From: Algoriphagus ratkowskyi
GTDB taxonomy: Bacteria > Bacteroidota > Bacteroidia > Cytophagales > Cyclobacteriaceae
Assembly: GCF_002150505.1 (NCBI RefSeq)
Contig: NZ_MSSV01000004.1
Span: 124,001-188,000 of the forward strand
Reading direction: 5' to 3'
Length of the DNA: 64,000 nucleotides
Shown: positions 1 through 64,000 of the stretch, in pieces
Numbering within the stretch: the stretch's first letter is position 1
Layout of the letters: each line of letters begins with the position of its first letter
Notes under the pieces: model-generated
Seen by the model: the letters and a program-made list of their open reading frames with translations, nothing else
The model's database searches: none
Told to the model about the DNA's origin: nothing
Made by a program: the position numbers and the translations under genes

Positions 1-595
1 AATCTGGATCCATCGTTGTTCTATTGGTTACTGTTGCACCGGGAGCAATAGTATTTACTCGGATTTTAAAAGGTGCAAGTTCGAGTACTAGATTTTTTGC
101 AAGCATTTCCAGCGCTGCTTTGCTCATGGCATAAGCAGCTAGATTTTCATGACTTTGATGGGCGGTTACAGAGGAGGTGAAAAGCAACGCTCCTCCAGAT
201 GACTGATCTTTCATCACCCTGGCTGCTGCCTGAGCTAGAAAGAAAGTTCCTGCCTGATTGACACGTGTCACTTCCATAAAGTCCGCTCTATTGTAATCTA
301 AGAAAGCTCCGAACAGCGTGATTCCTGAGTTCGCAATAACAATATCGACTGTACCAAAATTAGAAAGAGCCGTATTGATCATTTCATCAATCACTTGTTC
401 GGAACTGGCATCACCAGGGACCGCAAGCGCAGATACGCCATGAACATGGCTGATACGTTTGCAGGCTTCTGTGATCAAGCCTTCTTCGAGGTCGTTTAAG
501 ATTAGATTAACACTTTGTGCGGCAAGTTTTTCGGCGATTGCTAAACCAATTCCCTGTCCTGCTCCGGTGATGATGGCGGTTTTTTTGGGTTTCAT
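1..595 (-). CDS. SDR-family NAD(P)-dependent oxidoreductase, 3' end cut by window edge
   Basis: A short-chain dehydrogenase/reductase; 198 codons from ATG at 595 are visible and the C-terminus lies outside the window. The Rossmann nucleotide-binding motif TGxxxGIG is at residues 10-17, the NSG variant of the structural NAG motif begins at Asn89, and the catalytic set is Ser142, Tyr155 and Lys159 (Y-A-M-S-K), with the usual 13-residue Ser-Tyr spacing. It starts only 2 bases after the stop of the upstream IlvD/Edd dehydratase, so the two are surely co-transcribed. SDRs beside such dehydratases commonly oxidise a sugar or a keto-sugar-acid intermediate. That role is inferred from context; the exact substrate cannot be read from sequence. 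Confidence 0.9.
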   Translation of the reverse strand, partial: MKPKKTAIITGAGQGIGLAIAEKLAAQSVNLILNDLEEGLITEACKRISHVHGVSALAVPGDASSEQVIDEMINTALSNFGTVDIVIANSGITLFGAFLDYNRADFMEVTRVNQAGTFFLAQAAARVMKDQSSGGALLFTSSVTAHQSHENLAAYAMSKAALEMLAKNLVLELAPFKIRVNTIAPGATVTNRTTMDPD

Positions 596-597
596 GC

Positions 598-2316
598 TTA
601 ATGCGAATCTCGTTTTACATCTGATCCTGAACCGCCTTGGAGGAAGTCAAAATCCACTCCATCATGCGCCTGATTTACTTTATCTAGGAAAAGATTGACA
701 TATCCGCGCTCATAAGGGAGTTTGAGCGGCTGGAAATTGGCCCTTCTTTTTGCGAATTCTTCCTCCGAAATCATCAAATTCAAAGTTCTCGCAGGAACGT
801 TTAATTCGATCATGTCACCACTTTGGACAAAAGCCAGAGGCCCACCGATCGCTGATTCAGGAGAGACGTGCAATACAACAGTGCCGTAGCCTGTTCCACT
901 CATTCTTCCGTCAGAGATTCGAACCATATCTTTGACGCCTTTTTTGAGGAGTTTTTCTGGTAAACCCATGTTGCCTACTTCCGGCATTCCTGGATAGCCT
1001 TTTGGTCCTACATTCTTCATCACCATCACACAGGTCTCATCGATATCCAGTTCCGGAGTATCAATTCGCGCTTTGTAGTCGTCAATATTTTCAAAGACAA
1101 CTGCCCGCCCTGTATGAATTAATAAACTCGGAGTAGCTGCTGATGGCTTGATCACTGCTCCGTTTGGACAGAGGTTGCCTTTCAGTACAGCTATACCCGA
1201 ATCTGGTTTGATGGGATTTTCAAAGGTTCCGATAAGATTTCTATCGTAGCATTCTGCTTTTTCGAAATTCTCACCTATAGGTTTACCATTTGCTGTAATA
1301 GAATCCCGATGTAAGTATTTCTCTATTTCCTTCATGACTGCCGGTAGTCCGCCAGCATAAAACAAGTCTTCAACCCAATGTTCTCCCGAAGGCTGTACGT
1401 TTGCAATCAGCGGAATCATGGATGAGAACTTATCAAAGTCAGTAAGGTCGATATCCACGCCGATTCGCTTAGCAATAGCTGTGAGGTGAAGAATGAAATT
1501 TGTAGATCCACCCAAAGCTGCATTGACCATAATGGAATTTTCAAATGCTTTTCGAGTCAGGATTTTACTCATTTTCAAGTCCTCATTCACCATTTCGACG
1601 ATACGCATGCCTGTCATATGAGCCAAAACTTTTCGTCTGGAATCTGCCGCAGGGATTGTAGCGTTATCAGGCAAAGAAAGGCCAAGTGACTCAACCATGG
1701 CTGCCATAGTAGATGCTGTCCCCATAGGAGCACAGTGACCAACCGAGCGGGACATGGCCGCTTCAGCTTCTATCATTTCCGCTTGTGTGATTTTGCCAAG
1801 CTTGAAGTCCTCAGCAAATCTCCAAATATCTGATGTTCCGATTTTTTTTCCCTTGAATCTACCAACCAGCATAGGTCCGCCAGAAAGTACTATTGACGGT
1901 AGATCTACAGAAGCTGCACCCATCACTAGGGAAGGGGTGGTTTTGTCACAACCGCACATCAGAACTACTCCGTCCATAGGATTGGCGCGGATACTTTCTT
2001 CCACATCCATACTGGCGAGATTGCGAAAAAGCATCGCTGTAGGCTTGATGGAGCATTCTCCAAGAGACATGACGGGGAACTCTAAAGGGAAACCTCCAGC
2101 TTCCCAAATTCCGCGTTTTAGCGCTTCAGCGAGATCTCTAAAATGTCCGTTGCAAGGCGTGAGTTCTGACCAGGTATTGCAGATCCCGATGACGGGCTTG
2201 TCTCCTTCGAATAAGTGGTGGGGAAATCCTTGGTTTTTCATCCAAGAGCGATAGATAAATCCGTCTTTTCCTGTGCGTCCGTACCAGTCTTGGCTCCGGA
2301 GTTTTTTCTTTGACAT
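598..2316 (-). CDS. IlvD/Edd-family dehydratase, probably sugar-acid (aldonate) dehydratase
   Basis: A 572-residue member of the IlvD/Edd family, which dehydrates dihydroxy or sugar acids to 2-keto-3-deoxy products using an Fe-S cluster and Mg2+. Cysteines that would hold a [2Fe-2S] cluster are Cys55 (in NTWSELTPCN), Cys123 (in CGCDKTTP) and Cys195 (in GHCAPMGTA). The C-terminal motif GRMSGTGYGTVVLH is also present. The NTWSELTPCN signature and the 572-residue length resemble arabinonate/xylonate-type dehydratases more than IlvD or Edd proper. The linked SDR and the absence of other branched-chain amino-acid genes support a sugar-acid catabolic role. Family assignment is firm; the substrate (L-arabinonate, D-xylonate, galactonate or similar) is inference. 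Confidence 0.88.
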   Translation of the reverse strand: MSKKKLRSQDWYGRTGKDGFIYRSWMKNQGFPHHLFEGDKPVIGICNTWSELTPCNGHFRDLAEALKRGIWEAGGFPLEFPVMSLGECSIKPTAMLFRNLASMDVEESIRANPMDGVVLMCGCDKTTPSLVMGAASVDLPSIVLSGGPMLVGRFKGKKIGTSDIWRFAEDFKLGKITQAEMIEAEAAMSRSVGHCAPMGTASTMAAMVESLGLSLPDNATIPAADSRRKVLAHMTGMRIVEMVNEDLKMSKILTRKAFENSIMVNAALGGSTNFILHLTAIAKRIGVDIDLTDFDKFSSMIPLIANVQPSGEHWVEDLFYAGGLPAVMKEIEKYLHRDSITANGKPIGENFEKAECYDRNLIGTFENPIKPDSGIAVLKGNLCPNGAVIKPSAATPSLLIHTGRAVVFENIDDYKARIDTPELDIDETCVMVMKNVGPKGYPGMPEVGNMGLPEKLLKKGVKDMVRISDGRMSGTGYGTVVLHVSPESAIGGPLAFVQSGDMIELNVPARTLNLMISEEEFAKRRANFQPLKLPYERGYVNLFLDKVNQAHDGVDFDFLQGGSGSDVKRDSH

Positions 2317-2706
2317 ATAGGTTATTTTGGCTAATCGAGCTAGAATTTACCAAAAATTCCGAGAAGGTACGGGTTGATAGAATAATGAACAGGTATTTAT
2401 TATCAGATCAAATAGTAGGCTTTGATGTAAATGAGAACAATACCTCTGCCGCTATAGGAGTTGAAAAGTGGGTTATCTATCTGGTAAAGTGGAGGATCGT
2501 CGTTTTATCAGATTTTTACTTGGAAGGATTTACTGGGGATTTTGCGTGCATTCTGCTTAATGATTCAAAAAAATAAAATTAGGATTTTCCCCTCCTTTGC
2601 CAGAAAGAAATTAAACGAATCAAAAGATTCTGTATATCTGTCGATTTAGACAATCCACTTGATCAACCAGGGAAATACGGTGAATCGAAGTATTGTGGAT
2701 AGTCAT
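2317..2706. other. Intergenic gap with no recognised gene
   Basis: About 390 bases between the dehydratase start and the murA terminator. It should contain the promoter of the dehydratase-SDR operon on the minus strand, but I find no clean match to the Bacteroidota promoter consensus. An 88-codon plus-strand reading frame (2310-2576) overlaps the dehydratase start and has no recognisable domain, so it is not called as a gene. Confidence 0.6.
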
Positions 2707-2746
2707 AAAAAAAAGAGAGCCTTGAATTTCTTCAAAGCCCTCTTTC
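2707..2746 (-). terminator. Intrinsic terminator of the DUF4290-murA unit
   Basis: Read on the minus strand, an imperfect hairpin with arms of about 14 bases (AAAGAGGGCTTTGAA against TTCAAGGCTCTCTTT) is followed by a run of T residues, about 20 bases past the murA stop codon. Confidence 0.75.
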
Positions 2747-2767
2747 AATTATTCTTAAGGTGTTTTA

Positions 2768-4072
2768 TTAGATTCTTTCGATATCTGCACCAAGTGCTCT
2801 AAGTCGCTCATCTATGTTTTGATAGCCTCGATCAATCTGTTCGATGTTATCGATGATAGATGTACCGTTTGCAGATAAAGCGGCTATAAGTAAAGCTACA
2901 CCTGCACGAATATCCGGGGACGTCATTCTGATTCCTCGTAGTTCAGTTTTTCTATCTATGCCAATTACTGTGGCTCTATGTGGATCGCACAAGATGATCT
3001 GAGCTCCCATTTCTATGAGTTTGTCCACAAAGAATAGCCTAGATTCAAACATCTTCTGGTGAACTAATACAGTTCCTTTTGCCTGAGTCGCTGTTACCAA
3101 TACGATACTGAGCAAATCTGGTGTAAATCCTGGCCAGATAGCATCTGCTACCGTCAGGATGGAACCATCGATGAATGTCTCGATTTCGTAGTGCTTCTGA
3201 GCAGGGACGAAGATATCGTCTCCTCTGAATTCTAGCTTTATGCCCATTCTTCTAAAAGTATCTGGAATGATACCAAGACGAGGAATTTGACAGTCTTTGA
3301 TAGTGATTTCCGATTGGGTCATCGCTGCAAGGCCAATGAAAGATCCAATCTCAATCATGTCAGGAAGCATTTTATGGGTTGTTCCACCCAATTTTTTTAC
3401 TCCTTCGATAGTCAACAAGTTCGATCCAACCCCAGAGATTTTTGCGCCCATGCGGTTAAGCATATCGCAAAGCTGCTGTAGGTATGGTTCACAAGCTGCA
3501 TTGTAAATCGTAGTTGTGCCTTCTGCCATTGCGGCGGCCATTACGATATTAGCTGTTCCGGTCACTGAAGCTTCATCGAGAAGCATGTAACAACCGATTA
3601 GATTTTTTCCATCGATGTGGAAGATCTCATTTTTTGAATCGTAATTGAATTTCGCTCCGAGTTTTTGGAAACCTGTAAAGTGGGTGTCCATTCGTCTACG
3701 GCCTATTTTGTCTCCTCCAGGCTTGGATAATTTTCCAACACCGAATCTTGCCAGCAGAGGACCCAGAAGCATAACTGAACCTCTCAGTCCTGATGCTTTT
3801 TTTAAATATTCTTCTGTTTCCATGAAGTCAAGATTGACTTCATCAGCTTGGAAGGTATATATCTCAGGGCCTTCCTTTGTTACTTTCACGCCCATATCGC
3901 TCAAAAGCTCGATAAGCTTATTGACATCTACAATGTTTGGGACTTTTTGAATAGTAACTTTCTCCGATGTGAGGAGGACAGCGCAAAGAATTTGAAGTGC
4001 TTCGTTTTTTGCTCCCTGAGGAATAATCTCGCCTTTGAGTTTTATGCCACCATTGACTCGAAATGAGCTCAT
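2768..4072 (-). CDS. murA: UDP-N-acetylglucosamine 1-carboxyvinyltransferase (MurA) with Asp at the catalytic Cys position
   Basis: Catalyses the first committed step of peptidoglycan synthesis, adding enolpyruvate from phosphoenolpyruvate to UDP-GlcNAc in the cytoplasm. At 434 residues it has full family length. The N-terminal Lys22-Asn23 pair (in AKNEALQ) and the repeated EPSP-synthase-like fold are visible. In the active-site loop the usual GGCxIGxRPxDxH reads GGDKIGRRRMDTH, so the catalytic cysteine is Asp121 (codon GAC at 3710-3712). Cys-to-Asp at this position is known to keep MurA active but make it insensitive to fosfomycin. The start codon overlaps the stop of the upstream DUF4290 gene in a TAATG junction, which suggests translational coupling. 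The DNA is clean around the loop, so this looks like a native allele. Confidence 0.96.
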   Translation of the reverse strand: MSSFRVNGGIKLKGEIIPQGAKNEALQILCAVLLTSEKVTIQKVPNIVDVNKLIELLSDMGVKVTKEGPEIYTFQADEVNLDFMETEEYLKKASGLRGSVMLLGPLLARFGVGKLSKPGGDKIGRRRMDTHFTGFQKLGAKFNYDSKNEIFHIDGKNLIGCYMLLDEASVTGTANIVMAAAMAEGTTTIYNAACEPYLQQLCDMLNRMGAKISGVGSNLLTIEGVKKLGGTTHKMLPDMIEIGSFIGLAAMTQSEITIKDCQIPRLGIIPDTFRRMGIKLEFRGDDIFVPAQKHYEIETFIDGSILTVADAIWPGFTPDLLSIVLVTATQAKGTVLVHQKMFESRLFFVDKLIEMGAQIILCDPHRATVIGIDRKTELRGIRMTSPDIRAGVALLIAALSANGTSIIDNIEQIDRGYQNIDERLRALGADIERI

Positions 4073-4722
4073 TAATTTCTTCGTTTTTTGTTATGACCAC
4101 CCGTATTTGGACGGCGTTTATTGTTGTTATTATTGCTCTGACTTACTGTGCGCTTGTTCTTAGTCGTTCTTCTTTCCTCCTGTAGAGGTAATTTGAAATC
4201 ACGATGCGTGTTGGATTCAAACAAGCCGTTTTCTTTCACCTTCTCCAGATCGATATGCAATTTACCTTTAGACAACGTCTTGATGTCGTCCAAGATTATG
4301 GCATCATCGAAATTTTCTCTGTTCCAAGTAGAATGAAAGCTTCTCATCAGTTGGCCGATGAAGATAATCGCAGATTCCTGCTCTTCATCATCTTCAAGAA
4401 GGATTGCGCCTTCGATTAGTTTCTCAATGTTCCTGCCATAGTGCTTGAATCTAACTTCACCCTTTGGATAGCCAATAGGAAGTGGTTTTTTGCCTAGCAA
4501 TTCCGCCTCAGGCATAGGGAAAGGTGCGTCCACGTCAAGCTTGAAATCTGTCATGATGAACAAGTCGTCCCAAAGTTTTTGGTCGGTCTCCTGCTTAACT
4601 GTAGGATTTAGCTGTTTGATGATTTCAATGACCGTATATGCGCTTTGTGTACGCTTATCACGATCTTCTATCGCCGTGATATAATCAACGAGGCGCTGTA
4701 TGTTTTTGCCGTATTCTTTCAA
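4072..4722 (-). CDS. DUF4290 domain-containing protein
   Basis: A 216-residue cytoplasmic protein matching the Bacteroidota-specific DUF4290 family, recognised by the N-terminal run KEYGKNIQRLVDYI and the conserved PFPMPE segment near residue 70. It has no signal peptide or membrane segment. The last ~35 residues are a low-complexity basic tail rich in Asn, Lys and Arg, which could contact nucleic acid, although no function is established for the family. It is coupled to murA by a one-base overlap of its stop codon with the murA start. That arrangement hints at a cell-envelope or growth-linked role, but this is inference only. Confidence 0.85.
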   Translation of the reverse strand: MKEYGKNIQRLVDYITAIEDRDKRTQSAYTVIEIIKQLNPTVKQETDQKLWDDLFIMTDFKLDVDAPFPMPEAELLGKKPLPIGYPKGEVRFKHYGRNIEKLIEGAILLEDDEEQESAIIFIGQLMRSFHSTWNRENFDDAIILDDIKTLSKGKLHIDLEKVKENGLFESNTHRDFKLPLQEERRTTKNKRTVSQSNNNNNKRRPNTGGHNKKRRN

Positions 4723-4824
4723 AATGAGTTTTTGTTTGTCTGGTTCAAAGTGCTCCGTAATGCATCCCTATTTTGCGCTAATTAAGGTAATGAAAAAATT
4801 ACCAAAAGGCAGGGGAGCAGATCA

Positions 4825-7095
4825 TTAGTCTATAATTCTGAGCTTCGCAAAGCTAAGTAATAATGTTTTCTCACCAAAATGCTCAAATTGAATAGTGGCT
4901 TTCCGGTTAATTCCTTCTGTTTCAATCTTTTGAACTTTACCGAACCCAAACTTCGGATGCTCGATCAGTTGCTCAGCCTGTAAATTGTTGGTGTTGGAAG
5001 GTTTAAAATCCGGGCTTGGCGTATGAAGTTTCATCGCTGTGGGCATCCGAGTCTCAGGTTTCTTTTTGATTCCAATATAGCCAGAAGATGATTCTGATGT
5101 TCCAGGCAATCCTTCTTTTCGGAATGCTCCGGACATTTCCTTCGAAGATACTTTTTTACTCACCTTTATGCAATCTGGCGATACTTCTTCTAGGAATCTA
5201 CTCGGTTCACAATTCAGCAATCTGCCGTAGCGGTATCGAGTGAGTGCATAGGTGAAATACAATTTGTCCATCGCACGAGTTGTAGCCACATAGAACAATC
5301 TTCTTTCCTCCTCAAGATCTTCACGGCTCTGCATCATCATTTGAGATGGAAACAAATCCTCTTCCATGCCTACTACAAATACCTGCTTAAATTCCAATCC
5401 TTTTGAGGAGTGAATCGTCATTAGTGTGATGGCATCAGTGGTGTCTTTGTCTCTATCATTATCCGTGAGCAAAGCGATTTCCTGTAGAAAAGAACCTAAG
5501 CTTTTGTCCTCATTCTCCTCGTTATCCACATACTCTTTGATACCGTTGAGCAATTCCTGCACGTTTTCATAGCGGTTGAGGCCTTCTATAGTTTTGTCCT
5601 CATAAAGCTCGCGCAAAAGCCCGCTTTGCTTCGCAATGCTACTGGCTGCTTCAAATGCATCTTTTCGCTCCACTTCGATCTGAAAAGCTTTGATCATTGT
5701 GGCAAAGTCATCCAACTGACTTGCTGCTCTGCCTCCGATGAAGCTGTGAGCATTTTGTACCACTTCCCAAAGCTGCATGTCATGATCAAATGCCGCAACC
5801 AAAATCTTATCCACCGAAGTGTCACCGATCCCTCTTTTGGGATAATTCACGATTCGCTTAAATGCTTCCTCGTCCACAGGGTTCACCGTGAATCGCATGT
5901 ACGCCATCAGATCCTTAATCTCTTTTCTCTGATAGAATGAAAGCCCGCCAACAATCTTATAGGTCAGATTGAGCTTACGCAAAGCTTCCTCCATCGCTCG
6001 GGATTGGGAGTTGGTTCTGTAGAGGATTGCAAAATCGCTGTTATTGAGTTTTTTAAGATTTCTCTCTTCGAAAATCGTGGAGGCTACAATTCTTCCTTCC
6101 TCACTGTCTGTTCCTGCTTTGATGAGTTCGATGAGGTCACCATCTCCGTTTGATGTCCAGACATTTTTCTTAAGCTGCGCTTTATTTTTCTCAATAATAG
6201 AATTCGCAGCATCCACAATGGTCTTGGTTGAGCGATAGTTTTGCTCCAGTTTCACTACAAAAAGATCAGGATAATCCTTCTCAAAATTCAGGATGTTTTG
6301 AATGTCCGCTCCCCGAAAGGCGTAAATACTTTGTGCGTCGTCACCTACCACGCAGATGTTTTGATGGACAGCCGCAAGTTTTTTGGTGATGAGGTATTGG
6401 GAAAGATTGGTATCCTGAAACTCATCCACCATTACGTATCTGAAGCGCTGCTGATATTTGTTCAGCACATCGAGGTGATCTCGGAAAAGTATATTGGTGT
6501 TAAAAAGCAAATCATCAAAGTCCATCGCACCGGCTTTGAAAAGGCGATCCTGATAGCGCTGGTAGATTTCGCCCATTTTAGGTTTCATGGCAGCTTCATC
6601 ATCCGCTTTCACATAAGGATCATCCTGATAGACTTTCCAGGAAATTAAGCGGTTTTTGGCACCAGATATTCTAGATAAAACAGCGTTAGCTTTATAGACT
6701 TTATCGTCCAGACGCATTTCCTTTACTATAGTTCGAATAAGGGATTTGGAATCGTCCGAATCGTAAATGGTGAAGTTGGAAGGGTAGCCGATTTTGGGAG
6801 CTTCTACTCTCAGGATTTTTGCAAATACAGAGTGAAACGTTCCCATCCAGGTATTTCTGGCTTCTAGTCCTGCCAGCGTTTCAATCCGGTGACGCATCTC
6901 TGCCGCAGCCTTATTCGTAAAGGTCAAAGACAAAATATTAAAGGCATCTACGCCTTTTTCATAAATCAGATGCGCAATGCGGTAGGTAAGCACACGGGTT
7001 TTACCGGATCCGGCACCAGCGATGATCATCACGGGGCCATCCGTATGCTCTACAGCCAGTCGCTGCTCAGGATTTAAACTATCTAAGTATTCCAT
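4825..7095 (-). CDS. uvrD: UvrD/PcrA-type superfamily 1 DNA helicase
   Basis: A 3'-5' ATP-dependent DNA helicase of superfamily 1A, acting in repair and in clearing stalled replication or transcription complexes. Length 756 residues. Motif I (Walker A) GAGSGKT is at residues 27-33, motif II DEFQDT near residue 222 and motif III GDDAQSIYAFRGA soon after. Motif IV is LEQNYRST near residue 284, motif V HSSKGLEF near residue 560, and motif VI is VATTRAMDKLY. The C-terminal ~50 residues (HPKFGFGKV...F) form the Tudor-like domain that binds RNA polymerase in PcrA/UvrD, which separates it from Rep. It appears monocistronic on the minus strand. Its 5' flank carries a heptamer repeat array that begins 6 bases from the start codon. 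Confidence 0.93.
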   Translation of the reverse strand: MEYLDSLNPEQRLAVEHTDGPVMIIAGAGSGKTRVLTYRIAHLIYEKGVDAFNILSLTFTNKAAAEMRHRIETLAGLEARNTWMGTFHSVFAKILRVEAPKIGYPSNFTIYDSDDSKSLIRTIVKEMRLDDKVYKANAVLSRISGAKNRLISWKVYQDDPYVKADDEAAMKPKMGEIYQRYQDRLFKAGAMDFDDLLFNTNILFRDHLDVLNKYQQRFRYVMVDEFQDTNLSQYLITKKLAAVHQNICVVGDDAQSIYAFRGADIQNILNFEKDYPDLFVVKLEQNYRSTKTIVDAANSIIEKNKAQLKKNVWTSNGDGDLIELIKAGTDSEEGRIVASTIFEERNLKKLNNSDFAILYRTNSQSRAMEEALRKLNLTYKIVGGLSFYQRKEIKDLMAYMRFTVNPVDEEAFKRIVNYPKRGIGDTSVDKILVAAFDHDMQLWEVVQNAHSFIGGRAASQLDDFATMIKAFQIEVERKDAFEAASSIAKQSGLLRELYEDKTIEGLNRYENVQELLNGIKEYVDNEENEDKSLGSFLQEIALLTDNDRDKDTTDAITLMTIHSSKGLEFKQVFVVGMEEDLFPSQMMMQSREDLEEERRLFYVATTRAMDKLYFTYALTRYRYGRLLNCEPSRFLEEVSPDCIKVSKKVSSKEMSGAFRKEGLPGTSESSSGYIGIKKKPETRMPTAMKLHTPSPDFKPSNTNNLQAEQLIEHPKFGFGKVQKIETEGINRKATIQFEHFGEKTLLLSFAKLRIID

Positions 7096-7101
7096 TAATT
7101 T

Positions 7102-7171
7102 TTAGAAACAAGTCTCTAGACATAAGTCGCAAGTATCAAGATTTTAGATTCAAGAGCCAAGAAGCAAGATT
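7102..7171. repeat. Degenerate tandem heptamer array (consensus near CAAGANT)
   Basis: Ten consecutive 7-base units can be read in strict register: TTAGAAA, CAAGTCT, CTAGACA, TAAGTCG, CAAGTAT, CAAGATT, TTAGATT, CAAGAGC, CAAGAAG, CAAGATT. The AG dinucleotide recurs every 7 bases without slippage. The array lies between the helicase start codon and the acyltransferase gene. Similar short heptanucleotide tandem repeats are known from cyanobacteria (STRR elements). Whether this is a neutral expansion, a protein-binding array or part of the helicase leader is unknown. Confidence 0.75.
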
Positions 7172-7463
7172 GAGCATCATGACTCATATGGTTAGGTTTT
7201 AAGAAACTATGTTTCTTAAAAAGAAATGAAGATGGTTGTGGGAAATCTTCCAATGTTCCACGGAGGATAAGCTCTTCCGAATTTTAAATTTTCCAATTAA
7301 TAATTTATATCTATATCCTCAATTGAACAAGTATTAAGACAAAAGCGACTTAATAGTTGCTGAACGCTAGCATTGTCGGTACTTCGGTCACCCGTCATCG
7401 GTCTTCCTGCCAGATAAGCGAAGAAAGATAGGTTAAAGGTGTTATTGCCGATAATCACCTAAT
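7172..7463. other. Intergenic DNA with a perfect inverted repeat; no gene seen
   Basis: This stretch follows the heptamer array. It contains a perfect 11-base inverted repeat, TTTTAAGAAAC-tat-GTTTCTTAAAA at 7197-7221, without a T run outside the stem, so it is not a convincing terminator. A second imperfect hairpin (AGGTG-TTAT...ATAA-CACCT, about 7437-7460) lies just past the acyltransferase stop on the minus strand and could be its weak terminator. No coding potential is evident. Confidence 0.5.
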
Positions 7464-8303
7464 CTATATCCTCCACCGTTTGTGACTCCATAGATACAAT
7501 TCAGGTTGTCTGCGAATATTTTCCTCCAGCCTGCGGCAAAATTCATCTGTGATGCTATGTGCCACATGTTCTGTGTAGGGAGGTCGGGCGAGTTCTGTAA
7601 ATTCAAAACGGTAGTGCCCTCGTTTTTCTTTGGTGATCTGACCGAAGAAAACAGGTAGTCCCATTTTCTTTGCCATAAATTCTCCCCCTTCGAAAAACAA
7701 AGCGGGACGATTCATAAACTCGCGTGTGTATCGGCTATCTGATACTGGAGGTCTCTGATCGGCTGCAAGGTGCACAATTCTTGGCTCACTCCTCATAGTA
7801 ATCATGCTTCTTCTGAATTCTTTTTTCTCAGTCATCACTCCACCGAAGTGCGTCCTGATCTTGAGCATCAACTCATTAAAGAAAGGATTGTTCAGTTTCA
7901 GATAGACTGTCTCTGCGGTAACTTCTGTATTCAGCGCAACTCCCAGGATTGCCATTTCCCAGTTGAACACATGTCCGGCCATCATCAGTGTGCTTTTGCC
8001 CGCTTTCACGGCGTCATCAACCACCTCTTGATTGACTACATGGAATCTTTGGCGCAACTCTTTCTCGGAGATCGTCAGCATCTTTATCGTTTCTGCGAAA
8101 AATGCATCGGTGAAGTTTCTATAGAATTTATTCCGAATATCCTTTCTTTCCCTCGGCGTTTTCTCTGGAAAAGCATGAAGTAAGTTTTCATCGATCACTT
8201 TTTTGCGGTAGCGAATCACATACCTGGCTACCAGATAAAGCAAATATGAAAACACGTATAATACAGACAATGGGAGTCTGGAGAGCAATCTAATGAAAAA
8301 CAT
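7464..8303 (-). CDS. LpxL/HtrB-family lipid A late acyltransferase
   Basis: A 279-residue membrane-associated acyltransferase that adds a secondary fatty acyl chain to a lipid A precursor on the inner face of the cytoplasmic membrane. A hydrophobic N-terminal anchor covers residues ~5-30. The catalytic H-x4-E motif is His111-Glu116 (GHVFNWE). The downstream conserved block around residues 180-205 (AADQRPP, then FFEGGEFMAKKMGLPVFF) fits the LpxL/LpxM-type acyltransferase family. It is slightly shorter than E. coli LpxL (~306 residues), as is typical of Bacteroidota homologues. It is divergent from the sigma factor gene across ~125 bases. The acyl donor and position on lipid A cannot be inferred. 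Confidence 0.88.
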   Translation of the reverse strand: MFFIRLLSRLPLSVLYVFSYLLYLVARYVIRYRKKVIDENLLHAFPEKTPRERKDIRNKFYRNFTDAFFAETIKMLTISEKELRQRFHVVNQEVVDDAVKAGKSTLMMAGHVFNWEMAILGVALNTEVTAETVYLKLNNPFFNELMLKIRTHFGGVMTEKKEFRRSMITMRSEPRIVHLAADQRPPVSDSRYTREFMNRPALFFEGGEFMAKKMGLPVFFGQITKEKRGHYRFEFTELARPPYTEHVAHSITDEFCRRLEENIRRQPELYLWSHKRWRI

Positions 8304-8413
8304 ACTTGTAAAATGCTGGAGGATTTTAGGCCGAAATGAGCCAAATCATTCAACAAAATAAATGAAATCACCCGAATTCTTCCCAATTCCTAGTTATAAA
8401 TTGACGTGATCAT

Positions 8414-8421
8414 TACTTTTG
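8414..8421 (+). promoter_or_regulatory. Candidate -7 element of the sigma-factor operon
   Basis: TACTTTTG matches the Bacteroidota -7 consensus TAnnTTTG exactly and ends only 6 bases before the ATG at 8428. If used, the transcript would begin at or next to the start codon, so it would be leaderless. There is no good -33 TTTG at 19-21 bases; the nearest TTG (8401) is too close. It may be activated by another sigma factor, or be a chance match. Confidence 0.4.
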
Positions 8422-8427
8422 AGACAT

Positions 8428-9033
8428 ATGTCGGAAGTTCAGCGCAGAAAATATTCTCAGGAAGAGAAAAATGCCATCTTCGATGGGGAGTTTATGCCGC
8501 ACATAGACTCAATGTACAATTTTGGTTACAGGCTCACCTTCGATGGAGATGATGCCAAAGACCTTGTGCAGGATACTTACCTGAAAGCCTATCGGTTCAT
8601 CAATTCATTTGAGCAGGGCACCAATGCCAAAGCTTGGCTTTTCAGAATCCTGAAAAACAGCTTTATCAATGAGTACAGAAAGAAATCCAAGCAGCCTACG
8701 AAGGTAGATTATCAGGAAGTTGAAACTTATTACAACTCTGATGACGTTCACTACCAAAGCACTAGTGATCTCAGGGCAGAATCCGTCAAGGATATGCTTG
8801 GTGATGAGATTTCCAATGCATTGAATAGTTTGGCAGTAGATTTCAGAACTGTTATCATTTTGTGTGATTTGGAAGGATTCACTTATGAGGAGATGGCTAA
8901 GATCCTCGATATCCCTATTGGGACAGTGAGGTCTAGATTGCATCGAGCCAGAAATCTTTTGAAAGAAAAGCTTCAAGGTTATGCCCAGAATATGGGATAT
9001 AAAACTGACGCAGATGAGGAAAATATAGATTAA
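8428..9033 (+). CDS. RNA polymerase ECF-type sigma-70 family factor
   Basis: A 201-residue alternative sigma factor. Sigma region 2 spans about residues 25-85, with the core-binding and -10-reading helices DDAKDLVQDTYLKAYRF and AWLFRILKNSFINEYRKK. Region 4 (about 135-190) carries the helix-turn-helix TYEEMAKILDIPIGTVRSRLHRAR. A TTG three codons upstream also gives an open frame, but ATG at 8428 (MSEVQRRK) is the better start. The next gene, 6 bases downstream, encodes a small Cys-rich protein resembling a zinc anti-sigma factor, the usual partner of an ECF sigma. gmk and nadD follow closely, so stress-controlled sigma expression may carry nucleotide genes along. The regulon and signal are unknown. 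Confidence 0.93.
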   Translation: MSEVQRRKYSQEEKNAIFDGEFMPHIDSMYNFGYRLTFDGDDAKDLVQDTYLKAYRFINSFEQGTNAKAWLFRILKNSFINEYRKKSKQPTKVDYQEVETYYNSDDVHYQSTSDLRAESVKDMLGDEISNALNSLAVDFRTVIILCDLEGFTYEEMAKILDIPIGTVRSRLHRARNLLKEKLQGYAQNMGYKTDADEENID

Positions 9034-9039
9034 TTACCC

Positions 9040-9312
9040 ATGGAAATGAACGAAGAAAAATCTGGTGACCGCAAGATGAAATGCGGTGACGAAAGCAAAT
9101 GCTTCGAGTTGTTAGAGAGTATTTTGGATGGAGAACTGCAAGATTCTAGCAAAGAGGTCTTGTCAGAGAAACTAGCCAAGTGCCAACCTTGCTTTGAGCA
9201 TTATCACCTAGAGCAGGCTATCCGTGATGTTTTGAAAACAAAATGCACCAAACAAGCTGTGCCAACTGAATTAGCGGATCTTATCCGTCAGCAGATTCAG
9301 GATATCAAATAG
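9040..9312 (+). CDS. Small Cys-rich anti-sigma-factor-like protein
   Basis: A 90-residue soluble protein directly after the sigma gene. Its layout resembles zinc-binding anti-sigma (ZAS/RsrA-like) proteins: an N-terminal CxxLLESILDGEL helix, then KLAKCQPC, then a C-terminal Cys in KTKC. In classical ZAS domains the motif is H-x3-C-x2-C; here the His position is Lys, although C-x2-C is kept. Additional cysteines at KCGDESKC may substitute as ligands, or zinc may not be bound. There is no membrane segment, so the partner sigma would be held in the cytoplasm and could be released by oxidation. Assignment rests on gene order plus motif and is not proven. ATG at 9040 or at 9046 could be the start. 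Confidence 0.7.
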   Translation: MEMNEEKSGDRKMKCGDESKCFELLESILDGELQDSSKEVLSEKLAKCQPCFEHYHLEQAIRDVLKTKCTKQAVPTELADLIRQQIQDIK

Positions 9313-9314
9313 TT

Positions 9315-9887
9315 ATGACTCAGGGTAAAGCGATTATTTTTTCTGCTCCATCAGGATCAGGCAAGACTTCTTTAGTGAAGCATTTGATTCAAACTATCCC
9401 AAATCTGGGGTTTTCTATTTCTGCCTGTACTCGAGATAAGCGAGGACGTCATGAGGTACATGGCACGGATTACTATTTTCTCTCTCAGGAAGATTTCATC
9501 AAAAAAATAGACGAGGACGCGTTTATAGAGTGGGAAGAAGTCTATGCAGGCAACTTCTACGGCACACTTAAAGAAGAAATCCAGCGCATCTGGGATTCCG
9601 GTAAAGCAGTCATTTTCGATGTGGACGTGAAAGGTGGATTAGCTTTGAAGAAATACTTTGGAGAGCAGGCCTTGGCAATTTTCGTGAAAGTGCCAAGTCT
9701 GGAAGTACTTGCAGCGAGGCTTAATGACCGAGGAACGGAATCTGAAGAATCGCTTTCCCGTCGCTTGTTCAAAGCAGAATTTGAATCCAAGTTTGAACCG
9801 CAGTTTGACGTCACGGTAGTCAATGATGACTTTGCCCATTCATCTGCTGAAGCCGAGGGCTTGGTTAGTAAATTTCTAGCCAAATAG
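9315..9887 (+). CDS. gmk: Guanylate kinase
   Basis: Phosphorylates GMP (and dGMP) to GDP with ATP, an essential cytoplasmic step in guanine nucleotide supply. At 190 residues it is typical in length. The P-loop APSGSGKT is at residues 11-18. The GMP-binding segment follows with ACTRDKRGRHEVHGTDYYF and IEWEEVYAGNFYGT, and FDVDVKGGLALKKYF completes the core. It starts 2 bases after the anti-sigma-like gene and is followed 36 bases later by nadD, so all four appear to form one operon. Confidence 0.97.
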   Translation: MTQGKAIIFSAPSGSGKTSLVKHLIQTIPNLGFSISACTRDKRGRHEVHGTDYYFLSQEDFIKKIDEDAFIEWEEVYAGNFYGTLKEEIQRIWDSGKAVIFDVDVKGGLALKKYFGEQALAIFVKVPSLEVLAARLNDRGTESEESLSRRLFKAEFESKFEPQFDVTVVNDDFAHSSAEAEGLVSKFLAK

Positions 9888-9923
9888 GTTGCTCATGGCG
9901 ATTGGAAAACAATAAATGATCTT

Positions 9924-10490
9924 ATGAAAATTGGTCTTTACTTCGGTTCCTTCAATCCCATACATATTGGTCATCTGATCATCGCTGATACGCTGCAGGA
10001 CCGTACGGACTTAGATCAAATTTGGTTTGTGGTGAGTCCACAGAATCCATTAAAAAAACGGCAGTCTTTGATTCATGAATTCGACAGGCTGAGAATGGTA
10101 GAACTTGCAATCGAAGACAATTATCAGTTCAAGGCTTCGGATGTTGAATTTTCCATGCCCAAGCCAAGCTACACCATAGATACCCTCGCTTATCTGACTG
10201 ACCAATATCCACAGCATCAGTTTTGCTTATTTTTAGGTTCGGATAATCTGACTCAGTTGAAGCGCTGGAAAAACTATCAGACCATCTTGGACAACTATGA
10301 GATCTTCGTCTATCCACGACCAGGCGATGCTACGACTTCTGAGCATCCGAATATCAAGCTAATCGATGCGCCGCTTTTAGATATCTCAGCCACTTTTATC
10401 CGTAAATCCATCCTGGCTGGCAAGTCTGTGAAGTACCTGCTTCCCGACGGAGTGGCAGATTATATCCGGGATAAGAAGTTGTATTTGTAG
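9924..10490 (+). CDS. nadD: Nicotinate-nucleotide adenylyltransferase
   Basis: Adenylates nicotinate mononucleotide to deamido-NAD in NAD biosynthesis. The 188-residue protein has the nucleotidyltransferase signature GSFNPIHIGH at residues 8-17 and the second ATP-binding motif ISATFIRKS near residue 155, both in their expected places. It follows gmk in the same direction. A short palindrome at 10490-10509 (GTATTTCAA...) just after the stop lacks a strong T run and may be a weak terminator. Confidence 0.96.
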   Translation: MKIGLYFGSFNPIHIGHLIIADTLQDRTDLDQIWFVVSPQNPLKKRQSLIHEFDRLRMVELAIEDNYQFKASDVEFSMPKPSYTIDTLAYLTDQYPQHQFCLFLGSDNLTQLKRWKNYQTILDNYEIFVYPRPGDATTSEHPNIKLIDAPLLDISATFIRKSILAGKSVKYLLPDGVADYIRDKKLYL

Positions 10491-10594
10491 TATTTCAATT
10501 TTGAAATACTCCTTATTCTTTGGATTAGGTAGTCCTTTTTGCTTTCTTGATAGTCGACCCAGAAGCCTGACTTTTCAAATCAAACCTGACCTTA

Positions 10595-12376
10595 ATGAAA
10601 AAACATACCTACGGAAGTGGGGTGATCGGCAATTGTGCCTATATCGCCCATGTGGAACTGGATACGAACATCAGTTGGATGTGTCTGCCAAGATTTGATT
10701 CTGATTTTATTTTTGGGGGAATGCTGGACCGGGAGAAGGGTGGAGAATTCACCATTCATCCAGAATCCGGAGAATTCAAGTCTAGCCAAGTCTATCTGGA
10801 AAATACGAACGTACTCAAGACTACTGTGGTGTCCGGTGAGGATAGTTATGCAGTCACTGACTATGCTCCACGATTCAAAAACTTTGATCGATACTACAAG
10901 CCGTTGATGCTTATCCGTAAGATCGAAGCAGTATCAGGCTCTCCAAAGATTAAAATATGCTGCAAACCTAGAGCAGATCGGGGGTCTAGAGGTTTGACGG
11001 CCAGCATGGGTTCCAATCATATTAGTTTTGGAGGGATAGACCAAGAGCTGCGTCTGTCCACTAATGCTCCTCTCAGCTATGTCATGGATGAAAAAGCATT
11101 TCTTTTGACTAAGCCAGTGTATTTGGTACTGACTTTTGGGCGACCTCTTGAAGCAGCTATTGAGACTACTTCAGAGCATTTCCTCCAAGCAACTACAAGC
11201 TATTGGCACGAGTGGGTGAAGTCCACGAGTATTTACAACTTTCACCAAAAATTGGTCCTCCGATCTGCTTTAATATTGAAAATTCATCAATATGAGGATA
11301 CAGGGGCTATTATCGCTGCATCCACGACTAGTTTACCGGAATCTCCAGGATCTACCCGGAATTGGGATTACCGCTACTGCTGGATACGTGACAGCTATTA
11401 TACTTTGACTTGTTTTAACAGTTTGGGTCACTTTGAAGAGTTGGAGAAGTACTTCGAATTTATTCATAATCTGAAACCTGGACCTGACGGGCGCTATCAG
11501 CCACTTTATTCCATCACTGGAGATTCGCTTTTGACAGAAGAGATTTCAGATTTGGATGGTTATCTGGGAGAGAAACCAGTTCGCTTTGGAAACCAGGCTT
11601 ACACACATATTCAGAATGATCTTTACGGCCAAGTGTTGGTGTCTTTACTGCCACTTTATTCTGATCAGCGATTTACCGAAGAGGAGAGAAGTAGCTCGAA
11701 GCCGATGATCATGAATCTGCTGAATAAGATCGAAGCGACAATGAATGAAAAAGACGCTGGGCTCTGGGAGTTTAGGAATTTGGCACAGCAGCATTGCTAT
11801 ACCTTCTTGTTTCACTGGGCTGGAGCCTGTGCTGCCGCAAAAATTGGTCTTCGTCTGAAGGATGATAGTATGTATCAGAAAGCCATCGTCCTTCGAGATT
11901 TAGCCATCGGGAAAATAGAGGAATGTTATCTTCCAGATCGTAAGGCATATGGTCAGGCAATTGGCTCGACGTACATGGATGCTTCTACATTGCAGTTGAT
12001 CACGATGGGTTATTTTGGAGATGACCTAGAGCGAGCAAATGACCATCTGAAAGCATTGGAGGACGAGCTATTGGCTAAGGATTATCTCTTCTATCGCTAC
12101 AAACATATGGATGATTTTGGTGTTCCTGAGACGACATTTTTGATCTGTGCTTTCTGGTACATTGAGGCCTTGGCCTGTGTAGGGAGATTGGATGAGGCTG
12201 TGGAAGGCTTCGAAACGCTGGTAAAATATTGCAATCACTTGCAGCTATTCTCCGAAGATGTGGATCATAAGACAGGAAGTCAATGGGGGAATTTCCCGCA
12301 GGCCTATTCACATGTAGGACTGATGAATGCCGCTTTCCGTATCGGGAAGAAGCTTGATAGACCTAATTTCTTGTAG
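10595..12376 (+). CDS. Glycoside hydrolase family 15 protein (glucoamylase/trehalase-like)
   Basis: A 593-residue protein with no signal peptide, so cytoplasmic. The N-terminal ~220 residues are the beta-sandwich domain typical of prokaryotic GH15 (GNCAYIAHVELDTNISWMC). The C-terminal (alpha/alpha)6 barrel carries GSTRNWDYRYCWIRDSYY, the DAGLWEFR block that holds the acidic catalytic residue in this family, and the late SEDVDHKTGSQWGNFPQAYSH motif. Members hydrolyse alpha-glucosidic bonds; several act as trehalases. The fused OtsA-OtsB gene lies 2 kb downstream on the opposite strand, so trehalose turnover is a reasonable inference, but glucoamylase or dextranase activity cannot be excluded. 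A clear intrinsic terminator follows about 100 bases downstream. Confidence 0.9.
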   Translation: MKKHTYGSGVIGNCAYIAHVELDTNISWMCLPRFDSDFIFGGMLDREKGGEFTIHPESGEFKSSQVYLENTNVLKTTVVSGEDSYAVTDYAPRFKNFDRYYKPLMLIRKIEAVSGSPKIKICCKPRADRGSRGLTASMGSNHISFGGIDQELRLSTNAPLSYVMDEKAFLLTKPVYLVLTFGRPLEAAIETTSEHFLQATTSYWHEWVKSTSIYNFHQKLVLRSALILKIHQYEDTGAIIAASTTSLPESPGSTRNWDYRYCWIRDSYYTLTCFNSLGHFEELEKYFEFIHNLKPGPDGRYQPLYSITGDSLLTEEISDLDGYLGEKPVRFGNQAYTHIQNDLYGQVLVSLLPLYSDQRFTEEERSSSKPMIMNLLNKIEATMNEKDAGLWEFRNLAQQHCYTFLFHWAGACAAAKIGLRLKDDSMYQKAIVLRDLAIGKIEECYLPDRKAYGQAIGSTYMDASTLQLITMGYFGDDLERANDHLKALEDELLAKDYLFYRYKHMDDFGVPETTFLICAFWYIEALACVGRLDEAVEGFETLVKYCNHLQLFSEDVDHKTGSQWGNFPQAYSHVGLMNAAFRIGKKLDRPNFL

Positions 12377-12444
12377 ATTTCCTGCTGATTTCAAATAAAT
12401 TTACCGCAGATATTCGCGGATAACTAGCGCAGATCTCCGCAGAT
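12373..12444. repeat. Degenerate GCAGAT repeat with about 10-11-base spacing
   Basis: Copies or near copies of GCAGAT occur at 12373 (GTAGAT), 12384 (GCTGAT), 12406, 12416 (GCGGAT), 12429 and 12439. Spacing is 10-13 bases, or about twice that where one unit has decayed, so copies sit roughly on one face of the helix. A related short run (GCGGAG, GCAGAG, GCGGAG) occurs at 13751-13777 after the amidase gene. Confidence 0.6.
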
Positions 12445-12477
12445 ATTGAGGTCAATGTATTTACTAAAACTAGTGTT

Positions 12478-12507
12478 GTCCTGCTTCTCCAGAAGCAGGA
12501 CTTTTTT
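12478..12507 (+). terminator. Intrinsic terminator after the GH15 gene
   Basis: A perfect 11-base stem, GTCCTGCTTCT-cc-AGAAGCAGGAC, is followed by TTTTTT. It lies about 100 bases past the GH15 stop codon on the plus strand. Confidence 0.9.
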
Positions 12508-12638
12508 CATTAACATACGAGGTCAAATATCTAAAACCTTTAAGGTGTCACCATGAGCGAAGTCGGAGAGTCTCCTACAAGTTTTTTTTCTTTTAATGAA
12601 AACAGGTATAAAGTCTACTACTCGGACTTAGGTGATGA

Positions 12639-12737
12639 GGTATTTAAGTTTAGGGCTGAAAGCCTTAAATACCATAGCCCAGCTCAAAAGGGCTGGGGTT
12701 TAAAATGGATTCAGTTTTTTTAAAGCTCTGAAAGAGC
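12639..12737. repeat. Cluster of REP-like palindromes with GAA loops
   Basis: Several hairpins sit in ~100 bases: GGTATTTAAG (12639-12648) pairs with CTTAAATACC (12664-12673) and encloses GGCT-gaa-AGCC; CCCAGC (12678-12683) pairs with GCTGGG (12692-12697); and GCTCT-gaa-AGAGC spans 12725-12737. The stem-GAA-stem pattern recurs in the gap after the amidase gene. It resembles REP-type intergenic elements common in Bacteroidota genomes, which elsewhere are moved by RAYT transposases; no such transposase gene is in the window. Confidence 0.6.
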
Positions 12738-12847
12738 GAAATATAAATTCTATCCATATTTGGAAAATGCGATTCATCTTTGCAATATATTATTTAGGAA
12801 GTAGTACAATACTTGTAGCTTCAAATCCTGATTAATCACTCCTGTCT

Positions 12848-13741
12848 ATGAAGTTCCAACACTATCTCTCCTCCCTTATACTAATTATCTTCTCACTCGC
12901 TTTTGTCTCCTGCTCCAAAGACATCTACCGAGACAATAATAAAGCCCATGAAAAAGCGGTGAAAGAAGCCACTGCATCAATCCGAGAGATCCCTAAGACC
13001 AAGGCTGAGCTGAACTACGACACGCTTAGCATCACCGATGAGTGGGTTGGGACGACCAATTTTAGTATCAGAAAACCCAATTACGTGATCATCCATCACA
13101 CTGCTCAGGATTCCCTGAAGCAGACGATTAATACTTTTACCCTTAGCAGGACCCAGGTAAGTTCACACTATGTAGTGGGCAGAGATGGCGAGATCGTGCA
13201 GATGCTCAATGATTACCTTCGTTCTTGGCATGCTGGAAATGGTCGTTGGGGAAACGACACAGATTTGAACTCTGCTTCCATCGGGATTGAGTTGGATAAT
13301 AATGGCAGTGAGCCATTCACAGAAGCACAGATTGAGAGTTTGTTGCTTTTGCTAAAAAGGCTGAAGTGGAAATTCGGAATTCCTGCAGCTAATTTTATAG
13401 GACATTCTGATATTGCTCCTTCACGCAAAGTTGATCCAAGCACCTATTTTCCTTGGAGGAAATTAGCTCAGGAAGGCTATGGAATTTGGTATGATGAGGA
13501 AGCTATTTTTCCTGTTCTCTCTGCACATGAATACACTTCTATTCCTATAGAAAGTACAGATGATTTACCCCAAGAATTCTTAGACCTGGTGCTGGCCTTG
13601 AGAATCATAGGTTATAATGTAAGTGATCCAAAAGCTGCTATTCGTGCTTTTAAACTGCATTTTATCCAGCGGGACATAGAATCAGAACTGACGGAAACGG
13701 ATAAGAGAATCCTGGATAATCTTTATAAAAAGTATTTGTGA
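12848..13741 (+). CDS. N-acetylmuramoyl-L-alanine amidase (Amidase_2 fold) lipoprotein
   Basis: A 297-residue peptidoglycan amidase that cleaves the MurNAc-L-Ala bond using zinc. The N-terminus is a lipoprotein signal with lipobox ending at Cys22 (AFVSC), so it is membrane-anchored in the periplasm. Zinc ligands are His83 (YVIIHHTA), His186 (IGHSDIAP) and Asp196 (KVDPS), the family's H/H/D set. The region after residue ~210 (YDEEAIFP...) is a C-terminal extension resembling the peptidoglycan-binding-like helices of AmpD/AmiD homologues, with weak similarity. It is flanked on both sides by repeat-rich intergenic DNA and appears monocistronic. A role in cell-wall recycling or remodelling is likely. 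Confidence 0.9.
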   Translation: MKFQHYLSSLILIIFSLAFVSCSKDIYRDNNKAHEKAVKEATASIREIPKTKAELNYDTLSITDEWVGTTNFSIRKPNYVIIHHTAQDSLKQTINTFTLSRTQVSSHYVVGRDGEIVQMLNDYLRSWHAGNGRWGNDTDLNSASIGIELDNNGSEPFTEAQIESLLLLLKRLKWKFGIPAANFIGHSDIAPSRKVDPSTYFPWRKLAQEGYGIWYDEEAIFPVLSAHEYTSIPIESTDDLPQEFLDLVLALRIIGYNVSDPKAAIRAFKLHFIQRDIESELTETDKRILDNLYKKYL

Positions 13742-13750
13742 TTATTTGCA

Positions 13751-14082
13751 GCGGAGCGCGCAGAGGGTAACGCGGAGGACGAAAATTAGGATTATTCGAG
13801 ACGTAAGGGTGAAAAATCTTTCGCCCAATAGACCCTTGATGATCTGAGTTGCCTTCGAAGTTTCCCAATTGTTCAACCCTTTCACGGTTGCATTTCAATT
13901 TTTCTAATTCACTTAGCTCCCCGCATTTCATACGGGGCTCCGCCACGACGGACAAGATAATCACTGTTTGATCCTTTCGGGATCATTAGTTCGGAGATAC
14001 GCAAAACAGAAAACCACGAAGTGGTTAAATCATGAATAACCATGGGTTCTCGAACTTATATCCTTGAGCGACCCTGAAGGGT
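13751..14082. repeat. Repeat-rich intergenic segment with several short palindromes
   Basis: The 404-base gap between the amidase and the trehalose gene holds no gene but many small elements. They are GCGGAG/GCAGAG units at 13751-13777; a hairpin GGGTGAAA...TTTCGCCC at 13807-13826; TGATCC-tttcg-GGATCA at 13969-13985; AACCAC-gaa-GTGGTT at 14012-14026; and ACCC-tgaa-GGGT at 14071-14082. The 13807 hairpin shares the 16-base string GAAAAATCTTTCGCCC with the terminator at 14096-14117. Confidence 0.55.
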
Positions 14083-14089
14083 GTCGAAC

Positions 14090-14117
14090 AAAAAAGGGGC
14101 GAAAAATCTTTCGCCCC
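14090..14117 (-). terminator. Intrinsic terminator of the trehalose gene
   Basis: On the minus strand the stem GGGGCGAAA...TTTCGCCCC is followed by TTTTTTG, about 30 bases past the otsAB stop codon. Confidence 0.85.
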
Positions 14118-14145
14118 TCCATCAATTATAAATGATTTTCTTAGA

Positions 14146-16320
14146 TCAAGAAGTTAACTTTTGAAGCAATTGCCTCACTTGCTTCACCGACTTGATGTTA
14201 AAATTGGCTTGTGTGTATGCATAGCCTACACGGATAGAATATGCGTTTTTAGGCATTGCCTTAAACGTGTCTTCATCTGTCCAGTCATCACCGATAGCTA
14301 GGATGAAATCATATTCCACACCTTTCATCATTGCAGTAGCTGCACGGCCCTTATTAATGTCAGGGCGCTTGATTTCCAGCACCATATTCCCTTCCAAAAC
14401 CTGTAAATTGTGACCTCTTGCCATGTATTTCAAATGGCTAAAGAGTTCGCGCATTCTGAGATCTCCCAAGCCGCTCTCTACTTTTCTGTAATGCCAAACT
14501 AAGGAATGGTGCTTCTCTTCGATAAATGCTCCAGGAGTTCTGAGTACATAATACTCCATTACTTTTCGAATGTCATCTTTCCAGCCATCTTCTACATCTG
14601 CATAGAGTTCCCAGTCGCCCTTATCTTCTTTCTTTTTCACCCATACACCATGCTCTGCAATCATGTCTATATTCTGACCTTCAAACCATCTGCCCAATGT
14701 ATCCTTATCTCTCCCGGAGATGATTACTACTTGTGCGAGTTTGCTGAGGTCTTTCACTATTTCTCGCAACTCATCATCAGGAACAGCTTTTTGGGGATCT
14801 GTATGAAAACCTGTCAGAGTGCCGTCGTAATCCAGAAATAGAATAGCCTTCTTAGCTTTGTTGAAACTTGCTTGAATCTCGTTCATCACTTTGGCGTCCA
14901 CATCCTTTGAAGTCAGTTCCTCCTGCTTGGTCTTCACGTGATCTAATCGATCCATGAATACTTTCACCCATTGGAACACATCATACTTTTTCAGACTTGC
15001 CTGCATGCTTTTCATTCGAGCAACTTGCTCCTCATGAGGCATGGAAAGTGCATTATAGATCGCATCGACTACTCCTTGTCGGTCGTAAGGATTGACGAGA
15101 ATAGCATCTTGAAGTTCTTTGGAAGCTCCAGCCATTTCTGACAGGATCAGAACGCCTGTCTGATCAGTTTTACTTGCTACAAATTCCTTGCAGACCAAGT
15201 TCATGCCGTCACGAAGTGGAGTGACCAATGCGATGTCAGACATGTTGTAGAAGGCGCTCAGTTCTTCGAAAGGGAAGCTTCTATAGAAATAATGTACAGG
15301 CACCCAGTTCAGCGTGGAGTACTCACTATTTATTCTACCTACCAGAAGGTCAATTTCTTCTTTCAATTCTTTGTAAGACTGCACTTTGTCTCGGCTCGGC
15401 ACCACGATCATGATCATTGATACTTTACCATGCAGGTCTTTATTTTGCTCCAACAATTGGTTGAAAGCCTGAATCCGCTGAGGAATTCCTTTGGAATAAT
15501 CCAAACGATCTATGGTGAGAAGCAGTTTTTGACCTTCCACTTGCTTGCCAAATTCTTCTACAAATTGCAGCGTTTTCTTGCTTTTAGCCTGGTTTGCAAA
15601 CTTGTCGTAATCAATTCCCATAGGGAAAGAATCCACGTTAATTATTCTGTTTTCTGCCTGGATGTAGCCGCTTTCATTAGACAAGCCATTTATTCTGCCC
15701 ACGGCACTGAGGAAGTGACGCATATCGTCATAGGTATGGAAGCCTAGTAGATCTGCTCCGCACATTCCTGCCAAAAGCTCTTTTCTCCATGGGATCATAC
15801 GGATGATCTCGTAGGAAGGGAATGGGATATGTTGAAAAAATGCGATGGTAGCATTTGGAAGAACTTCGCGTAGCATTTGCGGAAGCAATAGCAACTGGTA
15901 ATCATGAACCCAGATTGTGTCGTCAGGTCCTGCTTTTTTCAAGATGGCTTCGCAAAACTTTCTATTTACGCGTACATAAGCTTCCCAATGCTCCGGATTA
16001 TAGACCATGTATTGGGTGAAGTAGTGGAATGCTGGCCACAGAGTTTCATTGCTAAACCCCTCGTAAAATTCTTCCACATCTTCCTTGGAAAGGAATACCG
16101 GAGCCATTTTAAGCTCATGAAGTTCAAGGATGATTTCGGCTCGTTGCTCAGGATCATCTACGGTATTTCCAGGCCATCCTATCCAGATATTCTCTCCTTC
16201 TTTATAAATAGAACCCAGCCCTGTGGCTAAACCTCCAGCACTTGGTTTGAACTCAAATCGGCCGTTCCGATGTCTTAAACTGATAGGGAGGCGGTTGGAA
16301 ACGATAATGGTTTTTGACAT
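14146..16320 (-). CDS. Fused trehalose-6-phosphate synthase / trehalose-6-phosphate phosphatase (OtsA-OtsB)
   Basis: A 724-residue bifunctional enzyme making trehalose from UDP-glucose (or another NDP-glucose) and glucose-6-phosphate, then removing the phosphate. Residues ~1-460 are a GT20 synthase with SNRLPISL at the N-terminus, IWVHDYQLLLLP, the UDP-sugar-binding region RLDYSKGIPQR, and TPLRDGMNLVCKEFVASK. Residues ~490-724 are a HAD phosphatase with the nucleophile motif LDYDGTL (Asp497, Asp499), SGRDKDTL, and GDDWTDEDTF near the end. The open frame extends 32 codons further upstream, but that extension is Phe/Cys-rich and unlike the family; ATG at 16320 (MSKTIIVSNRLP) is the clear start. 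Trehalose is a compatible solute and stress protectant. A terminator follows. Confidence 0.95.
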   Translation of the reverse strand: MSKTIIVSNRLPISLRHRNGRFEFKPSAGGLATGLGSIYKEGENIWIGWPGNTVDDPEQRAEIILELHELKMAPVFLSKEDVEEFYEGFSNETLWPAFHYFTQYMVYNPEHWEAYVRVNRKFCEAILKKAGPDDTIWVHDYQLLLLPQMLREVLPNATIAFFQHIPFPSYEIIRMIPWRKELLAGMCGADLLGFHTYDDMRHFLSAVGRINGLSNESGYIQAENRIINVDSFPMGIDYDKFANQAKSKKTLQFVEEFGKQVEGQKLLLTIDRLDYSKGIPQRIQAFNQLLEQNKDLHGKVSMIMIVVPSRDKVQSYKELKEEIDLLVGRINSEYSTLNWVPVHYFYRSFPFEELSAFYNMSDIALVTPLRDGMNLVCKEFVASKTDQTGVLILSEMAGASKELQDAILVNPYDRQGVVDAIYNALSMPHEEQVARMKSMQASLKKYDVFQWVKVFMDRLDHVKTKQEELTSKDVDAKVMNEIQASFNKAKKAILFLDYDGTLTGFHTDPQKAVPDDELREIVKDLSKLAQVVIISGRDKDTLGRWFEGQNIDMIAEHGVWVKKKEDKGDWELYADVEDGWKDDIRKVMEYYVLRTPGAFIEEKHHSLVWHYRKVESGLGDLRMRELFSHLKYMARGHNLQVLEGNMVLEIKRPDINKGRAATAMMKGVEYDFILAIGDDWTDEDTFKAMPKNAYSIRVGYAYTQANFNIKSVKQVRQLLQKLTS

Positions 16321-16461
16321 AAAATAATAGGTTTGAAAACAAGAAAAGGAATAATCCCAATCAAAAAGGTGACATGAGAAGGTACAGAATATCTCTAGAA
16401 AAAAAAACCTACGCAAGGGTTATGAGTTCCAACTTCAGCCAAATCTCATTCTATAAGTAAT

Positions 16462-16492
16462 AAAAAAAGCACTCGAATTGTCGAGTGCTTTT
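16462..16492 (-). terminator. Intrinsic terminator of the haloperoxidase-like gene
   Basis: The hairpin AAAGCACTCGA-caat-TCGAGTGCTTT, read on the minus strand, is followed by a T run. It sits a few bases past the stop codon of the haloperoxidase-like gene and is the probable end of the whole minus-strand SusCD-linked unit. Confidence 0.9.
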
Positions 16493-16496
16493 AGGT

Positions 16497-17837
16497 TTAG
16501 TTTGTAGCTACGTTTTTGGGTTTGGTATCCACCTTTGTCCAGATGTAAGCAGCTATATCTCTACCTCCTGTGATGCCATATTCAATAGCAGGCCGATAGT
16601 GGATTCCGCCATAGAATCTGCTAAGTGCAGCTTCTTCAGCGGCTTGAGAAAATGAATCAAACTCCCGAATTGGCAGTCCATAAGCAACTTCCGAACTATC
16701 TACGATATGAAACTCGTCTCCAAAGAGTTGAGCTAATGTATAAGCTGCTGCTGCAGAAGCGACGCTATGCCCACTTGTATGTTCAGGAAAAGGAGGTGTC
16801 TGCAATAGTGGCACCCACTGCTCATCGATGTGTTGATTGATATAAGTTTCAGGTCGAATAAGCTTGCTTCGGTATTTCTCATCCCAACAAGAAATGAAGG
16901 CTTCATTAAGTGAGATCCCAGTCAAAGCGAAAACTTCTGCGACTCCTTTCCAATCTCTTCCATCTGCCTTAGAGACTATCGCGGCGATACTCATCCAGTG
17001 TCCACCAGGCGTGATTTTCTTTTCAGCGAACATGACATGTCCTTTCACATTCATTTTATATGGATTGCAATCCCAGAATAATGCAGTCTCTTTTTGCTCC
17101 TTAGTAGCCGCGATGTCCATATCATAAACTTCTTTGGCAACTTTGAAAAACTTACTGTTAGGATCTGTGGAGAATGGAGGAGGAGGTAGTGGCTTGAATT
17201 GAGAGGCTGAATCAAGTACAAAAGTTCTGATTTTATTCCAGTGTGGTTCTATTGCTTCCATGTACGCCGGCGGCGTAGGTTGCCAAGTTCCTTCTTCACC
17301 TGTCACGGTGAATTTAGGAAAAGAGCGACTTTGATGATAATTGTCTTTGGAAGAATAAGCTTTGATCGCATCACCTACTTCTTTGCCGAAGGCCACTGAT
17401 GCCTCGAATACTTCACTTGGAATCCCCTTCTTTTTCAAAGTAGCAAACGTAGCATCTCTATGCTCATTCATCATTTCTTCGGAAAAGATCATTGCTGTAC
17501 CCACATAATAATAGGCTGCTAGTGAGGCGAGAGGTGGATATACTTTTTCGGAAGGTTTGAAGCTGGTTTTCTCCGATCCATTTAACTGCCCCATAAGAGA
17601 TACGTAATTTGGATCGACAGAAGCTGCTACTTCATAGGCAGCAAGGGATGCATAAGTATAGATTCTCGCAGCCACAGGTGGGGAGAAAATATCGTGAATG
17701 ATCACTTCCGTGATTCTGTCCTGTGCTTCGTTAATGTATTGACCATCAGTGATGGCTTCGGAATAATCTACGGGTTCTGCACAAGAAACAGCAATCAGGA
17801 GAATTCCTGAAAAAAGCATGAATTTGAGGTTACGCAT
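16497..17837 (-). CDS. Vanadium-dependent haloperoxidase / PAP2-fold lipoprotein
   Basis: A 446-residue protein with a lipoprotein signal (lipobox near residue 19, AVSC), so exported and lipid-anchored. It belongs to the vanadium haloperoxidase/PAP2 acid phosphatase fold. All oxyanion-binding residues are present with canonical spacing: Lys321-x6-Arg328-Pro, Ser355-Gly356-His357, and Arg407-x5-His413. The Asp that follows the last His in phosphatases and chloroperoxidase (HxxxD) is Ala417 here. Either vanadate-dependent halide oxidation or phosphate-ester hydrolysis is possible; sequence alone does not decide. It is the last gene of the cluster, 122 bases after the first UnbV/VCBS gene, with a strong terminator behind it. 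Homologues next to VCBS/UnbV genes recur in Bacteroidota from what I know of such genomes. Confidence 0.85.
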   Translation of the reverse strand: MRNLKFMLFSGILLIAVSCAEPVDYSEAITDGQYINEAQDRITEVIIHDIFSPPVAARIYTYASLAAYEVAASVDPNYVSLMGQLNGSEKTSFKPSEKVYPPLASLAAYYYVGTAMIFSEEMMNEHRDATFATLKKKGIPSEVFEASVAFGKEVGDAIKAYSSKDNYHQSRSFPKFTVTGEEGTWQPTPPAYMEAIEPHWNKIRTFVLDSASQFKPLPPPPFSTDPNSKFFKVAKEVYDMDIAATKEQKETALFWDCNPYKMNVKGHVMFAEKKITPGGHWMSIAAIVSKADGRDWKGVAEVFALTGISLNEAFISCWDEKYRSKLIRPETYINQHIDEQWVPLLQTPPFPEHTSGHSVASAAAAYTLAQLFGDEFHIVDSSEVAYGLPIREFDSFSQAAEEAALSRFYGGIHYRPAIEYGITGGRDIAAYIWTKVDTKPKNVATN

Positions 17838-17959
17838 AGCTATGGTGTGATTTTTAATGTTTTGAGCTTGAAATAGAGGCGATGCTAATGGGAGCGGATT
17901 TCAAGTCCCTTGTATTTGGAGCCTAAAGCTATTGGAAATTAAGCAAGTATCCAATGATA

Positions 17960-20900
17960 TTAGTCAAGTTTGATCCAGTAAAGAGGTCCTGAGTTGCTTG
18001 CAGCTACTCTGTAATTGTTGCCATTTACTCTAATTGTAGAGAGATTTCTTATTTCAGATTTGGAAGGAATAGTATTGCCAAAATTGATCGAAGTCCAGGC
18101 ATTTTCTTTCCAATGAAATGAGCCAAAAGCAGAAGCCAAATTTGTTCCAAGGTCAACCCGAAAGCCTGAGAAATTTCCTCCAAGAAAAACTGACTTTTTG
18201 GATTCATCCCAGCTCACAGAGAAAATAGGGGAGAGTTGTGATTGATCGGGAAAAGGCTCATAAACATAACTTCCATCTGTCTGTTGGAGATAGGCGCCGG
18301 ACCGGAATTCGTAGGCAGCTTGTTTGGTTATCTTCGCTAAGGTGGCATCTTCAAATAAATCTGTTGGGCGAGCTTTCTCAGCATAAATCTGGTAAGAAGA
18401 ATGCTTTCTTTTGATTGCGGGGATTTGCTTAATCAGTTCATCTCTGGATGCAAACGGAACCAGCTGATCTCCCATGTAATGAAAGATGATAGGATCTGCC
18501 TGGCCATTTTCATCGAAATCTCCATGATAAAGCCAAACTGGCTTTTCCTGTGATGCTTTTAATTTACTATTTAGTCCGAGGTTTCCTGTTAGAATGTCCA
18601 ATTTCCCATCACCGTTGACGTCGGCAACTGCAAGACTTTGAATCCATCCGGCCGAATATTCCAGACCTGACATCGCTTGCTCTTGAAGTTTTTTTCCATT
18701 GATAATTTCAAATATTCTGATTCCCTGCCAATCTCCTGTGAAGATTAAACTGCTTATTCTATTGCCATTCAAATCTGCCCAGACGGCAGAATTGACCATA
18801 CCGAAGTCAATATCAGTTCCAAACCATTCCTTGGTTTTATCCTGAAATGTTCCATTGCCTTGATTGATTAACAATACACTTTTTGGGCTTGCCCCATAGT
18901 CTCCACTTACTACTGAGCTTCCTACGAAAATATCCAAATCACCATCTCCATCTACATCGTGAATAGCAAGAGTAGAGGTGTTTTCACCTAATCGAGGAAG
19001 TGACATAGGGCTGAATAGGAAGTCTCCTTTTCCATTCCCAAAGAAAATTCTATCAAATTTGAAAAGCGCACCGCTCAAATGTTCATTTCCTCCACTCCCT
19101 ACATAGAGGTCAAGATGCCCGTCTCCATTGAGGTCAGCAAAGGCAGCGATCACGTCTTCTGCTCGCGCAAATTGTGCGAAAATCTCACTCTTTTTCTCTA
19201 GAAAGGTCCCATCTATGTTTTGCAGAAATAAGGTCCCACTTTGATCCTTCGCTCCGCCTAGATAAATATCATCGAGTCCATCTCCATTCACATCTCCCAC
19301 AGCTACAGCTGGGCCCATGCTTGCAAAGCTTTTTGGGATCAAATACTCTCGCTTCGTTTCATCCAGTGTATTTGTCTCCTGATGTGTCCAAGAGATTTCT
19401 GGATAAAAAGTTGCCTCTTTACTTCTGATGGCGGTTTTACTAGCTGTTTTTCCTTCCCCTTGATTAAGGGTGAATGTTTGGTTAATGGATTTTTTAAGGA
19501 AAACCTCTTCCGTTCCATCTGGCCAGTTTACAGAGATTGAGTCTAGTGCAAGTGCTTTTCCCAACCCAAAAACCAGCGTGGAGGCAGTGCCGGAAAGAAA
19601 TCCTCTAGTACCGGAATACTGCTGGAATAAAGATTTCCCTGCGAAATATACGCCGACTTTGGCACCCATTCCGAAGGTATTATTGCCTTTAGCTTTGAGA
19701 TTAATTCGGAGGAACGAATTGCCTGATTTCTCCGAGTGATTTTGATAGATAAATGCGGGTTGATTTAGGTTATTGATGATCAAGTCTAAATCTCCGTCAT
19801 TGTCAAGATCTGCATAGGTGGAGCCGTTGGAGTAACTTGGTTGATCCAATCCCCAGTTTATCGCCTGATCAGAGAACTGTAAGTTGCCCTGATTTTGAAA
19901 GCTAAGATTTGGTAGCTTGACGGTTGGCAGTAGGTTGATTTGATTCTCGAGGAGCTCTTTTCTAGTGAGTTTAGGATCGGCCTGCTGACTGTACTGAATA
20001 AAGTCCAGGTCGTTTGGACGTTTCTCTATGCCATTGGTGATGTGGATGTCCGCCAAGCCATCATTGTCCATATCAAAAATCAAAGGTGACCAACTCCAGT
20101 CAGAAGCGTAAACCTCGGAAAATAATGCGATTTCAGAAAAGCCATTTTCACCCTGATTAAGTTGAAGGTGGTTTCGTACATATTGATCAGCATAGCCAAA
20201 TTGTTTTTTTATCTCATAAACTTCGGCTTTGTCTTCTCCCACAGATTTCATCCAAATTTCAGGATCTCGTGGAAGCATATCAGTGGTGAAAATCTCAGGT
20301 AAACCATCTCCGTTCAAATCTGCCAAGTCATTTCCCATACTGTATCGGGAAGTGCTGGAGACCAAGCTTTCCAGAGATTCTTTAAATGTGCCGTCTTGCA
20401 GATTCAGGTAGAGGTAATCGTTCTCCGTGAAGTCATTGGATACATAGATATCAGGCCAACCGTCACCGTTCACGTCTTCAACTCCTACGCCTAGACCGAA
20501 ACCTAGTATGCTCGAGTAAATTCCGGAGGATTCTGTGACGTCTTCAAAACCAGTTTTACCTTCAGAAAGTAGGTTTTTAAATAATTTATCGCCCAATTGA
20601 TTTGGCTCATTTCTTTGATTTGCTCGTGCAAAAACCTCTGGAGATTTCACGGAATGATTTAGCAAATACATATCTAAATCCCCATCACGATCATAGTCCA
20701 GAAATGCTGCTTGGGTGCCAAAACCAAAAAAATCTACTCCATAAACGCTGGCTTGATCTTCAAACTTATTCTCTCCCTGATTTATATAGAGACGATTTTT
20801 TCCGACTAACCCTTTGTAATTACCTACCTGAGAAACGTAGATATCCAACAATCCATCTCCATTCACATCCGCCATCGTGACTCCTGAGGACCAGCCACCT

Positions 20901-21226
20901 TCGCCGCTCACTCCTGCAGATTCGGAAATGTCTTCAAACTGGAAATTGCCTTTATTTAAATATAGTCGATTGGATACTTGATTTCCTGCGAAATACAAAT
21001 CCACCAAACCATCGTTGTTAATATCACCAGCAGCGACTCCACCGCCATTATAGAAATAGAGGTATTCCAGGATATTCAGTGAATCTGAAGAGATGAGGGT
21101 GTTTTCAAATGCTACACCAGTCTTTTCCGATGGCATTAACTCAAAAAGTGTGTCAGCTATTTTTTTCTCTTTGCAGGAAAAAAGAAGCCCAATTCCAATC
21201 AGAAAAGCAGTAGAAAATCTTTTCAT
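17960..21226 (-). CDS. Giant FG-GAP/VCBS-repeat lipoprotein with ASPIC/UnbV domain (copy 1)
   Basis: An 1,088-residue lipoprotein (lipobox Cys18) probably displayed at the outer membrane. Seven DxNxDGxxD-type FG-GAP/VCBS motifs (for example GDINNDGLVD, ADVNGDGLLD, LDYDRDGDLD) precede an ASPIC/UnbV domain at about residues 500-590 (RINLKAKGNNTFGMGAKVG to VNWPDGTEEVF). About five more motifs follow (GDVNGDGLDD, ADLNGDGHLD, HDVDGDGDLD, ADVNGDGKLD). Seven motifs suggest one seven-bladed beta-propeller before the ASPIC domain and a second propeller after it. The Asp/Asn-rich loops are calcium-binding-like. No catalytic motif is evident. It starts 1 base after the stop of copy 2, so the cluster is one operon. 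Binding or sensing a surface ligand is inference; CRTAC1-like proteins have no settled bacterial function. Confidence 0.88.
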   Translation of the reverse strand: MKRFSTAFLIGIGLLFSCKEKKIADTLFELMPSEKTGVAFENTLISSDSLNILEYLYFYNGGGVAAGDINNDGLVDLYFAGNQVSNRLYLNKGNFQFEDISESAGVSGEGGWSSGVTMADVNGDGLLDIYVSQVGNYKGLVGKNRLYINQGENKFEDQASVYGVDFFGFGTQAAFLDYDRDGDLDMYLLNHSVKSPEVFARANQRNEPNQLGDKLFKNLLSEGKTGFEDVTESSGIYSSILGFGLGVGVEDVNGDGWPDIYVSNDFTENDYLYLNLQDGTFKESLESLVSSTSRYSMGNDLADLNGDGLPEIFTTDMLPRDPEIWMKSVGEDKAEVYEIKKQFGYADQYVRNHLQLNQGENGFSEIALFSEVYASDWSWSPLIFDMDNDGLADIHITNGIEKRPNDLDFIQYSQQADPKLTRKELLENQINLLPTVKLPNLSFQNQGNLQFSDQAINWGLDQPSYSNGSTYADLDNDGDLDLIINNLNQPAFIYQNHSEKSGNSFLRINLKAKGNNTFGMGAKVGVYFAGKSLFQQYSGTRGFLSGTASTLVFGLGKALALDSISVNWPDGTEEVFLKKSINQTFTLNQGEGKTASKTAIRSKEATFYPEISWTHQETNTLDETKREYLIPKSFASMGPAVAVGDVNGDGLDDIYLGGAKDQSGTLFLQNIDGTFLEKKSEIFAQFARAEDVIAAFADLNGDGHLDLYVGSGGNEHLSGALFKFDRIFFGNGKGDFLFSPMSLPRLGENTSTLAIHDVDGDGDLDIFVGSSVVSGDYGASPKSVLLINQGNGTFQDKTKEWFGTDIDFGMVNSAVWADLNGNRISSLIFTGDWQGIRIFEIINGKKLQEQAMSGLEYSAGWIQSLAVADVNGDGKLDILTGNLGLNSKLKASQEKPVWLYHGDFDENGQADPIIFHYMGDQLVPFASRDELIKQIPAIKRKHSSYQIYAEKARPTDLFEDATLAKITKQAAYEFRSGAYLQQTDGSYVYEPFPDQSQLSPIFSVSWDESKKSVFLGGNFSGFRVDLGTNLASAFGSFHWKENAWTSINFGNTIPSKSEIRNLSTIRVNGNNYRVAASNSGPLYWIKLD

Positions 21227-21227
21227 T

Positions 21228-24200
21228 TTAGTATTTCCAAATTTCAGCAGCAGCAGAGTTTTTCACGACTAATAGCTTCCCTTTGCCCAACGATTCGAAC
21301 GCTCTGATATCACCATCTAACCGAAGTCCGTGTTGAGCATTTGGCCAATAGTCGAAGGTGCCGTCACCCTTGCCCAAAAGCACATCACCATAGCTCGCGT
21401 CGTATTTGCCTACTTCTGGCTTGGCCTGAAATAGATTTCCGCCAAGAATGAGGTCAAGCTTTCCATCGGCGTTCAAATCCAAAACCTCAATAGCAAAAAT
21501 ATAGGAACGCTGAGCCATCGTAGGAAAAGCTTTCCAGGTGAATTTGCCGTTACCCTCATTCATTAAAACACCAGAAGCAAGATTGTTCACTTCGCTCACT
21601 ATCGATTTATCTAATACCTCCTTTGGGAAAATATCCGTGAGTTTTTCGTTGTTGTAATTGCTGTAGCGCATGTACTTCTTTTTGATTGAAGGAATTTGAC
21701 GCTCTAGTTCATGCTTTAGCGTGTAGGGTATTTCTACTTCACCTTCTGTTCGTGTGAAAATATGCTCTACAGATCCATTCTGGTCAAAGTCGTTCAGGAA
21801 CATTTTGACTGGATTTGTTTCAGAAACTTTGAATCGTGAGTTCAATCCGTTATTTCCAAGTATCAAATCTGGCAAACCATTTCCGTCTAGGTCTGCTATC
21901 TCTATTGTTCGATACCAGCCTTTGAGGTTCTGCAGTTCAGGCATTTCAATTCTTTGAAGCTTGCCATCGGTGTTTCTCATGAAAATAGGAGCCAACCATT
22001 CACCAACAAGCACTAGGTCTTGTGTCCCGTCATTGTCCCAATCTACCACTTTGGCATCGGTGATCATCCCGATTTCTGTCAGTTCAGGTGCCAAAGTGGC
22101 TGTTTGATCCGTAAATTTTCCTTTACCATCATTGATCCAGATACTGCTGCTGGCAGGAGCTCCATATACGAATGGGACAAGTCTTCCTCCCACAAATAAA
22201 TCCGGAGCACCGTCCTTATTCAAATCCAAAACCTGAACTACGGAACTGCTTCCTCTATCCGAATCTAAGCCAGAATTCATGCTTTTGGTCAGATGTCCAT
22301 TACCATCATTGAGGTATAATCTATTGATCAGATCTGATGATGCCAAGCCTGATTCATTTCCACCGGAAACTACTAATAAATCCAGTTTCCCATCTGAATT
22401 AGCATCGAAAAAAACAGCGTCAGTATCTTCTGAGATCGCATCCTGAGCAAAATCAGGTTGGGTAGTTAGTTGGTATTTTCCACCCACAGTACCCAAGTAG
22501 AGTTGTGCTTCAAATCCTTTGGCTCCGCCAAAAAACAAATCTGCTATCCCATCCCCATTTACATCTCCTCTGACAAAAGCAGGACCTTCTGTAGAATACA
22601 TGTGGAAGGTCAGACGATCTCGATCAAAGTCCACCATCAAGTTTTCTTCATGGGTAAATGAAATGGAAGAATTTTCCTCTTTGGAAAAGAAGGGTTTTTT
22701 GGGTTTGGAGAAAAACTCGAAATCTGCTTCAGGAGCCGTGGCGTCTTGCCATTTCAAGGTCAATAATTGGTCCAGTGAAGGGTTGTATATCCTGGTCACC
22801 AAGCCATCCGGCCAGAGTACAGCTAACTCGTCTATCTGTTTTGCCTCGCCCAGCCCAACCGTAAGCTTAGGGTCAACCGAAGATTGGAATCCTCTATTAG
22901 GCATTTGCTCTTGATAGAATAGCTGATCACCTGAGATGATCCGAACTTGGGTACCGATGGCATTTGTATTTAAACCTTTGCCTTGAAGTGCTAGCTGAAT
23001 AAAGTGTCTATCAGAATGAAGGCTTCGCCCGTTATTTCTAAATATTTGTGCTGTATTATTTACATTATTTACCACCAAATCTAGCTGACCGTCGTTGTTC
23101 AGATCCCCATAAGCAGCTCCGTTGGAATGGATTTTTTCTCCGATTCCCCATTCCTCCGCTTTGTCAGTAAACTGTAAATCTCCTTGATTCTGAAATGCAA
23201 AATTTGAAATTGGATTGACCGGAATGGGGTCTATGAGGGCTTTGTAGTTTACCCCTTCCTCGGTGATGATCTTTCGCTTAGTCTCTTCATCATTGATGAA
23301 ATTCAAGTAATCCAAATCTGTGATATCCTGATAGATTCCATTGGCTACGAAAATATCCCGCTTGCCATCATTGTCCATGTCAAACAGTAAAGCGCCCCAG
23401 CTCCAGTCAGTTGCTTCTACATTGGCGAGTCTTCCCATTTCACTGAAAGTTCCATCTCCATTGTTGATATGAAGTGCATTTCGGGAATACTGGTAGTGAT
23501 AACCGTGGGATTTGTTGAATTGAAATTTATCCCAATTTTCAAAGGTGGTTACCTGCTTTAATCTCGTTTCTGATCGAGGAAGCATGTCAGTGACGAAGAT
23601 GTCCAAAAGCCCATCGCCATTCATGTCGCCGATATCTGCGCCCATGGAAGCTGCGCTTGTGGATCGCATAGCAGTTTCCAATGACTCGGAAAATGTGCCG
23701 TCTTGGTTATTGATGTACAAATAGTCTCTTTCGAAAAAGTCGTTGGAAATAAAGATATCTGGCCAAGAATCCTGATTGATATCTCCGATGGTGATCCCTA
23801 AGCCAAATCCTATGATAGATCCATAAATACCGGCTTCTTCACTTACGTCAACAAAATGACCTCCTTCATTTTTGTATAACTTATCACCTCCGACAGGATC
23901 TCGCTTTGGGCGCTCATTCTGCATTTTATTAAAGCTTCCAATTGCCGTATAGCTATTGTTGAGCAGATAGACGTCCAAATCTCCGTCTTTGTCATAGTCG
24001 AAAAATACGGCGTGGGTAGAAAATCCCTGATCAGCTAAGCCAAAAGCTTCGGCTTCTTCGGAGAACGTACCATCTCCTTTATTGATGAAAAGCTCATTTT
24101 GTTTGTTGTCCCCCGAGATATCTCCAGAGTTACATACATATATATCGAGATAACCGTCGCCATTTACATCTGCCATTGCCACACCTGTGCTCCAAGCGCG

Positions 24201-24527
24201 TGTGCCTGCTACTCCAGCTGCTTCTGTGACGTCTTCAAATTTGAAATTACCTTTGTTCAGGTAAAGTTTATTAGGAAGGAGATTGGCAGTTAAGTAAATA
24301 TCTGCGAGCCCATCACCATTTACATCACCAATCGCTACTCCACCGCCGTTATAAAAGTTGCGATATGTAAAGACATTAAAAGCTTCATCAAATACAAGAT
24401 CATTTCGAAAAGCTACCCCTGTCGAATCTGTGGGTAATGATTGGAAGAGAGTAGGAGTCTTAGGCTTGGAATTGTCCTGACAGGAGAATAAAACAATACT
24501 AAGTCCCAATGCTAGTAAGATTCTCAT
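21228..24527 (-). CDS. Giant FG-GAP/VCBS-repeat lipoprotein with ASPIC/UnbV domain (copy 2)
   Basis: A 1,099-residue paralogue of the neighbouring genes, with lipobox Cys16 (VLFSC). It has the same plan: the conserved N-terminal block NFYNGGGVAIGDVNGDG, seven FG-GAP/VCBS motifs, ASPIC/UnbV at about 505-595 (LALQGKGLNTNAIGTQV to VLWPDGLVTRIY), then six further motifs (GDVNGDGIAD, FDANSDGKLD, LDLNKDGAPD, VDWDNDGTQD, ADLDGNGLPD, LDLNADGKLD). Its start overlaps the stop of the small lipoprotein gene by 4 bases (ATGA), a strong sign of translational coupling. Overall divergence from copies 1 and 3 shows an old duplication, not a recent one. Confidence 0.88.
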   Translation of the reverse strand: MRILLALGLSIVLFSCQDNSKPKTPTLFQSLPTDSTGVAFRNDLVFDEAFNVFTYRNFYNGGGVAIGDVNGDGLADIYLTANLLPNKLYLNKGNFKFEDVTEAAGVAGTRAWSTGVAMADVNGDGYLDIYVCNSGDISGDNKQNELFINKGDGTFSEEAEAFGLADQGFSTHAVFFDYDKDGDLDVYLLNNSYTAIGSFNKMQNERPKRDPVGGDKLYKNEGGHFVDVSEEAGIYGSIIGFGLGITIGDINQDSWPDIFISNDFFERDYLYINNQDGTFSESLETAMRSTSAASMGADIGDMNGDGLLDIFVTDMLPRSETRLKQVTTFENWDKFQFNKSHGYHYQYSRNALHINNGDGTFSEMGRLANVEATDWSWGALLFDMDNDGKRDIFVANGIYQDITDLDYLNFINDEETKRKIITEEGVNYKALIDPIPVNPISNFAFQNQGDLQFTDKAEEWGIGEKIHSNGAAYGDLNNDGQLDLVVNNVNNTAQIFRNNGRSLHSDRHFIQLALQGKGLNTNAIGTQVRIISGDQLFYQEQMPNRGFQSSVDPKLTVGLGEAKQIDELAVLWPDGLVTRIYNPSLDQLLTLKWQDATAPEADFEFFSKPKKPFFSKEENSSISFTHEENLMVDFDRDRLTFHMYSTEGPAFVRGDVNGDGIADLFFGGAKGFEAQLYLGTVGGKYQLTTQPDFAQDAISEDTDAVFFDANSDGKLDLLVVSGGNESGLASSDLINRLYLNDGNGHLTKSMNSGLDSDRGSSSVVQVLDLNKDGAPDLFVGGRLVPFVYGAPASSSIWINDGKGKFTDQTATLAPELTEIGMITDAKVVDWDNDGTQDLVLVGEWLAPIFMRNTDGKLQRIEMPELQNLKGWYRTIEIADLDGNGLPDLILGNNGLNSRFKVSETNPVKMFLNDFDQNGSVEHIFTRTEGEVEIPYTLKHELERQIPSIKKKYMRYSNYNNEKLTDIFPKEVLDKSIVSEVNNLASGVLMNEGNGKFTWKAFPTMAQRSYIFAIEVLDLNADGKLDLILGGNLFQAKPEVGKYDASYGDVLLGKGDGTFDYWPNAQHGLRLDGDIRAFESLGKGKLLVVKNSAAAEIWKY

Positions 24528-25096
24528 AACTCGTTTGGATCTAAACTTTTTTGGATGGGGAGATCCACGATTTCTGCTCTGACGCTAGAAATAGATTTAT
24601 TAAATAAGCGAATTCTCCTATTACCATCCATTTTGATATAGGCAATCTGAGAACGGTCTTCACTGGCTACTTCTATAAACCCTGCGCCATACCATTTTTC
24701 AAAAAGCGCGACAACATCGATCCTCAATTTTTCAACACTTAATTCTTCATTCCATAGCGCCCAACTTTCATAGTTGAATTCCACAGGCATCAGATATATT
24801 TTCTCCTCCTTAAATTTTGGATAAAAACGCATTTTTGCTGAATTGCCTGAGGGCATCTCCACGTTGTATTCTACCGAAAGCTCTGTTGGTCCATTTGAAA
24901 GAATGCCCTCTTTATTCAAGTCCCAGCAGACTTCATAGAAAGATTTCTTATCCATACCTAGTTCTAGACCCAAGAACAAGTCATTATGAATTTCTCCAGA
25001 TTCTAGCGCTTTTGACTCCATCTTCTGATAATCAGATTTACAAGAAAATAGAAGCAATGCAAAAACTACTAAGATTGATTTATTAATGAACTTCAT
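24524..25096 (-). CDS. Small lipoprotein of unknown function within the VCBS cluster
   Basis: A 190-residue protein that I do not recognise. ATG at 25096 (MKFINKS) is preferred over a start 7 codons earlier because it directly gives a compact lipoprotein signal with lipobox Cys19 (LLFSC). The remainder is soluble and mixed alpha/beta in appearance, with no FG-GAP motif; notable segments are LELGMDKKSFYEVCWDLNKEG and IRLFNKSISSVRAEIVDLP. The gene overlaps the upstream VCBS gene by 14 bases and the downstream one by 4, so it is locked into the operon. Its position suggests an accessory partner or folding factor for the large lipoproteins; this is inference. Confidence 0.75.
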   Translation of the reverse strand: MKFINKSILVVFALLLFSCKSDYQKMESKALESGEIHNDLFLGLELGMDKKSFYEVCWDLNKEGILSNGPTELSVEYNVEMPSGNSAKMRFYPKFKEEKIYLMPVEFNYESWALWNEELSVEKLRIDVVALFEKWYGAGFIEVASEDRSQIAYIKMDGNRRIRLFNKSISSVRAEIVDLPIQKSLDPNEL

Positions 25097-28000
25097 AGAT
25101 AATTGCGTTGTCATCATTTTTTAATATGAGTAGTTGGTCGGAAGAATGGATGGTGAAAGGCAGGATAGTTCTGATTTCACCTGAGACAAATAGGCCACTT
25201 TCTTTAGGCAACATGAGTTGCCAATTTTTGGATGAGTCCTGTTTGAGACTCCACCCAAAACTCCCCATCTGACTTCCTAATTCTGGTTTTATTCTACTTT
25301 TATTTCCACCAAATATAAGGATTGGTTCTCCGTTTTTGTTTTTAATCAGGGCAATGGCATAGACTGGAGCGTACTGTATTTCCTTGGGTAAGGCTTGTAT
25401 TGAAAAGCGGGAATCTTCGCCATTGATCCAGCATGTGGTTTGAAGGGTTTCTGCTGTCAAAATTATTGATTTCTCCAAAACCTCAGGTGGGAATAAGTCT
25501 TGCAGAGTTTTGTCTTGGTAGGAGGCATAAGTTGGTAATTGCTTGCGCAGCGAAGGTATTTGCTTGACTAGGGTGTTTTTCATTAGGAGTGGTGTAGCTC
25601 CAGTGGAGGAAGTGTTTACGAGGATGTGATCAATGGTCGCATTCTGATCAAAATCATTGACATAGAGTTCCAGTTGTTTCTCAGGAGTTGATCTAATTCT
25701 TGAATTCAATCCCCAATTCCCGCCGATTATATCAGGTTTTCCATCTGCATTGATGTCCTCGACGAGCAGGGTATTCCAAAGTCCACTCGTATTTGCAAAA
25801 CCAAACGCTTCTGTTTTTTCTACAAAATTCATGTTGCTCCAGGTAAAAATCCGGATGGGCATCCATTCCCCTGCTACTATTAATTCTGGATTTCCATCTT
25901 GGTCAAGATCTGCCCATTTTCCATCTGTAAGCATTCCCAGACTTTTGACAATCGGATTGAGGGTTTCTGTAATATCTTTATAATTGCCTGATCCGTCATT
26001 TATCATCACTACAATCCCCACAGGGATGCCATATGCAAACGGAATAGATCGCTGTCCTAAAATCAAATCTTTATCGCCATCTGAGTCAAGGTCCTCAGCA
26101 AGAATAAATGCGGTAGGAGTAGCTGGAAAATAAGTTTCTATTTTGTTCAAATTTCCTCTGCCATCATTGAGATAGAGGCGATCTTGGTATTGTGTGGCTC
26201 CAGCGGGAAATTCTATTCCCCCAGCTCCAATGATCAAATCCTTAAAACCATCGCCATTTGCATCAAAGAATAGACCGGTAATATCTTCCGAAAGCGAGTC
26301 GATTGCAAATAGCTCTTTTTGAAGTCTTATAAAGTCTCCATCATTCTTAAGTCCAAATAATTGAGAAGGTTGACCCTTGGCGCCAGGCATAAATAATTCG
26401 TCATTCCCATTGGAGTTGAGGTCTGCCCGTGCACCTTTTGGTCCCTCGTCACTGATCATCCAAAAACGCAATCTATCCCTATCAAAATCTATAAAGTTAC
26501 TTTCGTGATGCGAATAGCCTAGGCGATAGTTGGAAGTGGAGAAGGTGGCTTCGACGCTCTGCTTTTGAGCTAGCTTGGGAGTAGTGTTGATTTTTGTGGG
26601 TTTCAAAAGGGTATTTGTCGTAACTTTTTCCAAAGTAGTGACATTTCCATCCGGCCATTTTATAGTGACCGAATCCAATACCTGAATCTGGCCCAGTCCA
26701 AAATGGAGCTTTGGATCCACAGATGACATGTAGCCTTTGACAGGCTGAAATTCTTGATAAAATTCCAGTGATCCTGAATAGCAAGTTACCTGAGTTCCGA
26801 ACGCCTGTCCCAGATCCAATTGTAAGAAATTCCCTTTTTTAGTGTCTATAGTCGTGTTTTGATAGATGAAAGCAAAATCATTTAGATTATTGATGACCAA
26901 ATCCAGGTCGCCATCATTATCCAAATCTCCGTATGCAGATCCTGTGCTGAAGGTAGTTTGGGTTAATCCCTGGGCAGAAGCTTGATTGTCAAAACTCCAA
27001 TTTCCAAGGTTTTTGAACCAATAATTTTGTTGGGGATTTGATGGAAAAGCATCAATCATGGAAGTGAGTAGGATAGAGTCCTTTCTGAATCCCTCTATTT
27101 TTTCTTGATTGTTGACGTAGAAATCTACGAAGTCAAAATCCGTTAAATCCTTCACTATTCCATTTGCTACAAAGACATCCTTCAAACCGTCATTGTCTGC
27201 ATCAAAGATCAAAGCTCCCCAACTCCAATCAGTGGCTTCCATTTCTGTTTGTCTGGAAATCTCAGCAAAGATTGGTTGACCATCTATAGGACTTAAGCCA
27301 AGATTCCGCTGTAAGGTATTCCGGGTAAATTGTTGATGATAGCCAGCTTTGATGTTTGCTTGGTATTTGTCCCATTCTTCCAAAGGAGTTTTGGTTTTTA
27401 TTCGTGCTAAGGTATTCGGTAGCATTTCGGTGACAAAGATATCGGGTCTGGAATCATTGTCCAGATCAGCAATGTCTGCGCCCATGGATCCCATAGAAAT
27501 CTCAGATAGTAAATCAGGAAGTTTTTCTGTAAAGGTTCCGTCTTGATTATTTATGTAGAGATAATCACGCTCAAAAAAATCATTGGAAACGTAGAGATCT
27601 TGCCAAGAGTCATCATTGAGATCAGCCACAGTGACTCCAAGTCCATAGCCAATCGCACTACCAAAAATCCCAGCCGCTTCACTTACATCCGTAAAATGGT
27701 CTGTATCATTTCTGAATAATCGGTTACCTCCTTCTGGATCTCGTATTTCGCGCTGCCCCAAGCGCAGATCATATATGCCGACGGAACGGGGGGAATTGCT
27801 TAAAAGATAGAGATCAAGGTCACCATCTTTATCATAATCAAAAAAAATGGCATGCTGAGAAAGACCAATTTGATCCAATCCATACTTCTTAGATTCTTCT
27901 TTGAATGTGGTATTTCCCTGGTTAATAAATAGCTCGTTGTGTCTTTTTTCGCCTTCCAACGGACCAGATTTGCAAACAAAAATATCGGGAAGTCCATCTC

Positions 28001-28367
28001 CGTTAACATCTGCTATGCTTACTCCTGTGGACCAGATGTCATTGCTTTCTACTCCAGCTGCTTCGGTAATGTCTTTGAACTTGAGGTTTCCCTCATTGAG
28101 GTAAAGTTTGTTGGAGGTTTGATTTCCTGCCAGGAATATATCCAGCAAACCATCTTGATTAATATCTCCCAATGCTACTCCCGCGCCATTATAGAAATTC
28201 CGAAACGTATAAGGATTGATTTTCTCTGTATAGGCAAGGTCATTTTTAAAAAATATGCCTGTCTCTTCTGGTGTCAGCAGTTTGAAAAGTGTACTTGGAC
28301 TTGTATCCTCCTTGGTACAAGAGGAAAAGATTAGGGTAAGCAGTAGGAAATAGTTCCTAATTTTCAT
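25083..28367 (-). CDS. Giant FG-GAP/VCBS-repeat lipoprotein with ASPIC/UnbV domain (copy 3, operon-proximal)
   Basis: With ATG at 28367 the protein is 1,094 residues and begins with a clean lipoprotein signal (lipobox Cys17, FSSC); a start 9 codons further upstream would spoil it. Seven N-terminal motifs (GDINQDGLLD, ADVNGDGLPD, FDYDKDGDLD, and others) precede the ASPIC/UnbV domain at about 511-590, which is shortened at its start (LDLGQAFGTQV) relative to the other copies. At least five motifs follow (ADLNSNGNDE, FDANGDGFKD, EDLDSDGDKD, ADLDQDGNPE, EDINADGKPD). It is the first of the three after SusD and is separated from it by a terminator-like hairpin. Confidence 0.88.
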   Translation of the reverse strand: MKIRNYFLLLTLIFSSCTKEDTSPSTLFKLLTPEETGIFFKNDLAYTEKINPYTFRNFYNGAGVALGDINQDGLLDIFLAGNQTSNKLYLNEGNLKFKDITEAAGVESNDIWSTGVSIADVNGDGLPDIFVCKSGPLEGEKRHNELFINQGNTTFKEESKKYGLDQIGLSQHAIFFDYDKDGDLDLYLLSNSPRSVGIYDLRLGQREIRDPEGGNRLFRNDTDHFTDVSEAAGIFGSAIGYGLGVTVADLNDDSWQDLYVSNDFFERDYLYINNQDGTFTEKLPDLLSEISMGSMGADIADLDNDSRPDIFVTEMLPNTLARIKTKTPLEEWDKYQANIKAGYHQQFTRNTLQRNLGLSPIDGQPIFAEISRQTEMEATDWSWGALIFDADNDGLKDVFVANGIVKDLTDFDFVDFYVNNQEKIEGFRKDSILLTSMIDAFPSNPQQNYWFKNLGNWSFDNQASAQGLTQTTFSTGSAYGDLDNDGDLDLVINNLNDFAFIYQNTTIDTKKGNFLQLDLGQAFGTQVTCYSGSLEFYQEFQPVKGYMSSVDPKLHFGLGQIQVLDSVTIKWPDGNVTTLEKVTTNTLLKPTKINTTPKLAQKQSVEATFSTSNYRLGYSHHESNFIDFDRDRLRFWMISDEGPKGARADLNSNGNDELFMPGAKGQPSQLFGLKNDGDFIRLQKELFAIDSLSEDITGLFFDANGDGFKDLIIGAGGIEFPAGATQYQDRLYLNDGRGNLNKIETYFPATPTAFILAEDLDSDGDKDLILGQRSIPFAYGIPVGIVVMINDGSGNYKDITETLNPIVKSLGMLTDGKWADLDQDGNPELIVAGEWMPIRIFTWSNMNFVEKTEAFGFANTSGLWNTLLVEDINADGKPDIIGGNWGLNSRIRSTPEKQLELYVNDFDQNATIDHILVNTSSTGATPLLMKNTLVKQIPSLRKQLPTYASYQDKTLQDLFPPEVLEKSIILTAETLQTTCWINGEDSRFSIQALPKEIQYAPVYAIALIKNKNGEPILIFGGNKSRIKPELGSQMGSFGWSLKQDSSKNWQLMLPKESGLFVSGEIRTILPFTIHSSDQLLILKNDDNAIIYEVH

Positions 28368-28378
28368 GATTATTTGAC

Positions 28379-28408
28379 AAAAAAGGAAGTGCACCTAAGC
28401 GCACTTCC
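28379..28408 (-). terminator. Hairpin with T run between susD-like and VCBS genes (attenuator or terminator)
   Basis: On the minus strand an 8-base perfect stem, GGAAGTGC...GCACTTCC, with an 8-base loop is followed by TTTTTTG. It lies about 26 bases past the SusD stop and 11 bases before the start of the first VCBS gene. It would lower expression of the downstream lipoproteins relative to SusC/SusD. Confidence 0.8.
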
Positions 28409-28434
28409 TGTCAATAATTTTAATTTAAAACCTA

Positions 28435-29925
28435 TTAATAACCAGGATTCTGGGTCAGGTTAGGGTTAGCGTTGATTTGCTGTAATGGAATTGGGAACAG
28501 TCCTCTGAAAGGTTGAGATGCACCCTTTTCCCACCAAGGTTGATTGAATTTACCAAATCTAATCTGATCTGATCTTCTTATTCCTTCTGCAAAGAATTCG
28601 AAACCTCTTTCATTGTAAATATCATCCGCGCTGATTGATGCAAGTGCAGGCAAGGAAGCTCTTGTTCTGACTTGGTTCAATGCAGCCAAAGCTTCTGAAT
28701 TTTTACCTTGTCTGAACGCTGCCTCAGCTTTGATCAAGATGATATCTGCTAATCTGATCAGCACATAATCATTACTTAGGCTAGATCCAGCACCTGTAGC
28801 ATATTCGTACTTGGCTACTCTTGCTCCAGCTTGTCTGAATGCATTTGGACTGAGCTCATTTATTTTAGGAGTGAACGTAAGTGGTTGTCCATCGGGATCA
28901 CCTGGTTCAGCAGAGATGTCATTTAGACGAGTGCCGTCTGCGGCGAATTGTGGGCCTACCAAGAAACTTGCTTTACGCACGTCATTATCATCGAACTTGT
29001 TATAGAACTCTTCCAATGAAGCGTATCCATTCCATGGCTGCTCTTGTAGATTAAACGTGTTCTGACTTAAGTAATGTAAAGTCATTTGCGCTAAATTAAA
29101 TCCTCCCGCATTATTTTGATCATAAGGAAGTGTCAAAATATTTTCAGTAGAACCCCCATTTCTGGTAGAGAAATTACTGAAAAAATTGAATGATAGAGAA
29201 TACACACCGCTGTTGATTACCTCATTAGCTGCTGCTTCTGCATCGGCCCATCTTGGAGTACCAGTATAGACTTCTGCATTTATGTACAGCTTAGCAAGCA
29301 TCGCTTTGGCGGTGTAATAATTCATTGTAGTCTTGGAGTCTTTTTTCTCTAACAAATCAATGTTGTCTAAAATAGAACTCTCAATAAAAGCGAATACTTC
29401 CTTACGAGTATTATTAGTTGGGTTTCCTCCTGTTGATGTTTCAGTTATGATAGGAACATTTCCAAAGGCATCAATCAACCATAGATAAGGTAATGCACGC
29501 AATACTTTAAGCTCAGCTACCAATAATTCTACATCAGGGAATGATATGATCAAGTTATTAATTTCACCCACTGCAGTGAAGCAATAGTTCCAGCTGTTAT
29601 TGAACGCTTCTTCTGAAGGCCCCCATGTATGTCTGTGAATTCTTAGCCAAAGGCCTCCATCTTCCCAGTCAGCACCTTTTTGAGGGATTGCCATTTCGTC
29701 AGACGCTACTTCATGGATTGCCCATATACCGTTGTGTGCACCCCAACCTCCTACAATTCTAGAATATGCTGAAGCTTTCAACACGTTAATCAATTGAGGA
29801 TTAGTGCTATTGGCTACATCTTGGGGGGTTACTCCATCCAGGACTTCCTGGTCTAGTTCCCAGCATGATCCCAGCAGCAATAAAGCTGGTACCATGACAC
29901 AAATTTTACTTATATATTTTAACAT
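28435..29925 (-). CDS. RagB/SusD-family nutrient-uptake lipoprotein
   Basis: A 496-residue outer-membrane lipoprotein (lipobox Cys21, LLGSC) that serves as the substrate-binding lid on its SusC partner. The SusD fold is recognised by its N-terminal helical region (NNSWNYCFTAVGEINNLI, then AELKVLRALPYLWLIDAFGNVP near residue 150) and the C-terminal segment DDIYNERGFEFFAEGIRRSDQIRFGKF. The family ending with PIPLQQINANPNLTQNPGY is intact. It follows SusC after 19 bases. SusC/SusD pairs import oligosaccharides or other oligomers; the ligand cannot be deduced, and no carbohydrate-active enzyme sits nearby. Confidence 0.95.
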   Translation of the reverse strand: MLKYISKICVMVPALLLLGSCWELDQEVLDGVTPQDVANSTNPQLINVLKASAYSRIVGGWGAHNGIWAIHEVASDEMAIPQKGADWEDGGLWLRIHRHTWGPSEEAFNNSWNYCFTAVGEINNLIISFPDVELLVAELKVLRALPYLWLIDAFGNVPIITETSTGGNPTNNTRKEVFAFIESSILDNIDLLEKKDSKTTMNYYTAKAMLAKLYINAEVYTGTPRWADAEAAANEVINSGVYSLSFNFFSNFSTRNGGSTENILTLPYDQNNAGGFNLAQMTLHYLSQNTFNLQEQPWNGYASLEEFYNKFDDNDVRKASFLVGPQFAADGTRLNDISAEPGDPDGQPLTFTPKINELSPNAFRQAGARVAKYEYATGAGSSLSNDYVLIRLADIILIKAEAAFRQGKNSEALAALNQVRTRASLPALASISADDIYNERGFEFFAEGIRRSDQIRFGKFNQPWWEKGASQPFRGLFPIPLQQINANPNLTQNPGY

Positions 29926-29944
29926 ATCTCTGTAGTTAAATTTA

Positions 29945-32938
29945 TTATTTGAAATTGGCAGTTACTCCTAGCGTGAATGATCTAGTCTGGAAATATGTGT
30001 TTCTTCTTTCAATACCCGGAGATAAAGATGTCGTAAACCCATTCCCGTTTTCAGCATCTGTAAGTCTGATTTCGGGATCAATACCGGTGTAATCTGTGAT
30101 GGTGAATAGATTTTGGGCTGCAAAATAAACTCTGAATGAATTCAAATTACTGCCTGGGGTATTAAATTTATAACCCAATTCTAAGTTGTCCAATCTGATG
30201 AACGAACCGTTCTCAAGATAAGAACTGTTGAAGGTAGGAGTAGATGTTACCAATGGTGACGTTGGAGTTTTGTCAGTTACGACTGAGTTCCAAGTGTTAG
30301 ATGCTCCATCAGCATTTTCGTAGAATCCTCTATAGGAGTTGTACAAATCATATCCCCAAGCTCCTCTGAAGAAGAAGCTAAGATTCCATCCACCCCATCC
30401 AAAGTTGTTGGCAAGTCCAAATTCACCCTTTGGAAGGCCATTACCTAATTTCTCGTATTCGTTTGGATCATCAGTAGATAGGATATATTGCCCATCTTCC
30501 GTATAACCAAGTAGCTTAGGACCGTAGAAATCACCCAATGTTTGACCAACTCTGTTGTAGATGATAGGATTGTTATTTTGACCAGGAGATCCTGGTGTAG
30601 CAAATCTTAATTCATCAAATCCCAATTCTCCAGCAGATAAGCTTTCGATAGTAGTCTTGTCATAGATGGTGAAGTTCATTCCTGGACTCCAGGAAAGAGG
30701 GCCCAATTTGATGTTGTTTGCATTAACAGCAAATTCAAATCCTGCAGCTCTAAGGTCTGCCAAGTTTACCCAAGTGGATGATGCAGTGTTGAATCTTCCT
30801 GGGTCAAATGGATTTGGTGCTCCTGTAGCTACTGGTACGTTAAAAAGAAGATCAGAAATGTTTCTAACATAGTAATCTATAGCTCCAGTCACTTTGTTGT
30901 TCCACATGCCGAAATCCACACCGAAGTTAATTTCTTGCTTAGTCTCCCACTTTAGGTCTTTGTTAGGATTAGAATTCTGCACAATACCTACAAACACATC
31001 ATTCTGTGTAAGTGGATCTCCATCTAGATCTATTCTATTTCCGTTTCCATAAGCTCCCAACGCCAATGTAGGTGATGGAGGAAGGTTACCTGTGATACCG
31101 AATGATGCTCTAGGTTTGAACGTGCTAAAGACTCCCATGTCAAATAGCTGAGTAAAATCAGCACCCACACTTAATCCAGGGAAAACACCAGTTTGATTGT
31201 TTTCACCAAATCCAGAGTAAGTCTCCGCTCTTACAGATGCAGAGAAAAATATTTTGTTGTCCCAATTGAAATTCGCTCTACCAAAAAGAGAATTAAGCTG
31301 ATCTTCATTTGCGAAAGAAGCTACATCCGTATTATTACCTAATCGGATAGCACCTGCACCTAGATTGTTCCATCCTAAGTCAAATAGATATTGTCTCACT
31401 CTAGCATTGAATCCTTGAGAAAAGGATTTTTGGGTAGCTGCTCCACCCAATAGCGTCATGTTCAATTTGTCTGATACGTCTAACTCATATCTCAAGGTAG
31501 TTTCGAAAATCTTCTGCGAACGGTCAAAAGTTCTTCTTTGAGCTGATCCACCGGCTCCCAAACCTACTTGGAAATCCTGTCTGGACCAGAAGTCACCTGA
31601 AAGATTGTTATTTCTGTCTTCTGAATACTGTGCTGAGATAGTCAAGTTAGTAAGGATGTCATACTCAGCTCTGTAAGAAGTCAAAGATGATTTATTCGTA
31701 CCATTGAATTTCTGCTGATTAGCTAATGCTACTGGATTATAGAAATCAAACAAATCTCGCTGGAAGTAACCGCCAAATCTCTCGTTTGCAGCTGGAGTGT
31801 TTTCAAAAACTGGTGCTGTAGGATTATAAAGTGTAGCGTATCTGAAAGCTGCATCGTTGATGTTTTCGTAATCTACATTTGTGAATGATAGATTGACGTT
31901 GAATCTCAATTTGTTGTTAAATGCGCCTTGAGAAAGATTGATTCTTGTATTTAGTCTCTTATTCGATACGCCATTCACGATACCTTGATTATCACGATAA
32001 TTGACTGATGCCATATAATTAGTGTTTTCGAATCCTCCAGAAACACTAGCATTGGTGGTATATGAGTAGGCATCATCGATCAATTCTTGCCTCCAATCAG
32101 TATCACTACCGAAGTCTGTGCCACCCCTTGCTACAAACTCGTCTGCAGAAAGAATCGGGATTAGATTAGTCGCTTGGTTCATTGTACCAAAAGCATTGAT
32201 GGATACGTCAGCTCTCCCTTGCTTACTACCCTTTTTTGTGGTTGTAATTAAAATTACCCCAGATGAACCTCTAGCTCCGTAGATTGCGGCAGCGGAACCA
32301 TCCTTCAATACGTCGATGGATTGAATGTCATTCGGATCTACGTTGTCCAGATTTGCTCCGATTACTCCATCTAATACAATAAGAGGAGAAGAGTTAGCTC
32401 CGAAGGTAGAAAGACCTCGCAATCTTACATTAAAGCCCCCGTTAGGATTACCTCCTGGTCTAGTTACTGAAAGACCAGCAACTTTACCCTGTAGTAATTG
32501 AGCCGGATTAGAGATGTTACCTTTGTTAAAATCTTCTGGTTTTACTGATATCACAGCGGAGGTCAATTCCTTTTTATCTTGAGATCCGTAGCCAATAACC
32601 ACAGCTTCCTCTAGACTTTGAATATCCTCTTCTAGATTTATAGTAATTTCAGTTTGATTTCCGATTTCTACTTCCTGGACAATATATCCAACGAAAGAAA
32701 TGACAAGTACCTGATCATTTGGCTGTAGGTCGAGGGAAAACTTCCCATCTAAATCTGTGGAAGTTCCACGAGTAGTACCTTTGATCAGGACAGTAGCTCC
32801 TGGTACAGATTCTCCAAGGATAGGATCCATGACTGTACCAGTCACAGTTCTACTTTGGGCGTTAGCTACGAGAGTGGCGCAGAAAATTAGCGCCAAGGCA
32901 AGTAGAAACGTTTTTTGTTTTAGTAAATAGTTTCTCAT
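29945..32938 (-). CDS. SusC/RagA-family TonB-dependent outer-membrane transporter
   Basis: A 997-residue TonB-dependent receptor using ATG at 32938 (MRNYLLKQK); the frame extends 11 codons upstream, but the shorter form starts directly with a signal peptide (residues ~1-27, ending VANAQ). Residues ~30-115 are the carboxypeptidase-regulatory-like domain found in SusC proteins (TVTGTVMDP to INLEED). The plug follows (VVIGYGSQDKKELTSAV, then LRGLSTFGANSSPLIVLDG), and the rest is the beta-barrel, ending in aromatic-type FTLGVTANFK. It heads the minus-strand cluster. Import energy comes from TonB-ExbBD, which are not encoded here. No sigma/anti-sigma pair or hybrid two-component sensor adjoins it. 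Confidence 0.96.
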   Translation of the reverse strand: MRNYLLKQKTFLLALALIFCATLVANAQSRTVTGTVMDPILGESVPGATVLIKGTTRGTSTDLDGKFSLDLQPNDQVLVISFVGYIVQEVEIGNQTEITINLEEDIQSLEEAVVIGYGSQDKKELTSAVISVKPEDFNKGNISNPAQLLQGKVAGLSVTRPGGNPNGGFNVRLRGLSTFGANSSPLIVLDGVIGANLDNVDPNDIQSIDVLKDGSAAAIYGARGSSGVILITTTKKGSKQGRADVSINAFGTMNQATNLIPILSADEFVARGGTDFGSDTDWRQELIDDAYSYTTNASVSGGFENTNYMASVNYRDNQGIVNGVSNKRLNTRINLSQGAFNNKLRFNVNLSFTNVDYENINDAAFRYATLYNPTAPVFENTPAANERFGGYFQRDLFDFYNPVALANQQKFNGTNKSSLTSYRAEYDILTNLTISAQYSEDRNNNLSGDFWSRQDFQVGLGAGGSAQRRTFDRSQKIFETTLRYELDVSDKLNMTLLGGAATQKSFSQGFNARVRQYLFDLGWNNLGAGAIRLGNNTDVASFANEDQLNSLFGRANFNWDNKIFFSASVRAETYSGFGENNQTGVFPGLSVGADFTQLFDMGVFSTFKPRASFGITGNLPPSPTLALGAYGNGNRIDLDGDPLTQNDVFVGIVQNSNPNKDLKWETKQEINFGVDFGMWNNKVTGAIDYYVRNISDLLFNVPVATGAPNPFDPGRFNTASSTWVNLADLRAAGFEFAVNANNIKLGPLSWSPGMNFTIYDKTTIESLSAGELGFDELRFATPGSPGQNNNPIIYNRVGQTLGDFYGPKLLGYTEDGQYILSTDDPNEYEKLGNGLPKGEFGLANNFGWGGWNLSFFFRGAWGYDLYNSYRGFYENADGASNTWNSVVTDKTPTSPLVTSTPTFNSSYLENGSFIRLDNLELGYKFNTPGSNLNSFRVYFAAQNLFTITDYTGIDPEIRLTDAENGNGFTTSLSPGIERRNTYFQTRSFTLGVTANFK

Positions 32939-33457
32939 AGGATTTGATTGTTTGATATGAGTGAAATACAAATTCCGAAAAGTATCTCGTACCGAAAATG
33001 AACTAATATTTTTAATTTTGCAAAAGTTAACATTTGAGTCATTAGGTTATTAAAAAAATCGGTTTAACAGAATAATGTTTTATTTACTGATTAAGCAATA
33101 GAATTAATCATTCAATGTTAAATTGCTAATGGAAATCGTTTTCCTTTTTCGAAAAGTCACGAAATCGTCTTTTTTTTAAAAAATCCGAAAAAATATTCTT
33201 TTGGTTCCAGCAAACTTTTTCTCCTTAAATACATTTTTGAAAAATTCATTAAAGTTGCCTTTGATCCCGAAAATTAGTAACAAGGTTTATATGCTAAAAA
33301 CGCTCTAAATCATCCATTTTAGGCTGACATTTCATTTCGATTTTCTCATTTTCTAGCTATTAAATTTTAGCAGATATATACTAAATCAACTTAAAACAAA
33401 TGGTATAAAAAGGTCGTTTTTGAAAAGCTGTTTAACTTGAGGCACTAACCGACTTTT
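32939..33457. other. Divergent AT-rich promoter region between SusC and the DUF5686 gene
   Basis: About 520 bases, strongly AT-rich, with no coding potential. It must contain the start sites of both divergent units. The minus-strand string TTAACTTTTG (near 33019-33029) and the plus-strand TGCCTTTG near 33256 each resemble the -7 consensus with one deviation, but neither has a correctly spaced -33, so no promoter is called. The length leaves room for regulator binding upstream of SusC. Confidence 0.5.
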
Positions 33458-36106
33458 ATGAAAAAACGTGTACGCTTAATTATTTTCATAGGCATTTCAT
33501 TAATAGCAGTATTTAATAGCCATTTCTCCGCAGCTCAAGGTATCAAAGGAATTGTGAAGTCAGCTGATGGTGAGCCTCTAGCATTTGCCTCTGTCTATGT
33601 AAGAAATCTTGGTGATGGAGTACCTACCAATGAGGAAGGTAATTACGAATACAAACTTCCTAAAGGCGTTTATGATGTGTTGGTGCAATACCTTGGATAC
33701 AAATCCCAACTCGAGACGATTATAGTGGGAGATGAATGGATTACTATGAACTTTGTTCTAGAGCCTCAAATATACACGCTGAATGAAGTAGAAGTGAGGG
33801 CAGGAGCGGAAGATCCCGCGTTGACTATTATGCGCAAAGCGATAGCAAAAGCCAAATACCATAGGCTTCAGATCCAGAAATACAGCATGACGGTCTACCT
33901 CAAGGGAACTGGCAAGCTTACTAATGCTCCGTTTTTTCTTGAGAAAACCTTAGCAAAAGAAGGTTTGAAGCTAAATGAAGCATACACCTCTGAATCGGTA
34001 TCTAGAATCACTTTCACACAGCCCAATAAAGTGGAGGAAAAAGTGCTCTCTATTCGTACAAATGGTGATAATCAATCAACTTCACCAGCCCCTTATATCC
34101 AGACGACTTTTTATCAAGAGAAAATAAACGGAATCATTTCGCCACTTTCTCGATTAGCTTTTCAGTACTATAAGTTTAAATATGAAGGAAGCTTTTTTGA
34201 CCAGAACGTAATGGTCAGCAAGATTAAAGTCACTCCAAGGTCTCGCGGTGAGCAGGTTTTTGAAGGGTTTATCTACATCATAGAAGATCTGTGGGCAATA
34301 CATAGCTTGAATCTGCAAACTTCTCTCTTGGGATTTCAGATTCAAGCCAAGCAACAATATGCCCCTGTCGCTGATAATGTATGGATGCCGCTTACCCACA
34401 CCTATGATTTCGGAGGGAAAATGTTGGGCTTTGAGGGTGATTTTAAATACCTAGCTTCTACTAGAGAATACGAAATAGAGTTGAATCCTGATTTAGAATT
34501 GGTGCCGGAAATTATTGACGAGAAAGTGCAAGAAGTGCCGGAAGATGCGGTGAAGTACAGTAAGTCAGTATCTGCCTTGGAGCAACTAGCGTCTGAAGAA
34601 CCAAAAACCCGAAAAGAGTACCGTAAGTTGCTGAATGAATATGAGAAGGAGTCTCAGAAGGAACAGACAGAGCCAGACGTGATTCAAGAAAGCTATTATG
34701 AAGTAGATTCATTAGCCAAAAAGTATAATCAAGCTTATTGGGATAGTGTTCGTCCCGTTCCGTTGACTGAAAGTGAGATTCAGGGATATCAGCGAGACGA
34801 TAGTGTAGCGATGGTAGATGCCGCCAAAATGAGCGATGTGGACTCTATAGCTAAAAAGGCGAGTCGAAAGTTGAAACCATTAGATATCATGAATGGTGGC
34901 ACCTATAATATGGGTAATGGAGTTTCGTTGGGTTTTACACAAAATTGGACCAAGATTTCATTTAATACCGTGGAGGGGTTTAAGCTCGGAATGGGTTTGT
35001 TTTATAGAAAGGAATCATCGGTTAAACTGGCTGATAGTGTAAGTATTAATCGGAAAAGTTTCAATATTGAACCGGAACTTCGGTATGGATTCTCGAGTGA
35101 TCGCTTTTATGGAAAAGTTGATTTTAGATGGTCTAGCACCTTGCCTATTTCGGGGACGACTTTTGGGCTGAAAGGAGGAAGATACATTTATCAATTCAAC
35201 GGTGGTGAGCCAATTAATGAGCAAGTGAATGCACTGTACTCCTTGCTTTTCAGACAAAATTACATGAAGCTCTATGAGCAGGACTTTGCGCAAGCCTATT
35301 GGGCACATCGTATCAACGGAGGAATTACTTATCGTGTGAATATGACTTATGCTCATCGCAAAGAGCTTTTCAATACCAATAATTACAGCTTGTATACTAA
35401 GCCTGAAAGAGTATATACTTCCAATCAACCAGAGAATGTAGATACTGATCCAGGCTCATTTGGGGATCATGATATATTGAAATTGAATGCTGAATTGGAA
35501 TGGCGGCCAGGAATCAAATACGGGATTCGTAATGGCAGGAAATATCCTATAAATGAGCGATCTCCTTTAATTAAACTGGCTTATAACAAGGCATTTGGAG
35601 GGATAAGTAGTGATGGGAAAGCTGCCGATTTCGACCATTTGGAACTTAGTGTCCAGCACAGTTATACATTTGGAGTCAGTGGAAAGCTGGATTTCAATCT
35701 TTCTGCAGGTGCATTTCTGACAAATGAGCAGGTATATTTTCCGGATTTCCAGCATTTCGGAGGAAACAGAACAATTTTCTCCAACTTTGGGCCAGCGTCT
35801 AACTATCGCTTTATGGACTATTACAAGTACAGTACGAATTCGAAGTACTTCTCCGGAATAGTGCATTATCAGTTTAGGAAATTCATTTTCACACAATTGC
35901 CTATGCTAAGATTTTCTGGAGTAAGGGAGAATATTTTCTTTAACTATTTGAAGACAGAAAATTCGCCAAATTATTGGGAAGTTGGTTATTCGTTGGATAA
36001 TCTGTTTAGAGTGTTCCGTGTGGAAATGGGTGCAGGGTTTGAGGACACAAAATTCCTAAGAGGGGGGGTAAGATTTGGAGTAGCCACTTTTATCCAAATC
36101 AACTAA
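33458..36106 (+). CDS. DUF5686 / carboxypeptidase-like regulatory domain outer-membrane protein
   Basis: An 882-residue exported protein with a signal peptide at residues 1-27 (ending SAAQ). Residues ~29-110 form a CarboxypepD_reg-like beta-sandwich (IKGIVKSADGEPLAFASVYV). The long remainder matches DUF5686, including the LTIMRKAIAKAKYHRLQIQKY segment that opens this family, and ends with beta-strand-like repeats consistent with an outer-membrane barrel. DUF5686 proteins are widespread in Bacteroidota and have no defined function. It is divergent from SusC and convergent with frr, so probably monocistronic. A bidirectional terminator follows. Confidence 0.85.
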   Translation: MKKRVRLIIFIGISLIAVFNSHFSAAQGIKGIVKSADGEPLAFASVYVRNLGDGVPTNEEGNYEYKLPKGVYDVLVQYLGYKSQLETIIVGDEWITMNFVLEPQIYTLNEVEVRAGAEDPALTIMRKAIAKAKYHRLQIQKYSMTVYLKGTGKLTNAPFFLEKTLAKEGLKLNEAYTSESVSRITFTQPNKVEEKVLSIRTNGDNQSTSPAPYIQTTFYQEKINGIISPLSRLAFQYYKFKYEGSFFDQNVMVSKIKVTPRSRGEQVFEGFIYIIEDLWAIHSLNLQTSLLGFQIQAKQQYAPVADNVWMPLTHTYDFGGKMLGFEGDFKYLASTREYEIELNPDLELVPEIIDEKVQEVPEDAVKYSKSVSALEQLASEEPKTRKEYRKLLNEYEKESQKEQTEPDVIQESYYEVDSLAKKYNQAYWDSVRPVPLTESEIQGYQRDDSVAMVDAAKMSDVDSIAKKASRKLKPLDIMNGGTYNMGNGVSLGFTQNWTKISFNTVEGFKLGMGLFYRKESSVKLADSVSINRKSFNIEPELRYGFSSDRFYGKVDFRWSSTLPISGTTFGLKGGRYIYQFNGGEPINEQVNALYSLLFRQNYMKLYEQDFAQAYWAHRINGGITYRVNMTYAHRKELFNTNNYSLYTKPERVYTSNQPENVDTDPGSFGDHDILKLNAELEWRPGIKYGIRNGRKYPINERSPLIKLAYNKAFGGISSDGKAADFDHLELSVQHSYTFGVSGKLDFNLSAGAFLTNEQVYFPDFQHFGGNRTIFSNFGPASNYRFMDYYKYSTNSKYFSGIVHYQFRKFIFTQLPMLRFSGVRENIFFNYLKTENSPNYWEVGYSLDNLFRVFRVEMGAGFEDTKFLRGGVRFGVATFIQIN

Positions 36107-36126
36107 TTTGAAAAAATTGAGATAAT

Positions 36127-36155
36127 AAAAAACCCGGTTTAAAACCGGGTTTTTT
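36127..36155. terminator. Bidirectional intrinsic terminator
   Basis: AAAAAACCCGGTTT-aa-AACCGGGTTTTTT forms a symmetric hairpin flanked by A and T runs, so it can end both the DUF5686 transcript (plus) and the pyrH-frr transcript (minus). Confidence 0.95.
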
Positions 36156-36160
36156 ATTGA

Positions 36161-36721
36161 TTATACTTTCATGATTTCTATTTCTTTTTTCGCTAGAATC
36201 TCATCAATTTTAGTCGAAAACTGATCAGTTAACTTTTGTACTACATCTTCAGCTCTTTTTATTTCATCATCAGCAGCGCCATCTTTCTGTAGTTTTTTCA
36301 ACTCGTCATTGATATCCTTGCGCACAGTTCTAAGTGATATTTTCCCACCATCACATTCATGCTTGGCTTGTTTTACCAAGTTAATACGCCTCTCTTCAGT
36401 AAGCGCCGGAATGGTCAAAATGATTACTTCTCCGTTGTTTTGAGGAGCAAGACCAAGATCTGAATTGATTATAGCTTTCTCGATCTCAGAGATCATCGTG
36501 CGCTCAAACGGTTTGATAGAGAGAGTTCGAGCATCAGGCGTGTTGACAGATGATACCTGACTGAGTGGAGTGTTAGCTCCATAATATTGCACCATAATTC
36601 CGTCAAGGAGGTTTGGCATGGCTTTACCGGCACGAATTTTTAAAAGTTCAGCAGAGGTATGAGTTACCGCTTTCTGCATGAGTTCTTTTGCTTCGTCTAA
36701 GTATAATTCGATTTCTTCCAT
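36161..36721 (-). CDS. frr: Ribosome recycling factor
   Basis: Splits the post-termination ribosome together with EF-G so subunits can be reused. The 186-residue protein shows the family's three-helix-bundle signature with LLKIRAGKAMPNLLDGIMVQYYG near the start and the conserved EERRINLVKQAKHECDGGKISLRTVRKD segment. It lies 11 bases after pyrH, the same gene order seen across many bacteria. Confidence 0.97.
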   Translation of the reverse strand: MEEIELYLDEAKELMQKAVTHTSAELLKIRAGKAMPNLLDGIMVQYYGANTPLSQVSSVNTPDARTLSIKPFERTMISEIEKAIINSDLGLAPQNNGEVIILTIPALTEERRINLVKQAKHECDGGKISLRTVRKDINDELKKLQKDGAADDEIKRAEDVVQKLTDQFSTKIDEILAKKEIEIMKV

Positions 36722-36732
36722 GATTTATAAGC

Positions 36733-37443
36733 TTAAAGTGAAGTGATCAAAGTTCCTATTTCTTCTCCCTCAACCAGTTTTTTAAGGTTTCCTTCTACAT
36801 TCATATCGAATACAATAATTGGTAGATTATTTTCTTGGCAAAGGGTGAAGGCCGTCATATCCATGACGTTGAGGTTTTTTTCGTACACTTCCTGAAATGA
36901 AATTGTTCTATATTTTGTGGCTGTTGGATCTTTTTCTGGATCGGCAGTATAGACTCCGTCCACTCGAGTTCCTTTCAAAACGATATCAGCTTCTACTTCG
37001 ATAGCTCTCAAACTTGCAGTAGAGTCCGTAGTGAAATAAGGATTTCCAATACCAGCTCCGAAAATCACGATGCGGCCTTTTTCTAAGTGACGGATTGCTC
37101 TTCTTCTAATAAAAGGCTCGCAAACACTTTCGATTTTGATTCCAGACATCAGGCGTGTGTACATTCCACCTTGCTCGAGTGCACTTTGCAATGCCATGGC
37201 GTTTATCAAAGTAGCGAGCATGCCCATATAGTCACCTTGTACTCTGTCCATTCCTGATGACTCCGCCTGCACGCCTCTGAAAATATTGCCACCTCCAATT
37301 ACAATCGCAACTTCCACTCCCATGTCACGTACTTTTTTGATCTCCTCCGTGTATTGCTGAAGTCTTACTGGGTCGATGCCATAATTCTTGTCACCCATAA
37401 GTGCTTCTCCACTGAGTTTGAGCAATATTCTCTTGTATTTCAT
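36733..37443 (-). CDS. pyrH: UMP kinase
   Basis: Phosphorylates UMP to UDP in pyrimidine nucleotide synthesis; bacterial UMP kinases are hexameric and unrelated to eukaryotic ones. At 236 residues it has full length, with the amino-acid-kinase motifs [13 protein letters not shown] at the N-terminus, [11 protein letters not shown] near residue 50, and [16 protein letters not shown] around residue 155. It forms an operon with frr. The upstream gap of ~275 bases has a candidate -7 element at 37678-37685. Confidence 0.97.
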
Positions 37444-37677
37444 CTGTTAGTTATTGGTTATGAAGGTCAGATGGAATCTCGCATGTCGGGAAATCATACC
37501 CCTGTGTAACGTTCTGCGTCATGCTCGATTTCAAATGTTTGGTATTGAATTTCAGAGGTTGTTTTCGCTGTTGTTGTAATAATTTGAGGCGTACAATTCT
37601 CAGATTGGCGCTAAAAAACTTTAGCAAATTGACTGAAAGAGGATCGGACTTAGTCCGAATTGCACAAAATAATCCGA

Positions 37678-37685
37678 CAAATATA
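37678..37685 (-). promoter_or_regulatory. Possible -7 element upstream of pyrH
   Basis: On the minus strand the octamer reads TATATTTG, an exact TAnnTTTG match, about 235 bases upstream of pyrH. There is no TTTG at the expected -33 spacing. A small palindrome CGGACT-t-AGTCCG follows near 37643. Low confidence because an 8-base match alone is easy to find in AT-rich DNA. Confidence 0.25.
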
Positions 37686-37717
37686 ATTTCTTCAATTCAT
37701 TAAGCTAGGCTTAAAAG

Positions 37718-38212
37718 TTAAAATTGAATCAAGACTTGATTTTTTTCCACACTTTGATTGAGCGAAACTTTCACTGCCTTCACGACGCCGTCTCCAGGTG
37801 ATTTGATTATATTCTCCATTTTCATCGCCTCCAAAATTAGGATTACATCTCCTTTTTTGACCTCATCCCCAGGAGTGACATTTAAATTAAGGATCAGTCC
37901 AGGCATAGGAGCTTTGATCTCTTTCAATGTTTGGGAAGCAGAATTATTCATTCCCATTTGTTCCAGGAGCACATCAAATCTATCCTTAAGCTGCAGGCTT
38001 GAGATTTTATTTCCAAGCTTTATTTGAATAGTTTTAGTCTCTTTATCTATGGAAATCAATTCAGCTTCCAGCGACTTATTATCATGGATTAGATGGATTT
38101 TTCGATCTGAAATCCATTTAAGATCCCATTTGATTATTTTGCTGTCAACTTGGATAGCGTCGTCGGTTTTTTCTACCGAATAGCTTTTGTTTTGGATGGT
38201 AACTGTAAACAT
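37718..38212 (-). CDS. Biotin carboxyl carrier domain protein
   Basis: A 164-residue biotin carrier that would shuttle carboxyl groups in an acyl-CoA (acetyl- or propionyl-CoA) carboxylase. The C-terminal ~70 residues are the biotinyl domain, with the modified lysine Lys131 in EAMKMEN preceded by the PMPGLIL motif. The N-terminal ~85 residues are a beta-rich region typical of the stand-alone Bacteroidota carriers. The carboxylase and carboxyltransferase partners are not in this window. It is divergent from the M1 peptidase with only 64 bases between start codons. Confidence 0.88.
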   Translation of the reverse strand: MFTVTIQNKSYSVEKTDDAIQVDSKIIKWDLKWISDRKIHLIHDNKSLEAELISIDKETKTIQIKLGNKISSLQLKDRFDVLLEQMGMNNSASQTLKEIKAPMPGLILNLNVTPGDEVKKGDVILILEAMKMENIIKSPGDGVVKAVKVSLNQSVEKNQVLIQF

Positions 38213-38276
38213 TCCTATTAATTTGAAGCCGAATATACAATTTCCCTTAAAACAGAAACTTTTTTACGCTTTAAAT

Positions 38277-40904
38277 ATGAATCAATTGACCTTAAAGAAC
38301 CTTGATTTCCGGAAGTCCTCGCTGACAATTTCAATTGTTTTTTTATCCCTTTTTGCTACTTCCTGTAAGTCAAGCCTAGCGCCTAATCAGGCGAAGATGA
38401 AAAACGAAACTGTAGAAATTCCATTAAAAAAGGTAACCAGTGAAGCTTTGCAAAAACATATTGCCGATAAAGAGCAAGAAATTGCTAGTTATAGGCCTTC
38501 ATTAAAGAAAAGTTTCGACATCCTGCATACAGAGTTGGATCTGTCCTTTAATTATGAGAATCAGACGGTCAGCGGGAAAGCTGAGCTGACTATCAAACCA
38601 TATTTTTATCCAACTAGAGAATTGATCCTTGATGCACAGGATTTCGAGTTTAATGAAATTTTTTTCACCCAAAAAGGAAGTTATGAATCGGTGAACTATG
38701 CGTATGAGGAGGGAAAAATCCGTATTTATTTACCGAGAGAATTAACAAGATCAGATACTTTTCAAATTGAATTCGATTACACTGCTTTTCCCGAGCGAAA
38801 TTCTGGAGGTGGGAGCGGAGCTATCACTGATACAAAAGGGCTTTATTTTATTGATCCACTAGACACGGTTACAGGGAAACCAACAATGATTTGGACACAA
38901 GGGGAGACAGCACATAATTCCAAGTGGTTTCCTACAATTGACTCTCCAAATGAAAAATTCACTCAGCTGATCAAGCTCACGGTATCCGACACGTTGGTGT
39001 CTATAGGGAATGGTGAGTTAGTCAAACAAGAAGATTTGGGAAATGGCTTGAGGAAAGATTATTGGGAGATGAAGCTTCCACATGCGGCCTATTTAGCAGC
39101 TTTTGCTATTGGAGATTTTGCTAAAGTGGAAGCAAATTGGGAAGATATTCCCTTAGGTTATTTTGTGGAAAAAGGATACGAAAAAGGAGCTGAGCTAGTG
39201 TTCAAGAATACGCCTGAAATGATTGGATTCTTTTCTGAGCTAACAGGAGTGAGATATCCTTGGCCCAAGTATGATCAGATAGTAGTTCGGGATTTCGTGT
39301 CAGGTGCGATGGAAAATACTACTGCTTCCATATTTATGGAAGAATTAAGAATGACGGAGCGCGAGGCAATTGACTCTGAGATGGATTATATTATAGCTCA
39401 TGAGCTTTTTCATCAGTGGTTTGGAGATTATGTAACCACCGAATCTTGGTCAAATTTAACTCTAAATGAAGGATTTGCTAATTACAGTGAGTTCCTATGG
39501 AATGAGTACAAATATGGTGTAGATGAAGCTAAGCTGAAGCTGATTGCAGAGACAGAGAATTACTTTTCAGAAGCAGCAATTACTCAGGTTGACCTGATTC
39601 GATTTGAGTATGAAAATGCTGAAGACATGTTTGATTCACACAGTTATTCCAAAGGTGGGGCTATTATGCACATGCTCAGAGAATATTTAGGTGTGGATGC
39701 GTTTTACGAAGGATTGAGATACTATTTGACGGAGCATGCATTTGAAAATGTAGAGGTAAATGACCTTCGTTTAGCGCTTGAAAAAGTGAGCGGAGAGGAT
39801 TTGAATTGGTTTTTCAACCAATGGTTTTTAGCTAAAGGCCATCCACAACTTCATTTTGAAGTTGATTATTCAGATCCTACAAACATCACAATTTCTGTAT
39901 CGCAGCTTCAAGATTTGGATACTACACCACTTTATCAGCTTTCTCTGGATGTGAGCTGGTACGAAGGTGGTGAACGAAAGCGTAAGCAGTTTGTCATTTC
40001 AAAAGCTAAGCAAAAGTTAGAATTGGAAAACATAACTCCAGTTGAGCTAGTATTCATCGATGAAGAGAAAAACTTGTTAGCGGAAAAGAGTATGCAAATA
40101 TCTCCAAGTCAAATGCGTCAGCAATTCATGACATCCAAGTTTGGGATAGCCAGATATGAGGCATTAGATAGTTTGGCTGCATGGGAAGCTGTCACAGAAT
40201 TAGAATCTATTATTCCTAAGGCTTTGGAGGATGAGTTTTGGTCTGTAAGAGAATCAGCATTATCTATTTTGCAAGGTTATCCAGAATGGCTAACTGATGC
40301 GCCTGAATTAGCTCAAAAAGTTCAAAGGATGGCAGAGGGTGATCAGAGAAATTCAGTGAGGGCAGGTGCTCTGGATGTGCTATCGGCTTTTTCTCCCGAT
40401 GATTATTATGCTACGTTTTTAAAATTGTCAGAAGACTCATCCTATTTAGTTGCTGGATCAGCTTTGATGGGCCTTGTAAGTGTGGAATCAGGAAAGGTAG
40501 ACCCTCAGGTGATAGAAAGTTATGCAGGTGAAATCAACTATCGAATGATTATACCTGTTGCAGATTATTACATAACGAATTCAATTTCTGAAAAAGGAAA
40601 TTGGTTTTTAGATCAAGCGAATAACCTGTCAGGTGAAGGCTTGTATTATTATCTTGGTTACCTAGCAGAGTATTTTATACGTTTTCCAGAAGAAGGTGAA
40701 GAGAATGCGGTAAAATATCTGTTGGGGAAAATGGAAAGTGATTCTCGAAGTTATATTCGATTGGGTGCTTTTCAGAGTTTATTGGGATTTACAGATGAGG
40801 CTGAGATTTTGAAGAGAATCAATGAGGTAGCGTCCCGAGAAAAGGATAGTGAGCTGATAATTTACTATGAGTATTTCTTGGAGACCCTAGAAGTAGAAAA
40901 TTAA
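38277..40904 (+). CDS. M1-family metallopeptidase (aminopeptidase N-like) lipoprotein
   Basis: An 875-residue zinc aminopeptidase with ATG at 38277; the longer frame from 38187 overlaps the divergent carrier gene and lacks a signal. The N-terminus is a lipoprotein signal (lipobox Cys30, ATSC), so the enzyme is exported and lipid-anchored. The exopeptidase motif GAMEN is at residues 343-347, and the zinc site HEXXH-X18-E is His375, His379 and Glu398. Residues after ~650 are a helical HEAT-like C-terminal domain. It likely trims peptides in the periplasm or at the surface. A new promoter for the tRNA-tuf operon begins about 65 bases after its stop. Confidence 0.94.
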   Translation: MNQLTLKNLDFRKSSLTISIVFLSLFATSCKSSLAPNQAKMKNETVEIPLKKVTSEALQKHIADKEQEIASYRPSLKKSFDILHTELDLSFNYENQTVSGKAELTIKPYFYPTRELILDAQDFEFNEIFFTQKGSYESVNYAYEEGKIRIYLPRELTRSDTFQIEFDYTAFPERNSGGGSGAITDTKGLYFIDPLDTVTGKPTMIWTQGETAHNSKWFPTIDSPNEKFTQLIKLTVSDTLVSIGNGELVKQEDLGNGLRKDYWEMKLPHAAYLAAFAIGDFAKVEANWEDIPLGYFVEKGYEKGAELVFKNTPEMIGFFSELTGVRYPWPKYDQIVVRDFVSGAMENTTASIFMEELRMTEREAIDSEMDYIIAHELFHQWFGDYVTTESWSNLTLNEGFANYSEFLWNEYKYGVDEAKLKLIAETENYFSEAAITQVDLIRFEYENAEDMFDSHSYSKGGAIMHMLREYLGVDAFYEGLRYYLTEHAFENVEVNDLRLALEKVSGEDLNWFFNQWFLAKGHPQLHFEVDYSDPTNITISVSQLQDLDTTPLYQLSLDVSWYEGGERKRKQFVISKAKQKLELENITPVELVFIDEEKNLLAEKSMQISPSQMRQQFMTSKFGIARYEALDSLAAWEAVTELESIIPKALEDEFWSVRESALSILQGYPEWLTDAPELAQKVQRMAEGDQRNSVRAGALDVLSAFSPDDYYATFLKLSEDSSYLVAGSALMGLVSVESGKVDPQVIESYAGEINYRMIIPVADYYITNSISEKGNWFLDQANNLSGEGLYYYLGYLAEYFIRFPEEGEENAVKYLLGKMESDSRSYIRLGAFQSLLGFTDEAEILKRINEVASREKDSELIIYYEYFLETLEVEN

Positions 40905-40968
40905 TTCATTGATTTATAATTGTTTGGAAATAAATATGGTAAAACTCCATCAAATTTGAAAAGCATGT

Positions 40969-40999
40969 TTTGAATCTTTAATAAAAGCTTCTAATTTTG
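40969..40999 (+). promoter_or_regulatory. Promoter of the tRNA-Tyr/Gly/Thr-tuf operon
   Basis: A -33 TTTG at 40969-40972 and a -7 TAATTTTG at 40992-40999 are separated by 19 bases, an exact match to the Bacteroidota housekeeping sigma consensus. The first tRNA begins 55 bases further on. Confidence 0.85.
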
Positions 41000-41054
41000 C
41001 CATCCGTTACGATAGGAAAGCCCAAGAGAATGGGCAGGAAAAGTAACACTAGTT

Positions 41055-41137
41055 GGGGGAATACCAAAGCGGCCAACTGGGACGGACTGTAAATCCGTTG
41101 ACTTAAGTCTTCATAGGTTCGAATCCTATTTCCCCCA
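41055..41137 (+). tRNA. tRNA-Tyr (anticodon GTA)
   Basis: The 7-base acceptor GGGGGAA pairs with TTCCCCC, the anticodon loop reads CTGTAAA (GTA), and the T arm AGGTTCGAATCCT is intact. The 83-base length with a long variable arm is as expected for a class II tyrosine tRNA. CCA is not encoded. It is the first gene of the tuf operon. Confidence 0.95.
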
Positions 41138-41142
41138 CACCA

Positions 41143-41174
41143 TTGCCGGAATGCAAAATTTTTTTCTAATTTTG
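41143..41174 (+). promoter_or_regulatory. Candidate internal promoter between tRNA-Tyr and tRNA-Gly
   Basis: A second TAATTTTG (41167-41174) with TTG at 41143-41145 and a 21-base spacer lies directly after tRNA-Tyr. It could drive tRNA-Gly, tRNA-Thr and tuf independently of the first promoter. Confidence 0.6.
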
Positions 41175-41298
41175 CAGGACGAAAGTGGATAAGGTTAATT
41201 CCCTATCCAAATGGAAGTAGCTCTCCAAGGTATTTGTCGAAAGAATAAATACTTAGAGGTAGAGCGGCCAGAGATGATTTCATCTCGAAAGATTACAA

Positions 41299-41371
41299 GC
41301 GGGAGTAGCTCAGTTGGTAGAGCGGCAGCCTTCCAAGCTGCAGGTCGCGGGTTCGAGCCTCGTCTCCCGCT
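41299..41371 (+). tRNA. tRNA-Gly (anticodon TCC)
   Basis: Acceptor GCGGGAG pairs with CTCCCGC; the anticodon stem encloses CTTCCAA, giving TCC; the T loop GGGTTCGAGCCT is canonical. 73 bases with discriminator T; CCA not encoded. Confidence 0.95.
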
Positions 41372-41415
41372 CTTTGTTTTCCCAAGGAAATCTTGGGGAA
41401 GCAATAGAGTCTAAA

Positions 41416-41487
41416 GCCGACGTAGCTCAGGGGTAGAGTACTTCCTTGGTAAGGAAGGGGTCAGGGGTTCAAATCCCCTCGTTGGCT
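41416..41487 (+). tRNA. tRNA-Thr (anticodon GGT)
   Basis: Acceptor GCCGACG pairs with CGTTGGC (one G-T pair); the anticodon loop TTGGTAA gives GGT; the T arm AGGGGTTCAAATCCCCT is intact. It lies 63 bases before tuf. The order Tyr-Gly-Thr-tuf matches the tyrU-glyT-thrT-tufB arrangement known in E. coli. Confidence 0.95.
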
Positions 41488-41550
41488 CATTTCGATTAAA
41501 TTGAAAAAAAATTAAATATATCTTTAAACTTAAACTGAGGATTTTCACGC

Positions 41551-42738
41551 ATGGCAAAAGCACAATTCGACCGTTCCAAGCCGCACGTTAATATCGGTAC
41601 GATTGGTCACGTAGATCATGGAAAGACCACTTTGACTGCTGCCATCACTACCGTTCTGGCTAGTAAGGGTCTATCTGAATTAAGAGACTTTTCTTCTATC
41701 GATAACGCACCGGAGGAAAAAGAAAGAGGTATTACCATTAACACCTCTCACGTAGAGTACGCAACTGAAAACAGACACTACGCTCACGTAGATTGTCCAG
41801 GTCACGCTGACTACGTTAAGAACATGGTAACGGGTGCTGCCCAAATGGACGGCGCCATCCTAGTAGTAGCTGCTACTGACGGACCAATGCCTCAAACTAG
41901 AGAGCACATCCTTTTGGCTCGCCAAGTAGGTGTACCTCAGCTCGTGGTATTTATGAATAAAGTTGATATGGTTGACGATCCTGAGCTTCTTGAGCTTGTG
42001 GAGATGGAGATCAGAGAGCTTCTTTCTTTCTATGATTTCGACGGCGATAATATCCCAGTAATCGCAGGTTCTGCACTTGGTGCATTGAACGGTGAAGAAA
42101 AGTGGGTTGATACTGTAATGGAATTGATGAATGCTGTTGATAGCTTTATTCCAATCCCAGAAAGAGCAGTTGATAAAGATTTCTTGATGCCTGTAGAGGA
42201 TGTATTCTCGATCACTGGTCGTGGTACTGTAGCTACTGGTAGAATTGAAAGAGGTGTTGTGAATTCTGGTGAAGGAGTTGACATTATCGGTATGGGTGCT
42301 GAAGGCCTTAAGTCTACAGTAACTGGTGTTGAGATGTTCCGCAAGATCCTTGACAGAGGTGAAGCAGGTGATAACGTAGGTCTATTGCTAAGAGGTATTG
42401 AAAAATCACAAATCAAACGTGGTATGATTATCTGTAAGCCAGGATCGGTGAAGCCTCACTCTCACTTCAATGCTGAAGTTTACGTTCTTTCGAAAGAAGA
42501 AGGTGGACGTCACACGCCATTCTTCAACAGATACCGTCCACAGTTCTATCTTAGAACTACTGACGTAACTGGTGAGATCACTCTTCCAGAAAATGTTGAA
42601 ATGGTAATGCCAGGTGATAACGTTACTATTGAAGTAACTCTTCTATCTGCAGTAGCACTTGAGAAAGGTCTTCGTTTCGCTATCCGTGAGGGTGGTAGAA
42701 CTGTTGGAGCTGGTCAGGTTACTGAAATCCTTGACTAA
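41551..42738 (+). CDS. tuf: Elongation factor Tu
   Basis: The GTPase that delivers aminoacyl-tRNA to the ribosomal A site. 395 residues, with the G1 motif GHVDHGKT at residues 19-26, the switch II DCPGH, and NKVD for guanine specificity. It is transcribed with three upstream tRNAs and is not part of the rpsL-rpsG-fusA unit here. A strong terminator follows. Only this tuf copy is visible in the window. Confidence 0.99.
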
Positions 42739-42766
42739 TCTTCAATCACTGATTGACTATTTATAC

Positions 42767-42804
42767 AATGCGATCCCGAATTATTTTGGGATCGCATTTG
42801 TTTC
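42767..42804 (+). terminator. Terminator after tuf
   Basis: AATGCGATCCC...GGGATCGCATT forms an 11-base stem followed by TGTTTCTT. Its 3' arm overlaps the -33 element of the next promoter, so the two units are packed back to back. Confidence 0.85.
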
Positions 42805-42828
42805 TTAAGCAATCAATACCTAATTTTG
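42797..42828 (+). promoter_or_regulatory. Promoter of the tRNA-Trp-secE-nusG-rpl operon
   Basis: A -33 TTTG (42797-42800) and -7 TAATTTTG (42821-42828) with a 20-base spacer, 28 bases upstream of tRNA-Trp. The -33 lies inside the 3' half of the tuf terminator. Confidence 0.8.
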
Positions 42829-42856
42829 CGTTCCCATTAGCGGAGCGTTCATTTAC

Positions 42857-42930
42857 ACGGGCATAGTTCAACGGCAGAATAGCGGTCTCCAAAACCGTTG
42901 ATGGGAGTTCGAATCTCTCTGCCCGTGCCA
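42857..42930 (+). tRNA. tRNA-Trp (anticodon CCA), 3' CCA encoded
   Basis: Acceptor ACGGGCA pairs with TGCCCGT; anticodon loop CTCCAAA gives CCA; T arm GGAGTTCGAATCTC. Unlike the three tRNAs upstream, the 3'-CCA end (42928-42930) is encoded. It precedes secE by 17 bases, the order found in many bacteria. Confidence 0.95.
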
Positions 42931-42947
42931 AGTAAGTTAAGTACACT

Positions 42948-43136
42948 ATGAATCTGAAAAACTTTGTTCTAGAATCTTATGATGAAATGGTGAATAAGGT
43001 CACATGGCCTAAGTATTCATTTCTTCAGAATAGTGCAGTATTGGTGCTAGTAGCATCTTTGATCTTCGCCCTTTTTATAGGGGTAGTAGATTTGGGATTC
43101 GAAAACATCATGAAATGGTTTTATGATTTATTCTAA
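42948..43136 (+). CDS. secE: Preprotein translocase subunit SecE
   Basis: The small membrane subunit that clamps SecY in the protein-export channel. 62 residues with an N-terminal amphipathic helix (ESYDEMVNKVTWP, the family's conserved WP motif) and one transmembrane helix at ~residues 28-48. It sits between tRNA-Trp and nusG, as is standard. Confidence 0.96.
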   Translation: MNLKNFVLESYDEMVNKVTWPKYSFLQNSAVLVLVASLIFALFIGVVDLGFENIMKWFYDLF

Positions 43137-43154
43137 TTGAATTGACATTACAGA

Positions 43155-43712
43155 ATGGCTGAACATAAATGGTACGTCCTCAGAGTAGTAGCAGGACAGG
43201 AGAAAAAAACTAAGACCTATCTGGACAATGAAATTGCTAGAGAGGATATTGGTAGTTTTATTCCTGAAGTCTTAATACCCTCAGAGAAAGTATATGAGAT
43301 GCGTAACGGTAAAAAGCGTGTTAGAGAAAGAAATTTCTTTCCTGGCTACGTTCTAGTCAATGCGGATCTTTCAAACGGTGAGGCCAATCACGTAATTACA
43401 AGTATTCCGGGAGTAATCGGTTTCTTAGGATCTAACTCAGGTGGGGCTTCCAAAACCCCTGAGCCGCTTCGTCAGTCAGAAATCAACCGTATTTTAGGTA
43501 AGGTTGAAGAGATTGATGAGTTTGCAGAGAAACTGGATACGCCATTTATTGTTGGAGAGACTGTCAAAGTAATGGACGGCCCTTTCAGCGGTTTTACCGG
43601 AATTATAGAGGAGATTTTTGAGGAGAAGAAAAAACTTAATGTTATGGTTAAGATCTTCGGCCGAAATACTCCTGTCGAATTAAACTTTATACAAGTAGAA
43701 AAACAAGACTAA
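43155..43712 (+). CDS. nusG: Transcription termination/antitermination factor NusG
   Basis: Binds RNA polymerase and couples transcription to translation or to Rho. 185 residues: the NGN domain (WYVLRVVAGQEKKTKTYL at the start, FFPGYVLV in the middle) and a C-terminal KOW domain (VKVMDGPFSGFTGIIEEI). It overlaps no gene but is only 3 bases from rplK, so it shares that operon. Confidence 0.98.
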   Translation: MAEHKWYVLRVVAGQEKKTKTYLDNEIAREDIGSFIPEVLIPSEKVYEMRNGKKRVRERNFFPGYVLVNADLSNGEANHVITSIPGVIGFLGSNSGGASKTPEPLRQSEINRILGKVEEIDEFAEKLDTPFIVGETVKVMDGPFSGFTGIIEEIFEEKKKLNVMVKIFGRNTPVELNFIQVEKQD

Positions 43713-43715
43713 GCA

Positions 43716-44159
43716 ATGGCTAAGGAAATCACTGGTTATTTAAAACTACAAGTGAAAGGTGGCCAGGCAAACCCGTCGCCTCCAGTAGGTCCAGCTCTTG
43801 GTTCCAAGGGTCTGAACATAATGGAGTTTTGTAAGCAGTACAATGCACGTACCCAAGAGAAAATTGGTCAAGTGTTACCTGTATTGATTACGATCTACTC
43901 AGACAAAACTTTTGACTTCGTAGTAAAAACTCCTCCTGCAGCAAATCTGTTGCTTGAGGCTGCTAAAGTTAAGAGCGGATCTGCTGAGCCAAACCGTAAG
44001 AAGGTTGGATCAGTTACCTGGGATCAGGTAAGAGAAATAGCGGCGGTCAAAATGCCTGACCTTAATGCTTTCAAAGTTGAGTCTGCTATGAAAATGGTGG
44101 CCGGTACAGCAAGAAGCATGGGAATCACAGTATCTGGAAAAGCCCCTTGGGAAGTATAA
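43716..44159 (+). CDS. rplK: 50S ribosomal protein L11
   Basis: Component of the GTPase-associated centre of the large subunit, binding 23S rRNA with L10. 147 residues, with the N-terminal [20 protein letters not shown] signature and the C-terminal rRNA-binding domain. Only 3 bases separate it from nusG, so there is no room for an L1-binding leader of the kind found upstream of rplK in other bacteria. Confidence 0.99.
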
Positions 44160-44169
44160 ATAAAAAACA

Positions 44170-44868
44170 ATGGCTAAGTTAACAAAAAAGCAAAAAGAAG
44201 CTCTTTCTAAGTACGACCCAAGCCAAGTGTACTCCCTGGAGGCAGCTTCTACTATCGTGAAGGATATTACTATGACGAAGTTTGACGCTTCCGTAGATCT
44301 TGACATCCGTTTGGGTGTAGATCCACGTAAGGCTGATCAAATGGTAAGAGGCGTTGTTGCGCTTCCTCATGGTACAGGCAAAGACATCAAAGTATTGGTG
44401 CTTTGTACTCCTGACAAAATAGCAGAAGCGACCGAAGCAGGTGCAGATTACGCAGGCTTGGACGACTACATAGCAAAAATTGAAGGCGGATGGACTGACA
44501 TTGATGTCATTATCACTATGCCTAATGTAATGGCGAAAGTAGGTAGATTGGGTAGAGTATTAGGACCAAGAGGTCTTATGCCAAATCCTAAATCAGGAAC
44601 TGTTACTCTGGATGTAGCTAAGGCAGTAAGAGAAGTAAAAGCGGGTAAAATTGATTTCAAAGTAGATAAATTTGGGATCATTCACGCAGGTATCGGTAAG
44701 GCATCCTTCACTGCAGCGCAGATTGAAGAAAATGTAAAAGAACTTATCCTTACTATTTCTAAGCTGAAGCCGTCATCATCTAAAGGAACGTATTTCAAGA
44801 GTATTCATTTATCCAGTACAATGTCTCCTGGAATTGCAGTGGACAAGGGTAGCATTCAAGGAATTTAA
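44170..44868 (+). CDS. rplA: 50S ribosomal protein L1
   Basis: Forms the mobile L1 stalk at the E site. 232 residues with the characteristic motif [25 protein letters not shown] (residues ~115-140). Two bases before rplJ. Confidence 0.99.
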
Positions 44869-44870
44869 TC

Positions 44871-45413
44871 ATGACTAGAGACGAAAAGAAAGTAATAATC
44901 GACGGTCTTACTGAGAAATTTAAAGAAAACCCTTTCTTCTATATCACTGACGCATCAGGTTTCTCTGTAGCTCAAGTGAATGCATTCAGAAGAGCTTGTT
45001 ACGAAAAAGGAGTAGAGTACAAAGTGTACAAAAACACCTTGGTGGCTAAAGCCCTGGAAAATTTAGAAGCTGACTTTTCGGAGTTATCTGATAAAGCATT
45101 GAAAGGATTCTCTGGAATTATCTTCTCAAAAGAGACGAGTAATCTTCCAGCAAATGTATTGCTGGATTTCAGAAAAAAATTAGGTAAAAAAGCATCGAAG
45201 CCAGCATTCAAAGGCGCTTCTATCGATGCAGATATTTTCATCGGTGAAGAGAATCTTGAATTGCTATCTAAGTTGAAGTCAAGGGAGGAATTGTTAGGCG
45301 ATCTTATCGGCTTGCTACAGTCTCCAGCGATGAATCTTATCTCAGCATTGCAAAGTGGCCAGAACAATATTACTGGTGTGCTTAAAACGCTTGCTGATAG
45401 AGAAGAAAAATAA
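44871..45413 (+). CDS. rplJ: 50S ribosomal protein L10
   Basis: Base of the L7/L12 stalk. 180 residues, with the N-terminal rRNA-binding domain and a C-terminal helix that carries L7/L12 dimers. In enterobacteria L10 regulates its own mRNA from a leader; here only 2 bases separate rplA and rplJ, so such a leader is absent at this spot. Confidence 0.98.
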   Translation: MTRDEKKVIIDGLTEKFKENPFFYITDASGFSVAQVNAFRRACYEKGVEYKVYKNTLVAKALENLEADFSELSDKALKGFSGIIFSKETSNLPANVLLDFRKKLGKKASKPAFKGASIDADIFIGEENLELLSKLKSREELLGDLIGLLQSPAMNLISALQSGQNNITGVLKTLADREEK

Positions 45414-45454
45414 GTTAAAAAAATAATTCAAACAAATATTAAATTTCAAATACA

Positions 45455-45832
45455 ATGGCAGATCTTACGCAACTTGCAGATCAGTTGGTGAACTTGACTG
45501 TAAAAGAGGTTAAAGAATTGACAGACATCCTTAAGGATCAGTATGGCATCGAGCCAGCTGCTGCAGGCGCAGTAGTTGTAGCAGGTGGCGGTGCTGGTGA
45601 AGCTGCAGCTGAAGAAGAGAAAACGACTTTTGACGTTATCTTGAAAGCTGCTGGTGGATCAAAGCTGGCAGTTGTTAAGCTTGTAAAAGAATTGACAGGT
45701 CTTGGTCTTAAAGAGGCTAAAGAACTAGTTGACTCTGCTCCTAAAGCATTGAAAGAAGGTGTATCTAAGGACGAAGCTGAAGGCTTGAAGAAGTCTTTGG
45801 AAGAAGCTGGTGCTGAAGTAGAGATCAAATAA
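45455..45832 (+). CDS. rplL: 50S ribosomal protein L7/L12
   Basis: Multicopy stalk protein that recruits translation factors. 125 residues: N-terminal dimerisation helices, an Ala/Gly-rich hinge at residues ~35-55, and the C-terminal domain ([21 protein letters not shown]). Ends the rplKAJL set; a terminator follows. Confidence 0.99.
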
Positions 45833-45870
45833 TTTGCTGAACCGCAACTTCTAGGTTGGGGTTCACACCT

Positions 45871-45899
45871 AAGACCTGACTATTTTAGTCAGGTCTTTT
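45871..45899 (+). terminator. Terminator after rplL
   Basis: The stem AAGACCTGACT-atttt-AGTCAGGTCTT is followed by TTCC, between rplL and rpoB. It is likely partial, since rpoBC usually depend on read-through from this operon; no consensus promoter is seen in the remaining 89 bases. Confidence 0.75.
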
Positions 45900-45988
45900 C
45901 CTGTTTATGCACAGGTTCAAAATTGCATTATTCTAAGCGAAAATTGTAATTTATCGCTATTAATATTTCACCATAAACATACACTACC

Positions 45989-48900
45989 TTGGCTATCAAG
46001 AATCAAACCGAAAGGAAAAGTTTCTCCTCCATTAAGGTGGTCAAAAGCTATCCGGATTTTCTCGATATTCAATTGCAGTCTTTCAAAGACTTTTTCCAAT
46101 TGGATACACCAGCTGAAAAACGCCGGGCAGACGGTTTATTTAAAGTATTCGCAGAAAACTTCCCTATCAGTGATTCTAGAGAGAATTTTACTCTTGAATT
46201 TATTGATTACGCAGTAGATCCACCGAAATATTCGGTGAGCGAGTGCATTGACCGTGGCTTGACCTACTCTGTACCGTTGAAAGCAAAGTTGAGATTACTT
46301 TGCCATGATGAGGATAATGAAGATTTCGAAACGATTGAGCAAGAAGTATTCTTAGGTAATCTTCCGTATATGACCGAGAAAGGGTCATTTGTAATTAATG
46401 GTGCTGAAAGAGTTATTGTTTCACAACTTCACCGTTCTCCAGGTGTGTTCTTTGCGCAAAGCAAGCACACGAACGGTACGAAACTTTACTCTGCCAGAAT
46501 TATTCCTTTCAAAGGATCTTGGATTGAATTTGCTACTGATATAAACAATGTCATGTATGCTTACATCGATCGTAAGAAAAAGTTCCCTGTAACTACCTTG
46601 CTAAGATCTATAGGCTATGGCTCTGATAAAGATATCCTCGATTTGTTCGGGTTATCTGAAGAAGTCAATGCTACTAAGACAGCAATGAAGAAGGTAGCTG
46701 GTCGTAAGCTTGCTGCAAGGGTTCTAAGAACATGGGTAGAAGATTTCGTAGATGAAGATACTGGTGAAGTAGTTTCCATCGATCGAAATGAGGTATTGCT
46801 AGAGCGTGATACCGTTCTTTCAGACGAAGACATTGAAATGATCTTGGATTCAGGTTCGAAGAGCATCATTCTCCATAGAGAAGATGTGAACGTGGCTGAT
46901 TACTCTATCATCTATAATACATTACAAAAAGATAGCTCCAATTCCGAGAAAGAAGCTGTGGAAGTTATCTATCGTCAATTGAGAAATACTGAAGCTCCTG
47001 ATGAGTCAACCGCTCGTGAGGTTATTCATAGTTTATTTTTCTCTGACAAACGTTATGATCTTGGTGAGGTTGGTCGTTATAGAATCAATAAAAAACTAGG
47101 TCTTGACATCGATTCGACTAAAATCGTCCTTACCAAGGAAGATATTATTCATATCGTAAAATACCTAATCGGACTTATTAACTCTAAGGCTGTGGTCGAT
47201 GATATTGATCACTTAAGCAATAGACGAGTAAGAACTGTAGGAGAACAGCTTTATAGCCAGTTCGGTGTTGGTCTGGCTAGAATGTCCAGAACGATCCGTG
47301 AGAGAATGAACGTTCGAGACAATGAAGACTTTAAACCAGTCGATTTGATCAACGCACGTACACTTTCTTCAGTGATCAATTCCTTCTTTGGAACAAACCA
47401 ACTTTCTCAGTTCATGGATCAAACCAATCCATTGGCGGAGTTGACTCACAAGAGAAGACTTTCAGCTTTGGGTCCAGGGGGTCTATCAAGAGAAAGAGCA
47501 GGATTTGAGGTTCGAGATGTTCACTACACGCACTACGGTCGTTTGTGTACTATTGAAACTCCAGAAGGTCCAAACATCGGCTTGATTTCTTCTCTATGTG
47601 TTCATGCTAAAGTGAATTCTATGGGCTTCCTTGAGACTCCATACCGTAAGGTAAAGGACGGCAAGGCAAGTATGAAAGCTGAGGATGTTTTATTCCTAAC
47701 TGCTGAAGAGGAAGATGATCATAACATTGCTCAGGCAAATGCGCCTTTGGATGAGAATGGCAAGTTTATTAATGAAAAAGTAAAGGCAAGATTTGAAGGT
47801 GACTTCCCAGTATTGGAGCCATCTGAAATCACTTATATGGACGTAGCTCCTAATCAGATTGTATCTGTTGCAGCATCTTTGATTCCTTTCTTGGAGCATG
47901 ATGATGCCAACCGTGCATTGATGGGATCCAACATGCAACGTCAGGCAGTTCCTTTGTTGAAAGCCGAAGCACCTATCGTAGGTACTGGACTTGAGGCAAA
48001 AGCTGCTGTAGATTCTCGATCTCTCATCATTGCTGAAGCAAGTGGTGTGGTAGATTATGTGGATGCTAAGCGTATCACCATTAAGTATGATCTTACTGAT
48101 GATGAATTATTAGTGAATTTCACAGATGAGTACAAGTCTTACAACTTGATCAAATTCAGAAGAACTAACCAGGACACTACGATCAACCTTACTCCTTTGG
48201 TGCTGAAAGGCCAAAAAGTGAAAAAAGGTCAGGTATTAGTTGAGGGTTATTCTACTAATAACGGTGAGCTAGCTCTAGGTAAAAACTTGAAAGTGGCATA
48301 CATGCCATGGCAAGGATACAACTTTGAGGATGCTATAGTAATCTCTGAGCGAGTAGTGAGAGAAGATGTCTTTACTTCTATTCACGTGGAAGAATTCCAA
48401 TTGGAAGTTCGTGACACGAAAAGGGGAGAAGAAGAACTGACTTCTGAAATTCCTAACGTCTCTGAAGAGGCTGTTAAAAATCTTGATGAGCATGGTATCA
48501 TCGCGATTGGTGCTGAAGTAAAAGAAGGCGATATCATTATCGGTAAGATCACTCCAAAAGGTGAAACTGATCCGACTCCAGAAGAGAAATTGCTTAGAGC
48601 AATCTTCGGCGATAAAGCTGGTGATGTGAAAGATGCGTCATTGAAAGCTTCACCTTCATTGAATGGTGTAGTAATCGAGACTAAGCTTTTCGCAAGACCT
48701 AAGAAAGACAAGGATATTAGAGCAAAATCTAAAGCGGATGTTGAAAAACTGAAGGGCAGATACTCTAAAGATCTTTTGGGTCTAAGAGCTCGAATGATCA
48801 ATAAAATGGTTACGATCTTGGATGGAAAAACTTCTCAGGGCGTTAAGCACAAGTTTGGTGATGAGATCATCACTAAAGGGCAGAAGTTTAATTTGAAAAA

Positions 48901-49864
48901 CATTGAAAATAACCTTTTCCCTGCTAAGAATCCTTACAGAGATGAGAGTAACTACAATGTTCCGGAAGAGGCTAATTTAATATCAGATATCGTTCTTGAT
49001 GATTGGACAAACGATGCTCATATCAATCAGTTGATTGTTCATTTGGTGAAAAACTTCATCAATTCAAGAAATGAGATTGCGGGTACGTTCAAGCGAGAGA
49101 GATTCACACTTGAAGTGGGTGATGAACTTCCTGCGGGTATCGTTCAGCTTGCCAAAGTGTACATCGCTAAGAAGCGTAAGCTTAAAGTAGGTGATAAAAT
49201 GGCTGGTCGTCACGGTAATAAAGGTATCGTAGCAAGAATTGTAAGAGACGAGGATATGCCATTCCTTGAGGATGGAACTCCAATGGATATCGTATTGAAT
49301 CCACTAGGTGTACCTTCTCGTATGAACATTGGTCAGATATTCGAAACTGTATTGGCTTGGGCTGGACAGGTACTCGATAAGAAATATGCTACACCAATCT
49401 TTGACGGTGCTTCTATGGAAGAAGTAGCTCATGAATTGGAATTGGCAGGTTTGCCAGCTTACGGACGTACTTACCTATATGATGGTCTATCGGGTGTGAA
49501 ATTCGATCAACCAATTACCGTAGGTATTGCATACATGCTGAAACTTGGTCACTTGGTAGATGATAAGATGCACGCACGTTCAATCGGGCCATACTCATTG
49601 ATTACGCAGCAACCATTGGGTGGTAAAGCTCAATTTGGTGGTCAGCGTTTCGGAGAGATGGAAGTTTGGGCACTAGAGGCATTCGGTGCATCTCACGTAC
49701 TGCAGGAGATCCTGACAGTGAAGTCTGATGACGTAGTCGGTAGAGCAAAAGCTTATGAAGCTATTGTGAAAGGTGAAAACCTTCCTAAGCCTAATATTCC
49801 TGAATCATTCAACGTATTGGTTCATGAATTGAGAGGTTTGGCTCTTGAGATTACCCTAGATTAA
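45989..49864 (+). CDS. rpoB: DNA-directed RNA polymerase beta subunit
   Basis: The 1,291-residue catalytic beta subunit. It starts with TTG at 45989 (Met-Ala-Ile-Lys-Asn): an in-frame stop TAA at 45974 rules out any upstream ATG, and the next Met is far inside. The rifampicin-binding cluster (residues ~465-500) has the wild-type-type pattern [21 protein letters not shown] and LSALGPGG, so no classic resistance substitution is visible. The C-terminal region ([26 protein letters not shown]) is intact. rpoC follows after 48 bases. Confidence 0.97.
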
Positions 49865-49874
49865 TAAAGCGAAT

Positions 49875-49890
49875 GGGCTCGCAAGAGCCC
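49875..49890 (+). other. Small hairpin between rpoB and rpoC
   Basis: GGGCTC-gcaa-GAGCCC followed by TTTA, inside the 48-base spacer. Too weak and too short a T run to call a terminator; it may be a pausing or processing site that adjusts the beta to beta-prime ratio. Confidence 0.4.
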
Positions 49891-49912
49891 TTTACATATC
49901 TTTCAAAAAACT

Positions 49913-52900
49913 ATGGCGTTCAGAAAAAATAAAAAACTTAACAATGATTTTTCCAGAGTCACCATTAGTTTGGCTTCCCCAGAATCTATTCTGGATAGCT
50001 CAAACGGTGAGGTGACCCAGCCCGAGACGATCAACTATAGAACTTATAAGCCTGAAATGGGCGGCTTGTTCTGTGAGAGAATCTTTGGTCCGGTCAAAGA
50101 CTGGGAGTGTCATTGTGGCAAGTACAAGCGCATCAGGTATAAAGGTATTATCTGTGATCGCTGCGGTGTAGAGGTTACAGAGAAGAAAGTAAGAAGAGAG
50201 CGAATGGGCCACATTGAACTGGTAGTTCCAGTTGCGCACATTTGGTATTTCAAATCTCTTCCAAATAAAATCGGTTACCTTCTTGGTCTTCCTACTAAGA
50301 AGCTTGATCAAATTGTCTATTACGAGCGTTATGCGGTTGTTCAGGCAGGTGTCAAAGCAGAAGAAGGAGTTCAATACCTGGACTTCCTTACTGAAGATGA
50401 ATACCTGGATATCATGGACAAGCTTCCTAAGGAAAACCACATGCTTGACGATGCAGATCCAAACAAATTCATCGCCAAAATGGGTGCTGAAGCATTGGAG
50501 ATGTTATTGGCAAGAATCGATTTGGATGATCTTTCTTACTCACTTCGTCATCAGGCAGCTACTGATACTTCTCAGCAGAGAAAAGCAGAAGCATTGAAAA
50601 GACTGAAGGTAGTAGAAGCATTCCGTGATGCTAGAACTAGAATCGAAAACCGCCCAGAGTGGATGGTCGTTCGTATGGTTCCAGTTATTCCACCGGAATT
50701 GCGTCCATTGGTACCTTTGGATGGTGGTCGTTTTGCGACTTCCGATTTAAATGACCTTTATAGAAGAGTTATTATCAGAAATAACCGTCTGAAGAGATTG
50801 ATAGATATCAAAGCTCCAGAGGTGATTTTGAGAAATGAAAAAAGAATGCTGCAGGAAGCTGTAGATTCTCTATTCGATAACTCTAGAAAAGTTAATGCGG
50901 TAAGATCCGATGGAAACCGTGCCTTGAAATCTCTTTCCGATATGTTGAAAGGTAAGCAAGGTCGATTCCGTCAAAACTTGCTTGGTAAGCGTGTGGATTA
51001 CTCTGGTCGTTCTGTGATTGTGGTAGGTCCTGAGTTAAAGCTTCACGAGTGTGGTCTTCCTAAAAATATGGCTGCTGAGCTTTTCAAGCCTTTCATCATC
51101 AGAAAATTGATCGAGAGAGGCATTGTAAAGACAGTAAAGTCAGCTAAGAAAATCGTGGATCGTAAAGATCCAGTGGTTTGGGACATTTTGGAAAATGTAC
51201 TTAAAGGTCACCCAGTGCTCCTTAACCGTGCTCCTACTCTTCACAGACTAGGTATCCAAGCTTTCCAGCCAAAACTAATAGAAGGAAAAGCTATCCAGCT
51301 TCACCCGTTGGTATGTACTGCATTCAACGCCGATTTTGACGGTGATCAGATGGCCGTACACGTACCTCTAGGACATGAGGCCATCTTGGAAGCTTCTACT
51401 TTGATGCTTTCGTCACACAATATTCTTAACCCAGCCAATGGAGCTCCGATTACTGTACCTTCTCAGGATATGGTGTTGGGTCTATACTATGTGACTAAGG
51501 GTAAGATGTCTACTCCTGAAGAAATCGTTGCTGGTGAAGGCATGACTTTCTATAGTGTAGAAGAAGTGATTATCGCAATGAATGAAGAGAAAATCTCCAA
51601 ACATGCGAATATTAAGTGTAAAGTGCAGCTTAGAACCGAAGATGGAGGTTACAAGGATGAGATCGTTGAGACTGTTGCAGGTCGTTTGATTTTCAACCAG
51701 TTTGTGCCAAAAGAAGTAGGTTATGTAAATGAGCTTTTGACCAAGAAAAAACTTCAGCAGATTATTGCTAAGGTGGTTAAGGTATGTGGAATGGCACGTA
51801 CAGCACTGTTCTTGGATGATATTAAGAATCTTGGATTCCAGATGGCCTACAAAGGTGGTCTGTCAATGGGATTGAATGATGTTATTATCCCTGTACAAAA
51901 AGAGCCGATGATTGCCAAGGCTAAAGAAGAAGTTGACCAAGTTTGGAACAACTACTTAATGGGTCTAATCACGGATAACGAACGATACAATCAAGTAATT
52001 GATATCTGGACTCGTACTAACTCTCATTTGACTAATGATCTCATGAGACAGATGGAAGAGGATAAGCAAGGATTCAATGCGATCTATATGATGATGCACT
52101 CAGGAGCCCGAGGTTCTAGAGAACAAATTCGACAATTAGGTGGTATGAGAGGATTGATGGCTAAGCCACAGAAAAACCTTCAAGGTTCTGTCGGCGAAAT
52201 CATCGAAAACCCAATTCTTTCTAACTTCAAAGAAGGTCTGGATGTATTAGAGTACTTTATCTCTACTCACGGTGCTCGTAAAGGTCTTGCCGATACTGCA
52301 TTGAAAACTGCCGATGCTGGTTACCTAACAAGACGTCTTGTAGATGTAGCTCAGGATATGATTATCACAGAAGATGATTGTGGTAGTTTAAGAGGATTGA
52401 TGGTTCAGCCACTTAGAGATAATGACGATATCGTAGAGCCACTTTCTGAGAGAGTTGTTGGTCGAGTTTCTGTTCATGATATTTACCATCCAACAACGGA
52501 TGAGTTGATCATTGAATCAGGCGTGATGATCTCTGATGAAGTAGCTGATTTGATCGATCAATCTGGCATTGACGAAATCGAAATTAGATCTGTATTGACT
52601 TGTGAAACTCGTAGAGGAGTTTGTGGCAAATGCTACGGAAAAAATCTTACTTCATCTGGCCATATGGTACAGACAGGTGAGTCTGTAGGTGTTATTGCAG
52701 CACAGTCTATTGGTGAGCCGGGTACACAGCTTACATTGAGAACATTCCACGTGGGTGGTACTGCATCTAACATGGCTGTTGAGGCTAGTGTGATAGCGAA
52801 GTTCGACGGTTTAGTTGAATTTGACGACGAATTACGATTGATCGAGACTACCAATAAAGACGGTGAGAGTATTACTGTTGTCATGGGTAGATCTGGTGAG

Positions 52901-54226
52901 ATCAAAGTTAATGATGCGAAGACTGGCAAAGCGTTGATTTCTAATCACGCACCTTACGGTTCTATCATTAATGTAAAGGATGGCGAGAAAGTTACTAAGG
53001 GTCAGACTCTTTGTAAATGGGATCCATACAATGCAGTAATTTTGTCGGAATTCGACGGTAAAATTGAATTCGAAGCAATCGTAGAAGGTATTACATACAA
53101 GGAAGTGTCCGATGATCAGACTGGTTTCCGTGAGAAAGTAATCATCGATACAAAAGATAGAACTAGGAACCCTGCGATTATTGTAAATTATGGTGAAGAG
53201 TCCAAATCATACAATATTCCAGTAGGTGCTCACTTGGCAATTGAATCAGGTGATAAAGTTAGATCTGGTCAGATTTTGGTCAAAATCCCAAGGTCTGTAG
53301 GTAAAACAAGAGATATTACCGGTGGTCTTCCACGAGTTACTGAACTATTTGAAGCAAGAAATCCATCCAACCCGGCTGTAGTTTCTGAGATCGACGGTGT
53401 AGTAACATACGGAGGTATCAAAAGAGGTAACAGAGAGATCATCATTGAATCGAAAGATGGTGTGATCAAAAAGTATATGGTTTCCTTATCTAAGCATATC
53501 TTGGTTCAGGAGAATGACTTTATTAGAGCTGGCGAGCCACTTTCTGATGGAGCTATCACTCCAAATGATATCTTGGCGATCAAAGGTCCTACTGCTGTTC
53601 AGGAATACTTAGTGAATGAGATTCAGGAAGTTTACCGTCTTCAGGGTGTAAAGATCAACGATAAGCACATCGAGGTGATTGTAAGTCAGATGATGCAGAA
53701 AGTTGAAATCCTTGATGCAGGTGACACTGGATTCTTACAAAATCAAGTAGTTGATAAGTGGGCTTTCAGAGAAGAGAATGATAATATTCTTGACCGTAAG
53801 GTAGTAATGGATGCTGGAGATTCTTCTACGTTGAAGCCAGGTATGATTCTGTCAGCTAGAAGACTGAGAGATGAGAACTCTAGCTTGAAGCGTAAAGATC
53901 TTAAGTTGGTACAAGTACGTGATGCAGAGACTGCGGTTTCTAAACCTACGCTACAGGGTATTACTGCCGCATCTTTGGGCACTGAGTCCTTTATCTCTGC
54001 TGCGTCCTTCCAGGAAACTACTAAGGTGCTTTCTGAAGCAGCCATTAGAGGTAAGAGAGATATGTTGAAAGGTCTAAAAGAGAACGTAATCGTTGGTCAC
54101 TTGATTCCTGCCGGTACTGGTCAGAGAAGATTGGAGCATGTAATTGTCGGATCTCAAGATGAGTATGACAAGCTTTCTGAAAATATGGAGCGAAACGCTA
54201 AGAGATCTAGCGAAGCAATCCTTTAA
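49913..54226 (+). CDS. rpoC: DNA-directed RNA polymerase beta' subunit
   Basis: 1,437 residues. The N-terminal zinc ribbon shows CHCGK and CDRCG, the catalytic Mg-binding loop NADFDGD is at residues 472-478, and the second zinc site [13 protein letters not shown] appears in the C-terminal half. The trigger loop and bridge helix regions ([25 protein letters not shown]) are intact. A terminator follows within 25 bases. Confidence 0.98.
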
Positions 54227-54246
54227 TATTTGAGTAATTTTATTTA

Positions 54247-54277
54247 AAAGGCCTGTTTCACGACAGGCCTTTTTTTA
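54247..54277 (+). terminator. Terminator after rpoC
   Basis: AAAGGCCTGT-ttcacg-ACAGGCCTTT forms a 10-base stem with seven or more Ts behind it. The DUF3467 gene begins 14 bases later, so it probably depends on read-through. Confidence 0.93.
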
Positions 54278-54290
54278 ATCCATATCAATT

Positions 54291-54614
54291 ATGCAAGACG
54301 ACAATCAAAAAATAAAAGGAGATCAGCAAATCAACGTAGAACTTTCAGAAGAAGTAGCTGAAGGAGTTTATTCTAATTTGGCGATGATCGCTCATTCCAA
54401 TTCAGAATTTGTGATTGATTTCATTCGCTTAATGCCAGGTGTGCCAAAAGCCAAAGTAAAGGCACGGATAATTGTGACCCCAGACCATGCGAAACGATTG
54501 CTTTCAGCACTTAAAGATAACATCGAGAAGTATGAAGCAGCATTTGGACAGATTAATCAATCGGGTGGAGCGCCGCAGTTTCCGATTAGTTTCGGGACAC
54601 CAGGAGAAGCATAG
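54291..54614 (+). CDS. DUF3467 domain-containing protein
   Basis: A 107-residue cytoplasmic protein of the DUF3467 family, with the conserved YSNLAMIAHSNSEFVIDF segment at residues ~25-45 and the RIIVTPDHAKRLLSAL segment. Function is unknown in all members I know. Its position between rpoC and rpsL in the same direction is a recurring Bacteroidota arrangement and suggests growth-linked expression. No promoter of its own is visible: the rpoC terminator ends 13 bases upstream. Confidence 0.88.
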   Translation: MQDDNQKIKGDQQINVELSEEVAEGVYSNLAMIAHSNSEFVIDFIRLMPGVPKAKVKARIIVTPDHAKRLLSALKDNIEKYEAAFGQINQSGGAPQFPISFGTPGEA

Positions 54615-54634
54615 CGAAAATATAACTGCTTAGC

Positions 54635-54665
54635 TTTGTTACTCTTATTACTTTGTTTACCTTTG
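54635..54665 (+). promoter_or_regulatory. Promoter of the rpsL-rpsG-fusA-rpsJ operon
   Basis: -33 TTTG at 54635-54638, 19-base spacer, -7 TACCTTTG at 54658-54665, then CAGTCC. The -7 and start region TTTGCAGTCC is identical, 10 of 10 bases, to that of the rplC promoter. Transcription likely begins near 54669, 45 bases before rpsL. Confidence 0.88.
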
Positions 54666-54671
54666 CAGTCC

Positions 54672-54704
54672 AAAATTTAACAGTTTACGGGAAAACTAAA
54701 TTTT
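54672..54704 (+). promoter_or_regulatory. Leader hairpin upstream of rpsL
   Basis: Directly after the predicted start, AAAATTT (54672-54678) pairs with AAATTTT (54698-54704), with an inner stem AGTTT/AAACT closed by a short ACGGGA loop and a bulge on the 5' side. No T run follows, so it is not a terminator. It could be an autoregulatory site for a ribosomal protein of this operon (S7 or S12), by analogy with known leaders. Confidence 0.5.
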
Positions 54705-54712
54705 ATCAGTTA

Positions 54713-55138
54713 ATGCCTACTATTCAACAATTAGTACGAAAAGGTAGAGTAACACTGGAGACCAAATCAAAATCTAGAGCTTTGGATTCATGTCCACAGC
54801 GTAGAGGAGTTTGTACCAGAGTATACACTACAACCCCAAAGAAGCCAAACTCTGCAATGAGAAAAGTGGCGAGGGTAAGATTGACCAACGGAAAAGAAGT
54901 GAACGCTTACATTCCTGGTGAAGGTCACAATCTACAAGAGCACTCGATCGTTTTGATCAGAGGTGGTCGTGTGAAAGATCTACCAGGTGTGAGATATCAC
55001 ATCATCCGTGGTGCACTAGATACCGCAGGAGTTAAAGATCGTAAGCAAGGTCGCTCTAAGTATGGTGCTAAAAGACCTAAAGCTGGAAAAGGTGCTCCAG
55101 TAGCTGCGGGTAAAGGTGCTCCAGCAAAGAAAAAATAA
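54713..55138 (+). CDS. rpsL: 30S ribosomal protein S12
   Basis: Accuracy-controlling protein of the decoding centre. ATG at 54713 ([12 protein letters not shown]) gives 141 residues; an upstream TTG extension from 54653 overlaps the promoter and is not used. The streptomycin-target lysines are wild type (TPKKPNS and [11 protein letters not shown]). The C-terminus carries an extra lysine/alanine-rich tail ([17 protein letters not shown]) beyond the usual ~124 residues. Confidence 0.97.
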
Positions 55139-55155
55139 TCTAATATTTAGAAAAA

Positions 55156-55623
55156 ATGAGAAAAGCGAAACCAAAGAAGAGATATATTCTTCCTGATCCA
55201 AAGTTCAATGACACCCTAGTAACTAGGTTTGTGAACAATCTAATGGTAGATGGGAAGAAGAGTATTGCTTACAGAATTTTCTACGATGCAGTAGAAAAAG
55301 TTGAAGAAAAAGTAGGTGAGAATGGTCTTGAGATTTGGAAAAAAGCGCTAACCAATATTTCTCCATCCGTTGAGGTGAAGAGTCGTAGAGTTGGTGGTGC
55401 TACATTCCAGGTTCCAATGGAGGTCCGTCCTGACAGGAAGGTTGCCTTAGGAATGAAATGGATGATCAACTACGCCAGAAGAAGAGGTGAGAAGACAATG
55501 ATGGACAGACTAGCTGGCGAAATTATCGCTGCTTCCAAAGGCGAAGGTGCCGGTGTGAAGAAGAAAGATGATACGCACAGAATGGCAGAAGCCAACAAAG
55601 CATTCTCTCACTTTAGATTTTAA
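55156..55623 (+). CDS. rpsG: 30S ribosomal protein S7
   Basis: Primary 16S rRNA-binding protein of the small-subunit head. 155 residues with the signature [22 protein letters not shown] near the start. 17 bases after rpsL, 4 bases before fusA. Confidence 0.98.
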
Positions 55624-55627
55624 TTAG

Positions 55628-57751
55628 ATGGCTAAACGAGATTTAAGATTTACCAGAAACATTGGAATTGCTGCCCACATCGATGCGGGCAAGACGACTA
55701 CGACAGAGCGGATACTTTTTTATTCGGGTGTATCTCACAAATTAGGTGAAGTACACGACGGGGCGGCCACAATGGACTGGATGGCTCAGGAGCAGGAAAG
55801 AGGTATTACAATTACTTCTGCTGCAACAACCGTTTTTTGGGATTACAAAGAGAAAAAATACCAAATCAATATCATCGATACTCCCGGTCACGTTGATTTT
55901 ACTGTAGAAGTAAATAGATCCCTTCGTATTCTCGATGGATTGGTATTCCTTTTCAGTGCTGTAGATGGCGTAGAGCCTCAATCAGAAACTAACTGGAGAC
56001 TTGCGGATAACTATAAAGTTGCTCGTATTGGCTTCGTAAATAAAATGGACCGTGCTGGAGCAAACTTCCTTGAGGTTTGTAAGCAGGTAAAAGAAATGCT
56101 TGGCAGTTACGCAGTTCCTTTGCAGATCCCTATCGGTGCAGAAGAAACCTTCAAAGGTGTAGTTGATTTGATCAACAACCGTGCGATCGTATGGAATGAG
56201 GATGATTTCGGAATGACTTTCGAAGAAGTTCCTATTCCAGAAGACATGCTTGAAGAAGTAGCTGAATGGAGAGAGCATCTTTTAGAGGCAGTAGCAGATT
56301 ATGACGAGTCGTTGATGGAGAAATTCTTTGATGATCCAGAATCTATCTCTGCTGAAGAAATCCTTGCCGCTTTGAGAAAAGCTACGATTGATATGAAGAT
56401 TGTACCTATGGTATGTGGTTCTTCATTCAAGAATAAAGGAGTTCAGACTATGCTTGATCTAGTAATGGAATTGCTTCCTTCTCCAATGGATAAGGACGAT
56501 ATCATTGCTCATGATATTGACGATGAGGAATTAGAGGTGCATATCTCTCCTGATGAATCTGAGCCTTTCACTGGTCTAGCATTCAAAATTGCAACAGATC
56601 CATTTGTAGGTCGTCTTTGTTTCGTAAGAGCATATTCTGGAATCTTGAATTCTGGTTCTTACATTTTCAATAGCCGTTCTGGAAATAAGGAGCGTATTTC
56701 AAGAGTTTTCCAAATGCATGCGAATAAGCAAAACCAAATCGATGCTCTAAGAGCTGGAGATATTGGTGCAGTGGTAGGCTTTAAAGATATCAAAACAGGA
56801 GATACACTTTGTGACGAAAGCCGTAAGGTTGTGTTGGAGTCTATGGTGTTCCCTGAGCCAGTTATTGGCTACGCTATTGAGCCTAAAACTCAAGCTGACG
56901 TTGATAAACTAGGTATGGCTATCGCCAAACTCGTTGAAGAAGATCCTACTCTTGTAGTAAATACTGACCACGAAACTGGACAGACTATCTTAAGAGGTAT
57001 GGGTGAGCTTCACTTGGACATCATCATCGATCGTATGAAAAGAGAGTTCAAGGTTGAGATCAATCAAGGTGCTCCTCAGGTTGCTTACAAAGAAGCGTTA
57101 TTTGGTTCTGTTGAGCACAAAGAAGTTTACAAGAAGCAAACAGGTGGTAAAGGTAAATTTGCGGATATTTCATTCGAACTAAGCGCTAAAGATCCAGATC
57201 CTGAAACCGGTGAAATTAAACCTGGATTAGACTTTGTAAATGGAATTGTTGGTGGTGTTATTCCAAAAGAATTCATCCCTTCCATTCAGAAAGGTTTTGC
57301 TGAGTCTATGAAAAATGGACCTTTGGCTGGATATCCTATTGAGTCAATGAAAGTAAGATTATTTCACGGTTCCTTCCACGATGTCGATTCAGATGCTCTT
57401 TCATTCGAACTAGCAGCTAGAATTGGATTCAGAGATGCGGCTAAAAGGTGTCAACCTAAGTTGCTTGAGCCAATTATGTCTGTGGACGTAGTGGCTCCAG
57501 ATGAATACACTGGACCTATCACAGGTGATTTAAACAGAAGAAGAGGTGTGATGAGAGGTATGGATACCAAAGGTACATCAAGCGTAGTTAGGGCTGCCGT
57601 ACCATTGTCTGAGTTGTTTGGTTACATTACAGACCTAAGAACGATCACGTCAGGTAGAGCTACGGCTTCATTGACATTCTCTCACTATGAGCCAGTGCCT
57701 AACAACATTGCCGAAGGTGTAATTGCTACAGTAAAAGGTCAGAAGGACTAA
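55628..57751 (+). CDS. fusA: Elongation factor G
   Basis: The GTPase that drives translocation. 707 residues with the G1 motif AHIDAGKT at residues 16-23, DTPGHVDF for switch II and NKMDRAGA for guanine recognition. Domains II-V follow in order. It lies in the classical rpsL-rpsG-fusA order but is followed by rpsJ and not by tuf. Confidence 0.98.
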
Positions 57752-57763
57752 ATAATATTTGCG

Positions 57764-58069
57764 ATGAATCAGAAAATCAGAATAAAACTAAAATCATACG
57801 ATCACAGCTTGGTGGATAAGTCATCAGAGAAGATTGTAAAGGCAGTGAAAGCCACTGGTGCAGTAGTAGTAGGGCCAATACCATTGCCTACTAAAAAGGA
57901 GAAATTCACAGTATTAAAGTCTCCTCACGTAAGTAAGAAAGCAAGAGATCAATACCAACTTTGTACATACAAAAGATTGGTTGATATCTATTCTAACTCT
58001 TCTAAAACTGTGGATGCATTGATGAAAATCGAGCTTCCAAGTGGAGTTGATGTAGAAATTAAAGTTTGA
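57764..58069 (+). CDS. rpsJ: 30S ribosomal protein S10
   Basis: Small-subunit head protein that also acts with NusB in antitermination. 101 residues beginning [19 protein letters not shown], the family hallmark. It is 12 bases from fusA and followed by a strong terminator, so here it belongs to the str operon and not to the S10 operon it founds in E. coli. Confidence 0.98.
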
Positions 58070-58091
58070 TCGAACTGGATTAATATATTAA

Positions 58092-58120
58092 AAACCTGCT
58101 TTACGGAGCAGGTTTTTTTT
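58092..58120 (+). terminator. Terminator after rpsJ
   Basis: AACCTGCT-ttacgg-AGCAGGTT followed by eight Ts, 22 bases past the rpsJ stop. It separates rpsJ from rplC. Confidence 0.95.
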
Positions 58121-58213
58121 GCTCTAGGATGTTCATCAAGGGGGATTAGGGTCATAAATGCCTGACTCACAATTGAAATATTTTGTATAACAGTTAAAAT
58201 TTAGGATTTCACA

Positions 58214-58244
58214 TTTGTTGCAGAATTTTATTTCCGTAACTTTG
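58214..58244 (+). promoter_or_regulatory. Promoter of the rplC-to-rplE ribosomal operon
   Basis: -33 TTTG at 58214-58217, 19-base spacer, -7 TAACTTTG at 58237-58244, then CAGTCC. Transcription should begin near 58248, leaving a ~58-base leader that includes CCTTTAAAAGG and a GC-rich patch (GAGCCCCGGCAG) before rplC. Confidence 0.88.
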
Positions 58245-58306
58245 CAGTCCTTTAAAAGGAGCCCCGGCAGACAAATGCTCGTGGTTATTATATTATCTTA
58301 TAAAAG

Positions 58307-58939
58307 ATGTCTGGTATAATAGGTAGAAAAGTTGGAATGACTAGCATCTTCAGTGCCGATGGACGTAATGTCGCATGCACGCTAATAGAAGCTGGTCCTT
58401 GTGTAGTGACGCAAGTAAAAAACATTGAGACAGACGGGTACAATGCCGTGCAGTTGGGTTATGGTGAGCGTAAAGAGAAAAATACGCCTAAGCCATTAAT
58501 CGGCCATTTTAAAAAGGCTGGTACAACTCCAAAGCGCAAAGTTGTTGAGTTCAGAGATTTCCGGGTTGAGTTTGAAGGCCAGGTTAATTTAGGAGCTACT
58601 GTGAAGGCTGATGAAGTATTTATTGAAGGTGACTTCATAGATGCAATCGGAACTTCAAAAGGTAAAGGATTCCAGGGTGTAGTAAAGCGTCATGGTTTTG
58701 CTGGTGTGGGTGGACAAACTCACGGTCAGCATAACAGAGGCAGACACCCAGGTTCAATTGGTGCATGTTCTTGGCCATCCAGAGTATTCAAAGGAATGAG
58801 AATGGCTGGTAGAATGGGCGGAGACAGAGTGAAGGTTGTCAACCTTAAAGTGTTGAGAATCTATGCTGACAAAAACCTACTATTGGTTTCTGGTTCTGTA
58901 CCTGGTCCTAAAAATTCTTTCGTTATTCTAGAGAAGTAA
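58307..58939 (+). CDS. rplC: 50S ribosomal protein L3
   Basis: Large-subunit assembly protein near the peptidyl transferase centre. 210 residues with [20 protein letters not shown], the family motif that reaches into the centre. First gene of the promoter-defined unit. Confidence 0.98.
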
Positions 58940-58942
58940 GCC

Positions 58943-59572
58943 ATGGAATTAGCAGTAATTAATCAAAAAGGAGAAGACACAGGTAGAAAAATCAGCTTGT
59001 CTGATGAGATCTTCGCAATGGTACCTAACGATCACGCGATCTACCTTGATGTAAAGCAGTACTTGGCTAACCAAAGACAAGGTACGCACAAGTCTAAAGA
59101 GAGAAATGAGATAGCTGGTTCTACTCGTAAGATCAAGAAGCAAAAGGGCACTGGTAGTGCACGTGCTGGATCTATCAAGTCGCCACTATTCCGAGGAGGA
59201 GGAAGAGTTTTTGGCCCACAGCCAAGAGATTATTCTTTCAAATTGAATAAAAAGGTAAAACAACTAGCCAGAAAATCTGCACTTGCTTATAAAGTGAAAG
59301 ATAACTGCTTGTCAGTATTGGAAAGCATTTCATTTGACTCTCCAAAGACTAAGAGCTATATGGCATTGCTTGATGGTTTGTCTCTAGGAGATAAGAAGAC
59401 GTTATTAGTACTTCCTGAGGAAAATACGAACGTGTTCCTTTCCAGCAGAAACCTTCCAAAGGCGAAAGTTGTAACTGTAAATGATGTAAATACTTACCAA
59501 GTTCTTAATGCGGATCACCTTGTGATCTGTGAAGGTTCTATCAGTAAGTTGGAAACCATTTTATCGAAATAA
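58943..59572 (+). CDS. rplD: 50S ribosomal protein L4
   Basis: Lines the exit-tunnel constriction with L22. 209 residues including the tunnel loop [15 protein letters not shown] with the macrolide-relevant KGTGSAR segment in wild-type form. In E. coli L4 autoregulates the S10 operon from a leader; whether the 58-base leader here serves that role is unclear. Confidence 0.98.
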
Positions 59573-59576
59573 GACA

Positions 59577-59864
59577 ATGGATATTCTAAAGCAGCCTTTA
59601 ATTACAGAAAAGATTTCTGCCATGAACGAAAGAGGCGTTTATGGATTCATCGTGGAGAAAACCGCGAAGAAACCAGAAATCAAACATGCTGTAGAGAAAA
59701 CGTTTGGTGTGAAAGTGGTTTCTATCAGAACCATTAGATATGCTGCAAAGCATAAGTCTAGATACACTAAAGCTAAAGTGGTTTCAGGCTTTACCAATGC
59801 TTTCAAGAAAGCAATCGTGCAAGTAGCCGATGGTGAAGTGATTGATTTTTACGGAGAAATTTAA
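59577..59864 (+). CDS. rplW: 50S ribosomal protein L23
   Basis: Exit-port protein that docks trigger factor and SRP. ATG at 59577 (MDILKQPLITEKIS) gives 95 residues; a longer in-frame start at 59529 lies inside rplD and is rejected. Four bases after the rplD stop. Confidence 0.97.
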   Translation: MDILKQPLITEKISAMNERGVYGFIVEKTAKKPEIKHAVEKTFGVKVVSIRTIRYAAKHKSRYTKAKVVSGFTNAFKKAIVQVADGEVIDFYGEI

Positions 59865-59877
59865 TTGAATCTATATC

Positions 59878-60699
59878 ATGGCAATTAAAAAGATGAAGCC
59901 TGTAACTCCAGGGACAAGATTCAGAGTAGCTCCAGCGTTTGACGAGATTACAGCGTCGAAGCCGGAAAAATCTCTTCTTGCTCCATTGAAGAAGTCAGGT
60001 GGACGAAATAATGAAGGCAAAATGACTGTCCGAAATATTGGTGGCGGTCATAAGAGAAGACTACGAATAGTAGACTTCAAAAGAAGAAAGTTCGGTATAC
60101 CTGCAGTAGTGAAAGCTATTGAGTATGATCCAAACAGAACGGCACGTCTTGCTCTACTATATTACGCAGATGGTGCTAAGGCCTACATTATCGCCCCGGA
60201 AGGTTTGTCAGTAGGACAAACAGTGATTTCCGGTGAGCAAGTTGCTCCAGAAGTGGGTAACGCCATGCCAGTTGTTAATATTCCAATGGGTACAATTGTA
60301 CATTGTTTGGAGTTGAAGCCAGGTAAAGGTGCAGCAATGGTAAGAAGTGCTGGAGGATATGCGCAGATCGTAGCCCGTGATGGGAAATACGTGACTGTAA
60401 AACTTCCATCTGGTGAGATGAGACTTATACTTAACACATGTATGGCAACTGTTGGAACTGTTTCCAATGGTGATCACATGAACGTAGTATTGGGTAAAGC
60501 CGGTCGTAAGAGATGGCTCGGATCAAGACCTCGTGTAAGAGGTGTTGCAATGAACCCAGTAGATCACCCAATGGGTGGTGGTGAAGGTCGTTCTTCTGGA
60601 GGACACCCTAGATCAAGAAAAGGTCTATTGTCTAAAGGCAAGAAAACAAGATCTCCTAAGAAGTATTCAAACAAGTTCATCGTAAAAAGATCTAAATAA
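59878..60699 (+). CDS. rplB: 50S ribosomal protein L2
   Basis: Essential for subunit association and peptidyl transfer. 273 residues, with the conserved C-terminal segment [19 protein letters not shown] containing the key histidine. It follows rplW by 13 bases. Confidence 0.99.
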
Positions 60700-60701
60700 T
60701 T

Positions 60702-60980
60702 ATGGCACGTTCATTAAAAAAAGGTCCTTATATCGAGCACCATCTTGTGAAGAAAGTGGATGCTCAGAACGAATCAGGAAAGAAATCGGTAATCAAGACT
60801 TGGTCAAGAAAATCAATGATTTCTCCAGATTTCGTAGGACATACCTTCGCTGTGCATAATGGGAATAAATTCATCCCTGTATTTGTTACAGACAATATGG
60901 TAGGTCATAAGCTAGGTGAATTTGCTCCTACCAGAAATTTCAGAGGCCACGTTGCCAAAAAAGATAAAGGAAAGAGATAA
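60702..60980 (+). CDS. rpsS: 30S ribosomal protein S19
   Basis: Head protein near the A site. 92 residues starting [14 protein letters not shown], with the motif [16 protein letters not shown]. Two bases after rplB and two before rplV. Confidence 0.99.
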
Positions 60981-60982
60981 CC

Positions 60983-61375
60983 ATGGAAGCATTAGCAAAA
61001 TTAAATAATGTACCTACATCTCCGCGTAAGATGCGCCTTGTGGCTGACCTTGTCAGAGGCAAGAGAGTAGGATTGGCACTTAGCATATTGAAATTCACTC
61101 CTAACCATGGAGCTATTCGACTTGAGAAGTTGTTGCTTTCCGCTGTAGCCAACTGGCAAGCGAAAAACCCTGATGCCAAACTAGAAGAGGCTGACCTTTT
61201 CATCAAAACTGTAATGGTAGATGAAGGTAGAATGCTTAAGAGATTAAGACCAGCTCCTCAAGGTAGAGGTCACAGAATCCGCAAGAGATCAAATCATGTA
61301 ACCCTTATAGTTGATTCATTCAACGACCAAGCTGTTACCGCTGATGTAGTAGAAACAAACGAAAAGGCAAATTAA
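60983..61375 (+). CDS. rplV: 50S ribosomal protein L22
   Basis: Tunnel-lining protein. 130 residues; the beta-hairpin loop that touches the tunnel ([22 protein letters not shown]) is intact, with no deletion of the macrolide-resistance type visible. Confidence 0.98.
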
Positions 61376-61384
61376 GAACAGACT

Positions 61385-62116
61385 ATGGGACAAAAGATCA
61401 ACCCAATAGGATTTAGACTTGGTGTAGTCAAAGGCTGGGATTCCAACTGGTATGGTGGGAAAGACTTTGCTGAAAAACTATACGAAGATCAGAAGATCCG
61501 TAAGTACGTCCTTGCCAGAATTCCTAAGGGAGGTATTTCTAAAGTGATTATCGAGCGTACGCTTAAGAGAATCACTCTTACGATTCATACTGCCCGTCCA
61601 GGTGTTGTAATTGGTAAAGGTGGAGCCGAAGTAGATAAACTGAAAGAAGAGCTTAAGAATATCACGAATAAGGATATTCAAATTAATATCTTCGAAATCA
61701 AGCGTCCTGAATTGGATGCGAAATTGGTAGGTGAATCAATCGCTCAGCAGCTTCAAGCAAGAATTTCTTTTAGAAGAGCTATGAAGCAAGCTATAGCAGC
61801 ATCCATGAGAGTGGGAGCGGAAGGAATCAAAGTTAAACTTTCTGGACGTCTAGGCGGAGCTGAAATGGCCCGTTCTGAAATGTACAAAGAAGGAAGAATT
61901 CCTCTTCACACATTGAGAGCAGATATTGATTACGCACTTTCAGAAGCCCTTACGGTTTATGGATTGATCGGAATCAAAGTTTGGATCTTCAAAGGTGAAG
62001 TGTACGGTAAAAGAGATCTTTCTCCTAATCAGGGAGCTGCAAATGAGCCTAAAGGCGCTCGTAATGCAGGTCCTAAGAGAAATGACGGTCCAAGACGAAG
62101 AAAAAGAAATAACTAA
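61385..62116 (+). CDS. rpsC: 30S ribosomal protein S3
   Basis: Forms the mRNA entry site and has helicase-linked function. 243 residues: KH domain with [14 protein letters not shown], then the C-terminal S3 domain, then a ~30-residue basic, disordered tail (ending GPRRRKRNN). Confidence 0.98.
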
Positions 62117-62139
62117 TTTTCACCCATAAGTGAGAACGC

Positions 62140-62562
62140 ATGTTACAGCCAAAAAGAACTAAATATAGGAAAATGCAAAAGGGCCGTGTCAAAGGCATTG
62201 CACAAAGAGGGCATACGCTTTCTTTTGGCAACTTTGGCATCAAGTCCCTTGAGCCAGGATGGATAACATCCCGTCAGATCGAGGCAGCTCGTATCGCAAT
62301 GACGAGAGCAATGAAAAGAGAAGGACAGGTTTGGATCAGAATTTTCCCTGATAAGCCTATCACTAAAAAGCCCGCTGAGGTTCGTATGGGTAAAGGTAAG
62401 GGAGCTCCTGAGTATTGGGTGGCCGTTATCAAGCCAGGAACGATCCTTTTCGAAGCTACAGGCGTAAGCCTGGAGACAGCTCAGGAAGCGTTGAGACTTG
62501 CACAGCAGAAACTGCCTGTAAGTACCAGATTTGTTGTTCGTAGAGATTACGCTGAATTATAA
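62140..62562 (+). CDS. rplP: 50S ribosomal protein L16
   Basis: Organises the A-site tRNA-binding region. 140 residues with the N-terminal [15 protein letters not shown] and the [18 protein letters not shown] motif. 23 bases after rpsC. Confidence 0.98.
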
Positions 62563-62567
62563 GCACT

Positions 62568-62750
62568 ATGAAAAATACAGAAATCAATTCACTTTCAAAC
62601 AGTGAAATCGCCGAGCGACTAGTCGCAGAACAGGAGAATCTAACCAAACTTAGGTTTGCGCACTCGATATCTCCTATAGAGAATCCTAACAGAATCCGCG
62701 AGACCAAGCGCTTTATCGCAAGATTAAAGACTGCATTGGCTGCCAAATAA
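62568..62750 (+). CDS. rpmC: 50S ribosomal protein L29
   Basis: Small two-helix protein at the tunnel exit. 60 residues, conserved LTKLRFAHSISPIENPNRIRE segment. 5 bases after rplP. Confidence 0.96.
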   Translation: MKNTEINSLSNSEIAERLVAEQENLTKLRFAHSISPIENPNRIRETKRFIARLKTALAAK

Positions 62751-62768
62751 CTAGCTAACAAAAAGAAT

Positions 62769-63032
62769 ATGGCTACGATAGAGAGAAATCTTCGAAAAGA
62801 AAGAGTTGGTAAGGTGGTAAGTAACAAGATGGACAAGTCCATCACTGTACTAATAGAACGTCGTGTAAAGCACGCTATCTATGGTAAGTACGTTACCAAA
62901 ACAACCAAATTTATGGCTCATGACGAGACTAATGATTGCAACCCAGGTGACTTGGTTAAAATCAGCGAAACTCGTCCGCTGAGTAAGAACAAGCGTTGGA
63001 GAGTAGTTGAAATTATTGAAAGGGCTAAGTAA
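62769..63032 (+). CDS. rpsQ: 30S ribosomal protein S17
   Basis: Early-assembly 16S rRNA-binding protein. 87 residues with [19 protein letters not shown] and the late [18 protein letters not shown] motif. 18 bases after rpmC and 2 before rplN. Confidence 0.97.
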
Positions 63033-63034
63033 TC

Positions 63035-63403
63035 ATGATCCAACAAGAATCTAGACTAAGCGTAGCGGACAATTCAGGTGCCAAAGAGGTACTAGTAATC
63101 CGCGTATTGGGAGGAACAAAAAAGAGATATGCTTCAATCGGCGATAAAGTCGTTGTGACAGTAAAATCTGCTTTATCTTCCAGCAGCATGAAAAAAGGTA
63201 CCGTGTCAAGAGCGGTAATCGTACGTACTCGTAAAGAAATAAGAAGAAAAGATGGTTCTTATATTCGTTTCGAGGATAATGCAGCTGTTTTATTGAACAA
63301 CAACGACGAGCCTAGAGGCACGCGTATCTTCGGCCCAGTTGCTAGAGAGTTGAGAGAGAAGCAGTTTATGAAAATCGTTTCATTGGCTCCTGAAGTATTG
63401 TAA
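63035..63403 (+). CDS. rplN: 50S ribosomal protein L14
   Basis: Bridge protein at the subunit interface. 122 residues with the N-terminal [19 protein letters not shown] and the C-terminal [20 protein letters not shown] motif. Confidence 0.99.
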
Positions 63404-63405
63404 TC

Positions 63406-63750
63406 ATGGTAAAAAAAGTGAAGAAACAAACAAAGCTGCATATCAAAACTGGGGACACTGTAAAAGTGATCGCAGGGGATGATAAAGGCAAGACAGGAAA
63501 AGTACTTTCCGTCGATAAGCTAAAAAGCAGAGCAATCGTTGAGGGTCTTAATATGATCACAAAACATGTGAAGCCTACAGCATCTAAGCCACAAGGCGGT
63601 ATCGATAAGAAAGAAGCTTCAATGCATATTAGTAACCTGAAACTTGTAGATCCAAAAACTGGTGAAGCCACTAGGACTGGTCGCAAAGCAGGCGAAAATG
63701 GTAAATTAGTAAGATACTCTAAGAAATCAGGGGAGGTAATCAATGGCTAA
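63406..63750 (+). CDS. rplX: 50S ribosomal protein L24
   Basis: Assembly-initiating protein with a KOW motif ([20 protein letters not shown] at residues ~11-30). 114 residues. Its 3' end overlaps the rplE start by 8 bases, indicating translational coupling. Confidence 0.98.
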
Positions 63751-64000
63751 TCCAAGAATCAAGCAAAAGTATGTGGACGAAATCGTCCCTGCTATGAAAG
63801 AGAAGTTTCAATACTCTTCTATAATGCAAGTACCTAAGTTGGAAAAAATTGTTCTTAACAAAGGTATCGGCGCTGCTGTAGCAGATAAGAAATTGGTTGA
63901 CCAAGGTGTAGAAGAGTTATCTTTGATCACTGGTCAGAGAGCTGTTTCGACTATCGCAAAGACTTCTGTTTCCAACTTTAAGTTGAGAGAAGGAATGCCT
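63743..64000 (+). CDS. rplE: 50S ribosomal protein L5, 3' end cut by window edge
   Basis: 86 codons of the 5S rRNA-binding protein are visible, starting at ATG 63743 ([18 protein letters not shown]) with the family motif [15 protein letters not shown]. The start lies inside the last codons of rplX in a different frame. Confidence 0.97.

Follow-up and report, generated by a model that had tools for sequence, protein, structure and literature searches.

The locus described here has three close counterparts among known systems. Polysaccharide utilization loci, such as the trehalose-like alpha-1,1-glucan loci of North Sea Flavobacteriia, consist of a SusC-SusD pair followed by co-oriented surface lipoproteins, and PMC6298971 reports that the clustering of SusC/D follows substrate; the words FG-GAP, VCBS, and peroxidase have zero occurrences in the main text of that paper. 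The second counterpart is ZgVIPO1 of Zobellia galactanivorans (4CIT/4USZ), a marine flavobacterial vanadium iodoperoxidase whose crystal structure is known and whose physiological role is not settled in the portion of the literature available; in PMC9296495, the Zobellia iodoperoxidase vIPO3 is induced with a brown alga compared to alginate. The third is mouse CRTAC1 (9etn), in which an FG-GAP calcium-loop propeller is followed by an UnbV domain.

In the window, the whole 64,000-nucleotide stretch of Algoriphagus ratkowskyi DNA that was analyzed, we identified a seven-gene operon that is a variant of a Sus-type uptake locus, not a new kind of system. Its features and two neighboring genes are as follows.

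29945-32938, minus strand: SusC/RagA TonB-linked outer-membrane importer (997 aa, ATG at 32938; TIGR04056, E 2.8e-182)
28435-29925, minus strand: SusD/RagB lipoprotein lid (496 aa; PF07980, E 3e-26)
28384-28409, minus strand: terminator-like hairpin at the SusD/UnbV1 junction (11-bp stem, T tail)
25083-28367, minus strand: UnbV1, FG-GAP/ASPIC-UnbV lipoprotein, double propeller by homology (1094 aa; FG-GAP_3 and UnbV_ASPIC above cut-off; Cys17)
24524-25096, minus strand: small lipoprotein without a Pfam family (190 aa)
21228-24527, minus strand: UnbV2, predicted CRTAC1-like double-propeller lipoprotein (1099 aa; FG-GAP_3 and UnbV_ASPIC above cut-off)
17960-21226, minus strand: UnbV3, FG-GAP/ASPIC-UnbV lipoprotein, double propeller by homology (1088 aa; FG-GAP_3 and UnbV_ASPIC above cut-off; Cys18)
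16497-17837, minus strand: VHPO, predicted vanadium-iodoperoxidase-type lipoprotein (446 aa; PAP2 PF01569, 28.4 bits against a cut-off of 27.2)
16465-16492, minus strand: intrinsic-terminator-like hairpin 3' of the VHPO gene (12-bp stem)
14146-16320, minus strand: bifunctional trehalose-6-phosphate (T6P) synthase/phosphatase, a neighbor probably outside the operon (NF011071, E 1.7e-301, with a query that began 3 bases 5' of the ATG)
10595-12376, plus strand: GH15 protein with a trehalase-like N-terminal domain, a neighbor (family search)

Open reading frames and Pfam/NCBIfam profiles place all seven genes on the minus strand in the order SusC, SusD, UnbV1, small lipoprotein, UnbV2, UnbV3, and VHPO; together with a hairpin scan they confirm the seven co-oriented genes and end terminator of a first-pass annotation of this DNA. 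Gaps of 19 and 67 bases separate SusC from SusD and SusD from UnbV1, the small lipoprotein gene overlaps UnbV1 by 14 bases and UnbV2 by 4, and gaps of 1 and 122 bases precede UnbV3 and VHPO, respectively. Each of the six proteins encoded 3' of SusC has a lipobox-like Cys between residues 16 and 21. The nearest solved relative of SusC is 8aa4, a "SusC homolog" (E 1.8e-83). Compared to a polysaccharide utilization locus in the strict sense, the operon has the adjacent SusC/SusD pair and lacks both carbohydrate-active enzymes (none was found in the seven genes by Pfam/NCBIfam) and a linked sensor or regulator: no operon gene encodes a regulator, and the divergent upstream gene belongs to DUF5686. 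Where such loci have glycoside hydrolases, lyases, peptidases, or regulators, this operon has propellers and a peroxidase instead. An exact TTTG/TAnnTTTG search upstream of SusC returned zero promoter sites.

The product of the last gene is predicted by homology to be an iodoperoxidase-type enzyme, which probably oxidizes iodide or bromide. In a PDB search its residues 13-438 matched the Zobellia vanadium haloperoxidase 4CIT/4USZ at E 5.2e-143 and every other match was at E 0.19 or worse, so that VHPO combines full-chain homology to a biochemically defined enzyme with the same active-site motifs. The vanadate-site Lys, Arg, Ser-Gly-His, Arg, and His (K321, R328, S355-G356-H357, R407, and H413), assigned by motif with reference to the fungal enzyme, are invariant in 17 of 17 aligned sequences, the window's included. 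Depending on the position, 162 to 176 of 176 homologs, many of them close kin, retain them. VHPO lacks the third motif of PAP2 acid phosphatases, HxxxD, with Ala417 at the Asp position. An Asp four residues past the last catalytic His is also missing in 170 of the 176 homologs, as in ZgVIPO, and is present in all 6 of the lowest scoring (6/176, by a bit-score split that differs from the division of loci into strong and weak used below). We take this Asp to be a mark of phosphatases that haloperoxidases of other groups may also carry; it is a weak discriminator, since the six carriers may themselves be haloperoxidases. The first-pass annotation had called VHPO a "redox or phosphatase enzyme," which the 4CIT/4USZ match narrows to a relative of the vanadium iodoperoxidases, with the missing Asp as a weaker hint against a phosphatase. 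Compared to ZgVIPO1, the closer Cyclobacteriaceae homologs show about 50-55% identity.

Each of the three large lipoproteins carries FG-GAP repeats and an UnbV domain above cut-off, as expected of the ASPIC/UnbV family, with 13, 14, and 12 DxDxDxxxD calcium-loop motifs in UnbV1, UnbV2, and UnbV3, respectively, which suggests that they are loaded with calcium. The CRTAC1-like propeller fold was tested on the predicted model of UnbV2 alone (pLDDT 87.6, pTM 0.88), for which the top Foldseek match in the PDB was mouse CRTAC1 9etn (E 2.8e-28, TM 0.72 over the CRTAC1 chain), and UnbV2 is accordingly predicted to be a CRTAC1-like double propeller. UnbV1 and UnbV3, with 43% and 38% identity to UnbV2, would be double propellers by homology. 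The UnbV profile also matches integrin alpha propellers, chiefly in its second half. Compared to mouse CRTAC1, the bacterial proteins differ in being lipoproteins, in carrying a second propeller past the UnbV domain, and in occurring in sets of up to three. The small lipoprotein yields a confident alpha/beta model (pLDDT 87.8) that matched zero PDB folds at E <= 0.001; across 43 scored cases, its gene lies between two UnbV genes in 37 and between SusD and UnbV in 6.

This gene set is real and widely conserved. Among the named loci, the best 80 of 142 relatives from one peroxidase scan whose design favors close kin, a co-oriented UnbV gene stands directly upstream of the peroxidase gene in 72 of the 77 that have their upstream side present. 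A survey of 247 genomes of the class Bacteroidia recovered a peroxidase homolog at E 1e-20 in 46 (97 matches) and UnbV in 118; UnbV is present in 44 of the 46 peroxidase genomes versus 74 of the 201 without the enzyme (Fisher p 2e-14, relatedness ignored). Of the 97 matches, we examined the surroundings of 80, leaving out 2 of the window genome, 3 that were either fragmentary or next to a match already taken, and the 12 weakest. In the best 54 of these (strong loci), which span 25 genera with UnbV present in 19, a co-oriented UnbV gene is found at 45 and SusD at 33; in the other 26 (weak loci, with distant homologs) the numbers are 1 (3 on either strand) and 1. Within the Flavobacteriaceae, 176 of 397 genomes encode the enzyme at E 1e-40, and 20 loci picked down the ranking, among the matches listed, have UnbV at 16 and SusD at 12. 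As a control, SusD occurs at only 1 of 20 UnbV places picked among the matches listed in peroxidase-free genomes, with the limits that many of these UnbV proteins differ in size class, that one place (L197) shows none by the UnbV model used, and that the control stretches reach 10 kb to each side versus 13.5 and 6.5 kb for the peroxidase loci. In the host genome, 6 of 6 UnbV_ASPIC matches adjoin a SusD or peroxidase gene. The neighborhood survey supports the earlier proposal of a conserved uptake or surface-processing unit built of SusCD, propeller lipoproteins, and a vanadate-type enzyme, which recurs across species; adjacency in this strain only, the pattern that would have undone that proposal, is refuted by the recurrence in both named and class-wide loci. 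We found no description of the gene set in the literature searched (titles, starts of abstracts, and passages; the 2014 Zobellia iodoperoxidase paper lay outside it).

The first-pass annotation found no recognized degradative enzyme among the accessory proteins and inferred a ligand recognized by the propeller proteins. The lack of degradative enzymes holds for the operon and is misleading as a guide, because it is local: like polysaccharide utilization loci, the operon's relatives carry glycoside hydrolases and regulators. At least 33 of 75 loci contain a co-oriented glycoside hydrolase, sulfatase-like, or xylose gene (glycoside hydrolase or sulfatase-like in 24, xylose in 10) and 42 show none, the former being a lower bound because only some families were modeled, with models from single sequences. 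The families recovered by Pfam/NCBIfam are GH65, trehalase, GH29, GH3, GH2, GH35, GH5, GH30, GH43, GH13, GH97, and GH26, along with a xylose isomerase match above cut-off and a sulfatase-like protein whose match to an arylsulfatase model (E 4.6e-44) fell below the cut-off of that model. The secreted GH65 of relatives resembles the solved enzyme 7fe3 (E 6e-238), which we take to be the Flavobacterium kojibiose hydrolase FjGH65A. Some relatives also encode regulators, of the LacI (above cut-off), ROK-like (NCBIfam, below cut-off), and ECF/FecR-like (by eye) types. Two genomes with peroxidases 99% (L206) and 88% (L207) identical to 4CIT are probably Zobellia, judging from that identity. In the former, three UnbV genes lie directly upstream of the 99%-identical enzyme (L166, L206), as in the window. 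In the latter, SusCD is divergent from genes for LacI, beta-phosphoglucomutase, GH65 (nearest to maltose phosphorylase), and GH13, with the UnbV genes ~2 kb off; the same arrangement in the former lies ~11 kb from its UnbV genes, past an insertion. The window differs in that SusCD and the three UnbV genes are contiguous and sugar-catabolism genes are absent. Since relatives' loci hold glycoside hydrolases and sugar-catabolism genes, we read the window operon as a polysaccharide-utilization variant that is probably sugar related and not as a system for an unknown class of ligand, and we dropped the idea of a non-carbohydrate system drawn from the absence of carbohydrate-active enzymes, which part of the relatives do possess; missing glycanases beside SusCD need not imply a non-carbohydrate ligand. 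In nine of the 20 Flavobacteriaceae loci (L168-L175 and L177), genes for xylose isomerase and an FGGY kinase are placed close to SusD and the UnbV or peroxidase genes or in between them, and a sodium:solute symporter gene often accompanies them.

A tree of 65 SusD sequences, built without those of L002 and L061 and without any shorter than 430 aa, placed the window's SusD in a 30-member clade (support 97/97). Labeling loci alpha when GH65, trehalase, GH13, or GH97 occurred anywhere in the stretch, this clade holds 8 of 8 alpha, 3 of 3 xylose, and 0 of 13 beta loci, with 18 rows unlabeled, and a single change on the tree parts alpha and xylose from beta. Taxonomy alone does not account for this pattern, because an alpha locus and a beta locus occur together in each of five genomes (G106, G135, G183, G205, and G244). 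Membership in the clade is not enough to name the sugar, because L179, which has a mannan-type GH26 (labeled "none"), falls inside it and because four SusD rows have long branches, among them the alpha rows L134, which joins another long branch, and L183. The position of SusD in this clade makes a short alpha-glucoside that resembles trehalose, kojibiose, or maltose, or a conjugate of such a sugar, the most likely ligand. A search of the host genome (53 contigs, 4.98 Mb) for GH65 and GH37 trehalase found neither, so the alpha-glucoside enzymes of relatives are missing, and only its three GH13 matches and the neighboring GH15 protein could serve. Trehalose specifically, as the adjacent T6P synthase gene might suggest, was rejected: a terminator lies between, only 18 of the 80 named loci have the gene downstream of VHPO (in 3 of the 80 the downstream side shows no gene), and the host is without GH65 and GH37.

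With moderate confidence, we propose from sequence comparison that this is a SusCD uptake operon, probably for a short alpha-glucoside, that carries a propeller and surface iodo/bromoperoxidase module. In this proposal, the SusC barrel and SusD lid would import the carbohydrate ligand, and three calcium-loaded CRTAC1-like propellers with the small lipoprotein, putatively at the surface, would capture the ligand or scaffold the complex, a job done elsewhere by SusE/F-type binding proteins. The terminal lipoprotein would use hydrogen peroxide to oxidize iodide, and perhaps bromide, beside the importer. What the oxidation would serve is a guess, with peroxide removal, local hypohalite against competitors, and oxidation of an aglycone as the options. 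The role is probably generic and not the cleavage of one linkage, because the enzyme is found with loci for different sugars and because UnbV-VHPO pairs also occur without co-oriented SusC/D (16/75). Linking the peroxidase to SusCD and CRTAC1-like propellers offers a concrete hypothesis for such enzymes, that of an accessory to carbohydrate uptake, and it assigns a likely partner to the UnbV double propellers, a very large and little-described family (further literature around this mechanism: PMC12871659, PMC8490876, PMC11871015, PMC10643221, and PMC11697453).

The strongest competing explanation is that the UnbV and VHPO genes form a separate oxidative or antagonistic module that tends to insert behind SusCD and plays no part in uptake, which we regard as unlikely. 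The module is separable, because 13 of 75 peroxidase loci have no co-oriented UnbV gene and the 16 of 75 noted above have UnbV without co-oriented SusC/D, at least L130, L136, L166, L172, and L174 among these being truncated by the end of the stretch or contig. The host genome has a second UnbV-peroxidase pair (contig C1, L083 4292-11611), flanked by genes for a ROK-like regulator and a sulfatase-like protein (named after NCBIfam matches below cut-offs), and in the genome nearest to 4CIT the ~11-kb insertion comes between SusCD and the UnbV genes. Against such independence, SusD is co-oriented in 33 of the 54 strong loci, and distance matrices from 41 loci agree best for SusD and VHPO (r 0.45, a value reached by 0 of 500 permutations, without correction for relatedness), compared to weak agreement between VHPO and the nearest UnbV (r 0.27) and r 0.09 between UnbV and SusD (63 of 500 permutations as high).

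The hairpin at 28384-28409, on which the first-pass annotation was silent, could also be taken to favor an inserted module, as it parts SusD from the UnbV and VHPO genes. A scan of the region found 15 terminator-like sites versus a mean of 13.8 in shuffles, and because shuffles give similar numbers, this hairpin and the one after VHPO are singled out by position and strength only. Terminator-like hairpins recur at the corresponding junction in other loci, in 44 of 51 cases between SusD and UnbV, 5 of 6 between SusD and the small lipoprotein, and 10 of 12 between SusD and another gene (59/69 in total), compared to 0 of 61 SusC-SusD, 1 of 91 UnbV-UnbV, 1 of 41 UnbV-small, 0 of 47 small-UnbV, and 2 of 122 UnbV-VHPO junctions, most of these controls having short gaps with little room for a hairpin. 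When only gaps of >= 40 bases are compared, the counts are 43 of 50 for SusD-UnbV versus 2 of 66 for UnbV-VHPO, 1 of 11 for UnbV-UnbV, and 93 of 539 for other genes. Because it follows SusD in most of the SusCD operons examined whatever gene comes next, the hairpin is not the mark of a foreign insert; it seems to be a widespread feature of SusCD operons, not peculiar to this system, that favors more importer than accessory protein, and it may partly uncouple UnbV/VHPO expression from SusCD. Hairpins of this post-SusD type may have been described before.

It is less probable still that the locus serves iodine scavenging, with the peroxidase making HOI/I2 at the surface for halogen uptake or storage and the sugar part as the source of reducing power or peroxide. 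VHPO is closest to an iodoperoxidase, and the 12-14 calcium-loop motifs in each UnbV protein are in keeping with the peroxide-driven iodine uptake of Arenibacter C-21, which needs glucose, oxygen, and calcium in an organism with at least five 4USZ relatives (PMC5064120). Against it, the named loci include organisms whose names indicate a lake, a soda lake, or trees as habitat, places that should offer little iodide, and no peroxide-making oxidase was seen among the identified neighbors, a set that mostly excludes the 51 singletons. We also know of no SusCD system that carries iodine species. An iodine specialism was dropped as the first choice, as host names suggest non-marine habitats. An equally improbable proposal makes VHPO a vanadium-free, PAP2-fold surface acid phosphatase that trims phosphorylated sugars ahead of SusCD import. 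The PAP2 domain, the adjacent T6P synthase/phosphatase gene, and the common evolutionary origin of vanadium haloperoxidases and acid phosphatases are in its favor; we dropped it as the first choice on the haloperoxidase match (E 5e-143, other PDB matches at 0.19 or worse) and, as a weak discriminator, the Asp missing from VHPO and 170 of 176 homologs. The most speculative idea, to which we give the lowest probability, is a sugar-driven halogen chemistry in which SusCD, calcium-loaded propellers, and iodoperoxidase would act as one machine at the surface, with the capture and oxidation of carbohydrate supplying the peroxide and feeding coupled to both iodide oxidation and iodine accumulation; if true, this operon family would underlie the iodine uptake of marine Flavobacteriaceae that depends on glucose, oxygen, and calcium.

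Several further arrangements were observed around the peroxidase genes. Tandem peroxidase genes behind a single UnbV gene occur in 14 of the best 80 named loci, all within L063-L079 (Cyclobacterium and kin), where the upstream copy shares only about 36-42% identity with the window VHPO. A protein of ~300 aa with a GyrI-like domain is encoded directly 3' of the peroxidase gene in 11 of the 20 Flavobacteriaceae loci (L166-L181). The arrangement of the second host pair, with ROK-like, UnbV-peroxidase, and sulfatase-like genes, is shared by L105. Redox-type proteins lie within or beside the SusCD-UnbV-peroxidase operons of L098, L100, L103, and L097, comprising a family of 440-457 aa with sub-threshold cytochrome c and copper-monooxygenase matches, one redoxin, and one weak cytochrome c. 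Elsewhere in the window, positions 41551-60699 hold a housekeeping cluster of EF-Tu, NusG, L1, rpoB, rpoC, S12, EF-G, L3, and L2 (ten proteins searched).
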